Positions 1 to 64,000 of a DNA stretch of 64,000 nucleotides are shown here, in pieces. This stretch comes from Hydractinia symbiolongicarpus (Eukaryota > Cnidaria > Hydrozoa > Anthoathecata > Hydractiniidae), in the NCBI RefSeq assembly GCF_029227915.1, contig NC_079883.1:26474001-26538000 (forward strand), in the 5' to 3' direction. The notes under the pieces are model-generated. The model was given only the letters and a program-made list of their open reading frames with translations, was not told where the DNA came from and ran no database searches. The position numbers and the translations under genes were made by a program. How positions within the stretch are numbered: the stretch's first letter is position 1; the number at the start of each line of letters is the position of its first letter.

Positions 1-985
1 GTTCCAAATAAACCTAAGTGTACATACATACCAACTGTTCATGAAAATATCATCTCCAGGCTCAAGATCAGACAACGATTCAACATCTGATATTCCTTGC
101 TAAAAAAATGCAAATGATTTGTACAGCTCTGATGACAAAAGAGTCAGTCTTTCTGAGAGATTGACAAAGATCGCTTTAGCTTCAAACTGGCAGCCATTTC
201 TAGTTATAATCATTAAAGGGATCCCAAAGTATTTTTACAAGTTGAATTCATCTGATTAAAAAGAAAAACTTGATTAACATTAAGCAAATATTTTCCTGTA
301 AAAGTTGATTAAACCATTTTGAAATTTTAAATTCCTTTCTGGCTTGGCCGCCGTTACAACCTTCTTCTCCCCTAAAATACCTTTATAGAAGCAACTGATA
401 TACCTGTTGTTGTTCCAGCATATCTGTTATCAAGGGTTGTTTCCTTACACTTTCAAATGGTATTTCACAACTGGGTCTTAGCCATATGATCTTTTGAGAA
501 AATAATCTGGAAATTCTGGCTCCATCAAGCATTTGCCTCTCATTGAGGCATGGTAATTGCAGAGAATTACCCACTGCCAATAATATTGTGACACTAAAAT
601 AAAAAATAGTACATTCAATAGCACCCTGCCTGCCTGGTCTTTAGCATGATTCTTCCAAAAAAGACAAATATATAACTGGTGTGTGTACCTGATGCTCCAA
701 AGTGTCAAACTGTCAGAAGAGCAAGAGAAAGAGGGCAAGAAGGTTTATTACAACTCCACAGGACATTTTTACAACAATATGCAAAGCTCTATACTTACTT
801 TGGATCGTCTAACAGGTCAAGTTTAGCCTTGAATGAGGATTTCAAAAATTCATGAACTTCACGTTCATCCCAACTTTTATCAAGCTCCAATTCACTACGA
901 ATAAAACCTTGCTCCATAAGTAATGCTTTTCTCTCACCTCGAATAATTTTCGTTTCGTTATTATCGGGTAGTAATACCACTTCTT
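1..985 (-). pseudogene. Inverted partial copy of the outer-element HECT gene (exons 1-4)
   Basis: This stretch is the reverse complement of 11011-11995 and looks identical over its length; coordinates in the two copies sum to 11996. It carries the 3' part of exon 1 (985-799) and exons 2 (709-689), 3 (593-404) and 4 (99-32) of the HECT-ligase gene described at 10560-13718, introns included. The match stops abruptly at 985, inside exon 1, with no transposon end there. The other side is cut by the window edge. It is either a recent inverted duplicate or second copy of the transposon, or an assembly artefact. Without the HECT exons it cannot encode a ligase. Confidence 0.8.
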
Positions 986-1062
986 AACGATTTCTGATTC
1001 CCCGTGGAGAGTCCACTGTATATATAATACAAATATTCTGCAAACATCAGGATTACGATTAT

Positions 1063-1337
1063 GAGATAACAAGACAGCAAGCTGTGATGATGGAACTGGT
1101 CTCTAACGACCCTTGAAGTTAAAATTGTAGAGGTTACACCCTCTAAAGATCAAAACGCAGTGAAAGATCTCCCTTTTTGCAAGAATAGTCTGTAGATTCA
1201 GAACTCACGGTAGTTTACCTTTGGTCAACCTTTAACGTGAAAGACGAAACTAGTCAGCTTGCAACTTAATGGAAAAGGTGGGTAAAAATACTGCGAATAT
1301 TAAGGACAAAAATCGAAAAAGGCACTCCTTTTACGTT
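1063..1337 (-). repeat. 3' UTR and 3' end of RLE LINE copy 1
   Basis: Read on the minus strand after the stop at 1338, this segment has the conserved 3' modules of the family: AAAAAGGGAGAT, then a hairpin TAGAGGGTGTAACCTCTA, then CAGCTTGCTGT and the terminal GTTATCTCATAATC. The same order follows the stop codons of other copies (62266-63025 and 47996-47195), so it is read as the element's own 3' UTR. The segment 986-1062 between it and the inverted HECT copy shows nothing recognisable. Confidence 0.65.
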
Positions 1338-2407
1338 TTATGAGATGAGGAGGACAAAATTTATACAAAACTTTAAAAGGAACTGAACCTGCTGAAACTC
1401 AATACACGTACGCTCTAGAAGAATGTCCTTAAAGCTAGTGGTCAAAGTTACTTGTGACTTGGATGATTTCTTTGAAACAGTTTGTATAAATTGAGCGGTA
1501 TGCTGTGGATCCCTACCAGGATGAATCCAAGACAAAGAATCTCGAGATAGCCAGATGTAAAACAACGATCGCATAAATGACTCAGTAAGAGATTTCAGAG
1601 TGGAACGCACAGACATTTTAGAAAAGCCGAGGCGACGGAGGCAGATTCTAACTGTTTCGGAACAAAATCCTCTAGCTCCTACTTCAACAGCAAAGAAATG
1701 CACAGATTAATTGTTTAATCTCATGACGGAACAAAGTGACGAGTGTTTATCAACCTTAACTCCATGCCAAGTCTCCATGTTCTCTTCGCATGAGCAAATT
1801 AATTCAAGGATAATTACAGTTTTGGTCATGGCAGAAGTTAAAGGTGTGTCCGGACGAAGTTGAGTTACAGCAAGATAAGGTGGTACTATTAAGGTTGAAT
1901 CTAAGTCTGACAATAATCTCCAATCAGAGGCCAGGTGAAGGATACCTTGAATTTTTGAACGCCTTTTGGTGGGAAGACGTTTACCAGCTCGAACAGAGGA
2001 TATTTTATGACATCTAGATGGTTTTGCTGGCTCATAATCGGATAAGAACTTCTGAATGGCTGTCACTAACACACGTAGAACAATATCGTGGCGGTACGTG
2101 AATCTACCTTGTGAAAGGGCTAATTTACAAGCGCCTAAAATGTGGGACACGTTAAAAGAGGGTTTTTTACATAGGGTGCAAGAAGGAAGCGTGTCATAGG
2201 TTGCGCCGATGCAAAACGAAGGTAAACATTGTGGCAGAGACAGTAGGTTCTTCCAAGAAAGATCGTATTTAATAAACGAGCACCATTTAGTCCAGTTACC
2301 TTGAACATGAAGCTGAACGGCTCAAGCATAATAGATGTCTTCCTCACTGTCCTGCACAACATCTGATACAAGTTTGCGGTAAGAATGGGTACCAATTGCT
2401 GGGACAC
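1338..2407 (-). pseudogene. RLE LINE copy 1, C-terminal zinc knuckle and restriction-like endonuclease
   Basis: The minus-strand frames read, in order: a cysteine-rich stretch with HILGACK (half of a CCHC knuckle), GRFTYRHD, the RLE core with RPDTP and then VIILELICSCEEN and a downstream WHGVK lysine, and finally the tail AVEVGARGFC. The D..E..K spacing is the PD-(D/E)XK pattern of R2/NeSL-type LINEs, which nick the target site before reverse transcription. Frames change near 1705 and 2150, so it is not translatable as one chain. The frame ends at 1338 after about 65 residues that show no protease motif. Unlike the copies at 41-49 kb and 61 kb, this copy therefore lacks the USP domain. Confidence 0.8.
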
Positions 2408-3551
2408 TCTTATGGCTTCTGGTAAGCCATAAGAGTGTCAAGCCTACTCTACCAAACTGTTGGAAACCAAGTATTTTCTTGAACTCAAGTTGACTCTCTG
2501 CTGATTTTACTGTTTGATCTACCTTCCAGTGTCCAGCCTTTAAGTCTGCAGGAGAGTCTGACACTAGAAGATCAGCCGAATCTCGGAGGAGAAGATGACC
2601 GCTGATCTTAGCAGATTTTAGTATAGAGGATAGACTTTTTAAAGGTAACGGGCATGGCGATGAAGCGGAATACAAACTTATGTTAGAAATAGAGTGATGG
2701 AGTCTCAGCCACTTTCTTATGAAGAAAGAAAACTTTTGTTCTAGTGAAACAATACGAGATATCGGAACTTCGTAAATTAAAAAAGGCCATCGTATTCGGG
2801 GTATTAGAAGATAATGCAAAAACCACACTTTGTGAATGCCTCTATGGGAAGACTTATCTATGAGTTTGACTTGCTCTACAGCGTTAACAATAACCTGTTG
2901 GACAACAGCTGAATCTGACAATGTTGAATTTATCGTCCGGCCAAGAAACTTAACTGGTTTTGCGTGAATAGATGGGATTGGTTCTTGCAGGACACAAAAA
3001 GGAGACTGGTCTAAAACTTTTCCATTAGCTATAACAATGCTTCGTGATTTTGAAGGTCTAAAGCCCATTCCAGCCCAATGAAGGGCTGTTAAACAACGAT
3101 CCAACAAGTTTTGAGTTTGAGGGACACTTGAAGACATTAAAAATATGTCATCCATAAAGGCCTTAACCGGAGGATGGTCTGAATCGCTAGGCGGAACACA
3201 ACTTTTTAACTCTTCTTCGGCGCACACATATGCAATGATTACATTTATAGATGCCAAAAATAGTATGATTTATAATGTACATCCAATAAAATACATCTAA
3301 AGTGTTGGTGCCAGCTGGATGAGGCTGTAAAAGAGAATGACTTGCTCCAGAGGCTGCCATAGTAGGCGTTAATAAGCCTTATCCAAGACTCTGAAACACC
3401 ATAGCGACGAAGGGCCATGAAAATGAGTTTATGCGGTAAGGTGGGATACGCATTCCCCACATCAAGCCATATTGCAGATAGTGCATTTTTTCTAGACTTG
3501 GCGTTTCTCAGAGCAGCCCAGACAAGAGACATATGCTTCCAGCAACCAGGA
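2322..3551 (-). pseudogene. RLE LINE copy 1, reverse transcriptase palm and thumb
   Basis: From 3551 downwards the minus strand encodes an RT segment with AIWLDVGNAYPTLPHKL (RT motif A, D present) and then AFMDDIFL at about 3146-3163 (the catalytic xxDD box). GMGFRPSKS and VKFLGRTI follow (motifs D/E and thumb). The chain continues with about 200 residues of the RT-to-knuckle linker typical of R2-like elements. A frameshift near 3250 separates motif A from motif C. Upstream, the same gene is interrupted by a 3'-end insertion (3552-3895) and resumes at 3896. RT activity is improbable in this copy. Confidence 0.8.
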
Positions 3552-3895
3552 ATGATTGTGAGATAACAAAACAGCAAGCTGTAATGATGGAAATAGTCTA
3601 CTGACTTTTTTTGAATTGTAGAGGTTACACCTTCTAGAGATCTATTTTTAGTGCAAGATCTCCCTTTTTACAAGGATAGTCTGCAGAATCAAGGTAATTG
3701 AACTAAAGACCCTCTATAAACATTACATCACAAACACCTACTGACAGTTACAAGTTCTACAAAAGAGCAGACAAACACCCATGCGCCAGGACTTGTGAAC
3801 CTGGCCGTAGCTTTCCACATGTGTTACGGGATCCCAACACCCAGCCTTACACAGGTGATTGACGCTTGGGACCAGCCCTATGTCAGGACCAGCCC
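3552..3895 (-). repeat. 5'-truncated RLE LINE 3' end inserted in its own relative
   Basis: In minus sense this begins with the module AGGCTGGGTGTTGGGATCCC...CAGGTTCACAAGTCCTGG. It continues with AAAAAGGGAGAT, the TAGAAGGTGTAACCTCTA hairpin and CAGCTTGCTGTTTTGTTATC, ending at CTCACAATC. The order equals the 3' UTRs of the longer copies. The insert splits the RT gene of copy 1 in the same orientation: the protein runs out at NKSIQKG on one side and resumes at IPGCW on the other. This is what 5'-truncated target-primed insertion would leave. Confidence 0.7.
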
Positions 3896-5259
3896 ACATC
3901 CTTTTTGAATGGATTTGTTAATTAAGTGGTTTTTCTGGATGATGTGGTTTTCTAGGCGCTTTGACACAAGACTGAAAAAAAGTTTTCCTTCCACATTGAG
4001 GAGAGCTATTGGGCGAAAGTCCTTAATGGATGATGGAGATGGAGGCTTGTTTTTAGGATATAAACTTCTGAAGCGACCGTCCACTGAACAGGAATGTAGG
4101 AATTCTTTAAACAAGATTGGAAAAGGTTGAAAAGAAGGACGCAATTTGAGGACAATTCTTGTAAACAGTGTAAGGTATTTGGTTCAATCCGGGTGACGAT
4201 GCATTCCGCCGAGTATGAAGGATGGTTTGCAAGTCCTTGAAATTAAACTTGGAGGAATCAAATGCAGACGTGACGTTGGGAGCATTGAGCAAACCAGGAA
4301 GAGTCGAAAGCGGTATCTCATATAAGGGATCAACTAACACGGAAGATTTGTGGGCATCTAGGGATTCTTTAGGAACATTAAGCCTAATAGAGCATTTGGG
4401 ATCCAGCAGATCTTTACCAGCCTGATAAGGATTCTTACCAAATGCACGGTTTGCATTGCGGATCTTCCATCGCATTTTTCTGTTCCGTTCTCCCCGGCGT
4501 AATATTGTTAACTTTAATTTAACATTGCCTAGCGAAGTTTGTAAATGTTCCCTCTGCATTAAGTCCGACACGTTTTCCAGTTGTTGAGGAAGAGAATTTT
4601 TCTCTTTTACCAACGAGATGGACTGTAAGGCACGTCTGTTTAAACCAGATGGGGCATGTATGGGTTGAGCCTTAAATCCAAAGAGAAGGGAAGCATGATG
4701 GTAAATTTTGGATTCCAGAATTTCCATTCTTTCTGACAAAGGGTGAGATCCTAACAGGTTGTGGAAAACAGCATTGTTGAGAGCGCTACACGCTCCTGTG
4801 TCAGTGGATTTTGGCCATGAAATTCGTTGTTTTCTATTTTCTTAAGCTTTTCAATTTCTGCTGGTTGCTGAGAAAGAACACTGTGGGTTTTATCCAGGTT
4901 AGCTTTCAGCAGCTTAGACTTTTCAGTGGAACCGGCAGCAAGAACATCTTGCAAAACAACTTTACACGGTTTTAAATTCCAGTTTTTCAAGGAAGTTTCA
5001 TTTGAAGACGCAATTTCAAAGGTGATCGGTGGTGAAGAGCGACTAATTATATTAAAATCGATATCCGAAGGGGTAGTCCTAATACGGTCGGGGTCAATAA
5101 CATTTGGAAAATCATGGTTAAAAAGATTTGGATTTTTTGTAGACCAAAATAAATCCCAGGGGCCGGCCTAAGCTTGGTGGGTGCGACAGATAACAATTGG
5201 GTTGGGGCTGCCAACTTTAGTGCGGGCTCAGCAGGCATGTTTTTCATGCCATCCAACAA
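3896..5259 (-). pseudogene. RLE LINE copy 1, N-terminal region and RT fingers
   Basis: The minus frames give a charged N-terminal region (4751-5259), then a segment with GKNPYQAGKDLLDPK, then the RT fingers: SSPGLNQIPYTVYK followed by DFRPIALLNVEGKLFFSLV and RLENHI. The last is the motif 1/2 signature of LINE reverse transcriptases. At least two frame breaks (near 4740 and 4140) and a stop after 4751 make it a pseudogene. The AGKDLL segment is shared with the element at 60.4-60.9 kb, and the preceding region resembles the open frame at 63.3-64 kb, which ties all of them to one family. No clear 5' end was found; homology fades near 5260. Confidence 0.7.
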
Positions 5260-5559
5260 CTCAACCTTTTGACCCCTTGCGTGTAAGTACTACCTGTCTA
5301 TTGCTGAATACTTCACTTATAACTGGTAACTGTCAGAGAGTGATGTTTAAAGTAACACAAATGCATGCGAGACAAACAGCACAAACATACACACACACAA
5401 ACGTACACACACAAAAACAAACACAAACAAAAAACAAAAAGAGAACTAGTCTTTCCCAGTGTCTATCTGTCTTTCCAGATTGTCATTTTCCCTCCTTTCA
5501 GAAGGCTAGCATAAGAATGAAAATTACAAAGTGCACGCACAATGATAAACTCGACCAGT
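5260..5559. other. Non-coding stretch with ACACAC-rich low complexity
   Basis: There is an (ACACAC/AAAC)n run at about 5385-5440. No coding signal is supported; the plus-strand frame here is low-complexity translation. Confidence 0.5.
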
Positions 5560-5945
5560 TAAGTCTTAAAATTTAAATTCTAGAGGTTTTGCTCCTCTAA
5601 AAAATATGCTCATATAAAGGAAAACAATTCTTCCTTTTTCCAAGGAGGTAATTGCACAAAAATTAAACAAACAGAGAGAGTAGGACAGGACTTCTGTAAA
5701 GGGTACAAGGGTTTCGACTCATATTCCTGAATCAAAGTACCCGAAATGTCTAGCTGAGTCACCTCAAAAGAGGTATGCGAACAGTCTTTAGCAGGAACTA
5801 GACATTTCTTTCATCCATAACTTTTTATCTGTCCTACTCTGTACAATCTTGTGTGACTGGTGTAAGAAGTGGAGTCGTCACTCTCCAAAGATAAGACCAG
5901 TGCAGTCAAACCCCCTTGCTGACATAATTTCTATCTTGTTTTTGT
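5560..5945 (-). repeat. RLE LINE 3'-end module set, subfamily 2
   Basis: In minus sense it shows TTGACTGCACTGGTCTTATC, then GTCTAGTTCCTGC and GAGGTGACTCAGCTAGACAT, then GGAAAAAGGAAGAAT and an AGAGGAGC...CCTCTAGA stem. The same blocks recur at 39800-40270, 53935-54300 and 61327-61715, where they share the 3' UTR order of the family. This copy is diverged and lacks a clean terminus. Confidence 0.6.
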
Positions 5946-6419
5946 TTTTTAAATTATGTACGCTTTAGTCAATTATTAAGGAATACAGAATTAGGTTTTT
6001 TTTTAACAAGATAAAAACAATTTTTGCTAACCACGACCAACAGACAACAGCAAGTTACAAATACTAGAATCGTTATAGAATCCAGTCCTTATTTCGTTAC
6101 AGAATCCACAGATTCATAACTTGTATCGGATTATCAATTTATTATTGACTGATTAATTGATTTGTTCATCATTCATTAATTCATGCATTCATTCGGGTAT
6201 GGGATATTCAAGAATCTCTAGCGCATCCTGCTGGGTGAACGGATTGCAAGCGATACCTCTTGCAGAAGAATACTTACATAAATTTTACCTATCGCCATAT
6301 CAGAATCATTTGCGGAGATGGCTGTTGCGACTGGGGGTAACACATAATAACATTGTAAAATAGAATTAATGTAACAAGTGTTGCCTAAATTTAGCAAGCC
6401 GCTGTTGTTGTCTAATGTT
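5946..6419. other. No gene recognised
   Basis: AT-rich, with one short plus-strand frame (6157-6363) that has no recognisable motif. Its position between two LINE remnants suggests spacer or an unknown repeat. Confidence 0.4.
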
Positions 6420-8500
6420 TCTTGTGTAGGGAAGCTAGGGCAGCTTTTTGTTAAAAATTTAGGCTTCGAAGTGATTGTAAAGCTAGTGGTCGTACATGCT
6501 TTATTTTGTGATCTAGATGGTCTCTTTCAAACGATTGGTGTTAATTGAGTTATGTTCTTGCGATCTTTATCAGGATGAACCGAAGTTAAAGAATCTCTAG
6601 ATAGCCAGATGTAAAAAGATGATATCATAGAAGATTAAGTAAGAGATTTCAGAGTGGAACGCACTGACATGTAAGAAAAGCCAAGTCGACGGAGGCAGAC
6701 TCTAACTGTTTCGGAACAAAATTCCCTGTGTCGTACCACAACAGCAAAGAAATAGAGAGAACAATTGTTTGATTTCCTGACGACAACCTTACCTCCATGG
6801 ATTTATTGCGACATAAGGTGGTACTCTATTGTTGAATCAAAGTCTAACAGTACTCTCCACTCACACGCCTAAACAGGTATTCTTTGAATTTTTGAAGGTG
6901 TTTTGGTCGGAAGACGAAAAAAGGATATTCTGTGACATCTAGATGGTTTTGCTGACACATTATAGGATAATAACTTCTCTAAGGCTATCACGAACACACG
7001 CAGGTATTTACCTTGTAAAAGGGCTAATTTGCAGGCACATAAAATGTTAGACACGTTACAAGAATGCTTTTTACATAGGGTGCAACTTTTGCCCTTTTAA
7101 GAAGGAAGCATGTCATAAGTTGCGCCAACGCAGAACGAAGTTAAAATGTGCAGCCAAGACAGTAGGTTCTTTCAAAGGAGATCTATTTAATAGCATGCCC
7201 TACCAGACCTGTGGGAACCAAGTATTTTCTTAATCTGGAGTTGACTCGCTGCTGATTTACCTGTTTGGTCTACCTTCCAGTGTCCAGTTTTCAATTCTGA
7301 CATTAGAGGGTCAGCCGAATCTAGCAGGAGAAGATGACCACTGGTCTTTGCAGATTTTAATACAGAGGAGATGCTTTTTAAAGGTAGAGGACATGATGGA
7401 ATACAAACTTATATTAGAGATGTAGTCTCAACTACTTTCTTATAAAAAAAGAAAGTTTTTGCTCTAGTAAAACAATAATGCCCCTATACGAATATTTGTC
7501 TATGATTTTGGCTTGCTGTACGGCATTAGCAATAATTTGTTGAACAACAGCCAAAACCGACAATAACGAATATATTGTCCGGCCAAGAAACCTTACTGGA
7601 TTTGCATGAATTGACAAGATGGGTTCTTGCAAGAAACAAAAAGGAGATTGATCTAGGACCTTGCCATAAGATATAACAATGCTTCGTGATTTTTAAGGTT
7701 TAAAGTAAATTCCAGCCCAATGAAAGGCTGTTACGCAACGGCCTAACAAAATGAAAAAGTTTACAATACGGCAAGCTTTACTCAAGTGTCTTGTCTACAG
7801 GGACGGTGGTTGTCAAAATTGGGGTTAGGCTCCCAGAAAACGGTGCTGAATACACTTTTTTGCTTCTTACAAGCATAAGTACCGTGCACTTGTAAATATA
7901 AATATTCTTTGAAAAATCTTAAACAAACAAAACAATCCTTCCATCACAAACAATACGACAGAAAACAGAGCTAACAAAAGATCGAACAAAAATGTAAAAA
8001 TGTATATGTCAAAAATATATAAATATAGAAAAAAGTTAAATAAAGCCCTCCTGTGCGCCAGAATTTGTGACACTAGCTGTAGCTTTCCGCATGTGTTACA
8101 TGGCCTCAACACTCAGACTTACACAGGCGGTTGACGGGACATGTCTATCCTGATATTTTGACCAAGGACAGCAGGGTTGTCAAGCCTGAAAACCAAGTTA
8201 GTAAACTTGGTTCTGAGTTTGAGGGACACTTGAAGACATTATGAAAAGTCCTCCATAAATGCCTTAACCAGAGGAGTCTCGGAAAAAGTGGGTGTATGAT
8301 CTGAATCGCTAGGCGAAGTTCAATTTTTTATCTTTCAACTTTTCCCGACGGAAACGTACTTAATGATGATATTTATGGCTGTCAAAGACAGTATAATTGA
8401 TAACGTACATCCAATAAAAATATCTTTGAAGTGGTGGTGACAGTTGGATGAATCTGCAAGAGAAAATGACTTTCTTCAAAGTTGTTTCACACAAATGTGC
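6420..8500 (-). pseudogene. RLE LINE copy 2, heavily decayed
   Basis: This is a second minus-strand copy of the element at 1338-5259. The VEVGA/LGF tail region lies at 6620-6760, and the knuckle region (ILCACKLALLQGK) and basic linker at 6860-7060. The RT-linker match to 2450-3100 is at 7200-7740, and the RT palm match to 3110-3350 at 8206-8500. Deletions and frame breaks are frequent: no frame exceeds about 65 residues, and parts of the RLE core are missing. A subfamily 3 3'-end insertion at 7752-8205 splits it. No USP sequence is present, as in copy 1. Confidence 0.65.
7752..8205 (-). repeat. 5'-truncated RLE LINE 3' end, subfamily 3
   Basis: The block with ACGGTGGTTGTCAAAA and GGCTCCCAGAA is followed (plus orientation) by the common module GCGCCAGAATTTGTGAC...TTACACAGG and CAGCAGGGTTGTCAAGCCTG. 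A closely related copy is at 41735-42480. It interrupts the RT region of copy 2; homology to copy 1 resumes just after it at 8206. Confidence 0.6.
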
Positions 8501-10232
8501 TAGCAAAATTAAGGAATGATAAAATAGGTGAAATTCACCGAACTAACAAAAACATTTTGTAAATTGCATCTAATTATGACACAGTTGGAAAATTTGTATG
8601 TTATATTCCGAGAGGAGGGAGGGTATAGTTTGTCACGACGTAATTATGAGCACCTTGGAAAAGCAAATAAAAAGTTTGTTGCAAAGGGAAAACAATAAAA
8701 CTGGTCTGAACTTGTGTTTTTTCATTAAACGTGCCACAGAGGAATTCTTTAAAACCCAAACATCTCTAAAGTGAAAATATCAAGCTTTTAATAAATATAG
8801 ATGGAAGTAAATATATATAAAATATCAAGCACTTAAAACACAATAAATATTACGACATAAAAATTATTTACTACGATTCTTAAATTATCCATATGTTCAT
8901 ATATATTATAATGAAAACTTGTTTGTTTGTTACACTTGAAAGAAAAACTTAAATGCTTTCCTCCATAAATTATCTTTAACATTCTCACTAGCTATAGGGA
9001 ACTCTACAAACATTAAAAAAATATTCTCATCATCATTATTTAGCAAAAAAGCTGGAGCCTTCGTCACCACGACCCACGAATTACAGTATATTAAATTTAA
9101 GACGAATGACTTTTGTGTTTAAAGCGGCGTAATTACTCGTAGATTTAAGGTTTTTAAATAAAAGCTAAATCTTTATTAGTTTTGGATCCATTTTTATCAG
9201 CAATATGTAAACAACAAACTAAATTGAGGTAGCTTTGGACCCTTTTCACACATTATCACGCATCACGTTAAAAAGAGAATACGGTTATTTTTTTGTTGAC
9301 AGCTTTTAACTTAAAGTGAAACAACTGCATCCTGACGAACACATTTTTTTATATATAATCGTGAAACTCACGATGCATGGTGACACGATAGATCAGCATT
9401 ATTTCACCTTTGAGCACTAAGCACTAAGCATGATACACGATACACGATGTTAGGTTTTCCAATAGAGGTACTGTACGTTAAAGTCCATTCTTGTCACTCG
9501 TTATTACACACACCAGTTGAGAAATCTCAAGAGAATATTATGTTGGAAGAAGGTGATGGGGATGATGTGGTGGAAAATTATTTTTCTTCTTCAGACGTTT
9601 GACTAGTAAAGTTGTTTTAAATAATGTTTAAATTTATTTGAGTTTAACTGAGTCGAAAGTTTCTTTTTTGTCGAAAGGATTAGGTTTTGCGCCGACTATG
9701 AAATCTTTAGACAGGAAGAATTTGGTAGGCGTTTACGTCTAGGTGGTGGTTTTTGCAGAGCGGATTTCTGAGGGTCACGTGGTTATTAGAAACATCTCAT
9801 TAATAGCTAGGTTAATAAGAAAAGAATTGGAAAAGAAAATTAGGAATTGTAAAGGAACAAATTTTACACTAAACATTAATGAAAAGATAGATAAAGGATC
9901 TATAGCAGGTGTGCACAAAAAATCATCAGAGATACATTCACAAGCAATACACGACGTAGCAGGGGAACAATAAAAGTCAGCCTGGTCCACCGCGGTTAAT
10001 TCAATAAACGAATATTTAAGATGTGAATGTTGAACTACTTTCCCTTTTTATATATTTTGTTTTAGCTTTTTTTAAAATACAAAACTGTTTATTATTAAAT
10101 GACTATTAATTATTTTCCAGTTGCTCATGTTGAGTTTGTGTAAAGTTTAAATAGTCGAGATTTGTTTTTTGCTTCCACAATAGTGTTAATAATCTTTGCG
10201 TGAAATGTTTTAGTTAAGAACAAAATTTTTTG
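8501..10232. other. AT-rich flank of the nested transposon; no recognised gene
   Basis: Mostly AT-rich sequence without repeats shared elsewhere in the window. A 76-codon plus frame at 9743-9973 (LIRKELEKKIRNCKG, IHDVAGEQ) has ordinary amino-acid composition but matches no family I know. It could be an exon or chance. The six bases 10233-10238 (TGCATG) are the left target-site copy of the outer transposon. Confidence 0.4.
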
Positions 10233-10238
10233 TGCATG

Positions 10239-10500
10239 TATGCCCTGCCAAAGTGGACAAAAGTCAAAATAAAGTCAGAATCCATATATAAAATTAAATT
10301 CTTATAAATAAAGTCAAAATCTATATGTAAAGTCGAATTCTTATATATAAGGTCAAAATTATATATATACATTCCCATACATATACATTATATATATATA
10401 CATTCCCGAAATTATATATTTTATCGCAAAACACATATATATAAGTTCAAAAAAAGTTTTATATATAAAGTGTCACTCACGAAAATAAAATTATATAACT
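10239..10500 (+). repeat. Left terminal region of the outer transposon
   Basis: After the terminal TATGCCCTGCCAAAG and TGGACAAAAGTC come irregular repeats built on AAAGTCAAAAT and TATATA. The right arm (22373-22637 continuing at 28630-28706) has the same GACTTTATATA units in inverse orientation. These are subterminal repeats, probably integrase-binding, but the AT richness blurs the exact inner limit. Confidence 0.6.
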
Positions 10501-10559
10501 ATGGACAGCCCTTCAAAGATTAAACCTCAAAGAAAAAACGTGCTTAGAAGAAAAAGAAG

Positions 10560-13500
10560 ATGGCGGAGGAGGTACGACGCGTGGAACTTGATCCGCTTGT
10601 GGAGCAAATTTTAGCACACCCTTCTTTCAGGGAAAGTGTTTCGAGACTTTCAGCCTCTCCTATGCCACAACGAACAACAAGAATATCGTATAATACGCCT
10701 CAAGAGGAACTGTCCAGTCTGTACAGGAGAAGAGCTGCAAGCAGTGACAGGGAAACATACCATCATCATCATCATGCTGTTGAGGAGAACACCGCCACTA
10801 CCTCTGTCACAACGACACCAGGGGCTGTTGGAGAAGTCATGGGTAGTCTCAGCACTCATAATCTGGGAAATGTAAATTCACCATCAAGATTTCGAAGGGG
10901 GCATACATTTTACCCTAAGTCAACAAAGAAGAACACTAAAAAATATCAGAAAAAGTCATCAGCAGCTGGTAGTGGTGGAAGGAGTCGCAATAGTGCAAAA
11001 TTTATCACAAAAGAAGTGGTATTACTACCCGATAATAACGAAACGAAAATTATTCGAGGTGAGAGAAAAGCATTACTTATGGAGCAAGGTTTTATTCGTA
11101 GTGAATTGGAGCTTGATAAAAGTTGGGATGAACGTGAAGTTCATGAATTTTTGAAATCCTCATTCAAGGCTAAACTTGACCTGTTAGACGATCCAAAGTA
11201 AGTATAGAGCTTTGCATATTGTTGTAAAAATGTCCTGTGGAGTTGTAATAAACCTTCTTGCCCTCTTTCTCTTGCTCTTCTGACAGTTTGACACTTTGGA
11301 GCATCAGGTACACACACCAGTTATATATTTGTCTTTTTTGGAAGAATCATGCTAAAGACCAGGCAGGCAGGGTGCTATTGAATGTACTATTTTTTATTTT
11401 AGTGTCACAATATTATTGGCAGTGGGTAATTCTCTGCAATTACCATGCCTCAATGAGAGGCAAATGCTTGATGGAGCCAGAATTTCCAGATTATTTTCTC
11501 AAAAGATCATATGGCTAAGACCCAGTTGTGAAATACCATTTGAAAGTGTAAGGAAACAACCCTTGATAACAGATATGCTGGAACAACAACAGGTATATCA
11601 GTTGCTTCTATAAAGGTATTTTAGGGGAGAAGAAGGTTGTAACGGCGGCCAAGCCAGAAAGGAATTTAAAATTTCAAAATGGTTTAATCAACTTTTACAG
11701 GAAAATATTTGCTTAATGTTAATCAAGTTTTTCTTTTTAATCAGATGAATTCAACTTGTAAAAATACTTTGGGATCCCTTTAATGATTATAACTAGAAAT
11801 GGCTGCCAGTTTGAAGCTAAAGCGATCTTTGTCAATCTCTCAGAAAGACTGACTCTTTTGTCATCAGAGCTGTACAAATCATTTGCATTTTTTTAGCAAG
11901 GAATATCAGATGTTGAATCGTTGTCTGATCTTGAGCCTGGAGATGATATTTTCATGAACAGTTGGTATGTATGTACACTTAGGTTTATTTGGAACCTAAG
12001 AGTACAATACATCTTTTATTAACATTTTTTTACGGAAATAAATGCCCAGATTGCAGCAGGCATATCACATGATTTCTTTCATTTTCAGCTTTGGTAATAG
12101 CTTGAATGCCTCTTCTGGTACTAGTGATACTCATACTGACAATCAAGTTCCTTCTTCGTCCACTTCCACTGTGACCAACCGTGTACATGAGCTCCAGAAT
12201 CTGGTCGAAGATCTGCTCGACCAGCAAGCAGCAGAATTGAAAGTTCCAACATCATTACAAGAAGCATTGGAAACTTTAAAAAAAGTTTGACGTCTGAATT
12301 TAAAACATTTAAAGTTGAGCCCGAGGACATTTTGGGTGATACCTTTGCATATTATAAGGATTCTGAATTTGATGCATCAGTACAACTGAGAATCCGCTAC
12401 AAATTGCAACCAGCAGTAGATACTGGTGGTGTATCTAGGCAGTTTTTCAATGACGTTTTCAATCAACTTTTAATTGGTGGAAGTGGTATACCAGCATTAT
12501 TTGAAGGTCCGACTGGTCGAAAAATGCCAATTCAGAATGCTGCAATAACCATTTCTGGTATCATGAATTTGGTTGGAAAGATAATATCCCATTCTATTGT
12601 TTTAACTGGGATCGGTCCAGCATTTTTCTCACCTACTGTGTACAAATACATATGTAGTGGAGATTTAAACTCAACCATACCATTGATATCAGTGGAGGAT
12701 GCGACTACCCGAACAAGGCATTATATAGATTTAGTAAGACTGTTTGTTTGTACTACTATTGTTTTTACATATACAAAAAATGAACGTGTTTATGAATATC
12801 AGAATCTTACTTACTGAATTTGAATCTACTGTATTGTTTTCAGAATTTTGTCAGTGATATGAGCAGTTTGGTGTTTCCCAAATGCATGATGATATATTTT
12901 TTCTTTCAAGCTGAGCCAAATCAATGATGGGAATTTCAGTGATATTACATCCGATGATGGCTTCATGGAATTATTAAATGAAACTGGAACAACCGAAATA
13001 CTTGATGTATGTATCTGTGTCTGTATCTCCTGACAAAATGATAAATTTGAGTTTTCCAATCTCATCACAATAATTAATAAAAGTACTTGAAAAATTTAGA
13101 GAATAGTTGGTCTGAAAATGTGAAATTGCCATCTTAAGAAATTTTTGCAGTTTGGCCCTAATCCTCAAAAATTTCTTCCGCACATATTTCTTCCGCAAAC
13201 AATTTCTTTCCTTTTTAAGGTAAATGTTTTTTCCATAGATTAAAACAAAGGAAAGCATCTTACAGAATATTCTATTCCATGATGTAATTGGGAAAAGAAC
13301 GCTCGTTCTAGACCAAATTCGATCTGGTTTGAAAACTTTGAATGTTCTAGAGATCGTTTCAAAGTGTGAAGATTTGTTTTGTCATTTGTTTGTTGGAACG
13401 GAGATTACAACGCCTACAGAAATATTAAACTACCTCCGTTTCAAAAATGAAAATTCGCAAGTAGCTGTGTACTTGCGACGCTATCTAGCAGATGCAACTC

Positions 13501-13718
13501 CGAATACGTTGAAAGATTTCTTAGCTTTTTCCACAGGATCGAAAATGAAATTGTCAAGAGCACTGAAGGTATCGGAGCAGCCCTCTGATGGAGTATTCGC
13601 GCATACGTGCATGTACAAACTTGTGTTACCTTCGAGTTTTGAATCTTATGAGAGTTTCTGTGATGTTATCAATGCTTCATTGAGAAAAGGATCATCGAAA
13701 AGTTTTACATGTGTATAA
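10560..13718 (+). pseudogene. HECT-domain E3 ubiquitin ligase of the outer transposon (one frameshift)
   Basis: Seven exons fit GT/AG rules and phase: 10560-11197, 11287-11307, 11403-11592, 11897-11964, 12089-12733, 12911-13006 and 13239-13718. The N-terminal exon is Ser/Thr/His-rich, with a segment LLPDNNETKIIRGERKALL. The HECT domain starts in exon 5 (DTGGVSRQFFNDVF) and ends with the catalytic-cysteine motif HTCMYKLVLP, the Cys codon being 13608-13610. HECT ligases accept ubiquitin on this Cys from an E2 and pass it to substrate. A run of seven A at 12278-12284 shifts the frame in exon 5 (LETLKK then stop; the HECT frame reads from SLTSEF), so this copy is probably dead or the base is an assembly error. 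It starts about 320 bp inside the transposon end, so it is cargo or an accessory gene rather than a host gene. Confidence 0.8.
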
Positions 13719-14169
13719 AAAAGGTGTTTACTGATCTGACATTTCCACCCTTGTATGGATTTTTATTGTTATGTTCATTATTTTAAAAAAAGGCTCTGAT
13801 GACATTTGCCTATATGCCTTGAAAATACTTAAACAGCACGCGTTTATACGATTTATGTATACCTTACTGTGATATATTATATTTCTATTATGTTCACAAA
13901 GATTTTTTTCATTTAAAAAAAACAAACAACGAAATGTGCGTTTATCCCTGTGAAGTGAAAGCGTTTTAATTGAAGGACTGGGAAAAGTAGATAAAGTCGA
14001 AACTCTAAAGCTTTTATTTCCGTACTTTCATTATTGTTTCCATTTTTTACACAAAAAGTTATCACTACACAATGTCGTTCCCAGGCCTCCAGAGATATTA
14101 GTGTTCCAATAACAAAACCTCCAAAAGCCCTGGGAACGAGGTTGTTCACTGATCTTTATGTACAAAACT
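13719..14169. other. Intergenic gap between converging HECT and integrase genes
   Basis: AT-rich 3' flank of the outer HECT gene. It contains a small foldback repeat (14075-14141) and then the original integrase stop (minus strand TGA at 14172-14170). Confidence 0.5.
14075..14141. repeat. Small foldback/MITE with TCGTTCCCAGG ends
   Basis: TCGTTCCCAGGC at 14075-14086 is matched in inverse by GCCCTGGGAACGAGG at 14127-14141, giving a roughly 67-bp foldback. No clean target duplication was seen. The sequence is a plausible miniature element inserted between the two converging genes. Confidence 0.45.
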
Positions 14170-14202
14170 TCAGTTGCCCTCGCCTATGCCTATGCAGCAA
14201 CT

Positions 14203-14490
14203 TATGGAGTCATGTACTGGACAAAAGTCACGCTATAGAGTGTCGTGTTGCGTAGTAGAGTGTCGAGGTGCAATATAGATCCCAAGGTCGCGAGTCGTAG
14301 TATAGGTGGACGCGAGGCGAAATAGAGAGTCGCGAGGCGTAATAGTGAGACGCGTATGTAATAATAGAGAGATGCGAGGCGTAATAGAAGGACGCGATGC
14401 GTAACAGAAGGACGCGTTGCGTGATGGAAAGACGCGCAAACAAGGGCGACGCGGCGTGTAGGAAGAGGGGACGCGTACTTTCGCGCCATT
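14203..14490 (+). repeat. Left TIR of inner transposon with tandem 20-bp units
   Basis: The first 27 bases match the right end exactly in inverse, and similarity continues for most of the arm. From about 14300 it consists of imperfect tandem copies of a unit close to GACGCGAGGCGTAATAGAGA. The sequence is far richer in CpG than its surroundings, and this arm is more diverged than the right one. These are probably subterminal integrase-binding repeats. Confidence 0.8.
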
Positions 14491-15390
14491 TGCCTTGGTT
14501 ACCCGTGAATAAATTTCGAATTTTTTCAATTGACTGGCAAATTAATCAAGACAAAACACGAAAGAAAAAGTAAGTTTTTGTAGCAGCTGGGCTGACCGTT
14601 CTCTCTGATTTTTTCTCTCCTGTTTTTTTAATTTCTGCTGTATTATAGTTATATTCTGATAAATTGTGAGAAGTTGCTAATTCATAAGTATGTGTAGTAG
14701 TGAAGGGAAGCAATGTAGGGCAACGACGACATTTGTCAACACAGGTATAGCTGGCACCCCCCCCCCCTCCTCATATATATTTTCTCATTAAAATTTGTAA
14801 TGGGCTAGCTATACTATTGCTATAAATAATGGATTATATTATTTGCCCTAGCAACTTTTACTTCCTTTTTTCCTTCCCTTGTATACACCACCAATCAACC
14901 CCCCTCCCCCTGCAACGAGGAGGGTGCCGATAAGCCGAAAAATGTTATTACACTGCTTGCATGCTATTCTGTTATAAGCAATGTGCTGTTTTTGTATTAA
15001 TATTGTGTTTTGTATCACCATGTGATTACAATGTTTTGATAGGTAAACAGGGCAGCTTATAAAACAGAACGTAGGACTACGACTGGTAGTTAAATGGAAC
15101 TGTGCGGTGCATATGCATGTGTACAACAACACTGTCAACAGGTGTATTGTAATGATGGCAAATTTCTCAAGTTTTGGTTTTCTTCAAGTGACACTGCACC
15201 CATTTTCAAGAATTTTAAATAATGCAGCAAATATGTACAATGTTCTTATTCGATTTTCCTTTAAGGATATTCTTAAGACATTTTTAAATTTTTGTCTTAC
15301 TATCGTGAATATTTATCGGCATGGTTGTAATTTTCAAAACTTTCAAGCTAAATTGTATGTGATGTTTTAGGAATTAAAAATTGATTCAGC
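14491..15390. other. 5' non-coding region of the inner transposon
   Basis: No gene seen. It holds a C-run at 14758-14767 and a CCCCTCCCCC stretch near 14900. Any promoter or 5' UTR exon of the HECT gene would lie here, but no element could be fixed with confidence. Confidence 0.4.
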
Positions 15391-17753
15391 ATGCAGAAAG
15401 TGAAAGACGCTATAGACAGACTGAATAATGCATTGGATGGTCTGTCATCATCAACAACAAGTACTCAAAATAATCCAAATCAGAACATCTTCCAGAGTCC
15501 AAACTCACATCCAAGTCCAAACTTACATCCAAGTCCACAACATCAGAGAATTCTACAAGATTTCAAGTAGGTTGATATTTTTAAGAGTTGTGAATTTCTG
15601 CTCCCAGCATGATCATTGCCTCCTTTGTATCTTTTCGATAAGTTTCAATAATCATCTCTCCAGGAGTACTGCTCACAGGCATTATGCTGATTGTGACTAT
15701 TGAATTTTTTCGTGCCTTTGTACCTTTTTATAACATTTTTCATTTTTTTGATTTTGTTCAACTTTAATTTTTTTCTGTATACACTGAGTAGAAAGATTAT
15801 TATGTTTGAGACAGATTTTTATTTTAATTCTTGTTCTGTTTCAGTAAGCAATTTCCAGCGTTGAATGCTGGTGGTAGCCGATATCGCCCACAAGCAAAGA
15901 AACCACGTCTCTCTAATAACTTCATTAAGGACACATGGACCCATAAATTCTGTGCACTGAGCTACAAAGATACATCAGTTTCACCTAATACACGTGAATT
16001 AATGGAGCTAAACCAAGTTGGTCTCGGAATTGAAAAAGTTGTTTTTCCTTCCAAAACTGGAACACATGCTATGCTTCTGGAAGAGTTAACAAAAGCTTAT
16101 CCAAAATTATCATCACAGAGTGGTGGCATTGAACTTCTGAGGGCTGAGAGTGGTGGAATAAACCGACCATTGGTGTTGATACCACCAAGAAAAGATGGTT
16201 ATTCTATCAGCTATTTAAAAAATTTAGTACCCGGTCACGCTGTAATATACATCAGACCAGTGCAGAGCGACTTACCAATGGAGGAACCAACTATGGATTC
16301 AGGTATTGAAGTTAACTGTGTACGATGTAATCAGAAATATCCGTTAAATGATTTAAGATTCCATCAAGCTTATTGTCAACTTGATGATGACATTTTTCCA
16401 GAGATGATAGACGATGAAGCTGGGCCATCGAATGAAAAAGAAGTAGGAAGTACTTCTCCCCATATCGATACTTTGTCGGCAATGTTTCCTCGAATCTCTA
16501 AAGCCACAATTCAGGACATTTTACGGAATACCAAATCTATCGATGTGGCAGCCAATATTTTGAGTGAGAAAAGTGCAAGTGAAAATATGTCTGACATGCT
16601 GCAAATTAAATGTGTAGATAAGGACATGTCTTTAAAAGAAATTCTCAATCAAATTACATCTCTTGCTTCAGAAAATGATACAATCACTTTGGAAATTGAA
16701 CGTGACAATCTTTGGATGGAATCCTTGAGATTTTACAAAAGGAACCTTGTGAATTCTCAAGTTATGACCAAAAAATTGATCATTGAGTTTAAAGGAGAGG
16801 ACGGCCTTGATGGTGGGGCAATGAAAACCGAATATTTCAACCTTTTGTTAGAAGAAGTTAAAAATCGTCTATTTGAAGGTGAAAATAACAGTTTGTTGCC
16901 TGTGAAAGACATCACAAAAGCTGTGCTTTTCAAAGTTGCTGGTATGATTATCGTACATTCATTGATTGCTGGTGTTGACACCGGCTTCCCAGTATTAGCA
17001 AAACCATACTTTTTACACATGTGTGGTAGAGATACCGACAGTTTGATTGAAAGTTTGAATAAAAGCCACATACCAGCAAATGCAACAACTGAAAATTTGA
17101 TTGAATTGATTGAATCACTTGATCAATGTAAAACAAAGGACGATATAGACAAACTGCTTTACAAGGACAATCAGAAGCAAGATGTGTTTTGGTCACTTAT
17201 TAATTCTGCGCATTGGCCTGCCGACAAGAATATTAACAAAGAAAATGTCCCATTACTGGTTCAACAACTCATTTTGAATGATGTGATATTGTCACGCCGA
17301 AACTCTTCAGACATGTTATTCGAAGGTTTGAGCTCGTGCAATTTCTTGAATACGATTCGGTGTCATTGGAAAGTTATGGATCAAATATTTTGTGCTGGTT
17401 ATCGCATGATTGAGAGTAAAGAATTTATCAAATGTTTTAGTTTTGACGAACCAACTTCCTTCGTGGAGACACAGGCAAAGAAATTTTTTCTGTCGTTTAT
17501 TGAAAAAAGTGACAGTATGACATTGAGTAAAGTACTTGCCTTCTGTACTAGTCATACAGTTGTTCCACTGGATGGTATGAAAAATGAAATCAGAGTGAAA
17601 TACATGTCGGATGATGAAAAAAACAGTATGTGCAAATCCTCTGCATGTTTAAAAATAATCTACCTACCTACAGTTCATTCTGTAGAAAAGGCGTTTCACA
17701 ATATGTTGGCAACAGCTTTAGCATGTGAATCAAAGGGATTCGCAAATCCATGA
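15391..17753 (+). CDS. HECT E3 ubiquitin ligase with zinc-finger and CUE-like segments (inner transposon)
   Basis: Two exons, 15391-15566 and 15845-17753, join in phase (donor CAA/GTAGGT, acceptor TTTCAG) to give about 695 residues. In order: a Ser/Asn/Pro-rich start; a basic stretch (QAKKPRLSNNF); a conserved domain around residues 80-190; a CX2C..HX4C-like finger (CVRCNQ...FHQAYC); and a segment LSAMFPRISKATIQDILRN matching the ubiquitin-binding CUE pattern. The HECT domain follows, with GLDGGAMKTEYF and a C-terminal SSACLKIIYLP. The acceptor Cys codon is 17646-17648, followed by the usual LP. It would take ubiquitin from an E2 and transfer it to a target. No stops or shifts interrupt it. 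It lies inside the TIRs with the integrase, so it travels with the element; what it ubiquitinates is unknown. Confidence 0.85.
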
Positions 17754-18467
17754 TAATTGTAAATTTTTAGGGGCACTAACGAGTTTATTTTTTTCCTTCA
17801 AGGTGATCGATTTTTAGCTTATGTTGTCATTGTTCTTATTATGTTGTCATTGAGAAAAAATGCCGATTTTTTTTCTTTTTCTTCCAAAATATGCCTCACT
17901 TCTATAAAACTGATTTTTTTTCTGGTGGGGGGGAATATAAAAATCCTGTCAGTCCTATGCAAGAATTCTTCCAGTGATATACATACTTTTAATGATCAGA
18001 TTGATTATGATTAGTCTCGAATTTATGACTGACTTGTACGCTCCTTGAAGTCTATATATACTGCACATGCATTTATAAGTTCGTCTTTTTGTTGTTCTAT
18101 TTTGTTTGTTTTCTAACTTTTATATGGAAAAGATGTATGGTTATAGTCGTGATCAAGTTACGCATTGCATTATCATTCAGCTGTGCTAACCAAGAAGATA
18201 TTTTTCTTTTCTTTTTATTTCACAAGGGTTATGTTTGTTATTTTGTTCTTTATGTGAAAAAATGTTCTACTTATATACGGTCGACTCACTCAGAGAAAGT
18301 TATTTAAAAACAGAACTGTTATCGTTAAGTAACTTTTAAACATATTTCGAACATTTTGGAGGGAATTTCGTCTGGCATTTTTAGGATTTATTGTATGATT
18401 AAACAAACAAGTGGTTTTGTTGACATTTCGTGTACTTATGCAGTACTTTTATTTTTCAGAATATAAC
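17754..18467. other. Spacer between inner HECT and integrase genes
   Basis: T-rich non-coding sequence with short runs of T and G. A TTTTTCAG acceptor-like site ends at 18459, just before the integrase ATG, so an upstream 5' UTR exon is possible. Confidence 0.45.
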
Positions 18468-19889
18468 ATGAATATACAACAATTGAGTCCAGTTGTTGAT
18501 ACATTGAAACTAATCCAGTCGTTATTGTCATCCTTTGTTGACGCGAATACAGCAGATTTGGATTATCCTGTCTATAGACTTGATGAACTTTACAGCTTCT
18601 GCTCTAGAGCAGCTTTAGAGTATCCAGATGTTATAACCGAAAATGTACTGAGTAGTATTCATCAAGCATCAGTGATAATTCAATCAGTGAACAAAACTAG
18701 TAACGCGGAAACTGTACGGCACAAGATAGGCAGGCCTTCTTTCGATATACCTGAGGAAACTCTAAAAACTTTAGTGAGGTTGAATTTTTCGCAGACGGCA
18801 ATAGCTGAAATGTTCGGAGTAAGTGCAAAAACTATTCAAAGAAGATTTAAAGAGTTTGATATTGAACCTAAATCGCACACTATGATTGGTGACGAGGAAC
18901 TTGATGAACATGTCAAAAAAATTATTTCAGATTTTCCTAACTGTGGCATACGTAGAATGAAAGGTTTTTTACTGTCTCATGGTTATCACATTCCTTGGAA
19001 AGTTGTTCGTGATAGTATGTGGCGGGTTGATCCATCAGGGCTATTGATGCGCTCGTTGCAACGTAATGTAGTTCGAAGAAGAAAATATAGTGTTGCAGCG
19101 CCAAGGTCATTGTGGCATATAGACGGCAATCACAAATTGATAAGATGGTCGATAGTCATTCATGGCGGCATAGATGGGTATTCTAGGCGTCTAATGTTTC
19201 TGTCGTGCGGATCAAGTAACAAGGCTACTGTAGTACTCGATTTATTTCTGACCGCAGTACAAAATTTTGGCTTGCCGTCGCGTGTAAGAGGAGATCATGG
19301 GGTGGAAAATGTAGACGTTGCTTGGTTTATGATATCAAGACGAGGAAGTAATCGTGGTAGCTTTATCGCTGGGAAAAGTTGCCATAACCAAAGGATAGAG
19401 AGGTTCTGGAGAGATCTATTCCACGGCTGCACATACATATACCACAACATATTCACTTACTTGGAAGAGATAGGAGCCTTGGATATATCGAATGAGTTGC
19501 ATTTGTTTTGCCTTCATTATGTTTTTATTCCAAGAATAAATGCACATTTTCAAAGATTTATCCTGGGCTATGATCACCATCCTATCCGAACAGAGAGAAA
19601 CCTTTCTCCTCTTCAATTATGGGAAAGAGGTTTGTTGTTGCAAAGGAGACCGTCAGAAGATGATATTGTCGATGACTGCGATTCATATGGTATAGATTGG
19701 AGTGTACCGAGTCATTATATCGAAACCCGTGACGATGCTATTGTGGTTCCCGAGATAAATCATCCATTTCAAAGTAATGACTTATACCTGGAATTTTGTA
19801 GATCTAACGATCCAATGGCAAATTGCGATAACTTCGGTATCGAAGTGTTTCTTCGAACTGTTCAGGTCGTAGAAAGTACATTGTTATGA
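18468..19889 (+). CDS. DDE integrase/transposase of the inner transposon
   Basis: A single uninterrupted frame of 473 codons from ATG 18468; an upstream in-frame start is possible but lies before an acceptor-like TTTTTCAG. Residues 1-85 are helical and unassigned. A helix-turn-helix ([20 protein letters not shown]) follows a GRPSF linker. The catalytic core has WHIDGNHKL (first Asp), VRGDHGVEN (second Asp) and HNQRIERFW (Glu), with 34 residues between second Asp and Glu, as in IS3 and retroviral integrases. The outer element's integrase at 20706-22362 has the same domain order. Its role is cutting and joining the TIR ends, in line with the 6-bp target duplications. No damage is visible. Confidence 0.88.
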
Positions 19890-20395
19890 ACACCACTATT
19901 AGTTCACTCACAGAACTTTTGATTGAATTGCTTAACTTGACATTAGTTACATTAGATACATTACAAAGAAGAAATTCAAACATTTTGTTCACTATATACG
20001 TACTAGATATTATGCTTAGGTAAAATAAAGCTCCTTCAGTTCTTCTAACCACGCGAAAAAATAGCCACAGCAGTAGTCATTTAATAAGTTCTTCCCGTGC
20101 CTAATTATAGAGCGCGCTCTTTTTTGTTTCCCCGTCCCAACGTCGAAAAGTTGTATTATGCCCTGATCGAGGTTGTTATTCTGCTTATCATAACTCCCCT
20201 CTAATAGGCATATAATATACACGAGAGGTTATGATGAACTAGTAGCCCTTGTACACCAAGTATGGAATCTTTTTTTTTCATTTTTTCCTTTTAAAGTATT
20301 CATGACAAGAAAAAAGTGAAGATGTATGTAAGCGTAGTTCTTTCTCTGACACGGATCCTCCCATCACACATCTTATTACGCTCCGACTTTACACG
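19890..20395. other. 3' non-coding region of the inner transposon
   Basis: AT-rich sequence after the integrase stop, with no gene seen. It runs into the right TIR. Confidence 0.45.
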
Positions 20396-20705
20396 TATTT
20401 CTATTACGCCTCGCGTCCTTCTATTACGCCTCGCGTCTCTCTATTACGCCTCGCGTCTCTCTATTACGCCTCGCGTCCTTCTATTACGCCTCGCGTCTCT
20501 CTATTACGCCTTGCGTCTCTCTATTACGCCTCGCGTCCTTCTATTACGCCTCGCGTCTCTCTATTATTACATACGCGTCTCACTATTACGCCTCGCGTCC
20601 ACCTATACTACGCCTCGTGACCTTGGGATCTATATTGAACCTCGACACTCTACTACGCAACACGACACTCTATAGCGTGACTTTTGTCCAGTACATGACT
20701 CCATA
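20396..20705 (-). repeat. Right TIR of inner transposon with tandem 20-bp units
   Basis: Nine or so near-perfect copies of a 20-bp unit (plus-strand reading CTATTACGCCTCGCGTCTCT) lie at 20400-20590. The unique terminal part ends at 20705 and matches 14203 onward in inverse. Confidence 0.85.
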
Positions 20706-22362
20706 GCAACTATCATTGGCATGTCCTTGTGCATATTCGACAGTTTGTAGATAGTTGTCGATACCTTCATTTGCGTCATCGTGTAATGAATTGACCAGAG
20801 TTCCTAAAATCACTGAATGGTGATGACATAAAAGAGACAGTGTCTCTGGAATTTCCACATCGTTGTCGGAATTTATCTCTGGCAGAGGGGCAGTTTCGTC
20901 TATGCCATAGTCATGCCAACTTTGCACTTGGGCGGCTTCTAGAGACAATGGATCATTTTCGATCACTCTTGTCATACCTTCGTGCCATAATTGACGAGGC
21001 GATTTATTGTGTGCACTTGACATTGGGTGGAAAGCCCAATCCCTGACCAACTCATTCAAAGCTTCGTTTATACGGTCTGTATATACGTAGTGTAACGAAA
21101 AAAGATGTACTTCATTCAAAGGATCAAGAAATCCTTGTCTTTCCAGAAAGTAAAAAATATTTTTAAAGTGGCGAACGATATTGCGTTTAACCTCACCCCA
21201 TAGTCGCTCAATCCTTTGATTGTGAACAGACAATCCACATATCATACTTCCACGATTTAGTCCCCTCTCTGGACAGCTTAACATGAAACGTGCAATTTCA
21301 ACATTCTCTGTGCCAAAATCAGCACGTATGCGTGATGGTAATCCATGTTTTCGAATAGCTTCCTCGAACAATTTAAACACAGTGTCTGCTCGGTTGTTAG
21401 TGCTACATTTAAGGTATGTTATCATTCTGCTATAACCGTCCATTCCACCGTGAATTACGAAGCGCCATCGTATGAGCTTATGATGTCCGTCAACATGCCT
21501 AAAAGTGAAATTTATTCATTCACTCAGTAGTCGGTCAAGTAACAGGGGAGATATATAATTGACTTAAATGTGCTCACCACAGCGAATTAGGAGCTTTCAC
21601 ATGATATGCTCTTCGTACAATGCTGATGGTTCTACGTAATGCTCGACTCACCGGATCAACTGCAACAATAGCTTCTCTAATTCGTGCGCGTTGTACGTTG
21701 ATGTTCCCAGATCTACAAGCTCCTATCACATATGATTTCCCTGCATTCGGTAAAGTATTGAGTACTTATTGAACAATACTTTCGAGATTGTCCTGGCTAA
21801 TTTTGGTGTAAAACTGGCGTTCTCCACACCTTTCCGAAATGCTCATTCCAAATTCAACTCTTCTTCTGGATATAGTTTTACTAGAGACACCTATGATTTC
21901 AGCCACTTTGCTCCATGAACGATGGATTGAAAACAGACGTTCCAACTCATTTTTCCCCACAATTTTTCGTGGTCTCCCATTAGCTCCTGTATTCTCACTA
22001 GGGCAGCTACTTCTAGCAACTGCTGGTGTCGGATCATGATTACTTACTTGTAGGTCGAATTGGTTTTTAAGGGTTTGAATCTCAAAAACAATTTGATCTA
22101 AATTGATAACAATGTCATTGATTGTACCTCTTACATTTCCTTCCTCGAAACGATTTCTTATCACCTGCAGTGTTGTAAGATATTCATCTGTCCGTCGGTA
22201 CAAATACTCACATGCGTTGAGATCACTTGAAAACAGCTGTCGTCTTGCAAGACGAATTTGGGAAGGTAAATCTCGTAAGAACTCTTCGATCGTAATTTGA
22301 TCCGCCATCTTGCATAGCACATGTTTATGACCCTGCACACAGTGACCTGCGTTGGTTTCCAT
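20706..22362 (-). pseudogene. DDE integrase of the outer transposon, split by the inner transposon
   Basis: Exon 1 runs 22362-21578 and exon 2 from 21498 downward, joined across a 79-bp GT/AG intron (21577-21499) so that the core reads LWHVDGHHKL (first Asp). Exon 1 has an N-terminal helical region (an alternative start is MADQITIEEF), a GRPRK linker and an HTH (SWSKVAEIIGVSSKTISRR). Exon 2 has RADFGTENVE (second Asp) and HNQRIERLW (Glu), 36 residues apart. An in-frame TAA follows ESIVQ at about 21765 and ends the chain before the core. The inner element is inserted at 20706; the last few codons and the stop lie at 14196-14170. The frame past 20705 reads inner TIR sequence, not integrase. The gene starts close to the right end of the outer element. 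Confidence 0.85.
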
Positions 22363-22372
22363 TCCCCCTCCC

Positions 22373-22637
22373 TTTTTATCTGTTAAAAGTTATCGTTAGT
22401 TTGACTTTAATGTTTTGACTTTACACGGGACAATATAAGACATTGCATATTAAAATTAGCCTTGTACATATATTATATATAATAATTTAGGACTTCATAT
22501 ATATTACAGTTTTAGTTTTGACTTTATATAATATGATAAAGTGACTTTATATAAAGAAGATTTGATGTATATAAATTATTAGACTTTATGTATTACATAT
22601 GTGTATTTTGACTTTACATAAAAGAATTTGATTATAT
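22373..22637 (-). repeat. Right terminal region of the outer transposon, first part
   Basis: Repeated TTTGACTTTATATA-type units, inverse to those at 10239-10500. The arm is interrupted at 22637 by the PIN-nuclease element and continues at 28630-28706 to the end GGGATA. Confidence 0.6.
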
Positions 22638-22999
22638 TAGACAGGGCATATAGTCTAGCAATCTAACAAAATGCCTAATTTAACTTTTTATTGTGGAATC
22701 TGATAGATTAGGTAGGAAGCTTCAAAAAACCACCGAATACCTTTCCGGGAAAACTTCCGGCGTCACGTGACTGATGGCGTCAAATGCGGCAAAAATTGTG
22801 CACAAATCCTGCGATAACTCGTGAACGGTATAAAATATAAACTTAAAAATGGCATATTTGGCATCGGCTAAATAAGACCTTTTGAATGATATACAGTTTT
22901 ATTAGTCTGCTACATATTTGAAATTTTCCTCCTCCGCAGCGACCACGAAATTACTTTTTGAAAGTTGTTACTCGAATTGCGCTATTCAAATAGAAATTC
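22638..22999 (+). repeat. Left TIR of the PIN-type element
   Basis: Inverted match to 28265-28624. The outer 305 bp appear near identical, including TTCCGGCGTCACGTGACTGA and CCTCCTCCGCAGCG; the inner part is diverged. It contains a CACGTG palindrome. Confidence 0.85.
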
Positions 23000-23319
23000 T
23001 CGAAAACGTGATTCTAAAAACAACCGCTATTCATATCTTTACTCGTAAAACATAATGGATATTATAGAATAACAGGAAAACCCCCATTGAGAGTTGATAT
23101 GAATGTGAGTCGGGGCATCTGAAGATCATTCCGGTGTTGTGACGACAAAGCGAAGTTATGTTAGGTGAGAAAATGAAGTTTGAAAGAATGAATGAACTTG
23201 CTTGTTAGTTATGGGAATATCATTTACATTTCTCTACAATTTCGTGCATTACTCTTTTTGATCGCTTATGTGCTGGTCGAGTTCGATTGTTTCACCACAT
23301 TCAAAAAATATGAAAGAAT

Positions 23320-26300
23320 ATGGCCCTATCGTCTTCATTTCTCAGTCTTGAACAAACAAGTGAAAAATGTTTATTATGTGATGGTTCTTTTTCGCAAAAA
23401 GATTCCCAAAAAAGTTTTTCACAGCAAGGATGGGAGAACTTGAAGAGGATTGCAGAAGAATGGAACTGTATTGATATCGATCGAAATGACAAGTATTTCT
23501 CTTTTCGTTATGTTCACTCGCGAATTGGTGATGTTATTGAAGCATTTGGTAAAGCTCATAAAAATTGTAGTATTACATTTGGAACGAAAGTGGAAAACTA
23601 CAGGAAAAGATACGGAGAAATTAAGACAAGTGTTCTCGAACAAGAATCAGAGGATCTAACAAGTGATGTTCAGACTAGAAGATCACAAAGAGAAGCCAAA
23701 AAAAGAAAACAAATTTGTTTTATTTGTAATGAAAGAAGGGAAAAGGACGGTGGATCATATAATCAAGCTGGACTTGGTAGATGCGAACAGGAAAGCTCTC
23801 GTCAAAGGATTCATGCAAGGACTGAGCTGTTTATTTCTAAACCGACTTGCCGATTTCACGAGGCCGCAAAAAGACTGCAGGTATTGAAAGGTGGACAGTC
23901 TTTTGATCTTTATGCCATTGATATTTATTATCATAAAAACTGTTACCTTAAGTATGCAATAAACCAGCCTTCGAGTATTGAAGAAGAACAAGAATCTTCG
24001 AAAGACAAAGAAAAGCAATTCATAATCGAAGAGTTCTTCAGAATAGTTGGATGGAAAGTAATTGGGAAGAAGGAGGCATATCTTCTCCACCAGTTATTAT
24101 CAGACATAAAGGTTATATGCGAAGAAAATAACTTAGAGCCTGCTTTCATGCACACTGTGTCATTGAAGAGAGAATTGGTGAAGCAATTTGGATCTGAGAT
24201 TGATTTTTTTACAACAGGGAAATACGTTATTGTTCATTCGGCGCTCATGAATCCCTGCGAGTATAGCGTTGCAACACTGCTTGGCCATGGACTGAGGGAT
24301 ATGGATCACATTCGTTCGTTTGCAAATTTCATCAAGAGCAAAGTCAAAGAGCGAGAGCCAGAAAGTTTACCAAAAACTCCTGATAAAATGATCGCAGACT
24401 TCAACAAGGGCCCGATGCCTGAATTATACAATATTATATATGCCACGATGTATCCGAATTTTAAGACCAATGATGAAGGTTATGCCATTACGCAGTCAAG
24501 TAACATTGCCAATAAGATTTGGTCAATAGCATCAGATTGGCAGTCGCTAATCACTCGCCAGAAGAATGTAAAACAAGCCATGCTAGGACTGACAATACAC
24601 AGACTTACTGGTAGTAAAGAGGCAGCCGCACATCTTCACAATCTTGGCCATTCAATTTCGTACAATGAAATCAAAAAATACAATGATGCATGGTCCTCCG
24701 CTCAGATTGAAGTACACAAACGTTTTGTGAAAGGATACCCTCTACATTCGACCATTGATAACAATGATGGCCGCCAGGAAACTCTTACCGGTGTTGGAAC
24801 CACTCATGATACGAACAGCACACTGTTTCAGCCATTTATTCCAGGTAAATTTTTGTAGATTTTCTAGATTCTGTTTCTGATGTATAGACTTGAGCAGATT
24901 CCAGATTTATGAACAATTAAATACCCTAATTTTGATTTATTACAGGTGACAGCATTCTTCATGAAACGAAATCAACAATTCAAGAACTAGTTCCCTGTGA
25001 GGAAATTGTTACTAACAATATTGAAGAATATCATCTTGGTGCGAGAGCGGATCCTCTTGCATTTCCCGCTTATCAGGATGATGAAGGCACAGAGCTCCTT
25101 GAAGAAAGCTTTCGCAGAGATGTAGCGTGGTCATTAGCAAGTGGTCTGCCTGCTACTGACGGTGAACCTGATTTACCAATGTTGGGGTCTTGGACTGCTT
25201 TCAATAGAAAGGTTTCTGATCGCAAGCAGAAAAAATCGCTCATTGAATACATGCCTGTAATAAATCAACCACCCGATATTTCAGTATGCAAGAACTATCT
25301 TGACACCCTCAAACATGTAATGGATGATCTTGGATTAAAACATATTTTCGCCCACGCAGACGAAGAGGTATATGCCAGGCTTGTGCAGATAATATGGAAG
25401 AATAGCGATCTCTATAAGAATATCATTGTCCTTATGGGTGGCTTTCACCAATTACGTGTTCGCCAGCGATTAATCTTTAAGAGGCATTCGTGTATTGGCT
25501 ACAAAGATTGGTTTGTTGACGCAGGGACAATTTCTGCTGGTTCTGTAGATCAAGCATTTGGAGGGAAGCATTACTATCGGTGTATGCGAATTCTGAAAGA
25601 GTCATTCGCTGCTCTTGTCCAGTATCGTACAGAACAACTACGGGACAACTACGCGTCTTTATCTGATGGTCTGCGTGAGAGCCTGAAGTCACTGAGAGAA
25701 AATCCATCCACAGAAGCACTTGAAGCGGTTATAGAATTAGATGAATTTGAAGAGTTAGTTCGTGAGATAAGTAGCTGCGAAAGTCCTCAACAAACAATGA
25801 CTGTTGCGTACTTGAGAGATATATCGTCTTTACTAGCTCTGGTCTCTGCCGTTCGTGAAGGAAATTTCGAAAGACATCTTGAAGCAGAACGAGAAATGCT
25901 GAAGCAAGTGTTTGCTTTCGACCACCAAAACTACTCTCGCTATTTGACATTTCAGCATGTGCTATTGACGGATTTGAAATCAAGCAACAATCCAGCCTAT
26001 CAAGAACTGCTCGAGAGGGGATTCGGAGCGAATTATTCGGGAGAAAAGTTTGCAACAGTTCACGGGGATTTGGTCACTGAATATTTTAATCGCGAAACCA
26101 AAGGGACAGCAGGTCCATTCAGATCTGGATTTAGTACCAATATCGACACAACTAACAAATAAGTGAAAACCGTTCACATTCACGCAAAGCTTCGTCTTAC
26201 AATGCGTGATAAACTCAACATTAAAACAACGTCGACTCACAAAGAGCTTACGGATAGTGGTAAAGCAAAACACCATAGCGATGTCGCTGCTTTGAAAGAA

Positions 26301-28127
26301 AAGTTGCATTCCTATAAAACGGATCCATTTTCGAATGGTCCTGCAAAAGTAATCTGCACGGGTTTAGAAATCGATACAGAAGTAATTGAAGGCCTAATGA
26401 ATGCACCAGAAATTGGGAATACCAGATACAAAGAGTTTGTCCAAAAACGACTTGTAACTAAAGAAAAAAGTATATTTGATCCAATCAAAAGAGTAAAGCT
26501 GAAAACCGGGCTTGAAAAGGTAAAGAGTACCCCTAAAGCAGTATCCATCCTCAAAGAAGATCGACAGGCCTTTGGAATTCTAGTGGCAAAAGCAACATCG
26601 CTTGAAGAGGCGTTCACATTTCCAATTACAACACTTCCATTGAGTCTTGCAACACCAAACAACATGCTGCGACAATCAGACAAAGCCAGTTTCCGAAACT
26701 ATTTGATCAATGAATCAAAAGCGGTCTCCAGCGCTATCCCACTGAAGGCACGTTGGATTATTGATGGTATGGCCCTCTTTCGAACAGTGAAACCAAAGCA
26801 AACATATAGAGAGTGGCTGGTCGCTGTTCTCCATTCAGCAATACCTCCTGCAATAGCAGATGCAGTACAAGTAGAAATCGTCAATGATACTTATTTGGAA
26901 AATAGCATCAAATCATCAACGAGAATTGCGCGGGGAGAAACATCTCGCAGAGTACGTCTGGAAAGTGTAGACCAAAAAATGCTTCAAGGAAAGGAATGGC
27001 TAGAGTTTTTCCACAACAACGAAAATAAGGAAGATCTTATTCGACTTGCAAGCTCATTCTTCAGAAGTACAGACGGCAGACGGTTGTTGAAGATCCCGCT
27101 TATCATCAATTGCAGAGAGGAAACTTTGCTGATTCGAAGTAATGGAGTGGAACGAATGCAAGATTGCAACCACGAGGAAGCAGACACGAGACTCGTGCTT
27201 CATGCAGCTCAAGATAAATCCCCTGCTGTGATTGTTGCAAAGGATACAGACGTGCTTATCCTATTGCTTCATGGTATGGTACACTGCCACGCCTCACAAG
27301 AATGGCACATGAAGATTGAGCACGAGAAGTATGTTGATGTACGATTGATATTTGATAACTTTGGCCCTGAAATTTGCACAGTGTTACCTCAGATACATGC
27401 TCTAACCGGCTGTGATACAACTGCCTACAAATTCAATAAAGGAAAGATAAAAGTTTTTAAGAAAATATTGAAAGACAAAAGCGGCTTAGCTCTCATTGAT
27501 CAACTGGGTAAGAGCACTTCCATTTCTAATGAGACGGTGGAAAACGCAAAGAAATTTTTTCAAATATTTATGTACCATGGAAAGGATAAAGACAGCTATG
27601 TCCAGACGAGGGTACAGCAATATTTGAAAATGAAAGTGAAATCTTCAGCACCATTATTACCTGACCCAGATTCAGTTTGTCAAGAGATAAAACGGGTCCA
27701 TTTACAATCTTATATTTGGCTGAACTGCTTAAACCATCACATAGTTCCGTTGAACATTGAAGATTTCGGATGGAAAATTGACCACGACAAGAAATTTGTA
27801 AATCCCGTTTGGTTTACTGGAAATCAGTTGCCAAGATCTCTTATTCGACAAAGGGGTAAATCCAGGAAGAAAACAGGTAACACTGGAGATGGTTTTGAAG
27901 CTGATAAAGAATCAGAAGCTGAGCAAACGGAACCTTCGCAGAAAAGGAAAAAAGTCACTCCCCGAGGGACGAAAAGAAGTAACGACACAAGCGACGACAT
28001 GGAACAGAGAGAAAGCAGTGCTATGAATGAAACGGAAGGAGCTTCAGATAGTTCTGATTGGGAAAAAGACTTTACGACATCAGAAGAAGAAAAAACGGAC
28101 TCTTCTGACAGTGACTATTTACCTTAG
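23320..28127 (+). pseudogene. Giant TE protein: zinc-finger N-terminus, GGFH domain, PIN/FEN-like C-terminus (one in-frame stop)
   Basis: Exon 1 is 23320-24844, and the intron 24845-24945 (GTAAAT...TTACAG) joins in phase to 24946 onward. A single in-frame TAA at 26160-26162 interrupts an otherwise continuous chain of about 1,570 residues. In order: Cys/His clusters (CLLCDG; QICFICNE...HKNCY), which are probable zinc fingers; a domain with VLMGGFHQL and GGKHYYRCMR; then, after the stop, acidic motifs spaced as in PIN/FEN nucleases. These are IIDGMALF (Asp 26763-26765), NHEEADTRLVLHA, KDTDVLILL and HALTGCDTTAYKFNKGK. The tail is Ser/Glu/Lys-rich. Similar multi-domain proteins occur as uncharacterised genes in many invertebrates. 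The nuclease reading is inference from motifs. The stop makes this copy defective unless it is read through or is a sequencing error. Confidence 0.75.
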
Positions 28128-28264
28128 ATCATTTTTGTACATAATAGCGTTGCAGCGTTTGGTTTCTTGTAGTTGAGTACTTAATCGTTTATTTCAGGCA
28201 TCGCATTTCAGCGTGATATGCTATCTTAAAAGTAAAGAGAGAAAATTTTGGGAAGAGTTAAGTC

Positions 28265-28624
28265 AGTTCTATTTGCATAGCCCAATCCGAATAACGACTT
28301 TAAAGAATAAAATTTGCGGACGCTGCGGAGGAGGAAAATTTCAAATATGTAGCAGACTAATAAAACTGTATATCATTCAAAAGGTCTTATTTAGCCGATG
28401 CCAAATATGCCATTTTTAAGTTTATATTTTATACCGTTCACGAGTTATCGCAGGATTTGTGCACAATTTTTGCCGCATTTGACGCCATCAGTCACGTGAC
28501 GCCGGAAGTTTTCCCGGAAAGGTATTCGGTGGTTTTTTGAAGCTTCCTACCTAATCTATCAGATTCCACAATAAAAAGTTAAATTAGGCATTTTGTTAGA
28601 TTGCTAGACTATATGCCCTGTCTA
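28265..28624 (-). repeat. Right TIR of the PIN-type element
   Basis: Inverse of 22638-22999. It ends ATATGCCCTGTCTA at 28624, followed by the rest of the outer transposon's right arm (28630-28706). Confidence 0.85.
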
Positions 28625-28929
28625 TATATATGGAATTTGACTTTATATATATATATTGACTTTATATATATTATGTATTGACTTTTGTCCACTTTGGCTT
28701 GGGATATACATGAGATTAATATTTTTGGGAAATTTGACTCTTTTTGTACAAGGTCAATATCAAATGTTGCATAGAGTTTAAGTAGCGGAGAATGTTTTTT
28801 TTAATTGCTGGCTTCATTATAAGCTTTGCATGTGATGATAAATAAAACTTATTTACTTGCACAAATAATAAATATTTGAATAAATAATAATAAAATAATG
28901 TTAAATTCCTCAAGTGAGTCTTCTTATTT

Positions 28930-29493
28930 GCTTTATGATGCAGGTGAAGAAGCGGAAAAGCGTTCAACGAATTAAGAGATCGATACGCCCGTCCAAAAAA
29001 AGCAGCGAAAGAGAAAAATAAAACCAAGACATCGACCAAAGCTCTAAGTAAAGCGAAGGTGAAGCTCCGGAGTCTACAGTTTTTGCAATGGTTAGACGAT
29101 TATATCAAGCCAAGAAAGCGAAAAACAATATCGAAATGAAAGATAGTGAATCTGACAACACTGATAATAAAGAAGAAAGTAATATATACCTGCCAATTTT
29201 CATTGAAAAATGTTGGCACCGATGATGCTGCAGAAGGTGATAGTGATATATCCAAGGAAGAAGTCGAAAAGAAGGAGCAAAGAGAAAAGTGCAAGAAAAA
29301 GCCAGTCAAAAGCGTAAAAGATTTGAAAGATGCAACGTTGAAAGATGTGGAAAGAAAGGATAAAAGAGGGGGGAAAGCAACAAATAAAGATACTGAGATC
29401 GAAAAAGAAGAAATGGACGTACTTCGTTCTGTCGTCGCTGCTGCTACGCAAGAACCGTTGGTTAGAGATGACTTTGATCTGTTCGGTGAATAA
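28930..29493 (+). other. Lysine-rich coding-like fragment, unrecognised
   Basis: The plus frames are very Lys/Glu-rich: RIKRSIRPSKKSSEREK at about 28965-29015, and KEQREKCKKKPVKS in the frame 29146-29493, which ends EPLVRDDFDLFGE. Frames shift several times. It lies just upstream of a Harbinger-type accessory gene and may be its N-terminal exon, but I cannot assign it to a family. Confidence 0.35.
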
Positions 29494-29545
29494 GTGGCAA
29501 CAAAAATAAGAAAACTAAGTCAAAAATTGGATGAAGATGTCGTGA

Positions 29546-29610
29546 AAGGTATTAGGTTGTTTTAGCAACAAGACGGCTTTGAGACGACGACGGCATATTT
29601 CATGGGGAAA
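29546..29610 (+). repeat. Copy of a GGTTGTTTTAG repeat
   Basis: AGGTTGTTTTAGCAACAAGAC here resembles the inverse of 32505-32540 and of 36180-36207 (GGTTGTTTTAGGAACAAG). The latter two also form a hairpin of ACGGCAACG with CGTTGCCGT. It may be a Harbinger terminus or an associated MITE. Confidence 0.4.
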
Positions 29611-29989
29611 ACCCCCAAAAGGGGCTGGACTCTACTAAAGTCAAGTCGTCTTGATTCGTGCCGTTCTGTGCACGACTTCAAAATAGACAATTTCCCGTCC
29701 TGATGAAACCCAAAGGCTGTGTAAGTTAGGAAAATATAAAATCTAGAAGAACTTGCGGATAAAAGGCTTTGAGCTCGTGAATGAGTCACCAGCAAAACAA
29801 AGCAACCAAAGCATTTTTTAGCTAGTTTATGCTTAAATGTTGTACAGCACCATCCTAGGCATTTTTCTACCCGTGCAATCTTAGTTAAAATGTAGAGAAT
29901 TTTACTATAAATATAATTATAGTTATATTTAACTTTCTCTAAAAATGAAAAAAAAACTTTATTTTATTTCCTTTAGGCTGCTACATATG

Positions 29990-30720
29990 CAATGAAACAA
30001 GGGGGAAGATGTGGTTATGATGCGAGAGATTGTTAATCAGGGTGTGTTTAGTCATGCATTTGGAAGTAAAGAGACGACAAGGCTGGTTAAATATTGCTTT
30101 ACGCTTAAGTACCATGGATGGGTTTTTACTTTCTGTACAATACCCTCAAAAATCTGTGCGCGATAGGCTTACAATCATAGCAAAAAAACATAAAGCAAAA
30201 AATGCTATGAATTTAAAAGCAAGTGGTATTGATGGTGACGAACCAACAGAATATGATATATTACTAGATGATCTTCTTGAACAAAGTGATGATTCAGATC
30301 CAAAAAGAAAACAAGACTCAAAAGAAAAGAAGGCAGCTAATGAGAGTAGAACAAGCGAAGGATGTAAGACAAACGGCTATGGAACGGATGTGTAAAACAC
30401 GGAAACGAAATTCATCTGTCACCAAAGCACAGTCGTAGAACCACTTCAGATACTCTATCGTTCCTTAGGAATAAGCTAAAAATAGCCAAGGGAATAAATG
30501 AAGAGGAAAGAGAGAGAGGCAAAGTAGAAATCAAGATGAGTCCAAAACCATTATTGCTGCATAGCAACAGCAATCAAATGATATGCCAGCAGCATTTCAA
30601 CAACAAATGCGACAACCAAAATCAGCAAAAACAGATGATGCAGCAACAGATGATGGCGTTGTTAGCGATGATGCACCAAAGCAGAATAGTTGACCATTTA
30701 CATTACATACATACATTTCT
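29990..30720 (+). pseudogene. Harbinger accessory Myb/SANT-like protein, broken
   Basis: Pieces in shifting frames give VMMREIVNQGVFSHAF, WLNIALRLSTMDGF, then YPQKSVRDRLTIIAKKHKAK, NLKASGIDGDEPTEYDILLD, and a Gln-rich tail (FNNKCDNQNQQKQMMQQQMM). This is the layout I know for the Myb-like DNA-binding partner encoded beside Harbinger transposases in invertebrates: a SANT-like region, a KASGI..E.TE.D acidic helix, and a coiled Gln-rich end. At least three frame breaks make it non-functional. Its YDILLDDLLE motif recurs at about 33779 and 35238 inside the tandem duplication, which ties it to the transposase remnants downstream. Confidence 0.6.
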
Positions 30721-31470
30721 TTGTTTATATTCTATTTGTAATTAGTTTTGCATTTTCTGTTTCTAAAATTGTGTTAACTGGTAAGTGTTAAAAATTAAGT
30801 ATCGGTATCTGATTTAGGCCTGTTGTTCCAGTTTGTATAACTTCTGTTAGATTAAAGATAAGATTTTAAAACTTTTAATGTCTATATTTCTGATAGTGAA
30901 GATTAAAAAGCCAAATTTCTGCTTGGAAAAAATTAAAGTTCATCCTGCTATGCTTATATTGATAATTTTGAAAAGGTCTTTGTTGTAATTTTGTTAATTT
31001 TTTCAAGATTTTATCTTCCCATTAAGATGAAACAGACATACAAAAACAAGGTATGGGATAGAGTGTATACTTACTTGCTTTAATAATACGATTCAAACAT
31101 AATTTGAAAAGTAAGTTCACCTAGAGCAAAACAAGAGAAGAATCCGTTTTTTTAATATTTTATTAAAGTCGATCATGAAGACAATTGTATTTTGTTACTT
31201 TTAAAAACACTAAAAACGACATGTGTAAACCTTTTTTTACTTGTATATATTTGATCACTTTTATCCAAGATACATAAAAGTTTTCTGAAAATAATCTTCT
31301 CAATTTTATCCAAGATATTATATACAAAAAGTTTTACTAAAAATTATTTTTCAGTGATGGTGGTCGCATATGAAAATATTCTGATACGACATTGCCATAC
31401 AAGCAAGTATGTGCATTTTGTAAAAGTCCACACACCAAAAACTGCTTTTCAACCGCACTTAATCCAATTT
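30721..31470. other. AT-rich spacer between converging Harbinger genes
   Basis: No coding or repeat structure recognised. Both flanking genes point into it, so it probably holds their 3' UTRs. Confidence 0.4.
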
Positions 31471-32414
31471 TTAACATTTTCGAGAAATCATTGAACTTAA
31501 AATAGTTTTTGATATTGCTAAATAACTACTCAACTGATATTCGAACCTCCCTCTTGGCTTTGTTGTATTTTTTTGATCTTGTGTTAAGTTTGCATTTTGG
31601 TAAGGAGCTTGTAGGTGAACACTAAGAGGGTAACCAGGATCACCATAAATACATAAGGGATGTCCGTTAAACACTGCAAGCCTTTGTATATCTGCTACCA
31701 GTCCTGTTTGATAAAGCATCGTATTGTCACGCCTTCTTCCTTCGTAAGTCCATTTGGTAAGGCAAGGCTCTGAGACTTTAACACATGAACTCTCTTATGA
31801 CCATTATAAACAACCCGTTGATTTACAGTTGGTCTGCAAATTTTACAAACTGTTCTATCTATAAACCCGAAGCAGTTGTCCAATGGTGTCCTTCGTTGAT
31901 GAATTACATCTGCATAATTCTGGAGACATGCTGGTAGTAAGAAAGTTTGATTCCAAGATTCAACACGGTGGTGGTCGCTATAAATCATATCTAGAATTGT
32001 GTTGAATAAGGCAAATTTCGGATTTGTTCCTACCAAAACAGGAAAGCATATCTGTATACCGACATGGGACAGCCAATCTTTAAAGCAGAACAAATGTTGC
32101 CCCCAGACCAGTGCATATAGTTCTTTGCGAATAAACAATTTTTTCAGGCATTTGTCTATACCTGAATTTGTCTATCTAAGCCTATACACATCATTTTTAG
32201 CAAATCTAAACTCCGTTTTTCATTGTACATTATTGAATTCATCTAAGTCAAAACGTTGAAATTTACAATATGGATACACTTTTCTTGATATGTTTGCATC
32301 GTAAAGCAAAACAAACTCCTCATCATCAATCAAATTATCGGCGTACGAAATAATGATAGCATCTCGTACAGCTCTCAGTCCTCTAGTGGGCATGTTTGTT
32401 TTGAATAAATGCAT
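31471..32414 (-). pseudogene. PIF/Harbinger transposase, N-terminal to catalytic core, frameshifted
   Basis: The minus strand reads FVLLYDANISRKVYPYCKF (32220-32414), then NCFGFIDRTVCKICRPTVNQ with the first catalytic Asp and YNGHKRVHVLKSQSLALPNG (31695-32138). After a frameshift near 31720 it continues ADIQRLAVFNGHPLCIYGDP with the second Asp (31471-31719). These are the DDE_4 signatures of PIF/Harbinger transposases, which use a Myb-like partner such as the one at 29990-30720. The C-terminal third is displaced to 32843-33097 and repeated at 34301-34555, so the gene is scrambled. Confidence 0.8.
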
Positions 32415-32842
32415 ACTTTCAAATTTCCGTTCTGTTTTGGCGCTAAATCAGAAAATTTCACGACGGCAACGTCAACTATATTTTAGGAAACGGCGTCGAA
32501 TATGCCGTTGCCGTCTTGTTCCTAAAACAACCTATTGAGTACGACATAACAACAGTTCTTGTGAAAGCTAGTAATCAAACACATAACAATCAAACAGGGC
32601 CCCATTATTTCCAGTTGGAAAATGTTCAAGACCAAGGTAGTAATACATCTTACATGCACACTCTTAAATTTGTATAATTTATTTAAAATACATGGAAGCT
32701 AAAGAAACCAAAATATATATATCCATTGTCCTGTTTTCATTACCCAACCCCAGCTCGTCTAATATAGTCTAGTTGCCATGATACTGATCCAACTGTTGCT
32801 AAGTGATTCGCTAATGCTTTTCTCATTTTGAGTTATGTGGTT

Positions 32843-33097
32843 TTATACTGTAAACTTTCGAATACGTTTGACATCATGTAAAGCATTGGCATCAAGTAAT
32901 TTTCTCCACCGCCCAGCTACAATCTCTCCATGGCTATTTTCAATGTAGACAAAACCGGATGGGGTGTAATTTGCGTTGTCGGTCTGTCTCAGATAATTGT
33001 GTAGCGCGATTGCTGAAAATATTATCTTTTTAACCTTTTCCAGCATAGCTTCAATTGGCCTCTGAAAAATCCTCCAACGGGCGACCATGATGCCCAA
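32843..33097 (-). pseudogene. Harbinger transposase C-terminal fragment, unit 1
   Basis: The 84-codon frame has GIMVARWRIFQRPI, IIFSAIALHNYLRQTD and YTPSGFVYIE. This is the end of the DDE_4 domain, containing the usual ALHNYL helix, but without its catalytic Asp residues. Confidence 0.8.
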
Positions 33098-34300
33098 AGT
33101 GTTTTCAATAATTCGATACGCTTTTGATAATCTGTAATTAAAATTACTGTGTTGTATGTCTTTGTTTGGTATCCCTTACATCGGTTTAATGAGAGATTCA
33201 GTGGATTCTTCCACGGGAATTCAGATAACTGTTAATTTTTTTTATATTTTGTGTAAAACTTTGAAAGGGTTGCTGTATGCAATAGACTGATTATCTGATT
33301 TTGGTATGACGTGTTACAAACTGTACAGCGTGGAAATTTTGCAATAACTTTGTTTGTATAACTGGGCAAAATATGTTGGTTTTTTTAAATGTCTGATATA
33401 CTTTTTTCCCTGTTGTACTTCTGGCATGACAAAGCAAGTATCAATTTTAGCAGATTTCGCTTTTTAAGTAACGGTTGTTAGACGCCTTTTGATTTTGTTG
33501 GGCATATTGCATTTTGCATTTTTTGTTGTTGTTGCACCTGCTTATATTTCAACGTTTTGATTTTAACGGGTACAAATGTAAAGTAATGCAGACTGTGACC
33601 CACTTCGATCCCAGAGATTTTTCTCTCTTTTTTCCTTTCCGTTATAAAGAGACAAAGAGCCGAGGTTGCGTTGTAAGTTTTAAAAATTCAAATTACCATG
33701 CTGTATGTTTTTGCTTAGTATCCCTTACATGCAATCAATGAGAGATTCAGTGGATTCTTCCACAGGAATTCGGCTAGTACGACATATTACTAGATGATCT
33801 CCTTGAGGAAGCTGGGGGCTTTACATAATCAGCCAATGCAAGCCATAGTTCTCCGCATACTTATAATATAAGCAGGTGCAACATCAACAACAACAACTAA
33901 AAAGCAAAATGCAATATGTCCAACAAAATCAAAAGGCGTCCAACAACCGTTACTTAAAAAGCGAAATCTGCGAAAATTTATATTTGCTTTGCCACGCCAG
34001 AAGTACAAAAGGGAAAAAAGTAAACCAGACATTTAAAAAAATACAAACACATCGCTCAAGTCGGTCTGCCTCAGATATTTGTAAGACCAAGTAGTAATAC
34101 ATCTTACATGCACACTCTTAAATTTGTATAATTTATTTAAAATACATGAAAGCTAAAGAAACCAAAATATATATATATATCCATTGCCCTGTTTTCATTA
34201 CCCAACCCCAGCTCGTCTAATATAGTCTAGTTGCCATGATACTGATCCAACTGTTGCTAAGTGATTCGCCAATGCTTTTCTCATTTTGAGTTATGTGGTT

Positions 34301-34555
34301 TTATACTGTAAACTTTCGAATACGTTTGACATCATGTAAAGCATTGGCATCAAGTAATTTTCTCCACCGCCCAGCTACAATCTCTCCATGGCTATTTTCA
34401 ATGTAGACAAAACCGGATGGGGTGTAATTTGCGTTGTCGGTCTGTCTCAGATAATTGTGTAGCGCGATTGCTGAAAATATTATCTTTTTAACCTTTTCCA
34501 GCATAGCTTCAATTGGCCTCTGAAAAATCCTCCAACGGGCGACCATGATGCCCAA
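34301..34555 (-). pseudogene. Harbinger transposase C-terminal fragment, unit 2
   Basis: Its 84 residues are identical to those of 32843-33097; it is carried by the second copy of the 1,455-bp tandem unit. A third partial copy lies at about 35759-35910. Confidence 0.8.
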
Positions 34556-35923
34556 AGTGTTTTCAATAATTCGATACGCTTTTGATAATCTGTAATTAAA
34601 ATTACTGTGTTGTATGTCTTTGTTTGGTATCCCTTACATCGGTTTAATGAGAGATTCAGTGGATTCTTCCACGGGAATTCAGATAACTGTTAATTTTTTT
34701 TATATTTTGTGTAAAACTTTGAAAGGGTTGCTGTATGCAATAGACTGATTATCTGATTTTGGTATGACGTGTTACAAACTGTACAGCGTGGAAATTTTGC
34801 AATAACTTTGTTTGTATAACTGGGCAAAATATGTTGGTTTTTTTAAATGTCTGATATACTTTTTTCCCTGTTGTACTTCTGGCATGACAAAGCAAGTATC
34901 AATTTTAGCAGATTTCGCTTTTTAAGTAACGGTTGTTAGACGCCTTTTGATTTTGTTGGGCATATTGCATTTTGCATTTTTTGTTGTTGTTGCACCTGCT
35001 TATATTTCAACGTTTTGATTTTAACGGGTACAAATGTAAAGTAATGCAGACTGTGACCCACTTCGATCCCAGAGATTTTTCTCTCTTTTTTCCTTTCCGT
35101 TATAAAGAGACAAAGAGCCGAGGTTGCGTTGTAAGTTTTAAAAATTCAAATTACCATGCTGTATGTTTTTGCTTAGTATCCCTTACATGCAATCAATGAG
35201 AGATTCAGTGGATTCTTCCACAGGAATTCGGCTAGTACGATATATTACTAGATGATCTCCTTGAGGAAGCTGGGCTACATAATCAGCCAATGCAAGCCAT
35301 AGTTCTCCGCATACTTATAATATAAGCAGGTGCAACATCAACAACAACAACTAAAAAGCAAAATGCAATATGTCCAACAAAATCAAAAGGCGTCCAACAA
35401 CCGTTACTTAAAAAGCGAAATCTGCGAAAATTTATATTTGCTTTGCCACGCCAGAAGTACAAAAGGGAAAAAAGTAAACCAGACATTTAAAAAAATACAA
35501 ACACATCGCTCAAGTCGGTCTGCCTCAGATATTTGTAAGACCAAGTAGTAATACATCTTACATGCACACTCTTAAATTTGTATAATTTATTTAAAATACA
35601 TGAAAGCTAAAGAAACCAAAATATATATATATATCCATTGCCCTGTTTTCATTACCCAACCCCAGCTCGTCTAATATAGTCTAGTTGCCATGATACTGAT
35701 CCAACTGTTGCTAAGTGATTCGCCAATGCTTTTCTCATTTTGAGTTATGTGGTTTTATACTGTAAACTTTCGAATACGTTTGACATCATGTAAAGCATTG
35801 GCATCAAGTAATTTTCTCCACCGCCCAGCTACAATCTCTCCATGGCTATTTTCAATGTAGACAAAACCGGATGGGGTGTAATTTGCGTTATCGGTCTGTC
35901 TCAGATAATCGTAAGACCAACGT

Positions 35924-36420
35924 AGTAATACATCTTACATGCAAACTGTAGATGATCTCCTTGAACATCGTAAAGCAAAACAAACTCCTCATCATCAATC
36001 AAATTATCGGCGTACGAAATAATGATAGCATCTCGTACAGCTCTCAGTCCTCTAGTGGCCATGTTTGTTTTGAATAAATGTATACTTTCAAATTTCCGTT
36101 CTGTTTTGGCGCTAAATTAAAAAATTTGACGACGGCAACGTCAACTATATTTTAGGGAACGGCGTCGACTATGCCGTTGCCGCCTTGTTCCTAAAACAAC
36201 CTAATGAGTACGACATAACAACAGTTCTTGTGATAGCTAGTAATCAAACACTTAACAACAGTTCAATGCATGCCATAGTTCTCCGCATACTTCATCAATT
36301 ATCCCGTTAACAGTCGACCGTCCCAGTTTAAACAAATAACCAATAGAGTGGCGACTGTCTCCTGTGGTAACATAACGTAATGCTACCGCCAAACGCTTCT
36401 CGGTGAGATAGCTACTAGTA
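35924..36420 (-). pseudogene. Harbinger transposase N-terminal fragment, second copy
   Basis: 35965-36240 repeats 32300-32570 with few changes. It is followed upstream by a minus-strand frame LTEKRLAVALRYVTTGDS and LFKLGRSTVNGIIDE (about 36290-36412), the helix-turn-helix region preceding the Harbinger catalytic core. Together with 36759-36968 this restores the order of the gene's 5' half. Confidence 0.7.
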
Positions 36421-36423
36421 CAT

Positions 36424-36600
36424 GGTTATGAGATAACAACACAGCAAGCTGTAGTGATTCGACTAGTCTAATGACTGTTATTTTAAGTGGTAGAGGTTAA
36501 ACCCTCTAAAGATCTATATGCAAAGCAAGATCTCCCTTTTACAAGGATGGTCTGTACAACCAAGTTAATTGAAAAGCAACCCTCTGGACAATACAAATAT
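36424..36600 (-). repeat. RLE LINE 3'-end insertion, subfamily 1
   Basis: In plus reading: GGTTATGAGATAACAACACAG, CAAGCTGTAGTGATTCGAC, TAGAGGTTAAACCCTCTA, AGATCTCCCTTTTACAAGGA. It is near the D-copy 3' UTR (62840-63020) and splits the Harbinger gene. Confidence 0.75.
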
Positions 36601-36758
36601 TGCGATGTTTTTTGAGTAGTTTGTCATGGACTAAGCTCAGCAAGTGATCGAATCTCTCTGGATATATTCGAACAAACCTGGATGTACAAAATTATATAAT
36701 AATAGTCCCCCTACAATTAGAAGAATAAGAGTAGCTACGAAGTCTGAAAAGCTGAAAG

Positions 36759-36968
36759 TTACCTGAAAAATTCTTCGCGGTCGTAGTGTTTGGCAGGAAC
36801 AAACGTTGCAATAAATGCACCACTATGAAGTCTATCCATGTTTGAAGGTTTTACCCAAAATCTTCTTCTCTTACGTCCAGTTTCATCAGCCGCCTTTTGA
36901 CGACAGTGACGCCTTCTTAAAATAATAAGAACAGTTGCCAACATGAGGTGCTTGTTGAATGCCACCAT
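36759..36968 (-). pseudogene. Harbinger transposase N-terminal start
   Basis: The 69-codon frame has a hydrophobic start, the Arg-rich run ETGRKRRRFWVKPSN and a downstream HYDREEFFR. The RRFWV..P pattern is typical of the first 80 residues of Harbinger transposases. Confidence 0.6.
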
Positions 36969-37994
36969 ATTTTAAAATAACTTTGCCAGTCAAAATCAAT
37001 GAAAAATTTCTTTTGACTTTACGTAACATTTTACGTCACATTTTCCGTTTATGTAAACAAAAGTATTCGTACATGTAAAAAAAACCACCCGTAAGATGAA
37101 ATTTGTAACGTAAAATATTTTGCAAGAGCTTACGTAAAAAATTACGTTCATGTGATTGCGGCTTTAATAAGCATATCCATAAGACAAAAACTAAACAGTG
37201 TTTCTTTTAAATTATCTAAGGATTTTACAGTAAAGTTCATTTTTAAATTATTTTTAATTGCTTTTGTTTACAAATTATGTACTTGAGCTGAAAGTATTTT
37301 CAACATCGTCACACACAGGTTATTATTATTTAAACAATAATTCATCCTGATCTTTTCAATTTCTCGCAATCTAATTATTTTCTCTATAAAACAATGGTTT
37401 ATGATAAAAGTAATTATTTATGCGAATTGCACGTACGTCGAAGCTTACATTCAGACCGTACTGTAGTTACAATTGTCACCATATTTATTTTCTTAATTAG
37501 GTAAATTTATTACTTCTGCAACATTTTTGTTTTGTTTGTTTATTTTTTTGCACTTAAAACTGATCAATAGGAAAAGACAGTCACATCTTTAGAACAAGAA
37601 TTACATGCGCCATGTCAACATTAAATTGACAAAAAGCCTAATGACGTTAATTTGAAAAAAGATTAAACTGCACATTCTGCAAGAAAATCTTTTCGCTAAA
37701 GCAAAATTCAAAGGTGCATATCAAGAAATGCCACTGCGCAATTGAAAACAGTGGCTTTACGGTTGTTTGCAGTAAATGTGGCTGAAAGACATCATATAAC
37801 ATAAATATACAATTTTTAACATAAAATAATAATTAAGGTGGTTTAAAAGCGTTTGACCCTGGGGAGAGCGGATATCTTCTAACAAAAAAAAAAAAAAAAA
37901 TCAATATGAGTAGAACGTTGACCACTTATGCTTATTTTGTAAATAACTGAAGTGCGTTATGAATAAAAAAAGAACAACAGTCAACCTAATATTG
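36969..37994. other. Non-coding; possible Harbinger terminal region
   Basis: Repeated TTACGTAA/ACGTAAAAT motifs at 37018-37150 may belong to the element's end. A 17-A run is at about 37884. No gene is supported. Confidence 0.4.
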
Positions 37995-38200
37995 TAAAAC
38001 AAATTGAGGACGAGGTGACAAACCAACAAGATGCAAAAATGATACTTGTCTAATGACATCTGCTAAAGTAAGAAAAACACAGGAAAATCTCCCTTTTTTC
38101 AGGGATTTTACATTGTCTGAGAAAAGCACAAAAACAACAACAACCCAAGAACAGAAAAAAGCAGACAACAGCATTATCAAGTAATTCAAACTGAATTTAA
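37995..38200 (-). repeat. Diverged RLE LINE 3' end
   Basis: GACGAGGTGACAAACCAACAAG, GTCTAATGACATC and AAAATCTCCCTTTTTTCAGGGA match the order of the 3' modules, but the TAGAGG hairpin is absent. Confidence 0.5.
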
Positions 38201-38876
38201 AAAGAAGTTCAATGCATCATTGGAATATCCTAAAAGCGATAAATTATAATAAAACCCAAGCGCAATACCGAATGCTGCAACTTAACATTCATCAATCACA
38301 AGACTACAACACATAACCATTTGTTACAGTACAGGTCTTGTACAGGTCGAAGTGTTTTAAAATGTTTGCAACGATCTGAAGCTTTATATGTTTTTATAAC
38401 AACACATTTCGCCTCTTTTTTAGCAAAATAAGATCCAAATTGCTCTTTGTTTACTTTCATAGCGTGTTATAAGAACTGATAATGCAAAAGACACATCCAT
38501 AATAGGCATTTTTCTATCTGAAAAAGTGACAACTACAAGCCAATTCATTTATCTAACAAAGAAATCCAAAGTTGCGTCAAAACCACCTGCGCCATGTTTA
38601 TAAAAATCTTTCCACATTTCACACTTCTAATTTGCAGAATGGGGAAAAATCCCATGTTGCAAGTGCAAAACCCTGAGGTAAGAACCTAGTAAAATTAATT
38701 GAATTTCCATTGGCCAAATAAATATAGCAAAACTGAGATTGATCATCGAACGTGACACGTTTGACTTGTTGTATAGAATTTTGCGTAAAGTTAATGTAAA
38801 GTTGTTTTAAAATGGCGTCTAAAGAGAAAAAAAGGCCTTACGAAAGAGTTAGGAACATTTTTGTCATGGAAAAAGG
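38201..38876. other. No gene recognised
   Basis: AT-rich sequence with no shared repeat or frame that I can support. Confidence 0.4.
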
Positions 38877-39050
38877 AATGATTATGTGATAACACGACAG
38901 CAAGCTGTGATGATGGAACTGGTCCAACAACTCTTGAAGTTGAAAGTGTAGAGGTTACACCCTCTAAAGATCTAAACGCAGTGCAAGATCTCCCTTTTTG
39001 CAAGGATAGTCTGTAGATTCTAGGTAATTGAACCAAACAACCCTCTCTAC
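38877..39050 (-). repeat. RLE LINE 3'-end insertion, subfamily 1
   Basis: It is close to 1063-1215: GATTATGTGATAACACGAC, TAGAGGTTACACCCTCTA, AGATCTCCCTTTTTGCAAGG, then GTAATTGAACCAAACAACCC. Confidence 0.75.
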
Positions 39051-39148
39051 GCAACACAAAACGTACAACTAAGGGACGGTACACAAAACTTACAACATGA
39101 AAACAGAAGACAGACATTACAACAACAATACAACAAAGAATTTACTAT

Positions 39149-39583
<435 letters not shown>

Positions 39584-39799
39584 AGCATGAAAACAGTGGA
39601 GTAATAATATTCGTGTATGTAAAGTCACGGAAACAAGAAAGATAGAAATGAAAACCCCTTATATAGCTTCTTCCTAACATCAGCTAGAGCAGGATCGTTA
39701 ACCCAGTAGACTAATCGGGCCAGCTTAGCCTCCCTATAGAACTGGGGTTATAATCAAGACAGTTACAGTCATCTGTTAAAAAATTTGTTAGAAAGAAAA

Positions 39800-40270
39800 T
39801 AATTTACAAAGAGGTGGCAAGCCACCACAATTATGAACTCAACCTGTACGTCTTTGGAAATAAGCTAGAGGTTGTTCTCCTCTAGAGAAAATGCCTCTAA
39901 AAGCACAATTCTCCCTTTTTACAAAGATTTAATTAAAAAAATATAAAAAAATAAAAAGGACAAACACATTTGAAAAGATGAACAGAACTTTAACCAAGGG
40001 CAGGTAGGTTTTGACCCATATTTCTGAACCTAAGTACCCTGGATGTCTAGCTGGGTCACCTCGAAGAGGTCCACGGACGGTCATCAGCAGAAACTAGACA
40101 TCCCTATCTTCCTAAAGAAAACTTTGACCACTTTCTGTTCAACTGTGCTATTCCTTGTTTTTAACTCAGGTAATAAGTGGAGTCCAGCCATTCCCACAAC
40201 AGGTTTTAATGCTTCATCTATCATTTTTATTATTGAACTATCAAAATTATGGAATATGTGAACAAGAGAT
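39800..40270 (-). repeat. RLE LINE 3' end, subfamily 2
   Basis: Plus-strand blocks AAAGAGGTGGCAAGCCACCA, GCTAGAGGTTGTTCTCCTCT, TTCTCCCTTTTTACAAAGA, TGGATGTCTAGCTGGGTCAC, GAAACTAGACATCCC and GGTAATAAGTGGAGTC. Near-identical blocks lie at 53935-54160 and, inverted, at 61327-61715. Confidence 0.75.
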
Positions 40271-40924
40271 AAATAACTTATCGTAAGATTACTAAAATGA
40301 GCATTGTATCATAAACGACAAAGCATATCAAACCTTAACATTACACAAACGCTACCACACTTTGTGCACTTGTGTACACCTATTACAGCAACAAACATTG
40401 GCGGAGCGCAACCAGCCGCCACAGTAAAAATATCTGATAATGCAAAGACTAATACCAAAATACAATGTTCGAAATGACATAACTATGTAGAAATATCCAG
40501 CAATGTATTGATAGACATGAACCTAGCACAACTCTGCCACAGTTTATGCTCTAGTGTAGAGTGCCAAACTACACTTCCAACGAACTAACGAAGCGCTACC
40601 AACCGTCACAATCTTAACCATCAATACGAAGACATACATTTAAAGCGACACAATTCAGAAAAGAGAACATATTTTTATTTTTTATTTTTACTAATTTACT
40701 ATTTTTTATTTTTTTTTTTTAAGTTGGGTCGTTACACCCAAAGACAAGGAAATTGCCAACCCCCCCCCCCCCCCCCTTGCTAAGCTTCTTATAATTGCTT
40801 TCTAGGAAAGCGGGAGTGAGCGAACTCGTGAATAACAGTAAACTGTATCAAAAACACACAGGGAAAATTTCAAACCACAGTTCACTGCCCTATCATCACA
40901 ATTTAACCATGTATTAACACCCTG
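40271..40924. other. Non-coding with homopolymers and one 3'-UTR block
   Basis: Runs of T (about 40710) and about 19 C (40760-40778). TCGTTACACCCAAAGACAAG and CTTGCTAAGCTTCTTATAA at 40728-40794 match a block of the LINE 3' UTRs. No gene seen. Confidence 0.5.
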
Positions 40925-41430
40925 ATCAGTTATGTAAGTGATGATGAAGTGATAAAACAGCTGCCTGTTGTGATATAGCTTGTCTAATGACGGCTGGTTA
41001 GATATTTATAGAGGTTGTAACTCACCGGAGATTCTGCATAATAGCAAAACTCTCCCTTTTTAACAAGGATTCCCTCAGAAAAAATACATTGACCATTAAA
41101 TAGGACGTGTAAAACAGTGGCAAAGCACAAAACACTAATAAAAAAACATAAAAAGACAACAAACAAAACAATTGGGCAATTCAAACTGAATTAATAGGCA
41201 CACGTAAAATAAAAAAAAACTTCTTATGACAAAACTATCCTTAAAAGGATAAATCTTAGAATAATTCCTAACAGAACAAATGTAAACTAAAGCAGGCAAC
41301 TATCTGTGCGCCAGAACTTGTGAACCTGGATTAGCTTTACACGTGTTAAGGGCGCCCAATACTCAGCCTTACACAGATCATTGCTGCGGTGCGTCAACCT
41401 AATGACAGTGCCAGCCTGTCATGACTGGTC
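40925..41430 (-). repeat. RLE LINE 3' end with complete module order
   Basis: In plus reading: GTTATGTAAGTGATGATGAA, TCTAATGACGGCTGG, ATAGAGGTTGTAACTCACC, ACTCTCCCTTTTTAACAAGG, then GCGCCAGAACTTGTGAACC, TTACACAGATCATTG and CCAGCCTGTCATGAC. It directly adjoins the USP remnant upstream (41431-41734) and is probably its 3' UTR after an internal deletion. Confidence 0.65.
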
Positions 41431-41734
41431 ACTACCAGTGTGCCTGAATGATAGATAGTGGCGGTTAATTTATATTGGTTTGTAAATGATATATCATCCA
41501 AAGGATGTAAATAAACTTTTAGGGTGTCGTCACCTTGAGCGAGGCAAGAAACAAATTTATTATTTCTCACAGATCTTCCTTGGAGACAGTTAGTTAAACC
41601 TTTTCAGTTGGATAATCAGTATGTCTCCACACTGGGTGAAAACAGTTTCCCGGGTACTGTCTTTCTTGAAGGGAAGAGCACTGTGGGCACACCCATCTGT
41701 CATTTCCAGGCATATATTCTGGTTGCAAAAATTG
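41431..41734 (-). pseudogene. USP deubiquitinase fragment of an RLE LINE
   Basis: The minus strand reads DRWVCPQCSS with LQER (the CXXC zinc half of the USP fingers), then FTQCGDI and IIQLKRF. After frame changes come RNNKFVSCLAQGDD, ISFTNQYKLTATI and HSGTL. The sequence stops at HSGTL, immediately before the GHYWAF that carries the catalytic His context in the other copies, where 3'-UTR sequence begins. Upstream, a subfamily 3 insertion cuts it at 41735. It is a dead fragment. Confidence 0.7.
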
Positions 41735-42480
41735 AAAAAGATTTACAATACAGCAAGCTGCACTGAAGTATCTTGTCTACCGGGACGATAGATGGATGAA
41801 AAAGGTTTACACTACAGCAAGCTGCACTGAAGTATCTTGTCTACAGGAACAGTGGTTGTCAAAACTGGGATCAAGCTCCCAGAAGAAGGTGCTGAATACA
41901 CTTTCTTGCTTCTTACAAGCATTAGTACTGTCCAACTTGGACCTATAACTATTCTCTAAGAAAATCCTAAAGAGAAAAAACAATCCTTCTATCACAAACA
42001 ATACAACACAAGACAGAGCTAACAACATACGCGGACTGGTTACAGAACGAACAAAAATAGAAAAAATGTATATGTCAATAAAAAAGCTTTACAATACAGC
42101 AAGCTGCACTGAACTATCTTGTCTACAGGGACGGTGGTTGTCAAAACTGGGATTAGGCTCCCAGAAGAAGGTTCTGAATACACTTTAAATATAATAATAT
42201 AAAAAAAATTAAATAAGACCCTCCTGTGAGCCAGAACTTGTGACTCTGGCTGTAGCTTTCCGTATGTGTTACAGGGCCCCAACACTCAGCCTTACACAGG
42301 TTGTCACGACAGGACCAGCCTGTCGATATTTTGAATAAGGACAGCTGGGTTGTCAAGCCTGAATACCAAGTTAGTAAACTTGGGCACCTTACTGAACTGC
42401 GGTAAAAAGTGGGGTCGTTACACCCATAGACAAGCTAAAAGCAAACCCCCTTGCTAAGCTTCTTATAAGTTACCAGAGAA
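41735..42480 (-). repeat. RLE LINE 3' end, subfamily 3, with internal duplication
   Basis: TTTACAATACAGCAAGCTGC and CTTGTCTACMGGGACGGTGG blocks occur three times (41739, 41796, 42088). The GCTCCCAGAAGAAGG block follows two of them, and GCCAGAACTTGTGAC...TTACACAGG and GTCGTTACACCCATAGACAA come after. These are tandem 5'-truncated copies with the same orientation. Confidence 0.65.
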
Positions 42481-42866
42481 GATTGAGCTGAACTCTTTAC
42501 CCTCTGGGTATTAACGGTAAACTATGAACCAGCTGGGGTAATACAAAACCGCTAGGATTTACACTTTTCTCCCCCATGACCCTGGTAGTACAGGTTAATG
42601 GAGGCTGTTATGTTTTTTGAGACAGGGAAAGAACATTTTTAAAACGGAAAGAACATTCTTAGGTTTTGTATGTAAGACAATATATTATCACTTATTTCCT
42701 AATTTACCAATAAACGTCTTTTTATTAAAGATTAAAAAAAACATATCAAGGATTTTTTTTCAAAATCTGATAAAAAAAAACGTTAGCGTAAAAAAATTAA
42801 CACGTTTTTTTTTCAAACGTAAAATTACCTGACTTTCAGTGATGAAATAGTGGCCCCTTTTAGGGT
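42481..42866. other. No gene recognised
   Basis: 42481-42600 carries the CCCCATGACC / TGGGGTAATA block of the LINE 3' UTR. The rest is AT-rich without a supported frame. Confidence 0.4.
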
Positions 42867-43937
42867 TTGCTTATCAAGACGTTCTTATATTTGGCGCAGA
42901 ACTTGCACCGAACTTGCGTAACGTACTCGTTGCTATTTTTCCCCACCTTTGACCCAATTATATCGTGCGGAAAACGAGTCTGCACTACAGCTCACATTTT
43001 AGGGGTCTGCAATACCGCTCTAACGCAGGCTAGATTTACGCATCGTCACAACTCTGCGTTGCGCGAACTTTCACAGTTTATCACCACGTTTTCCAGATCT
43101 ATTTCCTCTCCTGTAAAGCATCTAAATAATATAAAATTTATTAAAGCAGGTAGTCACCCATCTAGCAAAAAAATCAAAACCGGTAGGGCTTTTGCATCTT
43201 GCCACGGACTGGTTATTTCTTTCAGATTTAAATGGTGACTTATTTTTCCTGGTCATATTGCCATAACATCGCTTAGACCAGATCTTGTCCTGTATTCCAA
43301 CAGCAGCAAACGTGTTATTTTAATTGAACTTACTTGCCTTTGTGAGGAAAACATAGAAACCTGACACTCCAAAAAGCTCTTTAAATACATCGCTTTTATA
43401 AATGTCATCGAGCATAATGGATGGCAAGTAAATCTGTTCGCGATCGAAGTAGGTGCACGCGTATATTGCTCTCGGTCGGTTGTAATTTGTTTAAAAAGAT
43501 TGGGTTTCCCAAACAAAGAAGCTTTCCAAGGCGTCCGGAAATTAGGCGACATTTGTGTCAGAGCATCCTTCTGCATTTTGCTAGCCAGGAACTCAATTAC
43601 GTTGAACCAAGGCAGCTGCCCCTCTATTGCCAAAGGTTGCAACAACGACAACAGTGTCAACAACGAAGGCCAACTGTGGATAAAGGTCAGTTACACCCGG
43701 ACCCAGAATCGCCTAACAACAGCAATCCAGCAAAACCAACTCATGCTGTCCTGATTAATAAAGGGAATACATGCTATAGTAATTCTATCCTGCAAGCATT
43801 ATCTGTAACTCCTGCAAGCATTATTTGTAACTCCTGCAAGCATTATCTGTACCTCTTGCACTTTGGTCACAAAGTGCATCGGAGTCCTCTTTTGTTTCCC
43901 TCTGACCAAGTCCGTCTTGCTCACTATGTCTTGTGTC
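42867..43937 (+). pseudogene. RLE LINE fragment: zinc knuckle, RLE endonuclease, start of USP
   Basis: The plus strand reads CGKRVCTTAHILGVC (CCHC knuckle), FTHRHN, then across a stop and frame change LRPDLVLYSNSSKRVILIEL with CEENIET and SKKLFKY (RLE Asp, Glu, Lys). AIEVGARVYCSRS, GDICVRASFC and a linker follow. After another shift comes VLINKGNTCYSNSILQAL, the USP Cys box with its catalytic Cys. A 22-bp stretch is present three times at 43797-43858 within the USP. The USP breaks off at about 43937, where an unrelated RT fragment begins. This is a second, independent copy with the order RLE-linker-USP seen at 48-49.6 kb. Confidence 0.8.
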
Positions 43938-44630
43938 ATCAGTACACTGATGACAGTCAATAATACTTTTCGTACTATACAAAGTTTCGAATCCCACATC
44001 CAATCACTTTCGCAATGGTCAGTTGAAAACAGTCTTGTATTCAAAAGTAATAAACTGAAAGCAATTATATTCTCTTTGTCTAGAATGAAACAAACAAAAG
44101 AGAAGAGCTACCTTATTCGATTCAGAGGTAGATCCATTCCACAAGAACAACCTGCAAAGCTACTAGGTGTAAAATTCAATCAACATCTAGCTTAGACAGA
44201 ACAAGTCAACTCTATTCTCAAGTAAGCATATGGTACCCTTCGAGCACTTAAAAGCTTCAAACGATTCACACCATTTACAATGTTTTTAGGAAATCCTTGC
44301 AAAAAGGGGGATTTAGCTTTTTTGAAAAATCTCTAGAGGGTTGCAACCTCTAGCTATAGTAGGACCAGCTGTCATTAGACAAGAAATATCATTACAGCTA
44401 GCTGATTTGTCACCTCATCATCAATCAACGTAAATTCTTAGGAGAAGCTCTCATGCTATCGATTCTTAACTATGGTAACGTTGTGTATGGACAATCTCCA
44501 ATCTACCTTCAAACACGGTTATAGCGGCTTTTTCAAAACTGTGCTGCTGGATACGTTCTTGGTCGTCACGCAAAGCTTCCTGAACTAGTGTCAATTGGTT
44601 GCCAATTCAAGAAAACATTGAATTAAAACT
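43938..44630 (+). pseudogene. Reverse-transcriptase fragment of another LINE (CR1/Jockey-like)
   Basis: HQYTDDSQ (RT xxDD box), then IQSLSQWSVENSLVFKSNKL, KAIIFSLSRM, AKLLGVKFNQHL and, after an insertion at 44275-44425, AEIL-type thumb sequence ILNYGNVVYGQSPIYLQ and AAGYVLGRHAKLPEL. The motif set is that of APE-type LINE RTs, not of the RLE family. Multiple frame breaks; only the palm end and thumb remain. Confidence 0.6.
44275..44425 (+). repeat. RLE LINE 3' end inserted in the RT fragment
   Basis: Plus sense: TTAGGAAATCCTTGCAAAAA, GGGGGATTTAGC, TCTAGAGGGTTGCAACCTCT, CATTACAGCTAGCTGATTTG and TCACCTCATCATCAA. It is almost the same as the 3' end at 47330-47195 (inverted). Confidence 0.75.
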
Positions 44631-45054
44631 TGTGACTCTGGCTGTATCTTTCCACATGTGTTACAGGGCCCAACACTCAGCTTTAAACATGAGGTTGTCA
44701 TGACAGAACCAGCCTGTACATATTTTGACTAAGGACAGCAGCTTTGTGAAGCATGAAGACTAAGTTAGTAAACTTGGGCAACTTACTGAACTAGGTTAAA
44801 AAATGGGGTCATTACACCCAAAGACAAGCTGCATGCAAACCCCCTTCCTAAGCTTCTTTCAAGTTACCAAAGAATAGTGAGCTGAACTCTTTACCCTCTG
44901 GGTTTTGACGGTCAACTGGTTCGAATGAACTAACCGGGGTAATATAAAACCGCTCTGATTTACATTTTCCCTCCACATGACACTGGAAATATGGGTTTTA
45001 TAAACGTAATGATAAATGTAAAAGAAAGAAAGCAAAAGCGGATCAAGAGCGAAC
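44631..45054 (-). repeat. 3' UTR of the USP-bearing LINE copy at 45.1-45.9 kb
   Basis: Minus sense after the USP: CATGTGGAGGGAAAATG, CGGTTTTATATTACCCCGG, TCTTTGGGTGTAATGACCCC, GCTGTCCTTAGTC and GCTGAGTGTTGGGCCCTG. It then stops at about 44631, where the unrelated RT fragment begins, so the terminal hairpin part is missing. Confidence 0.65.
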
Positions 45055-45911
45055 CTAACAAAGAATACAACATGAACTGTTCTTGAGAATAGGTGGTGAG
45101 CATTTGCAAACTCCTCCATCGTTGCAGTGCTGCCCAGAATTTGTGGCAGGATCCTTAACACAGGCCCAATAACGACATGCGGTCAACGTACCGGAGTGAT
45201 TAATTGTTGCTAACAATGAGTAGTTCTGATTAAACATTGTATCCGTGTTGCAGGAGAGAGTCACGTAAAAAAACTACAAGATTGGATTTTAGATGTCATT
45301 GGCAGTGTTAAAATGTCCTGCATTTCGACATTTACCGAGATGCACAGGCAGGTGTTATAGCTTACGGACATTAAGATTTCAGTTAAGATTTAATCTGCAG
45401 TAATCGGGGAAGATCCCTTAAGTGCGTCCAAAACCACAAACAAAATCTCTGCTAATCTTACTGATTATCAAATTGGAAGTCCACTTTCCCAGAGCCCAGA
45501 GAAAATTCGAAGGGTCAACAGGTGACAATGATTGCTTCAGCTTCGCCATGTTAAGCGAAATAGACCTCGCAATAGGTGACAAATGAAACGATTCTGACCC
45601 ACTTTGGCACCAGAGTGTTGGAATCGTACTTAATACTTGCAAAATGGCGTTGGCGTAACAAGCGTTGCCTTTGTTTAAAAAACCGATGTTTTTATATACA
45701 CTTATTGGTTGAGTGTTTTATTTTGGCTAACCGTTTTAGAAGGCCCCTTTTTGCGAGATGAAACACCCTTGGTCTCCACATTGGGCAAAGCCTGCTTGGA
45801 TTTGGGTAATTGCATTAAGGAGTCAGTTGAGCAAGCATTGGACTCACGCGTCAGGCAGATACAAAAAGAAGACCTCATATTGATTTTACCGAGATCATTT
45901 GCAATAAGCAA
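45055..45911 (-). pseudogene. RLE LINE fragment: pre-USP linker and USP deubiquitinase, deleted
   Basis: The minus strand reads INMRSSFCICLTRES (the segment joining RLE and USP), a linker, LNKGNACYANAILQVL (Cys box, catalytic Cys kept), SISLNMAKLKQSLSPVDPSN and FLWALG. After a deletion of the middle (QQD and zinc regions) come QNYSLLATINHSGTL and CRYWACVKD (His-box context, with the usual GHYWAF changed to CRYWAC). Together with 41431-41734, 42867-43937, 47997-48865 and 60940-62265 it shows that the USP is a regular part of this LINE family. Confidence 0.75.
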
Positions 45912-45939
45912 GTTTGTTGGTGAAACATATTCTTTTTAA

Positions 45940-46765
45940 ACAGGCCGGTACCCTCCAATAAAAGGGCCGAACTTGCTGTCAAGTCGATCAAGAAATTGAT
46001 GGATAATATTGATTCACAAGAACGTCTCGATACTGACCCAGTAATTTGTGCGTTACTCATTACTAATCAAACGTTATACTTCTGATCCAGGTTGCCATCA
46101 ATCCCCATCTGGGGTATTGTTCAGGCATACACTCTGAGATACCCTCCCTTTCTTCAGAAAAGACACTGAGCTGTTCGATAACAATCAAGTCTTTCTTGTT
46201 GGAGGGAAGCATGGAAACTGAAAGAAGAATTATTAAAGACTCGCTATGCCAAGACGGTTGAAAAACTTAACGAACATTCTCGACCACTCACTACCTGATC
46301 AGGTACTGATCCAGAATTAATCAGGTCAATATCCTACGCGATGGGATCACAGTGGTGTTGTTGTTGGAGTGCGTGATTATGATCAATACTACGTGAAAGT
46401 TGCTGGCACTGGACGTATCTCACTTCGCAATCGCAGATTTCTGAAATTACCAGCCTCATCTGCTTCACGGAACAATAAAAGATGCAACATCCCAACATGC
46501 AGCCAACATTCTACCTCCAATGTGCACAACCAACATTCAACCACTGGCACACTCAGTCAATGTCGAAACTAAGACGTGCGGAACCAACCGCCAACTTCCA
46601 ACTCGTGAAGCCCCTATAAAATCCCCAATGCGTGGAGCAAATGTTCACCCTTCAAAAAATGTAGCCAACACCCAACCTTCTTTGCCTGCTCCAGATACTC
46701 TTCAACCTTCTACCGAGGAACTCGGACACAGAGTTAAAGCTTACCTCCCAAGAAAATCAAGTTGA
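45940..46765 (+). pseudogene. Ty3/gypsy-like integrase C-terminal remnant
   Basis: Plus frames with several stops read RPVPSNKRAELAVKSIKKLM, then EKLNEHSRP, and finally GVVVGVRDYDQYYVKVAGTG and RISLRNRRFLKLP. The pattern (strand-transfer domain end, basic linker, chromodomain-like SH3 fold with YYVK and NRRFL) is that of gypsy integrases. No LTR or other gag-pol part is seen near it. The Pro/Thr/Asn-rich tail (46500-46765) follows in frame. Confidence 0.6.
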
Positions 46766-47034
46766 CCTAAATCGATTCATAACATTTTCACAAAAAACAA
46801 TTTAATGTTTATTTTGTTAAATTGCTTCAATATTAAGAAGCCAGACAATGTTTACCTCGTGATTTGAAAGCATTCACTCAATTTCTCGCCATTTTGTAAG
46901 TAAGCACTTAACAGTAAAGTTATGCGTCTGACGTCACTAGTTAGAAGCTCACATTTGGACCCCCGGGATGAGAGGCGAAACTTCGCGCATAGGATGTGAT
47001 TTGTAAAGAAAAATTCCACACGCTTGATGAGAAA
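46766..47034. other. No gene recognised
   Basis: Short non-coding gap with one near-palindromic TGACGTCACT at 46930. No repeat family assigned. Confidence 0.4.
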
Positions 47035-47194
47035 ATAATTTACAAAGAGGTGGCTAATAATTTACAAAGAGGTGGCTAGCCACAGGTCTTTGGAAATAAG
47101 CTAGAGGTTGTACTTCTCTAGAGAAAATGCCTCTAAAATCACATTCGCCCATTTTTCAAGGAAATAATTAAAAAAAATATTAAAAAACAATAAA
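47035..47194 (-). repeat. RLE LINE 3'-end block, subfamily 2, partly duplicated
   Basis: ATTTACAAAGAGGTGGCTA occurs twice, followed by GCTAGAGGTTGTACTTCTCT and the CATTCGCCCATTTTTCAAGG variant of the C-rich block. It abuts the 3' end of the large copy starting at 47195. Confidence 0.6.
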
Positions 47195-47996
47195 ATTGAT
47201 GATGAGGTGACAAAACAGCTAGCTGTAATGATATTTCTTGTCTAATGACAGCTGGTTCTACTATAGTTAGAGGTTGCAACCCTCTAGAGATTTTTCAAAA
47301 AAGCAAAATCCCCCTTTTCGCAAGAATTTCCTAAAAACATTGACCGTAAAAGGCAGAAAAATACAACAGCGACAGAACACAACACTAAACAATAAATATT
47401 AAAGCAATTCAAAATGAATTGAATAGGTACAAATGAGATAAAACTTATCATAACGTGAATATCCTTAAACGGATAAATTTGAAATTATTCTTTAGAGAAT
47501 GTGTTTAAGAAGCAAACAACTATCTGCGTGCCAGGACTTGTGACCCTGGCTGTAGCTTTCCACATGTGTTATGGAGCTCCAACACTCAGCCTTACACAGA
47601 TAATTGTTACTGTGGACCTGCCTAATGACAGTACCAGCCTGTCATAACTGGGGTATATGCGTGGGCGTAACACTAAGAAGACCAGTTAAGAAAATTTAAC
47701 TGCCTTGCAAAGCTTCTTCTAAAATGACTAAGGGCAGCAGGATTGTCAATCCTGAAAGCAAAGTGAGCAAACTCTGCCTCCCTACTGGACTGGGGTAATA
47801 AGTGGGATCGTTAAGACTAAAGACAAGATATGATATCAAGCCCCCTTGCTGTGCTTCTTACAGTGTCTCTATACAAAGAGAGGAGTGAGCAAACTCCGGT
47901 TTCACGGTGCACTGACCAACATAAATCAGCTGGGGTGAATAAAACCGCTAGGGTTATGGATTCCCTCCCCCATTTGTTGTGTGACATACAAATAAG
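47195..47996 (-). repeat. 3' UTR of RLE LINE copy A
   Basis: Minus sense from the USP stop: ATGGGGGAGGGAATCC, CCTAGCGGTTTTATTCACCC, TCTTTAGTCTTAACGATCCC, GGCTGAGTGTTGGAGCTCC, CAGGGTCACAAGTCCTGG, a spacer, CGAAAAGGGGGATTTTGC, TCTAGAGGGTTGCAACCTCT, ATTACAGCTAGCTGTTTTGT and CACCTCATCATCAA. The same order lies in plus sense at 62266-63025 after the USP of that copy, so this is an authentic 3' UTR. Confidence 0.75.
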
Positions 47997-48865
47997 CTAA
48001 CTTCTGGAAAAGAAAAGTATGTATGACGAAGAATTATTCAAGTGAAATGTGTCTACTTGAGAAATACAGCGATCGTTGCATTTGAACCAGGTGTTTTGTT
48101 GGTCCTTAATGAAGGCCCAGTAATGACCTGCTTTTAATGTACCTGAGTGGTTAATGGTAGCAACCAAGTTATACTTGTTGTTGAAAGACACATCGTCAGT
48201 TGGGTGAGATGCTACCTTTAAGACTTGTTGTCTTTAAAAGAAGACCCATTTACTGATGTGTATCTTAACAATTGTACAACAAGGAAGTCGCCGCAATTAG
48301 AAATCTGAGTTTCAATTGTGGCCTCTTGATGCGATGAACACTGGGGGCAGAACCACTTGTTGTCACCTAGAAGTTCTTGAGGTTGTAAAAATTTGTTAAA
48401 AGAGTCTGCTATTGACTTACACGTTGGCAAAATTAAAATTGAATCCTTTTGTTCCCTGGAAGTGGAGAAACAACAGGAGTTGCATGACGTTGTTGTGGTC
48501 ACAGTTACAGACAGTAGATTGTCAACCAAAGGGGAATAAAAATAATTTCGTTAAAAACAACTTGAAGGATCTCAGGCACATCTTGTTGGTGATTGTGATA
48601 AAACGCGTTATTGTTAAGAGCATGCATTCTGTTTTGCAGTGCTCGTAAGAAATTGGAAGGATCAATTGGTGAACGAGAACGATTCAGTAGTGACATATTT
48701 AGGACTATAGACTTTACTAGAGGAGATGACAAAGAGGACTCTGATGGTAATTGAGACCAAAGTCTTGTAAGAACCGTTAATGCTTGCAAAATGGAGTTTG
48801 CGTAGCATGTGTTCCCCTTGTTTATCAAACCAGCGTGAACGATGCTCACCTTTTGTTTAAGTTCC
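47997..48865 (-). pseudogene. USP deubiquitinase domain of RLE LINE copy A
   Basis: In order on the minus strand: HAGLINKGNTCYANSILQAL (Cys box, catalytic Cys codon 48807-48805), PIDPSNFLRALQNRM, HNHQQDVPEILQVVFNE (QQD box), then after one shift near 48530 VTTTTSCNSC and FCPQCSSHQEATIET (zinc half-sites) and LVVQLLRYTS. After a second shift near 48200 come NNKYNLVATINHSGTL and AGHYWAFIKD (catalytic His, about 48123-48125). All catalytic and zinc elements of a USP/UCH-type deubiquitinase are present, which in principle would cleave ubiquitin from conjugates. The Cys box shares one open frame with the endonuclease tail upstream, which proves the fusion. Two frameshifts disable this copy. Confidence 0.88.
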
Positions 48866-49589
48866 TGGCTAAGGTTATGGTGTTCCGTGGGTTTTGGCAT
48901 GCCAGAGATGGCTGAAGATGGACTTTTAATGGATTTGGTAACAGACGAGGATTTTTCATGAGGTATACTATCCTTTGGTCGTGGCAATGTTGGAGGACTG
49001 CAGTGCGTAAGATCTTGTGACCAATGTGGTGAGTCTCGTGCAATCCAAATGCAAAAGGATGCTTTCATGCTTATATCGCCAAGCTTGCGGGCGGTTAAAA
49101 AGGCAGATTTGCTAGCGAAACCGAGGCTTTTTAGACAGCAAGTTAGAGACCTTGAAGAGTAACCCCTAGCACCCACTTCTACTGCAAAAAGATGCGGAAA
49201 CCACCCGTTGCTACGTATTACCTCGACCAAAGGGAATTATTTGGAAAGCTTGGTGGAATGCCAGGATCCCATGTTTTCCTCACAAGGACAAGTAAGTTCA
49301 ATAATGATGATGCACTTAGAACAATTTGAGTATATTACAATGTCTGGCCTGAGGGATGTGATTGCAATATGGCCAGGAAACACAAATCCTTCATTCAGAT
49401 CTGCTAACATCACCCAGTCACTAGCATGGTGGAATAGACCAGTTGGTTTTGATCCTTTAGCGGAGGAATAGCTACCTGCTTTTACAAATGACACTTTAAG
49501 GTGCTTTTTCGTTTCCGGGACAACTTCAGATGAAAAACGCTCTAGACTTAACAGGAGCCCGCGAAGCACAGCATCGTGTCGGAAAGTGA
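48866..49589 (-). pseudogene. RLE endonuclease domain of LINE copy A (downstream of the copia insertion)
   Basis: FRHDAVLRGLL begins right at the copia insertion (49589). Then SDWVMLADLNEGFVFPGHIA and LRPDIVIYSN (catalytic Asp) precede IIIELTCPCEENMGSW with the Glu, and STKLSKY with the Lys. After a small frame change near 49235 the same open frame runs AVEVGARGYSSRS, GDISMKASFCIWIARDS, and a 75-residue Ser/Pro-rich linker into the USP. This is the PD-(D/E)XK nuclease of R2-like LINEs. It is interrupted by the copia element between GRFT (53574 side) and FRHD (49589 side), where the AGTGA duplication was made. Confidence 0.88.
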
Positions 49590-49800
49590 TATTGAAATTA
49601 CAGACACTCTAGTCAGATATTTACTGAAACGTTACGGAACATTCCAGAACATTCTTGAACATTCTAGACGTTTTTCCTTGTATACTAGTATTTTCTAGCA
49701 AATTCCATGTAAAGACTATATATAAGCTGACTGTAAACATTTATGTATGTACATTGTGAAGTAAATATATCTTCAGAACCATAACAAATATTATTCAACA
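49590..49800 (+). repeat. 5' LTR of the copia element
   Basis: 211 bp; TATATAAGC at about 49718 may be the TATA box. It matches 53358-53568 apart from A/G (about 49627) and C/T (about 49796). Confidence 0.9.
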
Positions 49801-49981
49801 GGTTATGGGCCCAGAGTATTGCCCAGTATAACTGAAGATAGTGAGAAGAAACTTGTAAGCAAAGTACGTGCACAACTTGACGCCATCTTGGAAATTTGTA
49901 GTTCACGGAATTTTGGTGATTGTTATCACGGAATCAAAACATTGGTATTCCGGTATTTAGTTGAAAGTATCCGGAGGAATA

Positions 49982-52900
49982 ATGGCTGCGGAAGCAACGA
50001 AGATTCTTTTGAAACCGCTGAATGGATCAAATTATGCGACATGGAAGTTGCAATGTAAGATGGCATTGGTACGAGAAGGTTTGTGGAAAATTGTTAATGA
50101 AACTGAAGGTGCTCCTGCTGATGGCGAAGCAGCAGCGGTGAAATATGCATTGAGAAGAGACAAGGCATTGGCTACTATCGTTTTATCGATTGAACCGTCT
50201 CTTCTATATCTACTTGGTCCGGATCCAGAGGATCCCGCAGAAGTATGGAAAAGGTTAGCCAATCAATTTCAAAAAAAATCTTGCGAACATTCTTTAGTAG
50301 CATCCGAAAAGTTAAGCGATTGGATAGTGGACTCTGGAGCCACGTGTCATATGTGCAATGACGAGAGCTTATTTATTGACATTGTTGAACTCGAGGAACC
50401 ACAGAAGATTACTGTTGGGGACGGATACTCACTGGAAGCTATTGGTAAAGGGACAGTGGAATTATTCGTGAACATCCCGGATGTAAAAGTTAAACAATGC
50501 CGATTGTATGAAACTTTATACGTACCACAACTGTCTTACAATCTTTTGAGTGTCTCAAAGGGAACAAAGTCCGGTAAGAGGTTTGAGTTTGGTCAGTTGG
50601 AATGCCGTATATTGGATGGCAACAAAGTAGTCGCTACTGCTACAAAGTCTGGAAACCTGTATCATCTCAACTGTAGTCAACAGGGAGAAGCGGAAAGCGA
50701 GTTTGCAATGTGTGGAAGTGACGACACAAAAGAATCAATTTGGCACCGACGTTACGGTCACCTTGGGGTTAAAAGTCTGGAAATGCTGGCAAAAGATAAT
50801 TTGGTTGATGGATTTGAATACGATACATTAAAGAATGCAAAGTTTTGTGAATCATGTGTTGATGGAAAGCAGCACCGGACACCTTTTCCAAAGAAAGGAG
50901 GAGTGCGGTCCAATGAATTACTTGGATTAGTGCACAGTGACGTGTGTGGAAAGATTGAAGAGAAGTCACTTAGCGGAGCTGAATATTTTATCACCTTTAT
51001 CGACGATAAGTCACAACATGTGTGGGTGTATATGCTGAAAAACAAAAGCGACGCATTCCAAAGTTTTGTGGAATGGAAAGCAATGGTCGAAAAGTCAAGC
51101 GGTTCGAGAATTAAAGTATTTCGAACGGACAACGGAGGAGAATACACTTCAAATGAATTTGAGAACTATCTCAAAAGAGAAGATATTCGACATGAAACAA
51201 CAGTTTCAAAGAATCCAGAACAGAACGGTGTGGCTGAAAGAATGAACAGGACACTTGTGGAAATGGTGCGAGCCATGTTAGCGGATTCAAAGTTACCCAA
51301 GCGTTTTTGGGCAGAAGCATTATCAACAGCAAGTTACTTACGAAATCGTAGTCCTACAAGTGCTGTTAAAGGTATGACACCATATGAAGTTTGGACTGGA
51401 CACAAACCAAATGTCAGCGATCTTCGTATATTTGGATGCAACGCTTACGCACTCATTCCAAAGGACGAGAGAGCAAAAGTGGATTCAAAGACGAAACGAT
51501 GCATTTTCCTGGGATATGGTACGACAACCAAAGGCTTTCGGTTGTACGATGAAGTGAAGAAAAGAGTTTTCTTCAGCAGAGATGTTGTCTTCAACGAAAC
51601 CAAATTACGAACTAAGGAGAAGGATGACAAAGAAGCTCCAAAAGAAGTTGTCAAGCAACATGAAGTGGAATTGGAATTTGAAGATAATGACGTTGACAAA
51701 AATGACAACGGTGAACCTTTACAAACCGATAGGCAGAGACGAGAACGAAAAGCACCAGATCGTTACGGTGATTGGGTATATGTTGCAGAAGAAGTACCAG
51801 ATCCAAAGTCAATCAAAGAAGCACTTCAAAGTGATGACAAAGAAAATTGGATCGACGCAATGAAAAAGGAAATCAAATCACTATACAAGAAAGATGTATG
51901 GGATGTCGTTGAACTGCCGGATGGACGTAAAGCTGTTGGAAGCAAATGGGTGTTCAAACGAAAGTGTGATGCAGATGGAAACGTAGAGCGGCACAAGGCA
52001 AGATTGGTAGCGCAAGGATTGACACAGAAAAGTGGAATTGACTATGATGAAACATTTTGTCCCGTAGTAAGATTCGAATCAATAAGGACAATGATTGCAT
52101 AGGCAGCGAAATATAATCTTCAACTACATCAATTGGATATAACAACCACATTCTTGAATGGCGAATTGAAAGAAGACATATTCATGAAACAACCTGAGGG
52201 TTTCGAGATTAAAGGGAAGGAGAATATGGTCTGCAAGCTGAAGAGAAGTATATATGGTCTAAAGCAATCGTCGCGATGCTGGAACGAAGCTTTGGATAAA
52301 CATCTCAAGAAATGTGGATTTACCCCTTCGACGAATGATCCTTGCATTTACACGATGACTTCAGGAGGAGAGATGTTTATATTGGCTGTATACGTTGATG
52401 ATATCCTATTAGCAGGGAAATCAAGTACGCGAATCCAACAAATCATTCAAGAAATTGGTGTAAAATTTGACGTAAAAGACATGGGGAAGTTACATCATTT
52501 CCTTGGCGTTAAAGTCGTTCATCTAGAACCAGGGAAGATATGGATTGGTCAACCAACCTACATCAAAGAAGTGCTAACGAAGTTTGACATGCAAAATTCG
52601 AAAGCTGTCGCAACTCCTACTGAAGCCGGAGCAAGATTCATGAAACCAACAGACGATGATATTCTGTTTGACCAAGACATATATCAATCAGCAGTTGGAT
52701 GTCTCCTTTATCTGTCAACGAAAACAAGACCAGATATTGCATATGCTGTTGGAAACGTTGCAAGATACACTTCAAAACCTACGACACATCATTGGTCTGC
52801 AGTCAAACGTATTATGAGATATTTGAATGGCACAGTCAACTATGGTTTATTATATGGTGATAAAAGTGCTTTAACCGGATATTCAGATGCGAATTGGGCA

Positions 52901-53350
52901 GGCGATCTTGACGATCGAAAATCAACATCTGGTTATATTTTCTAGATGAGTGGAGCAGCTATTAACTGGTTGAGTAAGAAGCAAACATGTGTAGCCTTAT
53001 CCACAGCAGAAGCAGAGTACATGGCATTGTCATGTGCAGCACAGGAATCTATTTGGTTGAGACGAATTCTTAATGACATGAACGAGAAATCAGACGAGCC
53101 AACTTTGATCTACGAAGACAATCAGTCAACAATTTGTATGGCGAGAAATCCAAAGTTTTATGGACGTACAAAACATATTGACATTAAGCATCACTACATA
53201 CGAGAACAGATTACGAATAAGAAGATCACGTTGGTGTACTGTCCGAGCGAGGACATGGTTGCGGACGTATTGACAAAAGGATTGGGTCGTGTTCAATTTA
53301 ATGAACTACGCGAAAGGAGTGGTATTTACGAACTATCTGACAGCGAGTGA
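49982..53350 (+). pseudogene. Copia gag-pol, with a gag deletion and two TAG stops
   Basis: One reading frame from ATG 49982 to TGA 53348-53350. A gag start (LLKPLNGSNYATWKLQCKM...EVWKRLANQF) runs at about 50270 directly into the protease region (WIVDSGATCHMCN), so the rest of Gag and its zinc knuckle are missing. Then come the GAG-pre-integrase motif (HRRYGHLG, FCESCVDGK) and an integrase with HSDVCG, FRTDNGGE and NGVAERMN (D, D, E). RT has YVDDILLAG, and RNase H has DANWAGD and AEAEYMAL. TAG stops at 52100-52102 and 52943-52945 cut RT and RNase H. Each sits where relatives carry another residue, and the frame is otherwise uninterrupted. It cannot make a complete Pol. Confidence 0.9.
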
Positions 53351-53357
53351 GGAGGAG

Positions 53358-53568
53358 TATTGAAATTACAGACACTCTAGTCAGATATTTACTGGAACGT
53401 TACGGAACATTCCAGAACATTCTTGAACATTCTAGACGTTTTTCCTTGTATACTAGTATTTTCTAGCAAATTCCATGTAAAGACTATATATAAGCTGACT
53501 GTAAACATTTATGTATGTACATTGTGAAGTAAATATATCTTCAGAACCATAACAAATATTATTTAACA
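53358..53568 (+). repeat. 3' LTR of the copia element
   Basis: 211 bp. It is preceded by a TGAGGAGGAG purine tract and followed by the AGTGA target copy. Confidence 0.9.
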
Positions 53569-53934
53569 AGTGAACCTTCCTTGTGATAAAGAAACCTTGC
53601 AAGCGCCTAAAACATGCGCTGTTGTACATACTTGTTTGGAACATAAGGCACAAGCAGATTCAATACAAACGTTCCAGCGCTTTAAATTGCTAGGTGAGGG
53701 AAGAACATCGTAAGTAGAAGCAAGACAGAAGCAACTGCAATGCTCTACCCATGTTGCCTTCCTCATCGATATCTTTAGCTGTGTTTGATATTAATTTACG
53801 ATACGCATAGCACTGTTTTGAAATCGGAATTTTGAAAGATTTGTTGATCCCTAGGCCTGCTTTGGCATACGGGGGAGTTCCCACGACTGACTTTATTTTC
53901 ACCTCTGCCTCTGCTGTTCTTACTGCGTGACACA
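53569..53934 (-). pseudogene. RLE LINE copy A, RT-linker and zinc knuckle (upstream of the copia insertion)
   Basis: Minus frames read GLGINKSFKIPISKQCYAYR, KDIDEEGNMGRALQL, and after a shift CALCSKQVCTTAHVLGACK (CX2CX7HX4C knuckle) with VSLSQGRFT ending at the insertion site. It aligns with 2135-2450 of copy 1. Upstream of 53935 the copy is replaced by another 3'-end insertion, so RT is lost. Confidence 0.75.
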
Positions 53935-54300
53935 ACGCATTTGAAAAGATGAACAGAACTTTAACCAAGGGCAGGTAGGTTTCGACCCATATTTCTGAAC
54001 CTAAGTACCATGGATGTCTAGCTGGGTCACCTCGAAGAGGTCCGCGGACGGTCATCAGCAGAAACTAGACATTCCTATCTTCCTAAAAGAAACTTTGACC
54101 ACTTTCTGTTCAACTATGCTATTCTTTGTTTTTAACTCAGGTAATAAGTGGGGTCAGTACACTCCAAAGACAAGATCATGTGTGATCAAACCCGCCTGCT
54201 AATATAATATTTTTCTTTAACTGGGGTAATAAGTGGAGTCGTCATTTTCCAAAGAAAAGACCTAGTATGATCAAACCCCCTTGCTAACTTAACATCTCCT
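53935..54300 (-). repeat. RLE LINE 3' end, subfamily 2
   Basis: GCATTTGAAAAGATGAACAG, TGGATGTCTAGCTGGGTCAC, GAAACTAGACATTCC, and two successive GGTAATAAGTGG.GTC / AAACCC.CCTGCTAA blocks. Nearly identical to 39960-40190. Confidence 0.75.
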
Positions 54301-55560
54301 TGTAAAAATAAATTTGTTTTTTTTGTTTTCCCAACATCAGTTCACCATCCACGAGCTTACAAAAACAGGCGCCGAACCAAGCAGGCTGAAGAAAATTCCT
54401 TAGTACTGTCAGAGGATATCTAAAACCCAGAACATATATACAATATCTAGCCTAAAAAACATAAACAAAGTTAATCATGACGAAAAACAAAACACAAGTC
54501 CCCAAAAAATGTATACAATGTGTTGGTTCTAGGTCGTTGCAGATGGTTTAAAGTTGTTGTAGATGGTTTTTAGGTCGTTGTAGGTGATTCCTCAGTTTAG
54601 TAAGTACGCAGGTTGAAGCTATTTTGTTATTGTAATAGCTTAACAGAACAAAATTTAAGGTGATATTTGTCAAATCGCGTTTAAACATTTGGCGGTCTCA
54701 AATTAAGAAGTTTTGCTACACGATGATACTTATTTTTGTGCATTAAATGGCGTAAGCAAGATACTTTTGCTACAGAGCAAATACGGTCAGTAGTAGTAGT
54801 AATATATTTCGTGATAGATCATTAGATATGAAGTACTACTATGGAAATAACCTAAAAAAAGGCTTTCGAGCCATATGTACACTGTATGTAAACTCAACAT
54901 TCATGATTACAATAATTCATTTTTCCGCACACACACAAAAAAAAACTCGTTTAAATATATAACTATGTCTGGTAATAAATATATATAAATATTCGGTGAT
55001 CTCTTATAATAATACGCTAAGTGTGTCTGTCTGTCACTTTTGCAAAGTGGATAAAATTTCTTTGATAAAGTCTATAAAACATCGTCTATAAATTTGTTCT
55101 GTAAATTACCAACTTTGACGTTAAAACAATATTGACGTCAAAGGAAAGTATATTAAGATTAGTGAAGCCATTGCATTGCACTTTTAAATTTAAGGCTAAA
55201 TAACTTGGAAACGGGTGGAAATAACTGACGTCATCTCCTGCGTAGGTAACTAGGGACCACCTTTGACCAATTTGGGTAAGTTTCCCAAACCTGGGTCCCT
55301 GAATCCGTTTCGGGAATGGACGGGTTGATGACGTCATCAAAAAACCTTCAAACCCTAATATCTCTGCAACCGTTTGTCAAAAATACACGATCCTATACAT
55401 TTTCTTGATCAGCGTTTCAAGATCTATACGATGAAGGCAACAGGCATACACATTTCTGAAAAAAAAAGTTTTGTGTTCTGACATGTCTCTGCTGACGTCA
55501 TCAAATTTTAAATGACGGTTATTTTTCTCTGTTATCCTGCCTAAGTGGATTTTTCCACGG
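54301..55560. other. Non-coding; contains a cluster of TGACGTCA palindromes
   Basis: No gene. 54520-54600 has a short imperfect repeat (GGTCGTTG.AG.TGGTTT). 55015-55560 looks like a repeat unit with GTCTGTCTGTCAC at one end and TTTTCCACGGGCC at the other. Inside are perfect TGACGTCA octamers at 55133, 55226, 55329 and 55493. Confidence 0.5.
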
Positions 55561-55690
55561 GCCTTATTGACTAGTATGATAATAATATATTAACAGACTG
55601 TCTATATATCCGTAGGCGACCACGTGGCTATTGCGAAAAAATGGGTTAAAGGATAGTGTATTGACGGTTGAGTAAATTTGTGCAAAAAAA

Positions 55691-55890
55691 AAAAAAGAAT
55701 ATCTTGTAAAAAAGTAGAGGGGGAAGGGGGTTAGCGCGGGCGGAAGGGAAAGCAAAAGAGCAATAAGATTGCGGTAAAGTTAGTAAACAAACGAAAGTAA
55801 AGCTACTAGTATAAAATATAATACAGTATTTACAGGTGTTAAAAATTTAGATGAAAGTTAAGGATGTTTAAATGTCAGCTATTATTGATT
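55691..55890 (-). repeat. 3' UTR of the APE-type LINE
   Basis: The minus-sense region after the ORF2 stop ends near a homopolymer (T run in minus sense, 55684-55696). No target duplication was identified. Confidence 0.45.
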
Positions 55891-58800
55891 TCAACTTTTC
55901 CGAGAATGTTGCTTTAGAGTAGTTACAGTTGTTAAACAGTATTCATTCCAATTATTACAAGCTAATCTTGGTAGAGGAAATAGTTTACTATCAATATGGG
56001 GGAGAAACATACCTCTGCTTGCTGCCTGTCTAGTATGATGGTTATGAACAGTGCTAGATTGTTTAAAAAGTTTGTTTATGTTACTTGGTAGCATATTATT
56101 TTGAAAGTTATACATCAATTTACATGATTCCGTGATGTAAATATGTTTAAGATTTTGTAGATTTTTAATTTTTATAATTTTATTAATGACTTTATGAGCC
56201 TTAGCGATTTGGACGTTAAATTTGTCAAGTTTGGTATATGGAGATCCCCAGGCAAGGTTACAGTATAATAAAAGAGATTGCACGAAGCTGGCATATACAT
56301 TAACGATGCTTGATGCTGGTATTAAATGTTTGACTTTATGCAATATGCCGATACCTTGTGATGTTTTGATTTTTACCTGTGTTACCTGTTCTTCCCAGTT
56401 TAGCTTGTCATCAATGTGTATACCTAGATACTTGACAACCTGTTTTTGTTCGATTTTAGAGCTCATGATTTTAATTAAAGGTGATTCTTCATCTTGTTTG
56501 TTCCTGAAATAGAGAAAATTTGATTTTTTAACATTGAGACTAAGAGCATTTGATATCAGCCATTCACTGATGTTGTTGAGTTCGTGATTTATGTCCTTAC
56601 CAAGAAGATCTTTGTTTTTTCGTTTTAGGAATAAGCAAGTATCATCTGCAAACTGGGTGACCTCCAAGACCTTGGATGCATTGCTAATATCATTGATGTA
56701 TAATACAAAAAGTAGGGGCCCAAGTATGGAACCTTGGGGCACCCCACATTGTATGCTTAGTGGTGGAGATAAACTATTCAGAATGGAGACACTTTGCTTT
56801 CTATCTGTCAGATAGGATGCGAACCATTTATTTTGAATACCTCGGATGCCATAATGATGAAGTTTTCTTAGAAGGATGGTGTGATCTACAGTATCAAATG
56901 CCTTTGCTAGGTCAAGAAATACACAACTAGAAGGTGTTTTGTTTTTCAAGGCTTGAGAGACTTTATTTATAACTTCAAGAATAGCATGATTTGTAGACTT
57001 GTGCTTTTGAAAGCCATATTGGGCGGTGTTAATAATATTAAAACAATCTAGGAATGATACCAGCCTGGTATGCATTAGTCTTTCTATAATTTTGTCAAAG
57101 ATTGGCAAAATGGAAATAGGCCTGTAATTTTTCGCCTCATATCTGTCACCACTTTTGAAGAGGGGAAGTACCTTTGCCAATTTTAGCTTGTCTGGAAATA
57201 TACCACTTGAAAAGGACTCATTGACAATTTTACACAGAGGATGAGCTATTATTTCATCAACATCTTTCAAAATTCTTATTGGAAAGTGATAGATGTCAAT
57301 GGCTTTTTTATCATCAAGTGACATTATGGTGCTAGTCATCTCTTCATGTGTGACTGCATTACAGAAAAAACTGTCACTTACAGGATTTGTCAAAAAATGT
57401 GTAAAATGTTCCTTGGACTTTGGAAGTTTTTTTACTAAATTTGGTGCAACATTCACATAGTATTGATTGACAGCTGATGCTATGTCACATGGTTTTGTTA
57501 GAGTTTTACCATTTTGAATTATTGTTGTAGGATGGGCACTAGTTTTCTTCTTTCCCAGTATTTGATTTATTCCATCCCAGTGTTTTTTTATGTTATTTTT
57601 GTGTTGCTCAAAGAATCTTTTGAAATAATAATACTTAGCGTTCCTTATTGTGTGATTGACTTTGTTCCTCAGGACTTTGTATTGATGTAATATTTCTATG
57701 TTTTTGTATTGAATATATTCTTTATAAAGTATTTGTTTTTCTTTAATTAAATCTAATATGTGATTACTTACCCATGGTTTTCTCAGTTGTTTGTGATCCT
57801 TTTTCTTGGTTTTCCTGAATGGTGCATGTTTATCTAGTACTTTGTTCAAGGTGTCATGAAAAAAGTCATACATGTCATTGACATTGTCAAAATTATTCAT
57901 TTTTTTGTTGATGTTTTCTGTCCGAAGATCATCTTTGAAAAGATCCAAATTGAATTTTGAAAAAATCTCTTTTAACCGTTTTAAGATTATTCCTATCTAA
58001 TGATTTTAGATCTATAATTATGAAATTAGGGAGATGGTCTGTCACAGAATTGAGAATGTTTCCACTAGTGCATATATCAGTGATGTCATTGTAAAATATG
58101 TTGTCAATCAAAGTGTATTTACCTTTTTCACTAAGCCTTGTTGGTTGCGTTATATGTGGAAGAAATGAGAAGTTCAACATAAAGTCTAGGAAGGTGTTTG
58201 TTTCAGAGTGATTATTGTAGTCAAGAAGGTTTATGTTGAAGTCTCCCATTATAATTTGTTTCTTATTCTCTTTTCTTGTTTTTTTAAAGATTTCTTCAAG
58301 ATTGTTTTTAAATTTGTCTATGAATTTTCCTGTCGGATGTCTATGTGTAATACCTACTAGGATGTTCTCATTGTGAACATTCAGTATCTCTATAAATAAA
58401 ATTTGGAACTCTTCATTTTCAGTACAAAAAGAGGTAGAAAGATCTTGTCTTACCTTGTAGTTGAGATTTTCTTTTATATACAGCCCACACCCTGAGTTTC
58501 TAGTAGTACCACAACAATATTCGTATACATGATAACCAGGTAGTGATTCAGGTTGTATTGTTGATCCATTCTGTTGCCAAGTTTCAGAAAGTCCAATGAT
58601 GTCAAATTTATGATCTAAAAGGTCAACTAGGTTGCACAAATTATTAATGTTTTTAGCAAAGGATCTTATGTTTGTATGCAGTATTGACAAGTTGTTTGAA
58701 TTCATGTTGGCCTTCATACTAGGTTTGTGGAATTCATGAGTAGTATAGTATTTGAAGTTGTGGACAGATGGTACAGACGAGTTCCCAGAAATAGGATTAT

Positions 58801-59371
58801 CGATTGTCAAGACTGGTAGGTTTAAAAGGTTGTCAAACTGGTTGGTGTGATTAATATTTAATTTACTTTGACAACGACAGTTTAACAAGGAGTTATAGGT
58901 GAAGTTGGTTAGTTCATCGTTAGTTATTTCTTTAAACGGAAGTGAACTACAATAATCACATGACCACCATTTTAAGTTTAACTTTTTTTTATTTTTATAT
59001 GTTATATTAGCACATTTTTGGTGTATATAATGTTTACCAAGGCTACAGAAAATTATTGGACTTTTAATAACTTTGAAACAGAGACAGGTTTTATTAAGGT
59101 TAGGTGGTGGTATGCTGTTATTAGAACTCAGAGTAAAAAGTAAAGAGGTATTTGTTTGTAGTTGAAATGGAAGAAAATTATTCAGACATGGATTACAGTA
59201 CCAATTGCTCTCACATTTGGATAAAATTGTGAGAGTTTTCTTTGTGAGTTTTAAACAGGACCTATGGAGCCATGTGTTACACAGATTACAGTATATACAG
59301 TCAGTCAGAGCAGTTTTGTGACAAATATTACAGATTAAATTTTCTACTGGTAAATAGGTTTCAGAGTCCAT
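55891..59371 (-). pseudogene. LINE ORF2: PHD-like finger, APE endonuclease and reverse transcriptase (one frameshift)
   Basis: The first part (59371-57929, 480 codons) starts with a Cys/His finger CNICHKTALTDCIYCNLCNT...CNPCL of PHD type. A second Cys cluster follows, then an APE-type endonuclease: ILHTNIRSF, IGLSETW, GDFNINLLD and SVTDHLPNF. The second part (57948-55891, 685 codons) has RT motifs AKVLPLFKSGDRYEAKNYRP, FLDLAKAFDTVDH, GVPQGSILGPLLF and TQFADDTCLF, then the thumb. The parts overlap by about 20 bases at a run of six T (minus sense, about 57957-57963), where the frame slips by one. Otherwise the roughly 1,160-residue chain is open, of normal length for CR1/L2-type LINEs. Target-primed reverse transcription would be its role. 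Confidence 0.88.
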
Positions 59372-59393
59372 TTATTTATACGTACTATAGTGT

Positions 59394-60248
59394 TCATTCA
59401 TTGATTTGATCATTTTGTTGGTTCTGGTACGAGTCATAATATAGCTTGTTTATTTCCTCTTTAGTTAGCAATGTCACTGTTTTTGAGTTCAAACTGTCAT
59501 CTTTTTTAGCTTTTACTGATCCATGTTTTGTCCATGCATATTTATATAACTTGGTATTTTTGAGCTTCTTTCTCGCATGACTGTAAAGATCTCCGTTTTT
59601 AGCTGTCAAACTTTCGTTAATATATATGTTTGCTTTTGTGTCATTATATCCCTGATCTGCTGTTGTGATTTTTTTTGAGAACAGTTCATGCCGACAATTG
59701 TAGAAACTATCTCTCTTTTTCCGGCTGTCAAACTTGACAATGATGCTGGCATCTTTATCCTTTGATGTCCGATGGGATATGTCAATATCCCCAATCGACA
59801 AGGGAATTTCCATTATGTGTTTGCTTATCTCAACAACTATTGCATTTGTGTCCTCGTCATTTATTCTTGGGATGCCCTTGATTGTCACCATCGTTCTTCG
59901 TCCATATTGTTCCAGGTCATTTGCCTCGTCTTTAAGAGCAGCAATTCTATTTTCGAATTCACGATTTTTGCTGTCCTGTTTTTTCAGTGTTTCATTTATT
60001 GAGGTGTCCTTATTCAGAATGTTGTTGTTTATTTTTTTCATGTTCTAAATTTCCTTTTCATGTTGGCATATTTTTTCGTTTATGCCAGCTATGTCTTCTG
60101 TCAAACCAACCAAATTTTTGTTTAGTTGGGAGACATCGTCTTTTATGTTGTGAATTTCTGAAAACAGGGTTTCATATTTGCAGAGTTTTGCGATTATGAA
60201 GTTCAGCTTTTCATCAGTCGACATTTCAGCAATCTTATCCATATCCAT
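59394..60248 (-). pseudogene. LINE ORF1 (coiled coil and RRM-like), one in-frame stop
   Basis: Start MDMDKIAEMSTDEKLNFII at 60248. A heptad-rich coiled coil is broken by a single in-frame TAG at 60047-60045 and continues as MKKINNNIL. The L1-ORF1-like core follows: DLEQYGRRTMVTIKGIP, ISHRTSKDKDASIIVKFDSR and NIYINESLTAKNGDLYSHAR. About 284 codons in all. It lies 22 bp upstream of ORF2. ORF1 proteins of this type coat LINE RNA as trimers. The stop is the only visible lesion. Confidence 0.8.
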
Positions 60249-60459
60249 ATTGAGTTCAAGAAAAATAATAGTAAATAAGTAGCGATAATAACATCCAGTA
60301 ACTATATAATTGAGAAGTACTGATTGATTAGATAATGATTGATAATATGTTAGCTTTGAATTTTATTTATCACTCTTTCGTTCACCATTGTCCACGCGCA
60401 CGCTACTACATCCGCCATGTTTTTTTCAAAATACGCCTTTAATTAAATATGTTAGTCTG
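60249..60459. other. 5' UTR region of the LINE
   Basis: AT-rich sequence upstream of ORF1. The exact 5' end of the LINE was not determined. Confidence 0.35.
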
Positions 60460-60910
60460 TCAAAGTATCTAGTCCTCCTTGCTGAAAGAGTTTCCTGCAT
60501 TACCTACTTTGAATACTTTGAAGCACATTTTGTGAGATCTGCACGCATCCAACTCTGCAAGTTTGTTCGTGTTGGCCTTTCGAACATAATTTGGTATCAG
60601 TGGCTCATTAAGAAAAGTAGAAAGAAAGATGAGGTGGGAAACAAAGAAGAAAAGAATGGACCTTTTAAGAAAGCCCGAAAGGTTTTTACAAATGATCCCC
60701 ACTAAGCAGGAAAGGACCTTCTTAACCCTAAATCAGATATTCGTCTTTCTGTGAAACAGCCTGTTCTGGACAACCATAAATTATCTAGCTTATCAGATAA
60801 TTTTCGCGACTCTTCTCTTCCCCTTCTTCCAGGTCTTTCACCATCTCTACAGATAAAGCTTTCTTGCCACATCTTTCACATTTTCTGATTTGCTAGTATT
60901 TTATATACGC
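60460..60910 (+). pseudogene. RLE LINE copy D, N-terminal remnant
   Basis: The plus frames end in KKSRKKDEVGNKEEKNGPFK, a stop, then AGKDLLNPKSDIRLSVKQPV and LPLLPGL. This parallels AGKDLLDPKCSIRLNVPKES...STLPGLL of copy 1. RT and RLE are missing; USP sequence starts within about 50 bp, so a large internal deletion joined the two ends. Confidence 0.6.
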
Positions 60911-60939
60911 GTAGGAACGCCTCAGCTCCTGGGAACCAA

Positions 60940-62265
60940 CAGTCACCAACCCCAATACACCAGTTAGAGCAGACCCAGACCCACCTACCCACATCAAAGT
61001 AATTCACGCAGGATTAATAAATAAAGGAAACACCTGTTACGCCTATTCCATCCTGCAAGCATTAGCTGCAATCCCATCATTTTGGTTACATTGTGCTTCG
61101 GAATCTTCTCTTGTTTCTCCTCTATCAAAGTCTGTTATGCTGAGTATGTCCATGCTGTCCCAGTCTTCCACAGCTGTTGACCCTTCTGCCTTCTTAAGAG
61201 CCTTGCAGCGTGAGATGTCCAGCATTAGGAAGACCCCATTCGACATTAATACACACCAGGACGTGCCAGAAATACTGCTTCATGTCTTAGGTGAATTAAC
61301 AGGCCCTTCTGTTATCGCAACACATGATCTTGTCTTTGGAGAGTAACGACTCCACTTATTAACTGAAAGTGGTCAAAGTTAATTTTAGGAAGATAGGAAT
61401 GTCTAGTTTCTGCTGATGACCGTCCGCGGACCTCTTCGAGGTGACCCAGCTAGACATCCAGGGTACTTAGGTTCAGAAATATGGGTCGAAACCTACCTGC
61501 CATTGGTTAAAGTTCTGTTCATCTTTTCAAATGTGTTGTGTCCTTTTTATTATTTTTTTTTTTATATATACTTTTTAATTAATTCCTTTTAAAAAGGGAG
61601 AATTGTGCTTTTAGAGGCATATTCTTTAGAGGAGTACAACCTCTAGCTTGTTTCCAAAGACCTAACAGGTTGAATTCATCATTGCGGTGGCTTGCCACCT
61701 CTTTATAAATTATTTTCTTATGATATCATCACCAACATCATAACCACTACAACGTCATGTAATACATGCTTTTATCAACTAGCAGAAACGAAAGTATGCC
61801 TATTGTGCCACTCCCTATCTCAAACACCGTTACAGGTTCAATTAATTGTTTTTTGCAGCCTGAAAATTTGTCTAAAAATGACAGGTGGCTTTGCCTGCAG
61901 TGCTCTTCTTATCAAGACAGTACAAGCGAAGCTGTTTTCACCCAGTGTGGAGACATTCTATTTATCCAAATGAAGAGGTTTACGTTTCTTGATGGAATTT
62001 TTTATTTGTTACCTGCCTCGCTTCAAATGACGACATTTTTACAGTTTGCTCTCAGACAACGGATGACATATCATTTAACAACAAATATTCGTTAGCTGCC
62101 ACTATTAATCATTCGGGCACCCTAGGAGCAGGTCACTATTGGGCATTCATTAAAGATCGCAGCTGTGGCTCATGGTTAAGATGTCACGATAAAGCAGTTG
62201 TTAGAGTCGCACTTTCTGATTTAAATAACTCTTCTATGTATGTTTTGTTTTTTGTCAAAATGTAA
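60940..62265 (+). pseudogene. RLE LINE copy D, USP deubiquitinase domain split by a 3'-end insertion
   Basis: KVIHAGLINKGNTCYAYSIL opens the domain (Cys codon 61035-61037), followed by AVDPSAFLRALQREM and NTHQDVPEILLHVLGEL (QQD-type box, here HQD). 61327-61715 is an inserted 3'-end module. It then resumes TTTTSCNTC, a frame change, WLCLQCSSYQDSTSE and CGDILFIQMKRF, another change, NNKYSLAATINHSGTLGAGH with the catalytic His in GAGHYWAFIKD, and a normal end VLFFVKM at 62265. It is the only copy with both the Cys box and an intact C-terminus near each other, but at least two shifts and the insertion disable it. Confidence 0.8.
61327..61715 (+). repeat. RLE LINE 3' end, subfamily 2, inserted in USP copy D
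   Basis: Plus sense: GATCTTGTCTTTGGAGAGTA, ATGTCTAGTTTCTGCTGATG, GGTGACCCAGCTAGACATCC, AAAAAGGGAGAATTGTGC, TTTAGAGGAGTACAACCTCT and GGTGGCTTGCCACCTC. It has the same orientation as its host copy. Confidence 0.75.
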
Positions 62266-63025
62266 AAATTGTCTGATTAACATTCACATAAAAGGGGGAG
62301 GGTTATCTTTCCCTAGCGGTTTTGTATTACCCCAGCTGTTTCTGTCACTAGCAGTCTACCGTGAACATAGAGTTTTCTCACTCTTCACTCTCTTATAGAG
62401 TAATCATAAGATGTACAGCAAGAGAGTTCGACTATGTCTTTTCTTTGGGTGCGACGACCTCACTTTTTACCCCAGTACAGTTGGGAGGCCAAGTTTGCTC
62501 ACTTGGTCTACAGGGTTAACGATCCTGCTGTACCCATAGTTCTTCTTGTAAGAAGCTCTGCAAGGTGGTGTGAAATTTCTCTTTTATGTCTTTGTGGTTT
62601 TACGCCCATGCGTATCACACCAGTAACTTCAGGCTGGTCCTGACCAAGGCTGGTCCTGAGCATCAATCACCTGTGTAAGGCTGAGTGTTGGGATCCCGTA
62701 ACACGTGTAGAGCTACAGCCAGGTTCACAAGTCCTGGTGCATAGGTAGTTGTTTGCCCCCTTTTTATAGTTTTTATTTATTTGTATATATATATATATAC
62801 GCTTTATGTCAATATATGTTTTTTTTTGTTTTGTTGTTGCAATATTTGTATTGTCCAGAGGGTTGCTTTTTTAGTTAACTTTGTTGTACAGACCATCCTT
62901 GTAAAAGGGAGATCTTGGTTTGCATATAGATTTTTAGAGGTTTAACCTCTACCACATAAAATAAGAGTCATTAGACTAGTCGAATCACTACTGCTTGCTG
63001 TTTTGTTATCTTATAATCATTATCT
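62266..63025 (+). repeat. 3' UTR of RLE LINE copy D with complete module order
   Basis: After the USP stop: AAGGGGGAGGGTTATC, CCTAGCGGTTTTGTATTACC, TTGGGTGCGACGACCTCACT, AAGGCTGAGTGTTGGGATCC, CAGGTTCACAAGTCCTGG, a TATATA stretch, TTGTAAAAGGGAGATCTTGG, TTTAGAGGTTTAACCTCTAC, CTGCTTGCTGTTTTGTTATC and TTATAATCAT. It serves as reference for the truncated copies elsewhere. Confidence 0.8.
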
Positions 63026-63332
63026 GTTCACCGTAACGGTTTTCATGACTGTCAGGAAAAGCTGGCTGACTTTAGGAAAGACTAGGGACACTAGGAAAGA
63101 CTAGTAATGTATCACTTGATACCTGACTTGACTGTCCTTAAGCAAACCCTTAAGGAAATGATTTTGATTTGATTACTTCGGACCCCAATCTACGGTATGC
63201 GCCAATAGATGAATGGCTAATGGGTTAATTAGTCGCTAGCGAATCCTCACAGTTGTGACGAAGCTGTGAAAATTATAGCCTTGCCCTGTGCGCCAGGCAA
63301 CGCAGGGTGGTCCTTTGTCCTGTGCATATTAG
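63026..63332. other. Spacer with a LINE-tail-like motif
   Basis: A duplicated GGAAAGACTAG and a CCTTAAGCAAACCCTTAAGG palindrome, then ATGATTTTGATTTGATT, which resembles the simple tails at ends of APE-type LINEs. No gene. Confidence 0.4.
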
Positions 63333-64000
63333 TTCACTGTAGTTCTGTATTCTACTTTTCATAATCCTCAAAGCTGCTACGGTGATAATGATATTGATTT
63401 TGAAGTAAATAAAACAGCTGTTTGTCATTCAAACCAACTTCCTTCTTTAGAAAGTTGCAGAGTTGTTCTTGAAGATATTAACTCTAAACGGGGTGCTGAA
63501 AAGTTTCAGACAGTAAATGTGTCTCCGAATAAAACTCACACGAGTCATTCCTGTCACACTGATGAGAAGTATCTCGAACATCTGCACATCAAAACACCAA
63601 TTAAAAGGGGGGAAATGAACGATCCACTTTGGTCTGTCTCAGACAAATCTGTTTGCAACAGACTATCTAATTCTATTAACAATTGTGACTCTTTGTCATC
63701 TAAAGTCAAACTTCTTAAAGACACCATCTATGAGGAAGGCGTGAACATTTTTGGGCACCCAGAGGCTAATCAGCGTAAAAATCTCTCTGGAAAAAACAGG
63801 AGAACCCTAAATTCTATAAAGTCAATTAAGTTAAACTCTCTGTTTGCACAAGTGGAATTTGCTTCTAATCCTGTACAAAAGTCAGCTCTCCAACAGCTGC
63901 TTTTAGAAACTAGGGAGAAAATTAAGGTTGTGCGTCGCTCAGAAAGACAACAAAAAAAGAAAACTAGTTTCAGAAAGCCTCAATCCGCTTTTAGGAATAA
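63333..64000 (+). CDS. N-terminal part of another RLE LINE ORF, running off the window
   Basis: The plus frame stays open from 63333 to the last base (about 222 codons) without a stop. It contains CYGDNDIDFEV, LESCRVVLEDINSKRG, SNSINNCDSLSSKVKLLKD and EGVNIFGHPE. KNRRTLNSIKSIKLNSLFAQ follows, then LLLETREKIKVVRRSERQQK. The order and residues parallel 4107-4990 of copy 1 (LESKIYHHA..LFGF, LNRRALQSI, LQTSLGNVKLKLTILRRGER), so this is the region upstream of the RT. It is the only RLE LINE segment here free of visible damage. The true start codon is unclear. Confidence 0.6.

Follow-up and report, generated by a model that had tools for sequence, protein, structure and literature searches.

The window, the whole 64-kb stretch of Hydractinia symbiolongicarpus DNA that was analyzed, contains eight places occupied by a non-LTR retrotransposon of the restriction-like endonuclease (RLE) type, and six of these eight also contain sequence of a USP-type deubiquitinase domain. 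Most of the copies resemble one of four families (A to D), and they are distributed over both strands as follows:

1527..5002 (-): RT and RLE of a copy related to the following D-like one, no USP after it
6192..8472 (-): family D-like copy with RT remnants, RLE, linker and USP Cys box (6365-6391)
40883..41734 (-): family C-like USP remnant
42966..43982 (+): family C-like copy with RLE, linker and USP Cys box (43757-43783)
45046..45945 (-): family A-like copy, RLE tail followed by a USP with degenerate boxes (NKGNACY, CRYWAC)
47197..47999 (-): tail (3' UTR) of the family B copy, 96% identity to the whole 808-bp tail of L015 (family B)
48000..49590 (-): family B copy with RLE, linker and USP, frameshift inside the USP (tblastn, L015 ORF as query)
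48111..48128 (-): USP His box of the family B copy, GHYWAF
48505..49236 (-): single open frame of 243 aa with RLE tail (AVEVGARGYS...), Ser/Pro-rich linker and N-terminal USP part (UCH 1.1e-10, aa 135-231)
48796-48822 (-): USP Cys box of the family B copy, inside the 243-aa frame
53569..53929 (-): family B copy beyond a Copia insertion, ORF aa 733-883, CCHC knuckle at 53599-53652
60598..62262 (+): N-terminal part of the RT adjoining linker and USP, with an apparent internal deletion and a repeat insert near 61.36-61.57 kb
62290..62756 (+): 3' UTR belonging to the copy listed above, 75% identical to that of family B
63066..64000 (+): next element in head-to-tail arrangement, 5' UTR and N-terminal ORF part (element part 63.44-64.0 kb) without USP, continuing past the window end

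The family B copy at 48.0-49.6 kb agrees with the L015 ORF at 95% over aa 882-1231, 98% over aa 1234-1337 and 94% over aa 1345-1422 (tblastn) and is split by the Copia insertion from its remainder at 53569-53929. Its 243-aa frame confirms the initial annotation, which had described one frame joining RLE tail and USP Cys box at 48505-49230. The second copy claimed there, at 42867-43937, has indeed the same order of RLE and USP, but it is broken and the two domains lie in different frames. The three further USP remnants reported at 41.4, 45.1-45.9 and 60.9-62.3 kb are real, whereas the RLE-linker-USP copy at 6.19-8.47 kb (-) had been missed. Two places without USP, at 1.5-5.0 kb (-) and 63.44-64.0 kb (+), had also been overlooked, and downstream of RT and RLE at 1.5-5.0 kb no USP was detected at E < 0.1. 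The proposed sharing of 3' UTR modules holds as well: in addition to the family B copy with its tail, each of the remaining five USPs in the window is followed by tail sequence of A or B type, which at 5.9 kb is only 65 bp long and at 44.3 kb only 146 bp.

As the copies in the window are damaged, the intact frame was demonstrated at other loci of the same genome. Among 26 loci examined for frames, which were chosen by score and frame length and correspond to 24 distinct places, six (L009-L014) have an uninterrupted frame of 1426 aa, and in all six the USP follows the RLE within this frame. Such a continuous RT-knuckle-RLE-USP frame in a young copy is what the initial annotation had proposed to look for, together with the Pfam families RVT_1 and UCH. 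Both were found in L012, the one of the six loci that was searched against Pfam, with RVT_1 at 8.2e-16 and a C-terminal UCH domain covering the full model (1137-1423, E 5e-32); UCH is also full length in L015 and L016, which were searched in the same way. An R2-like CCHC knuckle and the RLE are located between RT and USP. The pairwise identity of the intact copies is at least 99.3%, which indicates recent activity of this family. Single frames through RLE and USP are present in families A, B and D, and several diverged families have the same domain order. The element is an RLE-type (R2-like) non-LTR retrotransposon with one long ORF coding for RT, knuckle, RLE and a C-terminal USP.

The association is also evident across the genome. 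Of 150 listed UCH matches, 64 directly follow an RLE of equal orientation, compared with a mean of 0.32 and a maximum of 4 after shifting the positions in 500 rounds, and the spacing is exactly 124 nt in 22 of the 64 linked pairs. Furthermore, USP sequence is present at 18 of 19 examined RLE places that had no listed USP, and the one exception is the window copy at 1.5-5.0 kb. Together with the single ORFs this rules out a chance juxtaposition, excludes that the LINE stops short of the USP, in the intact copies as in the family, and supports the earlier assignment of the USP to the RLE LINE rather than to a neighbor.

Among solved relatives, the USP profile matches USP8 (E 2e-40), USP15 (6e-38) and USP2 (7e-34). 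The Cys-box Cys, the His-box His, the Asp of the ND/DD motif and the four CxxC cysteines are invariant in all four families (A to D), and the Cys box, His box, Asn/Asp and zinc-finger cysteines are likewise invariant among six USPs compared; one zinc Cys is absent from L016. The USP is very probably an active deubiquitinase. Groupings of the families based on the RLE and on the USP agree with each other. Between families the USP has a pN of 0.28-0.49 versus a pS of 0.76-0.88, a comparison that is qualitative because synonymous sites are saturated between families, and in this qualitative sense the domain is under purifying selection. Within families pN/pS ranges from 0.45 to 0.95 with few changes, and for the same pair the USP (0.47) is less constrained than RT-RLE (0.36).

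The RT is closest to R2 proteins among solved structures (E 6e-20), and the R2 alignment extends weakly past the RT through knuckle and RLE. In this comparison 8c8j, which we take to be L1 ORF2p, matches the RT at 2e-11 and ranks above 8gh6 (presumably Bombyx R2) at 7e-8. The knuckle CxxC-x8-H-x4-C is found in families A, B, C and D; PD, ELTCPCE and KY, presumably the RLE motifs of a PD-(D/E)xK endonuclease, are invariant in the four-family alignment, and a zf-RVT match in Pfam (5e-5) is under its curated cut-off. We also considered membership in established clades. In L012, L015 and L016 Pfam listed no match to an N-terminal ZnF or Myb, and no common insertion target was visible by eye in the 3' flanks of 11 of 12 family A copies compared, the flank of the twelfth being the next element; the R2 clade proper was rejected on these grounds. 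In the same three loci there is no match to Peptidase_C48 (Ulp1-like) and none to APE or OTU, and NeSL and Dualen were rejected as well. Exact matches of 5-20 bp near both junctions were never longer than 6 bp in all nine copies compared, and we therefore claim no target-site duplication.

Ubiquitin-based restriction of LINEs is established in mammals, where the host E3 ligase TRIM41 acts on human LINE ORF2p (PMC10716122) and UBR2/TEX19.1 on mouse LINE ORF1p (PMC5570191); for Hydractinia we argue by analogy. Tethered to RT and endonuclease, the USP would act in cis and strip ubiquitin from the ribonucleoprotein (RNP) of its element, which host E3 ligases could then not direct to proteasomal degradation until target-primed reverse transcription has run to its end. 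An RLE LINE with a C-terminal active USP that protects its own RNP is in our opinion the best explanation as a whole and has an even chance of being correct, and we tentatively assume, following the mammalian examples, that this protection may be the main role of the USP. Alternatively, although we consider it unlikely, the USP might deubiquitinate histones H2A/H2B, PCNA or repair proteins at the cut site and thereby keep nicked target and cDNA from being treated as damage. This would be in line with the position of the USP immediately behind the endonuclease, which is the domain in contact with the target, and with the repair-related role that PMC2836005 proposes for the Ulp1 and OTU domains of Ginger transposases, but the best solved relatives USP8, USP15 and USP2 single out no chromatin enzyme, and similarity does not fix the substrate.

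It is rather improbable that the USP is a passenger or a ubiquitin-binding domain without catalysis, acquired accidentally and retained although no enzymatic function is needed: the damaged boxes in some copies (45.1 kb in the window), the missing zinc Cys of L016, the USP-free copy at 1.5-5.0 kb and the weaker constraint relative to RT-RLE could be read in this way, but the catalytic and zinc residues are invariant in four families, nearly all further RLE places have USP sequence and pN is well under pS. The polyproteins of other retroelements are processed by proteases, and the USP could similarly free domains by cleaving the polyprotein of which it is part, or else a ubiquitin-like fusion. 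This is very improbable, as USPs cleave after ubiquitin and no ubiquitin domain was found above the Pfam cut-off in L012, L015 and L016, the APG12 match in L012 and L016 (E 0.04) being sub-threshold. Finally, a separate host gene or neighboring element that merely adjoins the RLE would fit the three of 25 distinct places of L001-L029 with a USP and no RLE in the examined stretch (L001 and L002, which look like host genes, and L003, the same place as L027, which looks like a 5'-truncated copy), but its probability is negligible in view of the uninterrupted ORF at six loci, the fixed spacing and the null expectation, and in families A, B and D the single frames through RLE and USP refute it.

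If the USP indeed protects the element's own RNP, it is conceivable, and we suggest this with some more reserve, that an animal clade of RLE LINEs is defined by a C-terminal USP, which would act as cis-fused counter-defence against host ubiquitin ligases and would have been kept through the divergence of several families. Viral deubiquitinases would have a counterpart in such a retrotransposon. A scan of viral contigs found no relative with a single-sequence query; with the four-family alignment, three out of 23 candidate stretches gave a match, which was confined to the USP and had 24% identity, and no RLE was found in these three loci. No LINE that encodes a USP-type deubiquitinase is known to us, and no report of a USP on a LINE was found in the open-licence PMC papers searched. 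The USP would be the third protease family on LINEs after Ulp1 and OTU, an indication that mobile elements have acquired deubiquitinase or deSUMOylase activities repeatedly. Furthermore, the young, near-identical copies in a hydroid used in the laboratory make it testable whether a retrotransposon answers post-translational restriction with its own enzyme.

Among known systems, R2 retrotransposons (9nl2, 9dou, 8gh6) share the RT similarity (E 6e-20 to 7e-8) and have their knuckle and RLE arranged likewise. They differ in that the R2 protein ends with the RLE and R2 targets 28S rDNA, while no common target was visible by eye in the family A flanks. R2 also has an N-terminal ZnF/Myb (PMC13188248), for which Pfam listed no match in L012, L015 and L016. 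Dualen/RandI resemble the Hydractinia element as LINEs with an RLE and a deubiquitinase-type protease. This protease is an OTU protease. Dualen/RandI LINEs carry an APE in addition to the RLE (PMC4640811), whereas L012, L015 and L016 have no match to APE or OTU. NeSL and Utopia-1_TSP (PMC4640811) are likewise RLE LINEs whose RT-RLE protein includes a cysteine protease of the ubiquitin/SUMO family, but their protease is Ulp1-like and N-terminal, while that of the Hydractinia element is a C-terminal USP (C19). Outside the LINEs, the Ginger1 DNA transposons, mostly from Hydra, are hydrozoan mobile elements with a C-terminal OTU or Ulp1, which differ as DDE transposases without RT or RLE and in their protease families, and Trichomonas XP_001314237 has a Peptidase C19 fused to a mobile-element enzyme (Transposase_11), in this case a protist DNA transposase without RT (both from PMC2836005).

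An open reading frame on the reverse strand (48505-49236) connects the tail of a restriction-like endonuclease (RLE), by way of a Ser/Pro-rich linker, to the Cys box of a USP (peptidase C19) with no intervening stop codon, and Pfam places UCH, its profile for USPs, at amino acids 135-231 of this frame (E 1.1e-10). The initial annotation had read it as a USP encoded downstream of the RLE within one LINE; the observation is real and this interpretation is supported. The remainder of the USP, down to 48000, lies in other frames, where a pair of CxxC motifs and the His-box sequence GHYWAF are found. In the 64-kb window the element is present at eight places, six of which carry a USP:

Places of the element in the window, located by searching with intact proteins encoded at other loci of the genome
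1527-5002, reverse strand: RT and RLE, without USP
6192-8472, reverse strand: RT remnants, RLE and USP
40883-41734, reverse strand: USP
42966-43982, forward strand: RLE and USP
45046-45945, reverse strand: RLE tail and USP
48000-49590, continued at 53569-53929, reverse strand: a single copy, interrupted by a Copia element
60598-62262, forward strand: N-terminal part of RT adjoining linker and USP
63441-64000, forward strand: start of another element, which runs off the window

Five of these USPs had already been recognized, and the copy at 6.2-8.5 kb had been missed. The shared 3' UTR modules were confirmed as well: an 808-bp tail of family B, one of four diverged groups (A-D) of the element, is located at 47197-47999 (96% identity). 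Each of the other five USPs is followed by pieces of an A- or B-type tail, just 65 and 146 bp long in two cases. The family of the 48 kb copy is represented by L015, a family B locus encoding 1422 amino acids (94-98% identity). The Copia-type LTR retrotransposon inside this copy (49590-53571, type assigned by eye) has 214-bp repeats that are 99% identical.

Other repeats also occur in the window. Positions 1-985 and 11011-11995 form an inverted repeat with 985-nt arms, 100% complementary and 10 kb apart, of which the first arm may reach beyond the window. Between 32297 and 36258, units that are 95-100% alike recur every ~1.45 kb with a repeated ORF, which we take to resemble a HARBI1-type transposase. 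A further LINE-like element occupies 55894-60362; one of its long ORFs starts with a PHD-like cysteine-rich stretch (by eye). Minisatellite-like repeats with several open frames form an inverted pair at 14203-14541 and 20295-20705.

A six-frame search of the genome (480,894,487 bases, 76 contigs; the window is on C9), in which the best candidates were scored, returned at least 150 UCH matches. Among 26 loci (8+18; 24 distinct places) picked by score and open-frame length, six (L009-L014) contain a single frame of 1426 amino acids, and L015 and L016 have frames of 1422 and 1423 amino acids. Pfam domains were determined for L012, L015 and L016 among these full-length frames. In L012, RVT_1 is located at 339-609 (E 8.2e-16) and UCH at 1137-1423, covering all 254 model positions (E 5e-32), and zf-RVT scores under its curated cut-off (E 5.3e-5). 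The uninterrupted RT-knuckle-RLE-USP frame proposed as a check does exist in young copies. Judging from the 99.3-99.7% identity of the five other 1426-amino-acid copies to L012 across 5.57-5.68 kb, the family has been active recently. The best solved-structure matches of the upstream 1078 amino acids are R2 proteins (E 6e-20), followed by 8c8j (2e-11), presumably L1 ORF2p, and 8gh6 (7e-8), which we take to be Bombyx R2.

Searching the same genome with the RLE of L012 yielded 153 reported matches, 150 of which were used. In 64 of the 150 UCH matches listed, an RLE match on the same strand precedes the USP within 1.5 kb, whereas a random-shift null of 500 rounds produced a mean of 0.32 linked pairs (maximum 4), which rules out that the USP is a chance neighbour of the RLE. 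The spacing is exactly 124 nt in 22 linked pairs and 178 nt in eight, and among the matches listed one pair is in the wrong order and none is on opposite strands. Because both match lists are limited in length, 86 RLE matches had no partner. Sixteen of these were examined, 13 taken from the 19 at the head of the list and three from lower positions, with L033 nearly identical to L034 and L039 to L040. All sixteen have USP sequence downstream, reduced to the first 19 residues in L036 and preceded by an insertion in L038. Together with three unpaired RLEs in the window, where a USP follows two and none was found after the RLE at 1.5 kb (best E 0.14), USP sequence is present in 18 of 19 unpaired places examined. 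Both lines of evidence argue for the USP as part of the LINE. Viewed from the USP, an RLE lies directly ahead in 22 of the 25 distinct places of L001-L029; the exceptions are L001 and L002, which look like host genes, and L003 (= L027), which looks like a 5'-truncated copy starting in the linker. Extra USP pieces without an RLE directly before them occur within the stretch examined in L005, L009, L013, L017, L019, L021 and L024.

Families A, B, C and D are deeply diverged; they are represented by L012, L015, L028 and L029, the last being one 667-amino-acid frame holding RLE and USP. Two more lineages were detected, one from a tandem array on C13 (L041) and a C-like one (L044). Pairwise identity for the RLE is 0.57 (A-B), 0.58 (A-C, with the C RLE joined across a frameshift), 0.65 (B-C) and 0.44-0.49 (D versus the others), and for the USP 0.47, 0.45, 0.55 and 0.33-0.34. 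In the RLE as in the USP, B and C resemble each other most, A comes next and D stands farthest apart, with the small difference between A-B and A-C reversed; this is as would be expected if the fusion of RLE and USP predated the divergence of the families. The A-D alignment shows no variation at the Cys of the Cys box, the His of the His box, the Asp of the ND/DD motif or four cysteines of the CxxC motifs, and the same holds for a set of six USPs to which L027 and L007 belong; Asn/Asp is the third catalytic residue of USPs. Between families the USP has a pN of 0.28-0.49 at a saturated pS of 0.76-0.88, and for the A-B pair pN is 0.37 versus a pS of 0.80, compared with 0.29 versus 0.78-0.81 for RT-RLE-linker. 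Qualitatively, these values are evidence that the USP is under purifying selection, though less strongly than RT-RLE. Within families the USP ratios are 0.45-0.95, on too few changes to be informative. Contrary to conservation, however, L016 lacks one zinc Cys, L017 is altered beside both boxes and the window copy at 45 kb has damaged boxes.

Several USP LINEs are arranged head-to-tail (L009-L014, L024 and window 62290-63328), with the end of the 3' UTR repeated before the ORF. The unit measures ~5.37 kb, as neighbouring USPs are 5365-5387 bp apart at three places, and the RLEs of a five-copy array on C13 are spaced by 5296-5305 bp. The first 291 bp of L012 repeat the 3' end of the same element, and a 3'-end copy precedes the ORF in seven of 12 copies compared (L009-L014, L024). 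The repeats look as if transcription had begun within the 3' UTR of the copy ahead, and copies with more upstream sequence have a TATA-rich stretch directly before the L012 start point. HeT-A has a 3' UTR promoter that drives the copy following it in tandem, and a candidate promoter of this kind is plausible here. By eye no common target was visible in 11 of 12 3' flanks, the remaining one running into the next element, and no exact flank repeats longer than 6 bp were found in nine of nine copies.

The closest solved relatives of the element USP are USP8, USP15 and USP2 (profile E 2e-40 to 7e-34). As all of them are known deubiquitinases, the element USP is likely to be enzymatically active. 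USP domains on three IMG/VR contigs (L030-L032) share 24% identity with it. In mammals, the E3 ligase TRIM41 is described as restricting LINE ORF2p (PMC10716122), and UBR2 with TEX19.1 as restricting ORF1p (PMC5570191). A deubiquitinase on the same polypeptide as RT and RLE could reverse E3 tagging on the element's own RNP, and such protection is our leading reading. The main rival is that the substrates of the USP would be chromatin or repair factors that carry ubiquitin at the cut site, in favour of which a similar idea has been put forward for Ginger transposases (PMC2836005).

No report of a USP or C19 domain on a LINE was found in the open-licence PMC literature searched, and the available text of the Hydractinia genome paper classes repeats just broadly (PMC11067881). 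A ubiquitin-family protease on an RLE LINE is already known, but for no LINE did we find this protease family and position described in that literature. Dualen bears an OTU domain. In NeSL and Utopia-1_TSP, as far as described in PMC4640811, the Ulp1-like protease is N-terminal, whereas Ginger1 transposases carry OTU or Ulp1 at the C-terminus and one Transposase_11 protein of Trichomonas bears a Peptidase C19 domain, according to the account in PMC2836005.
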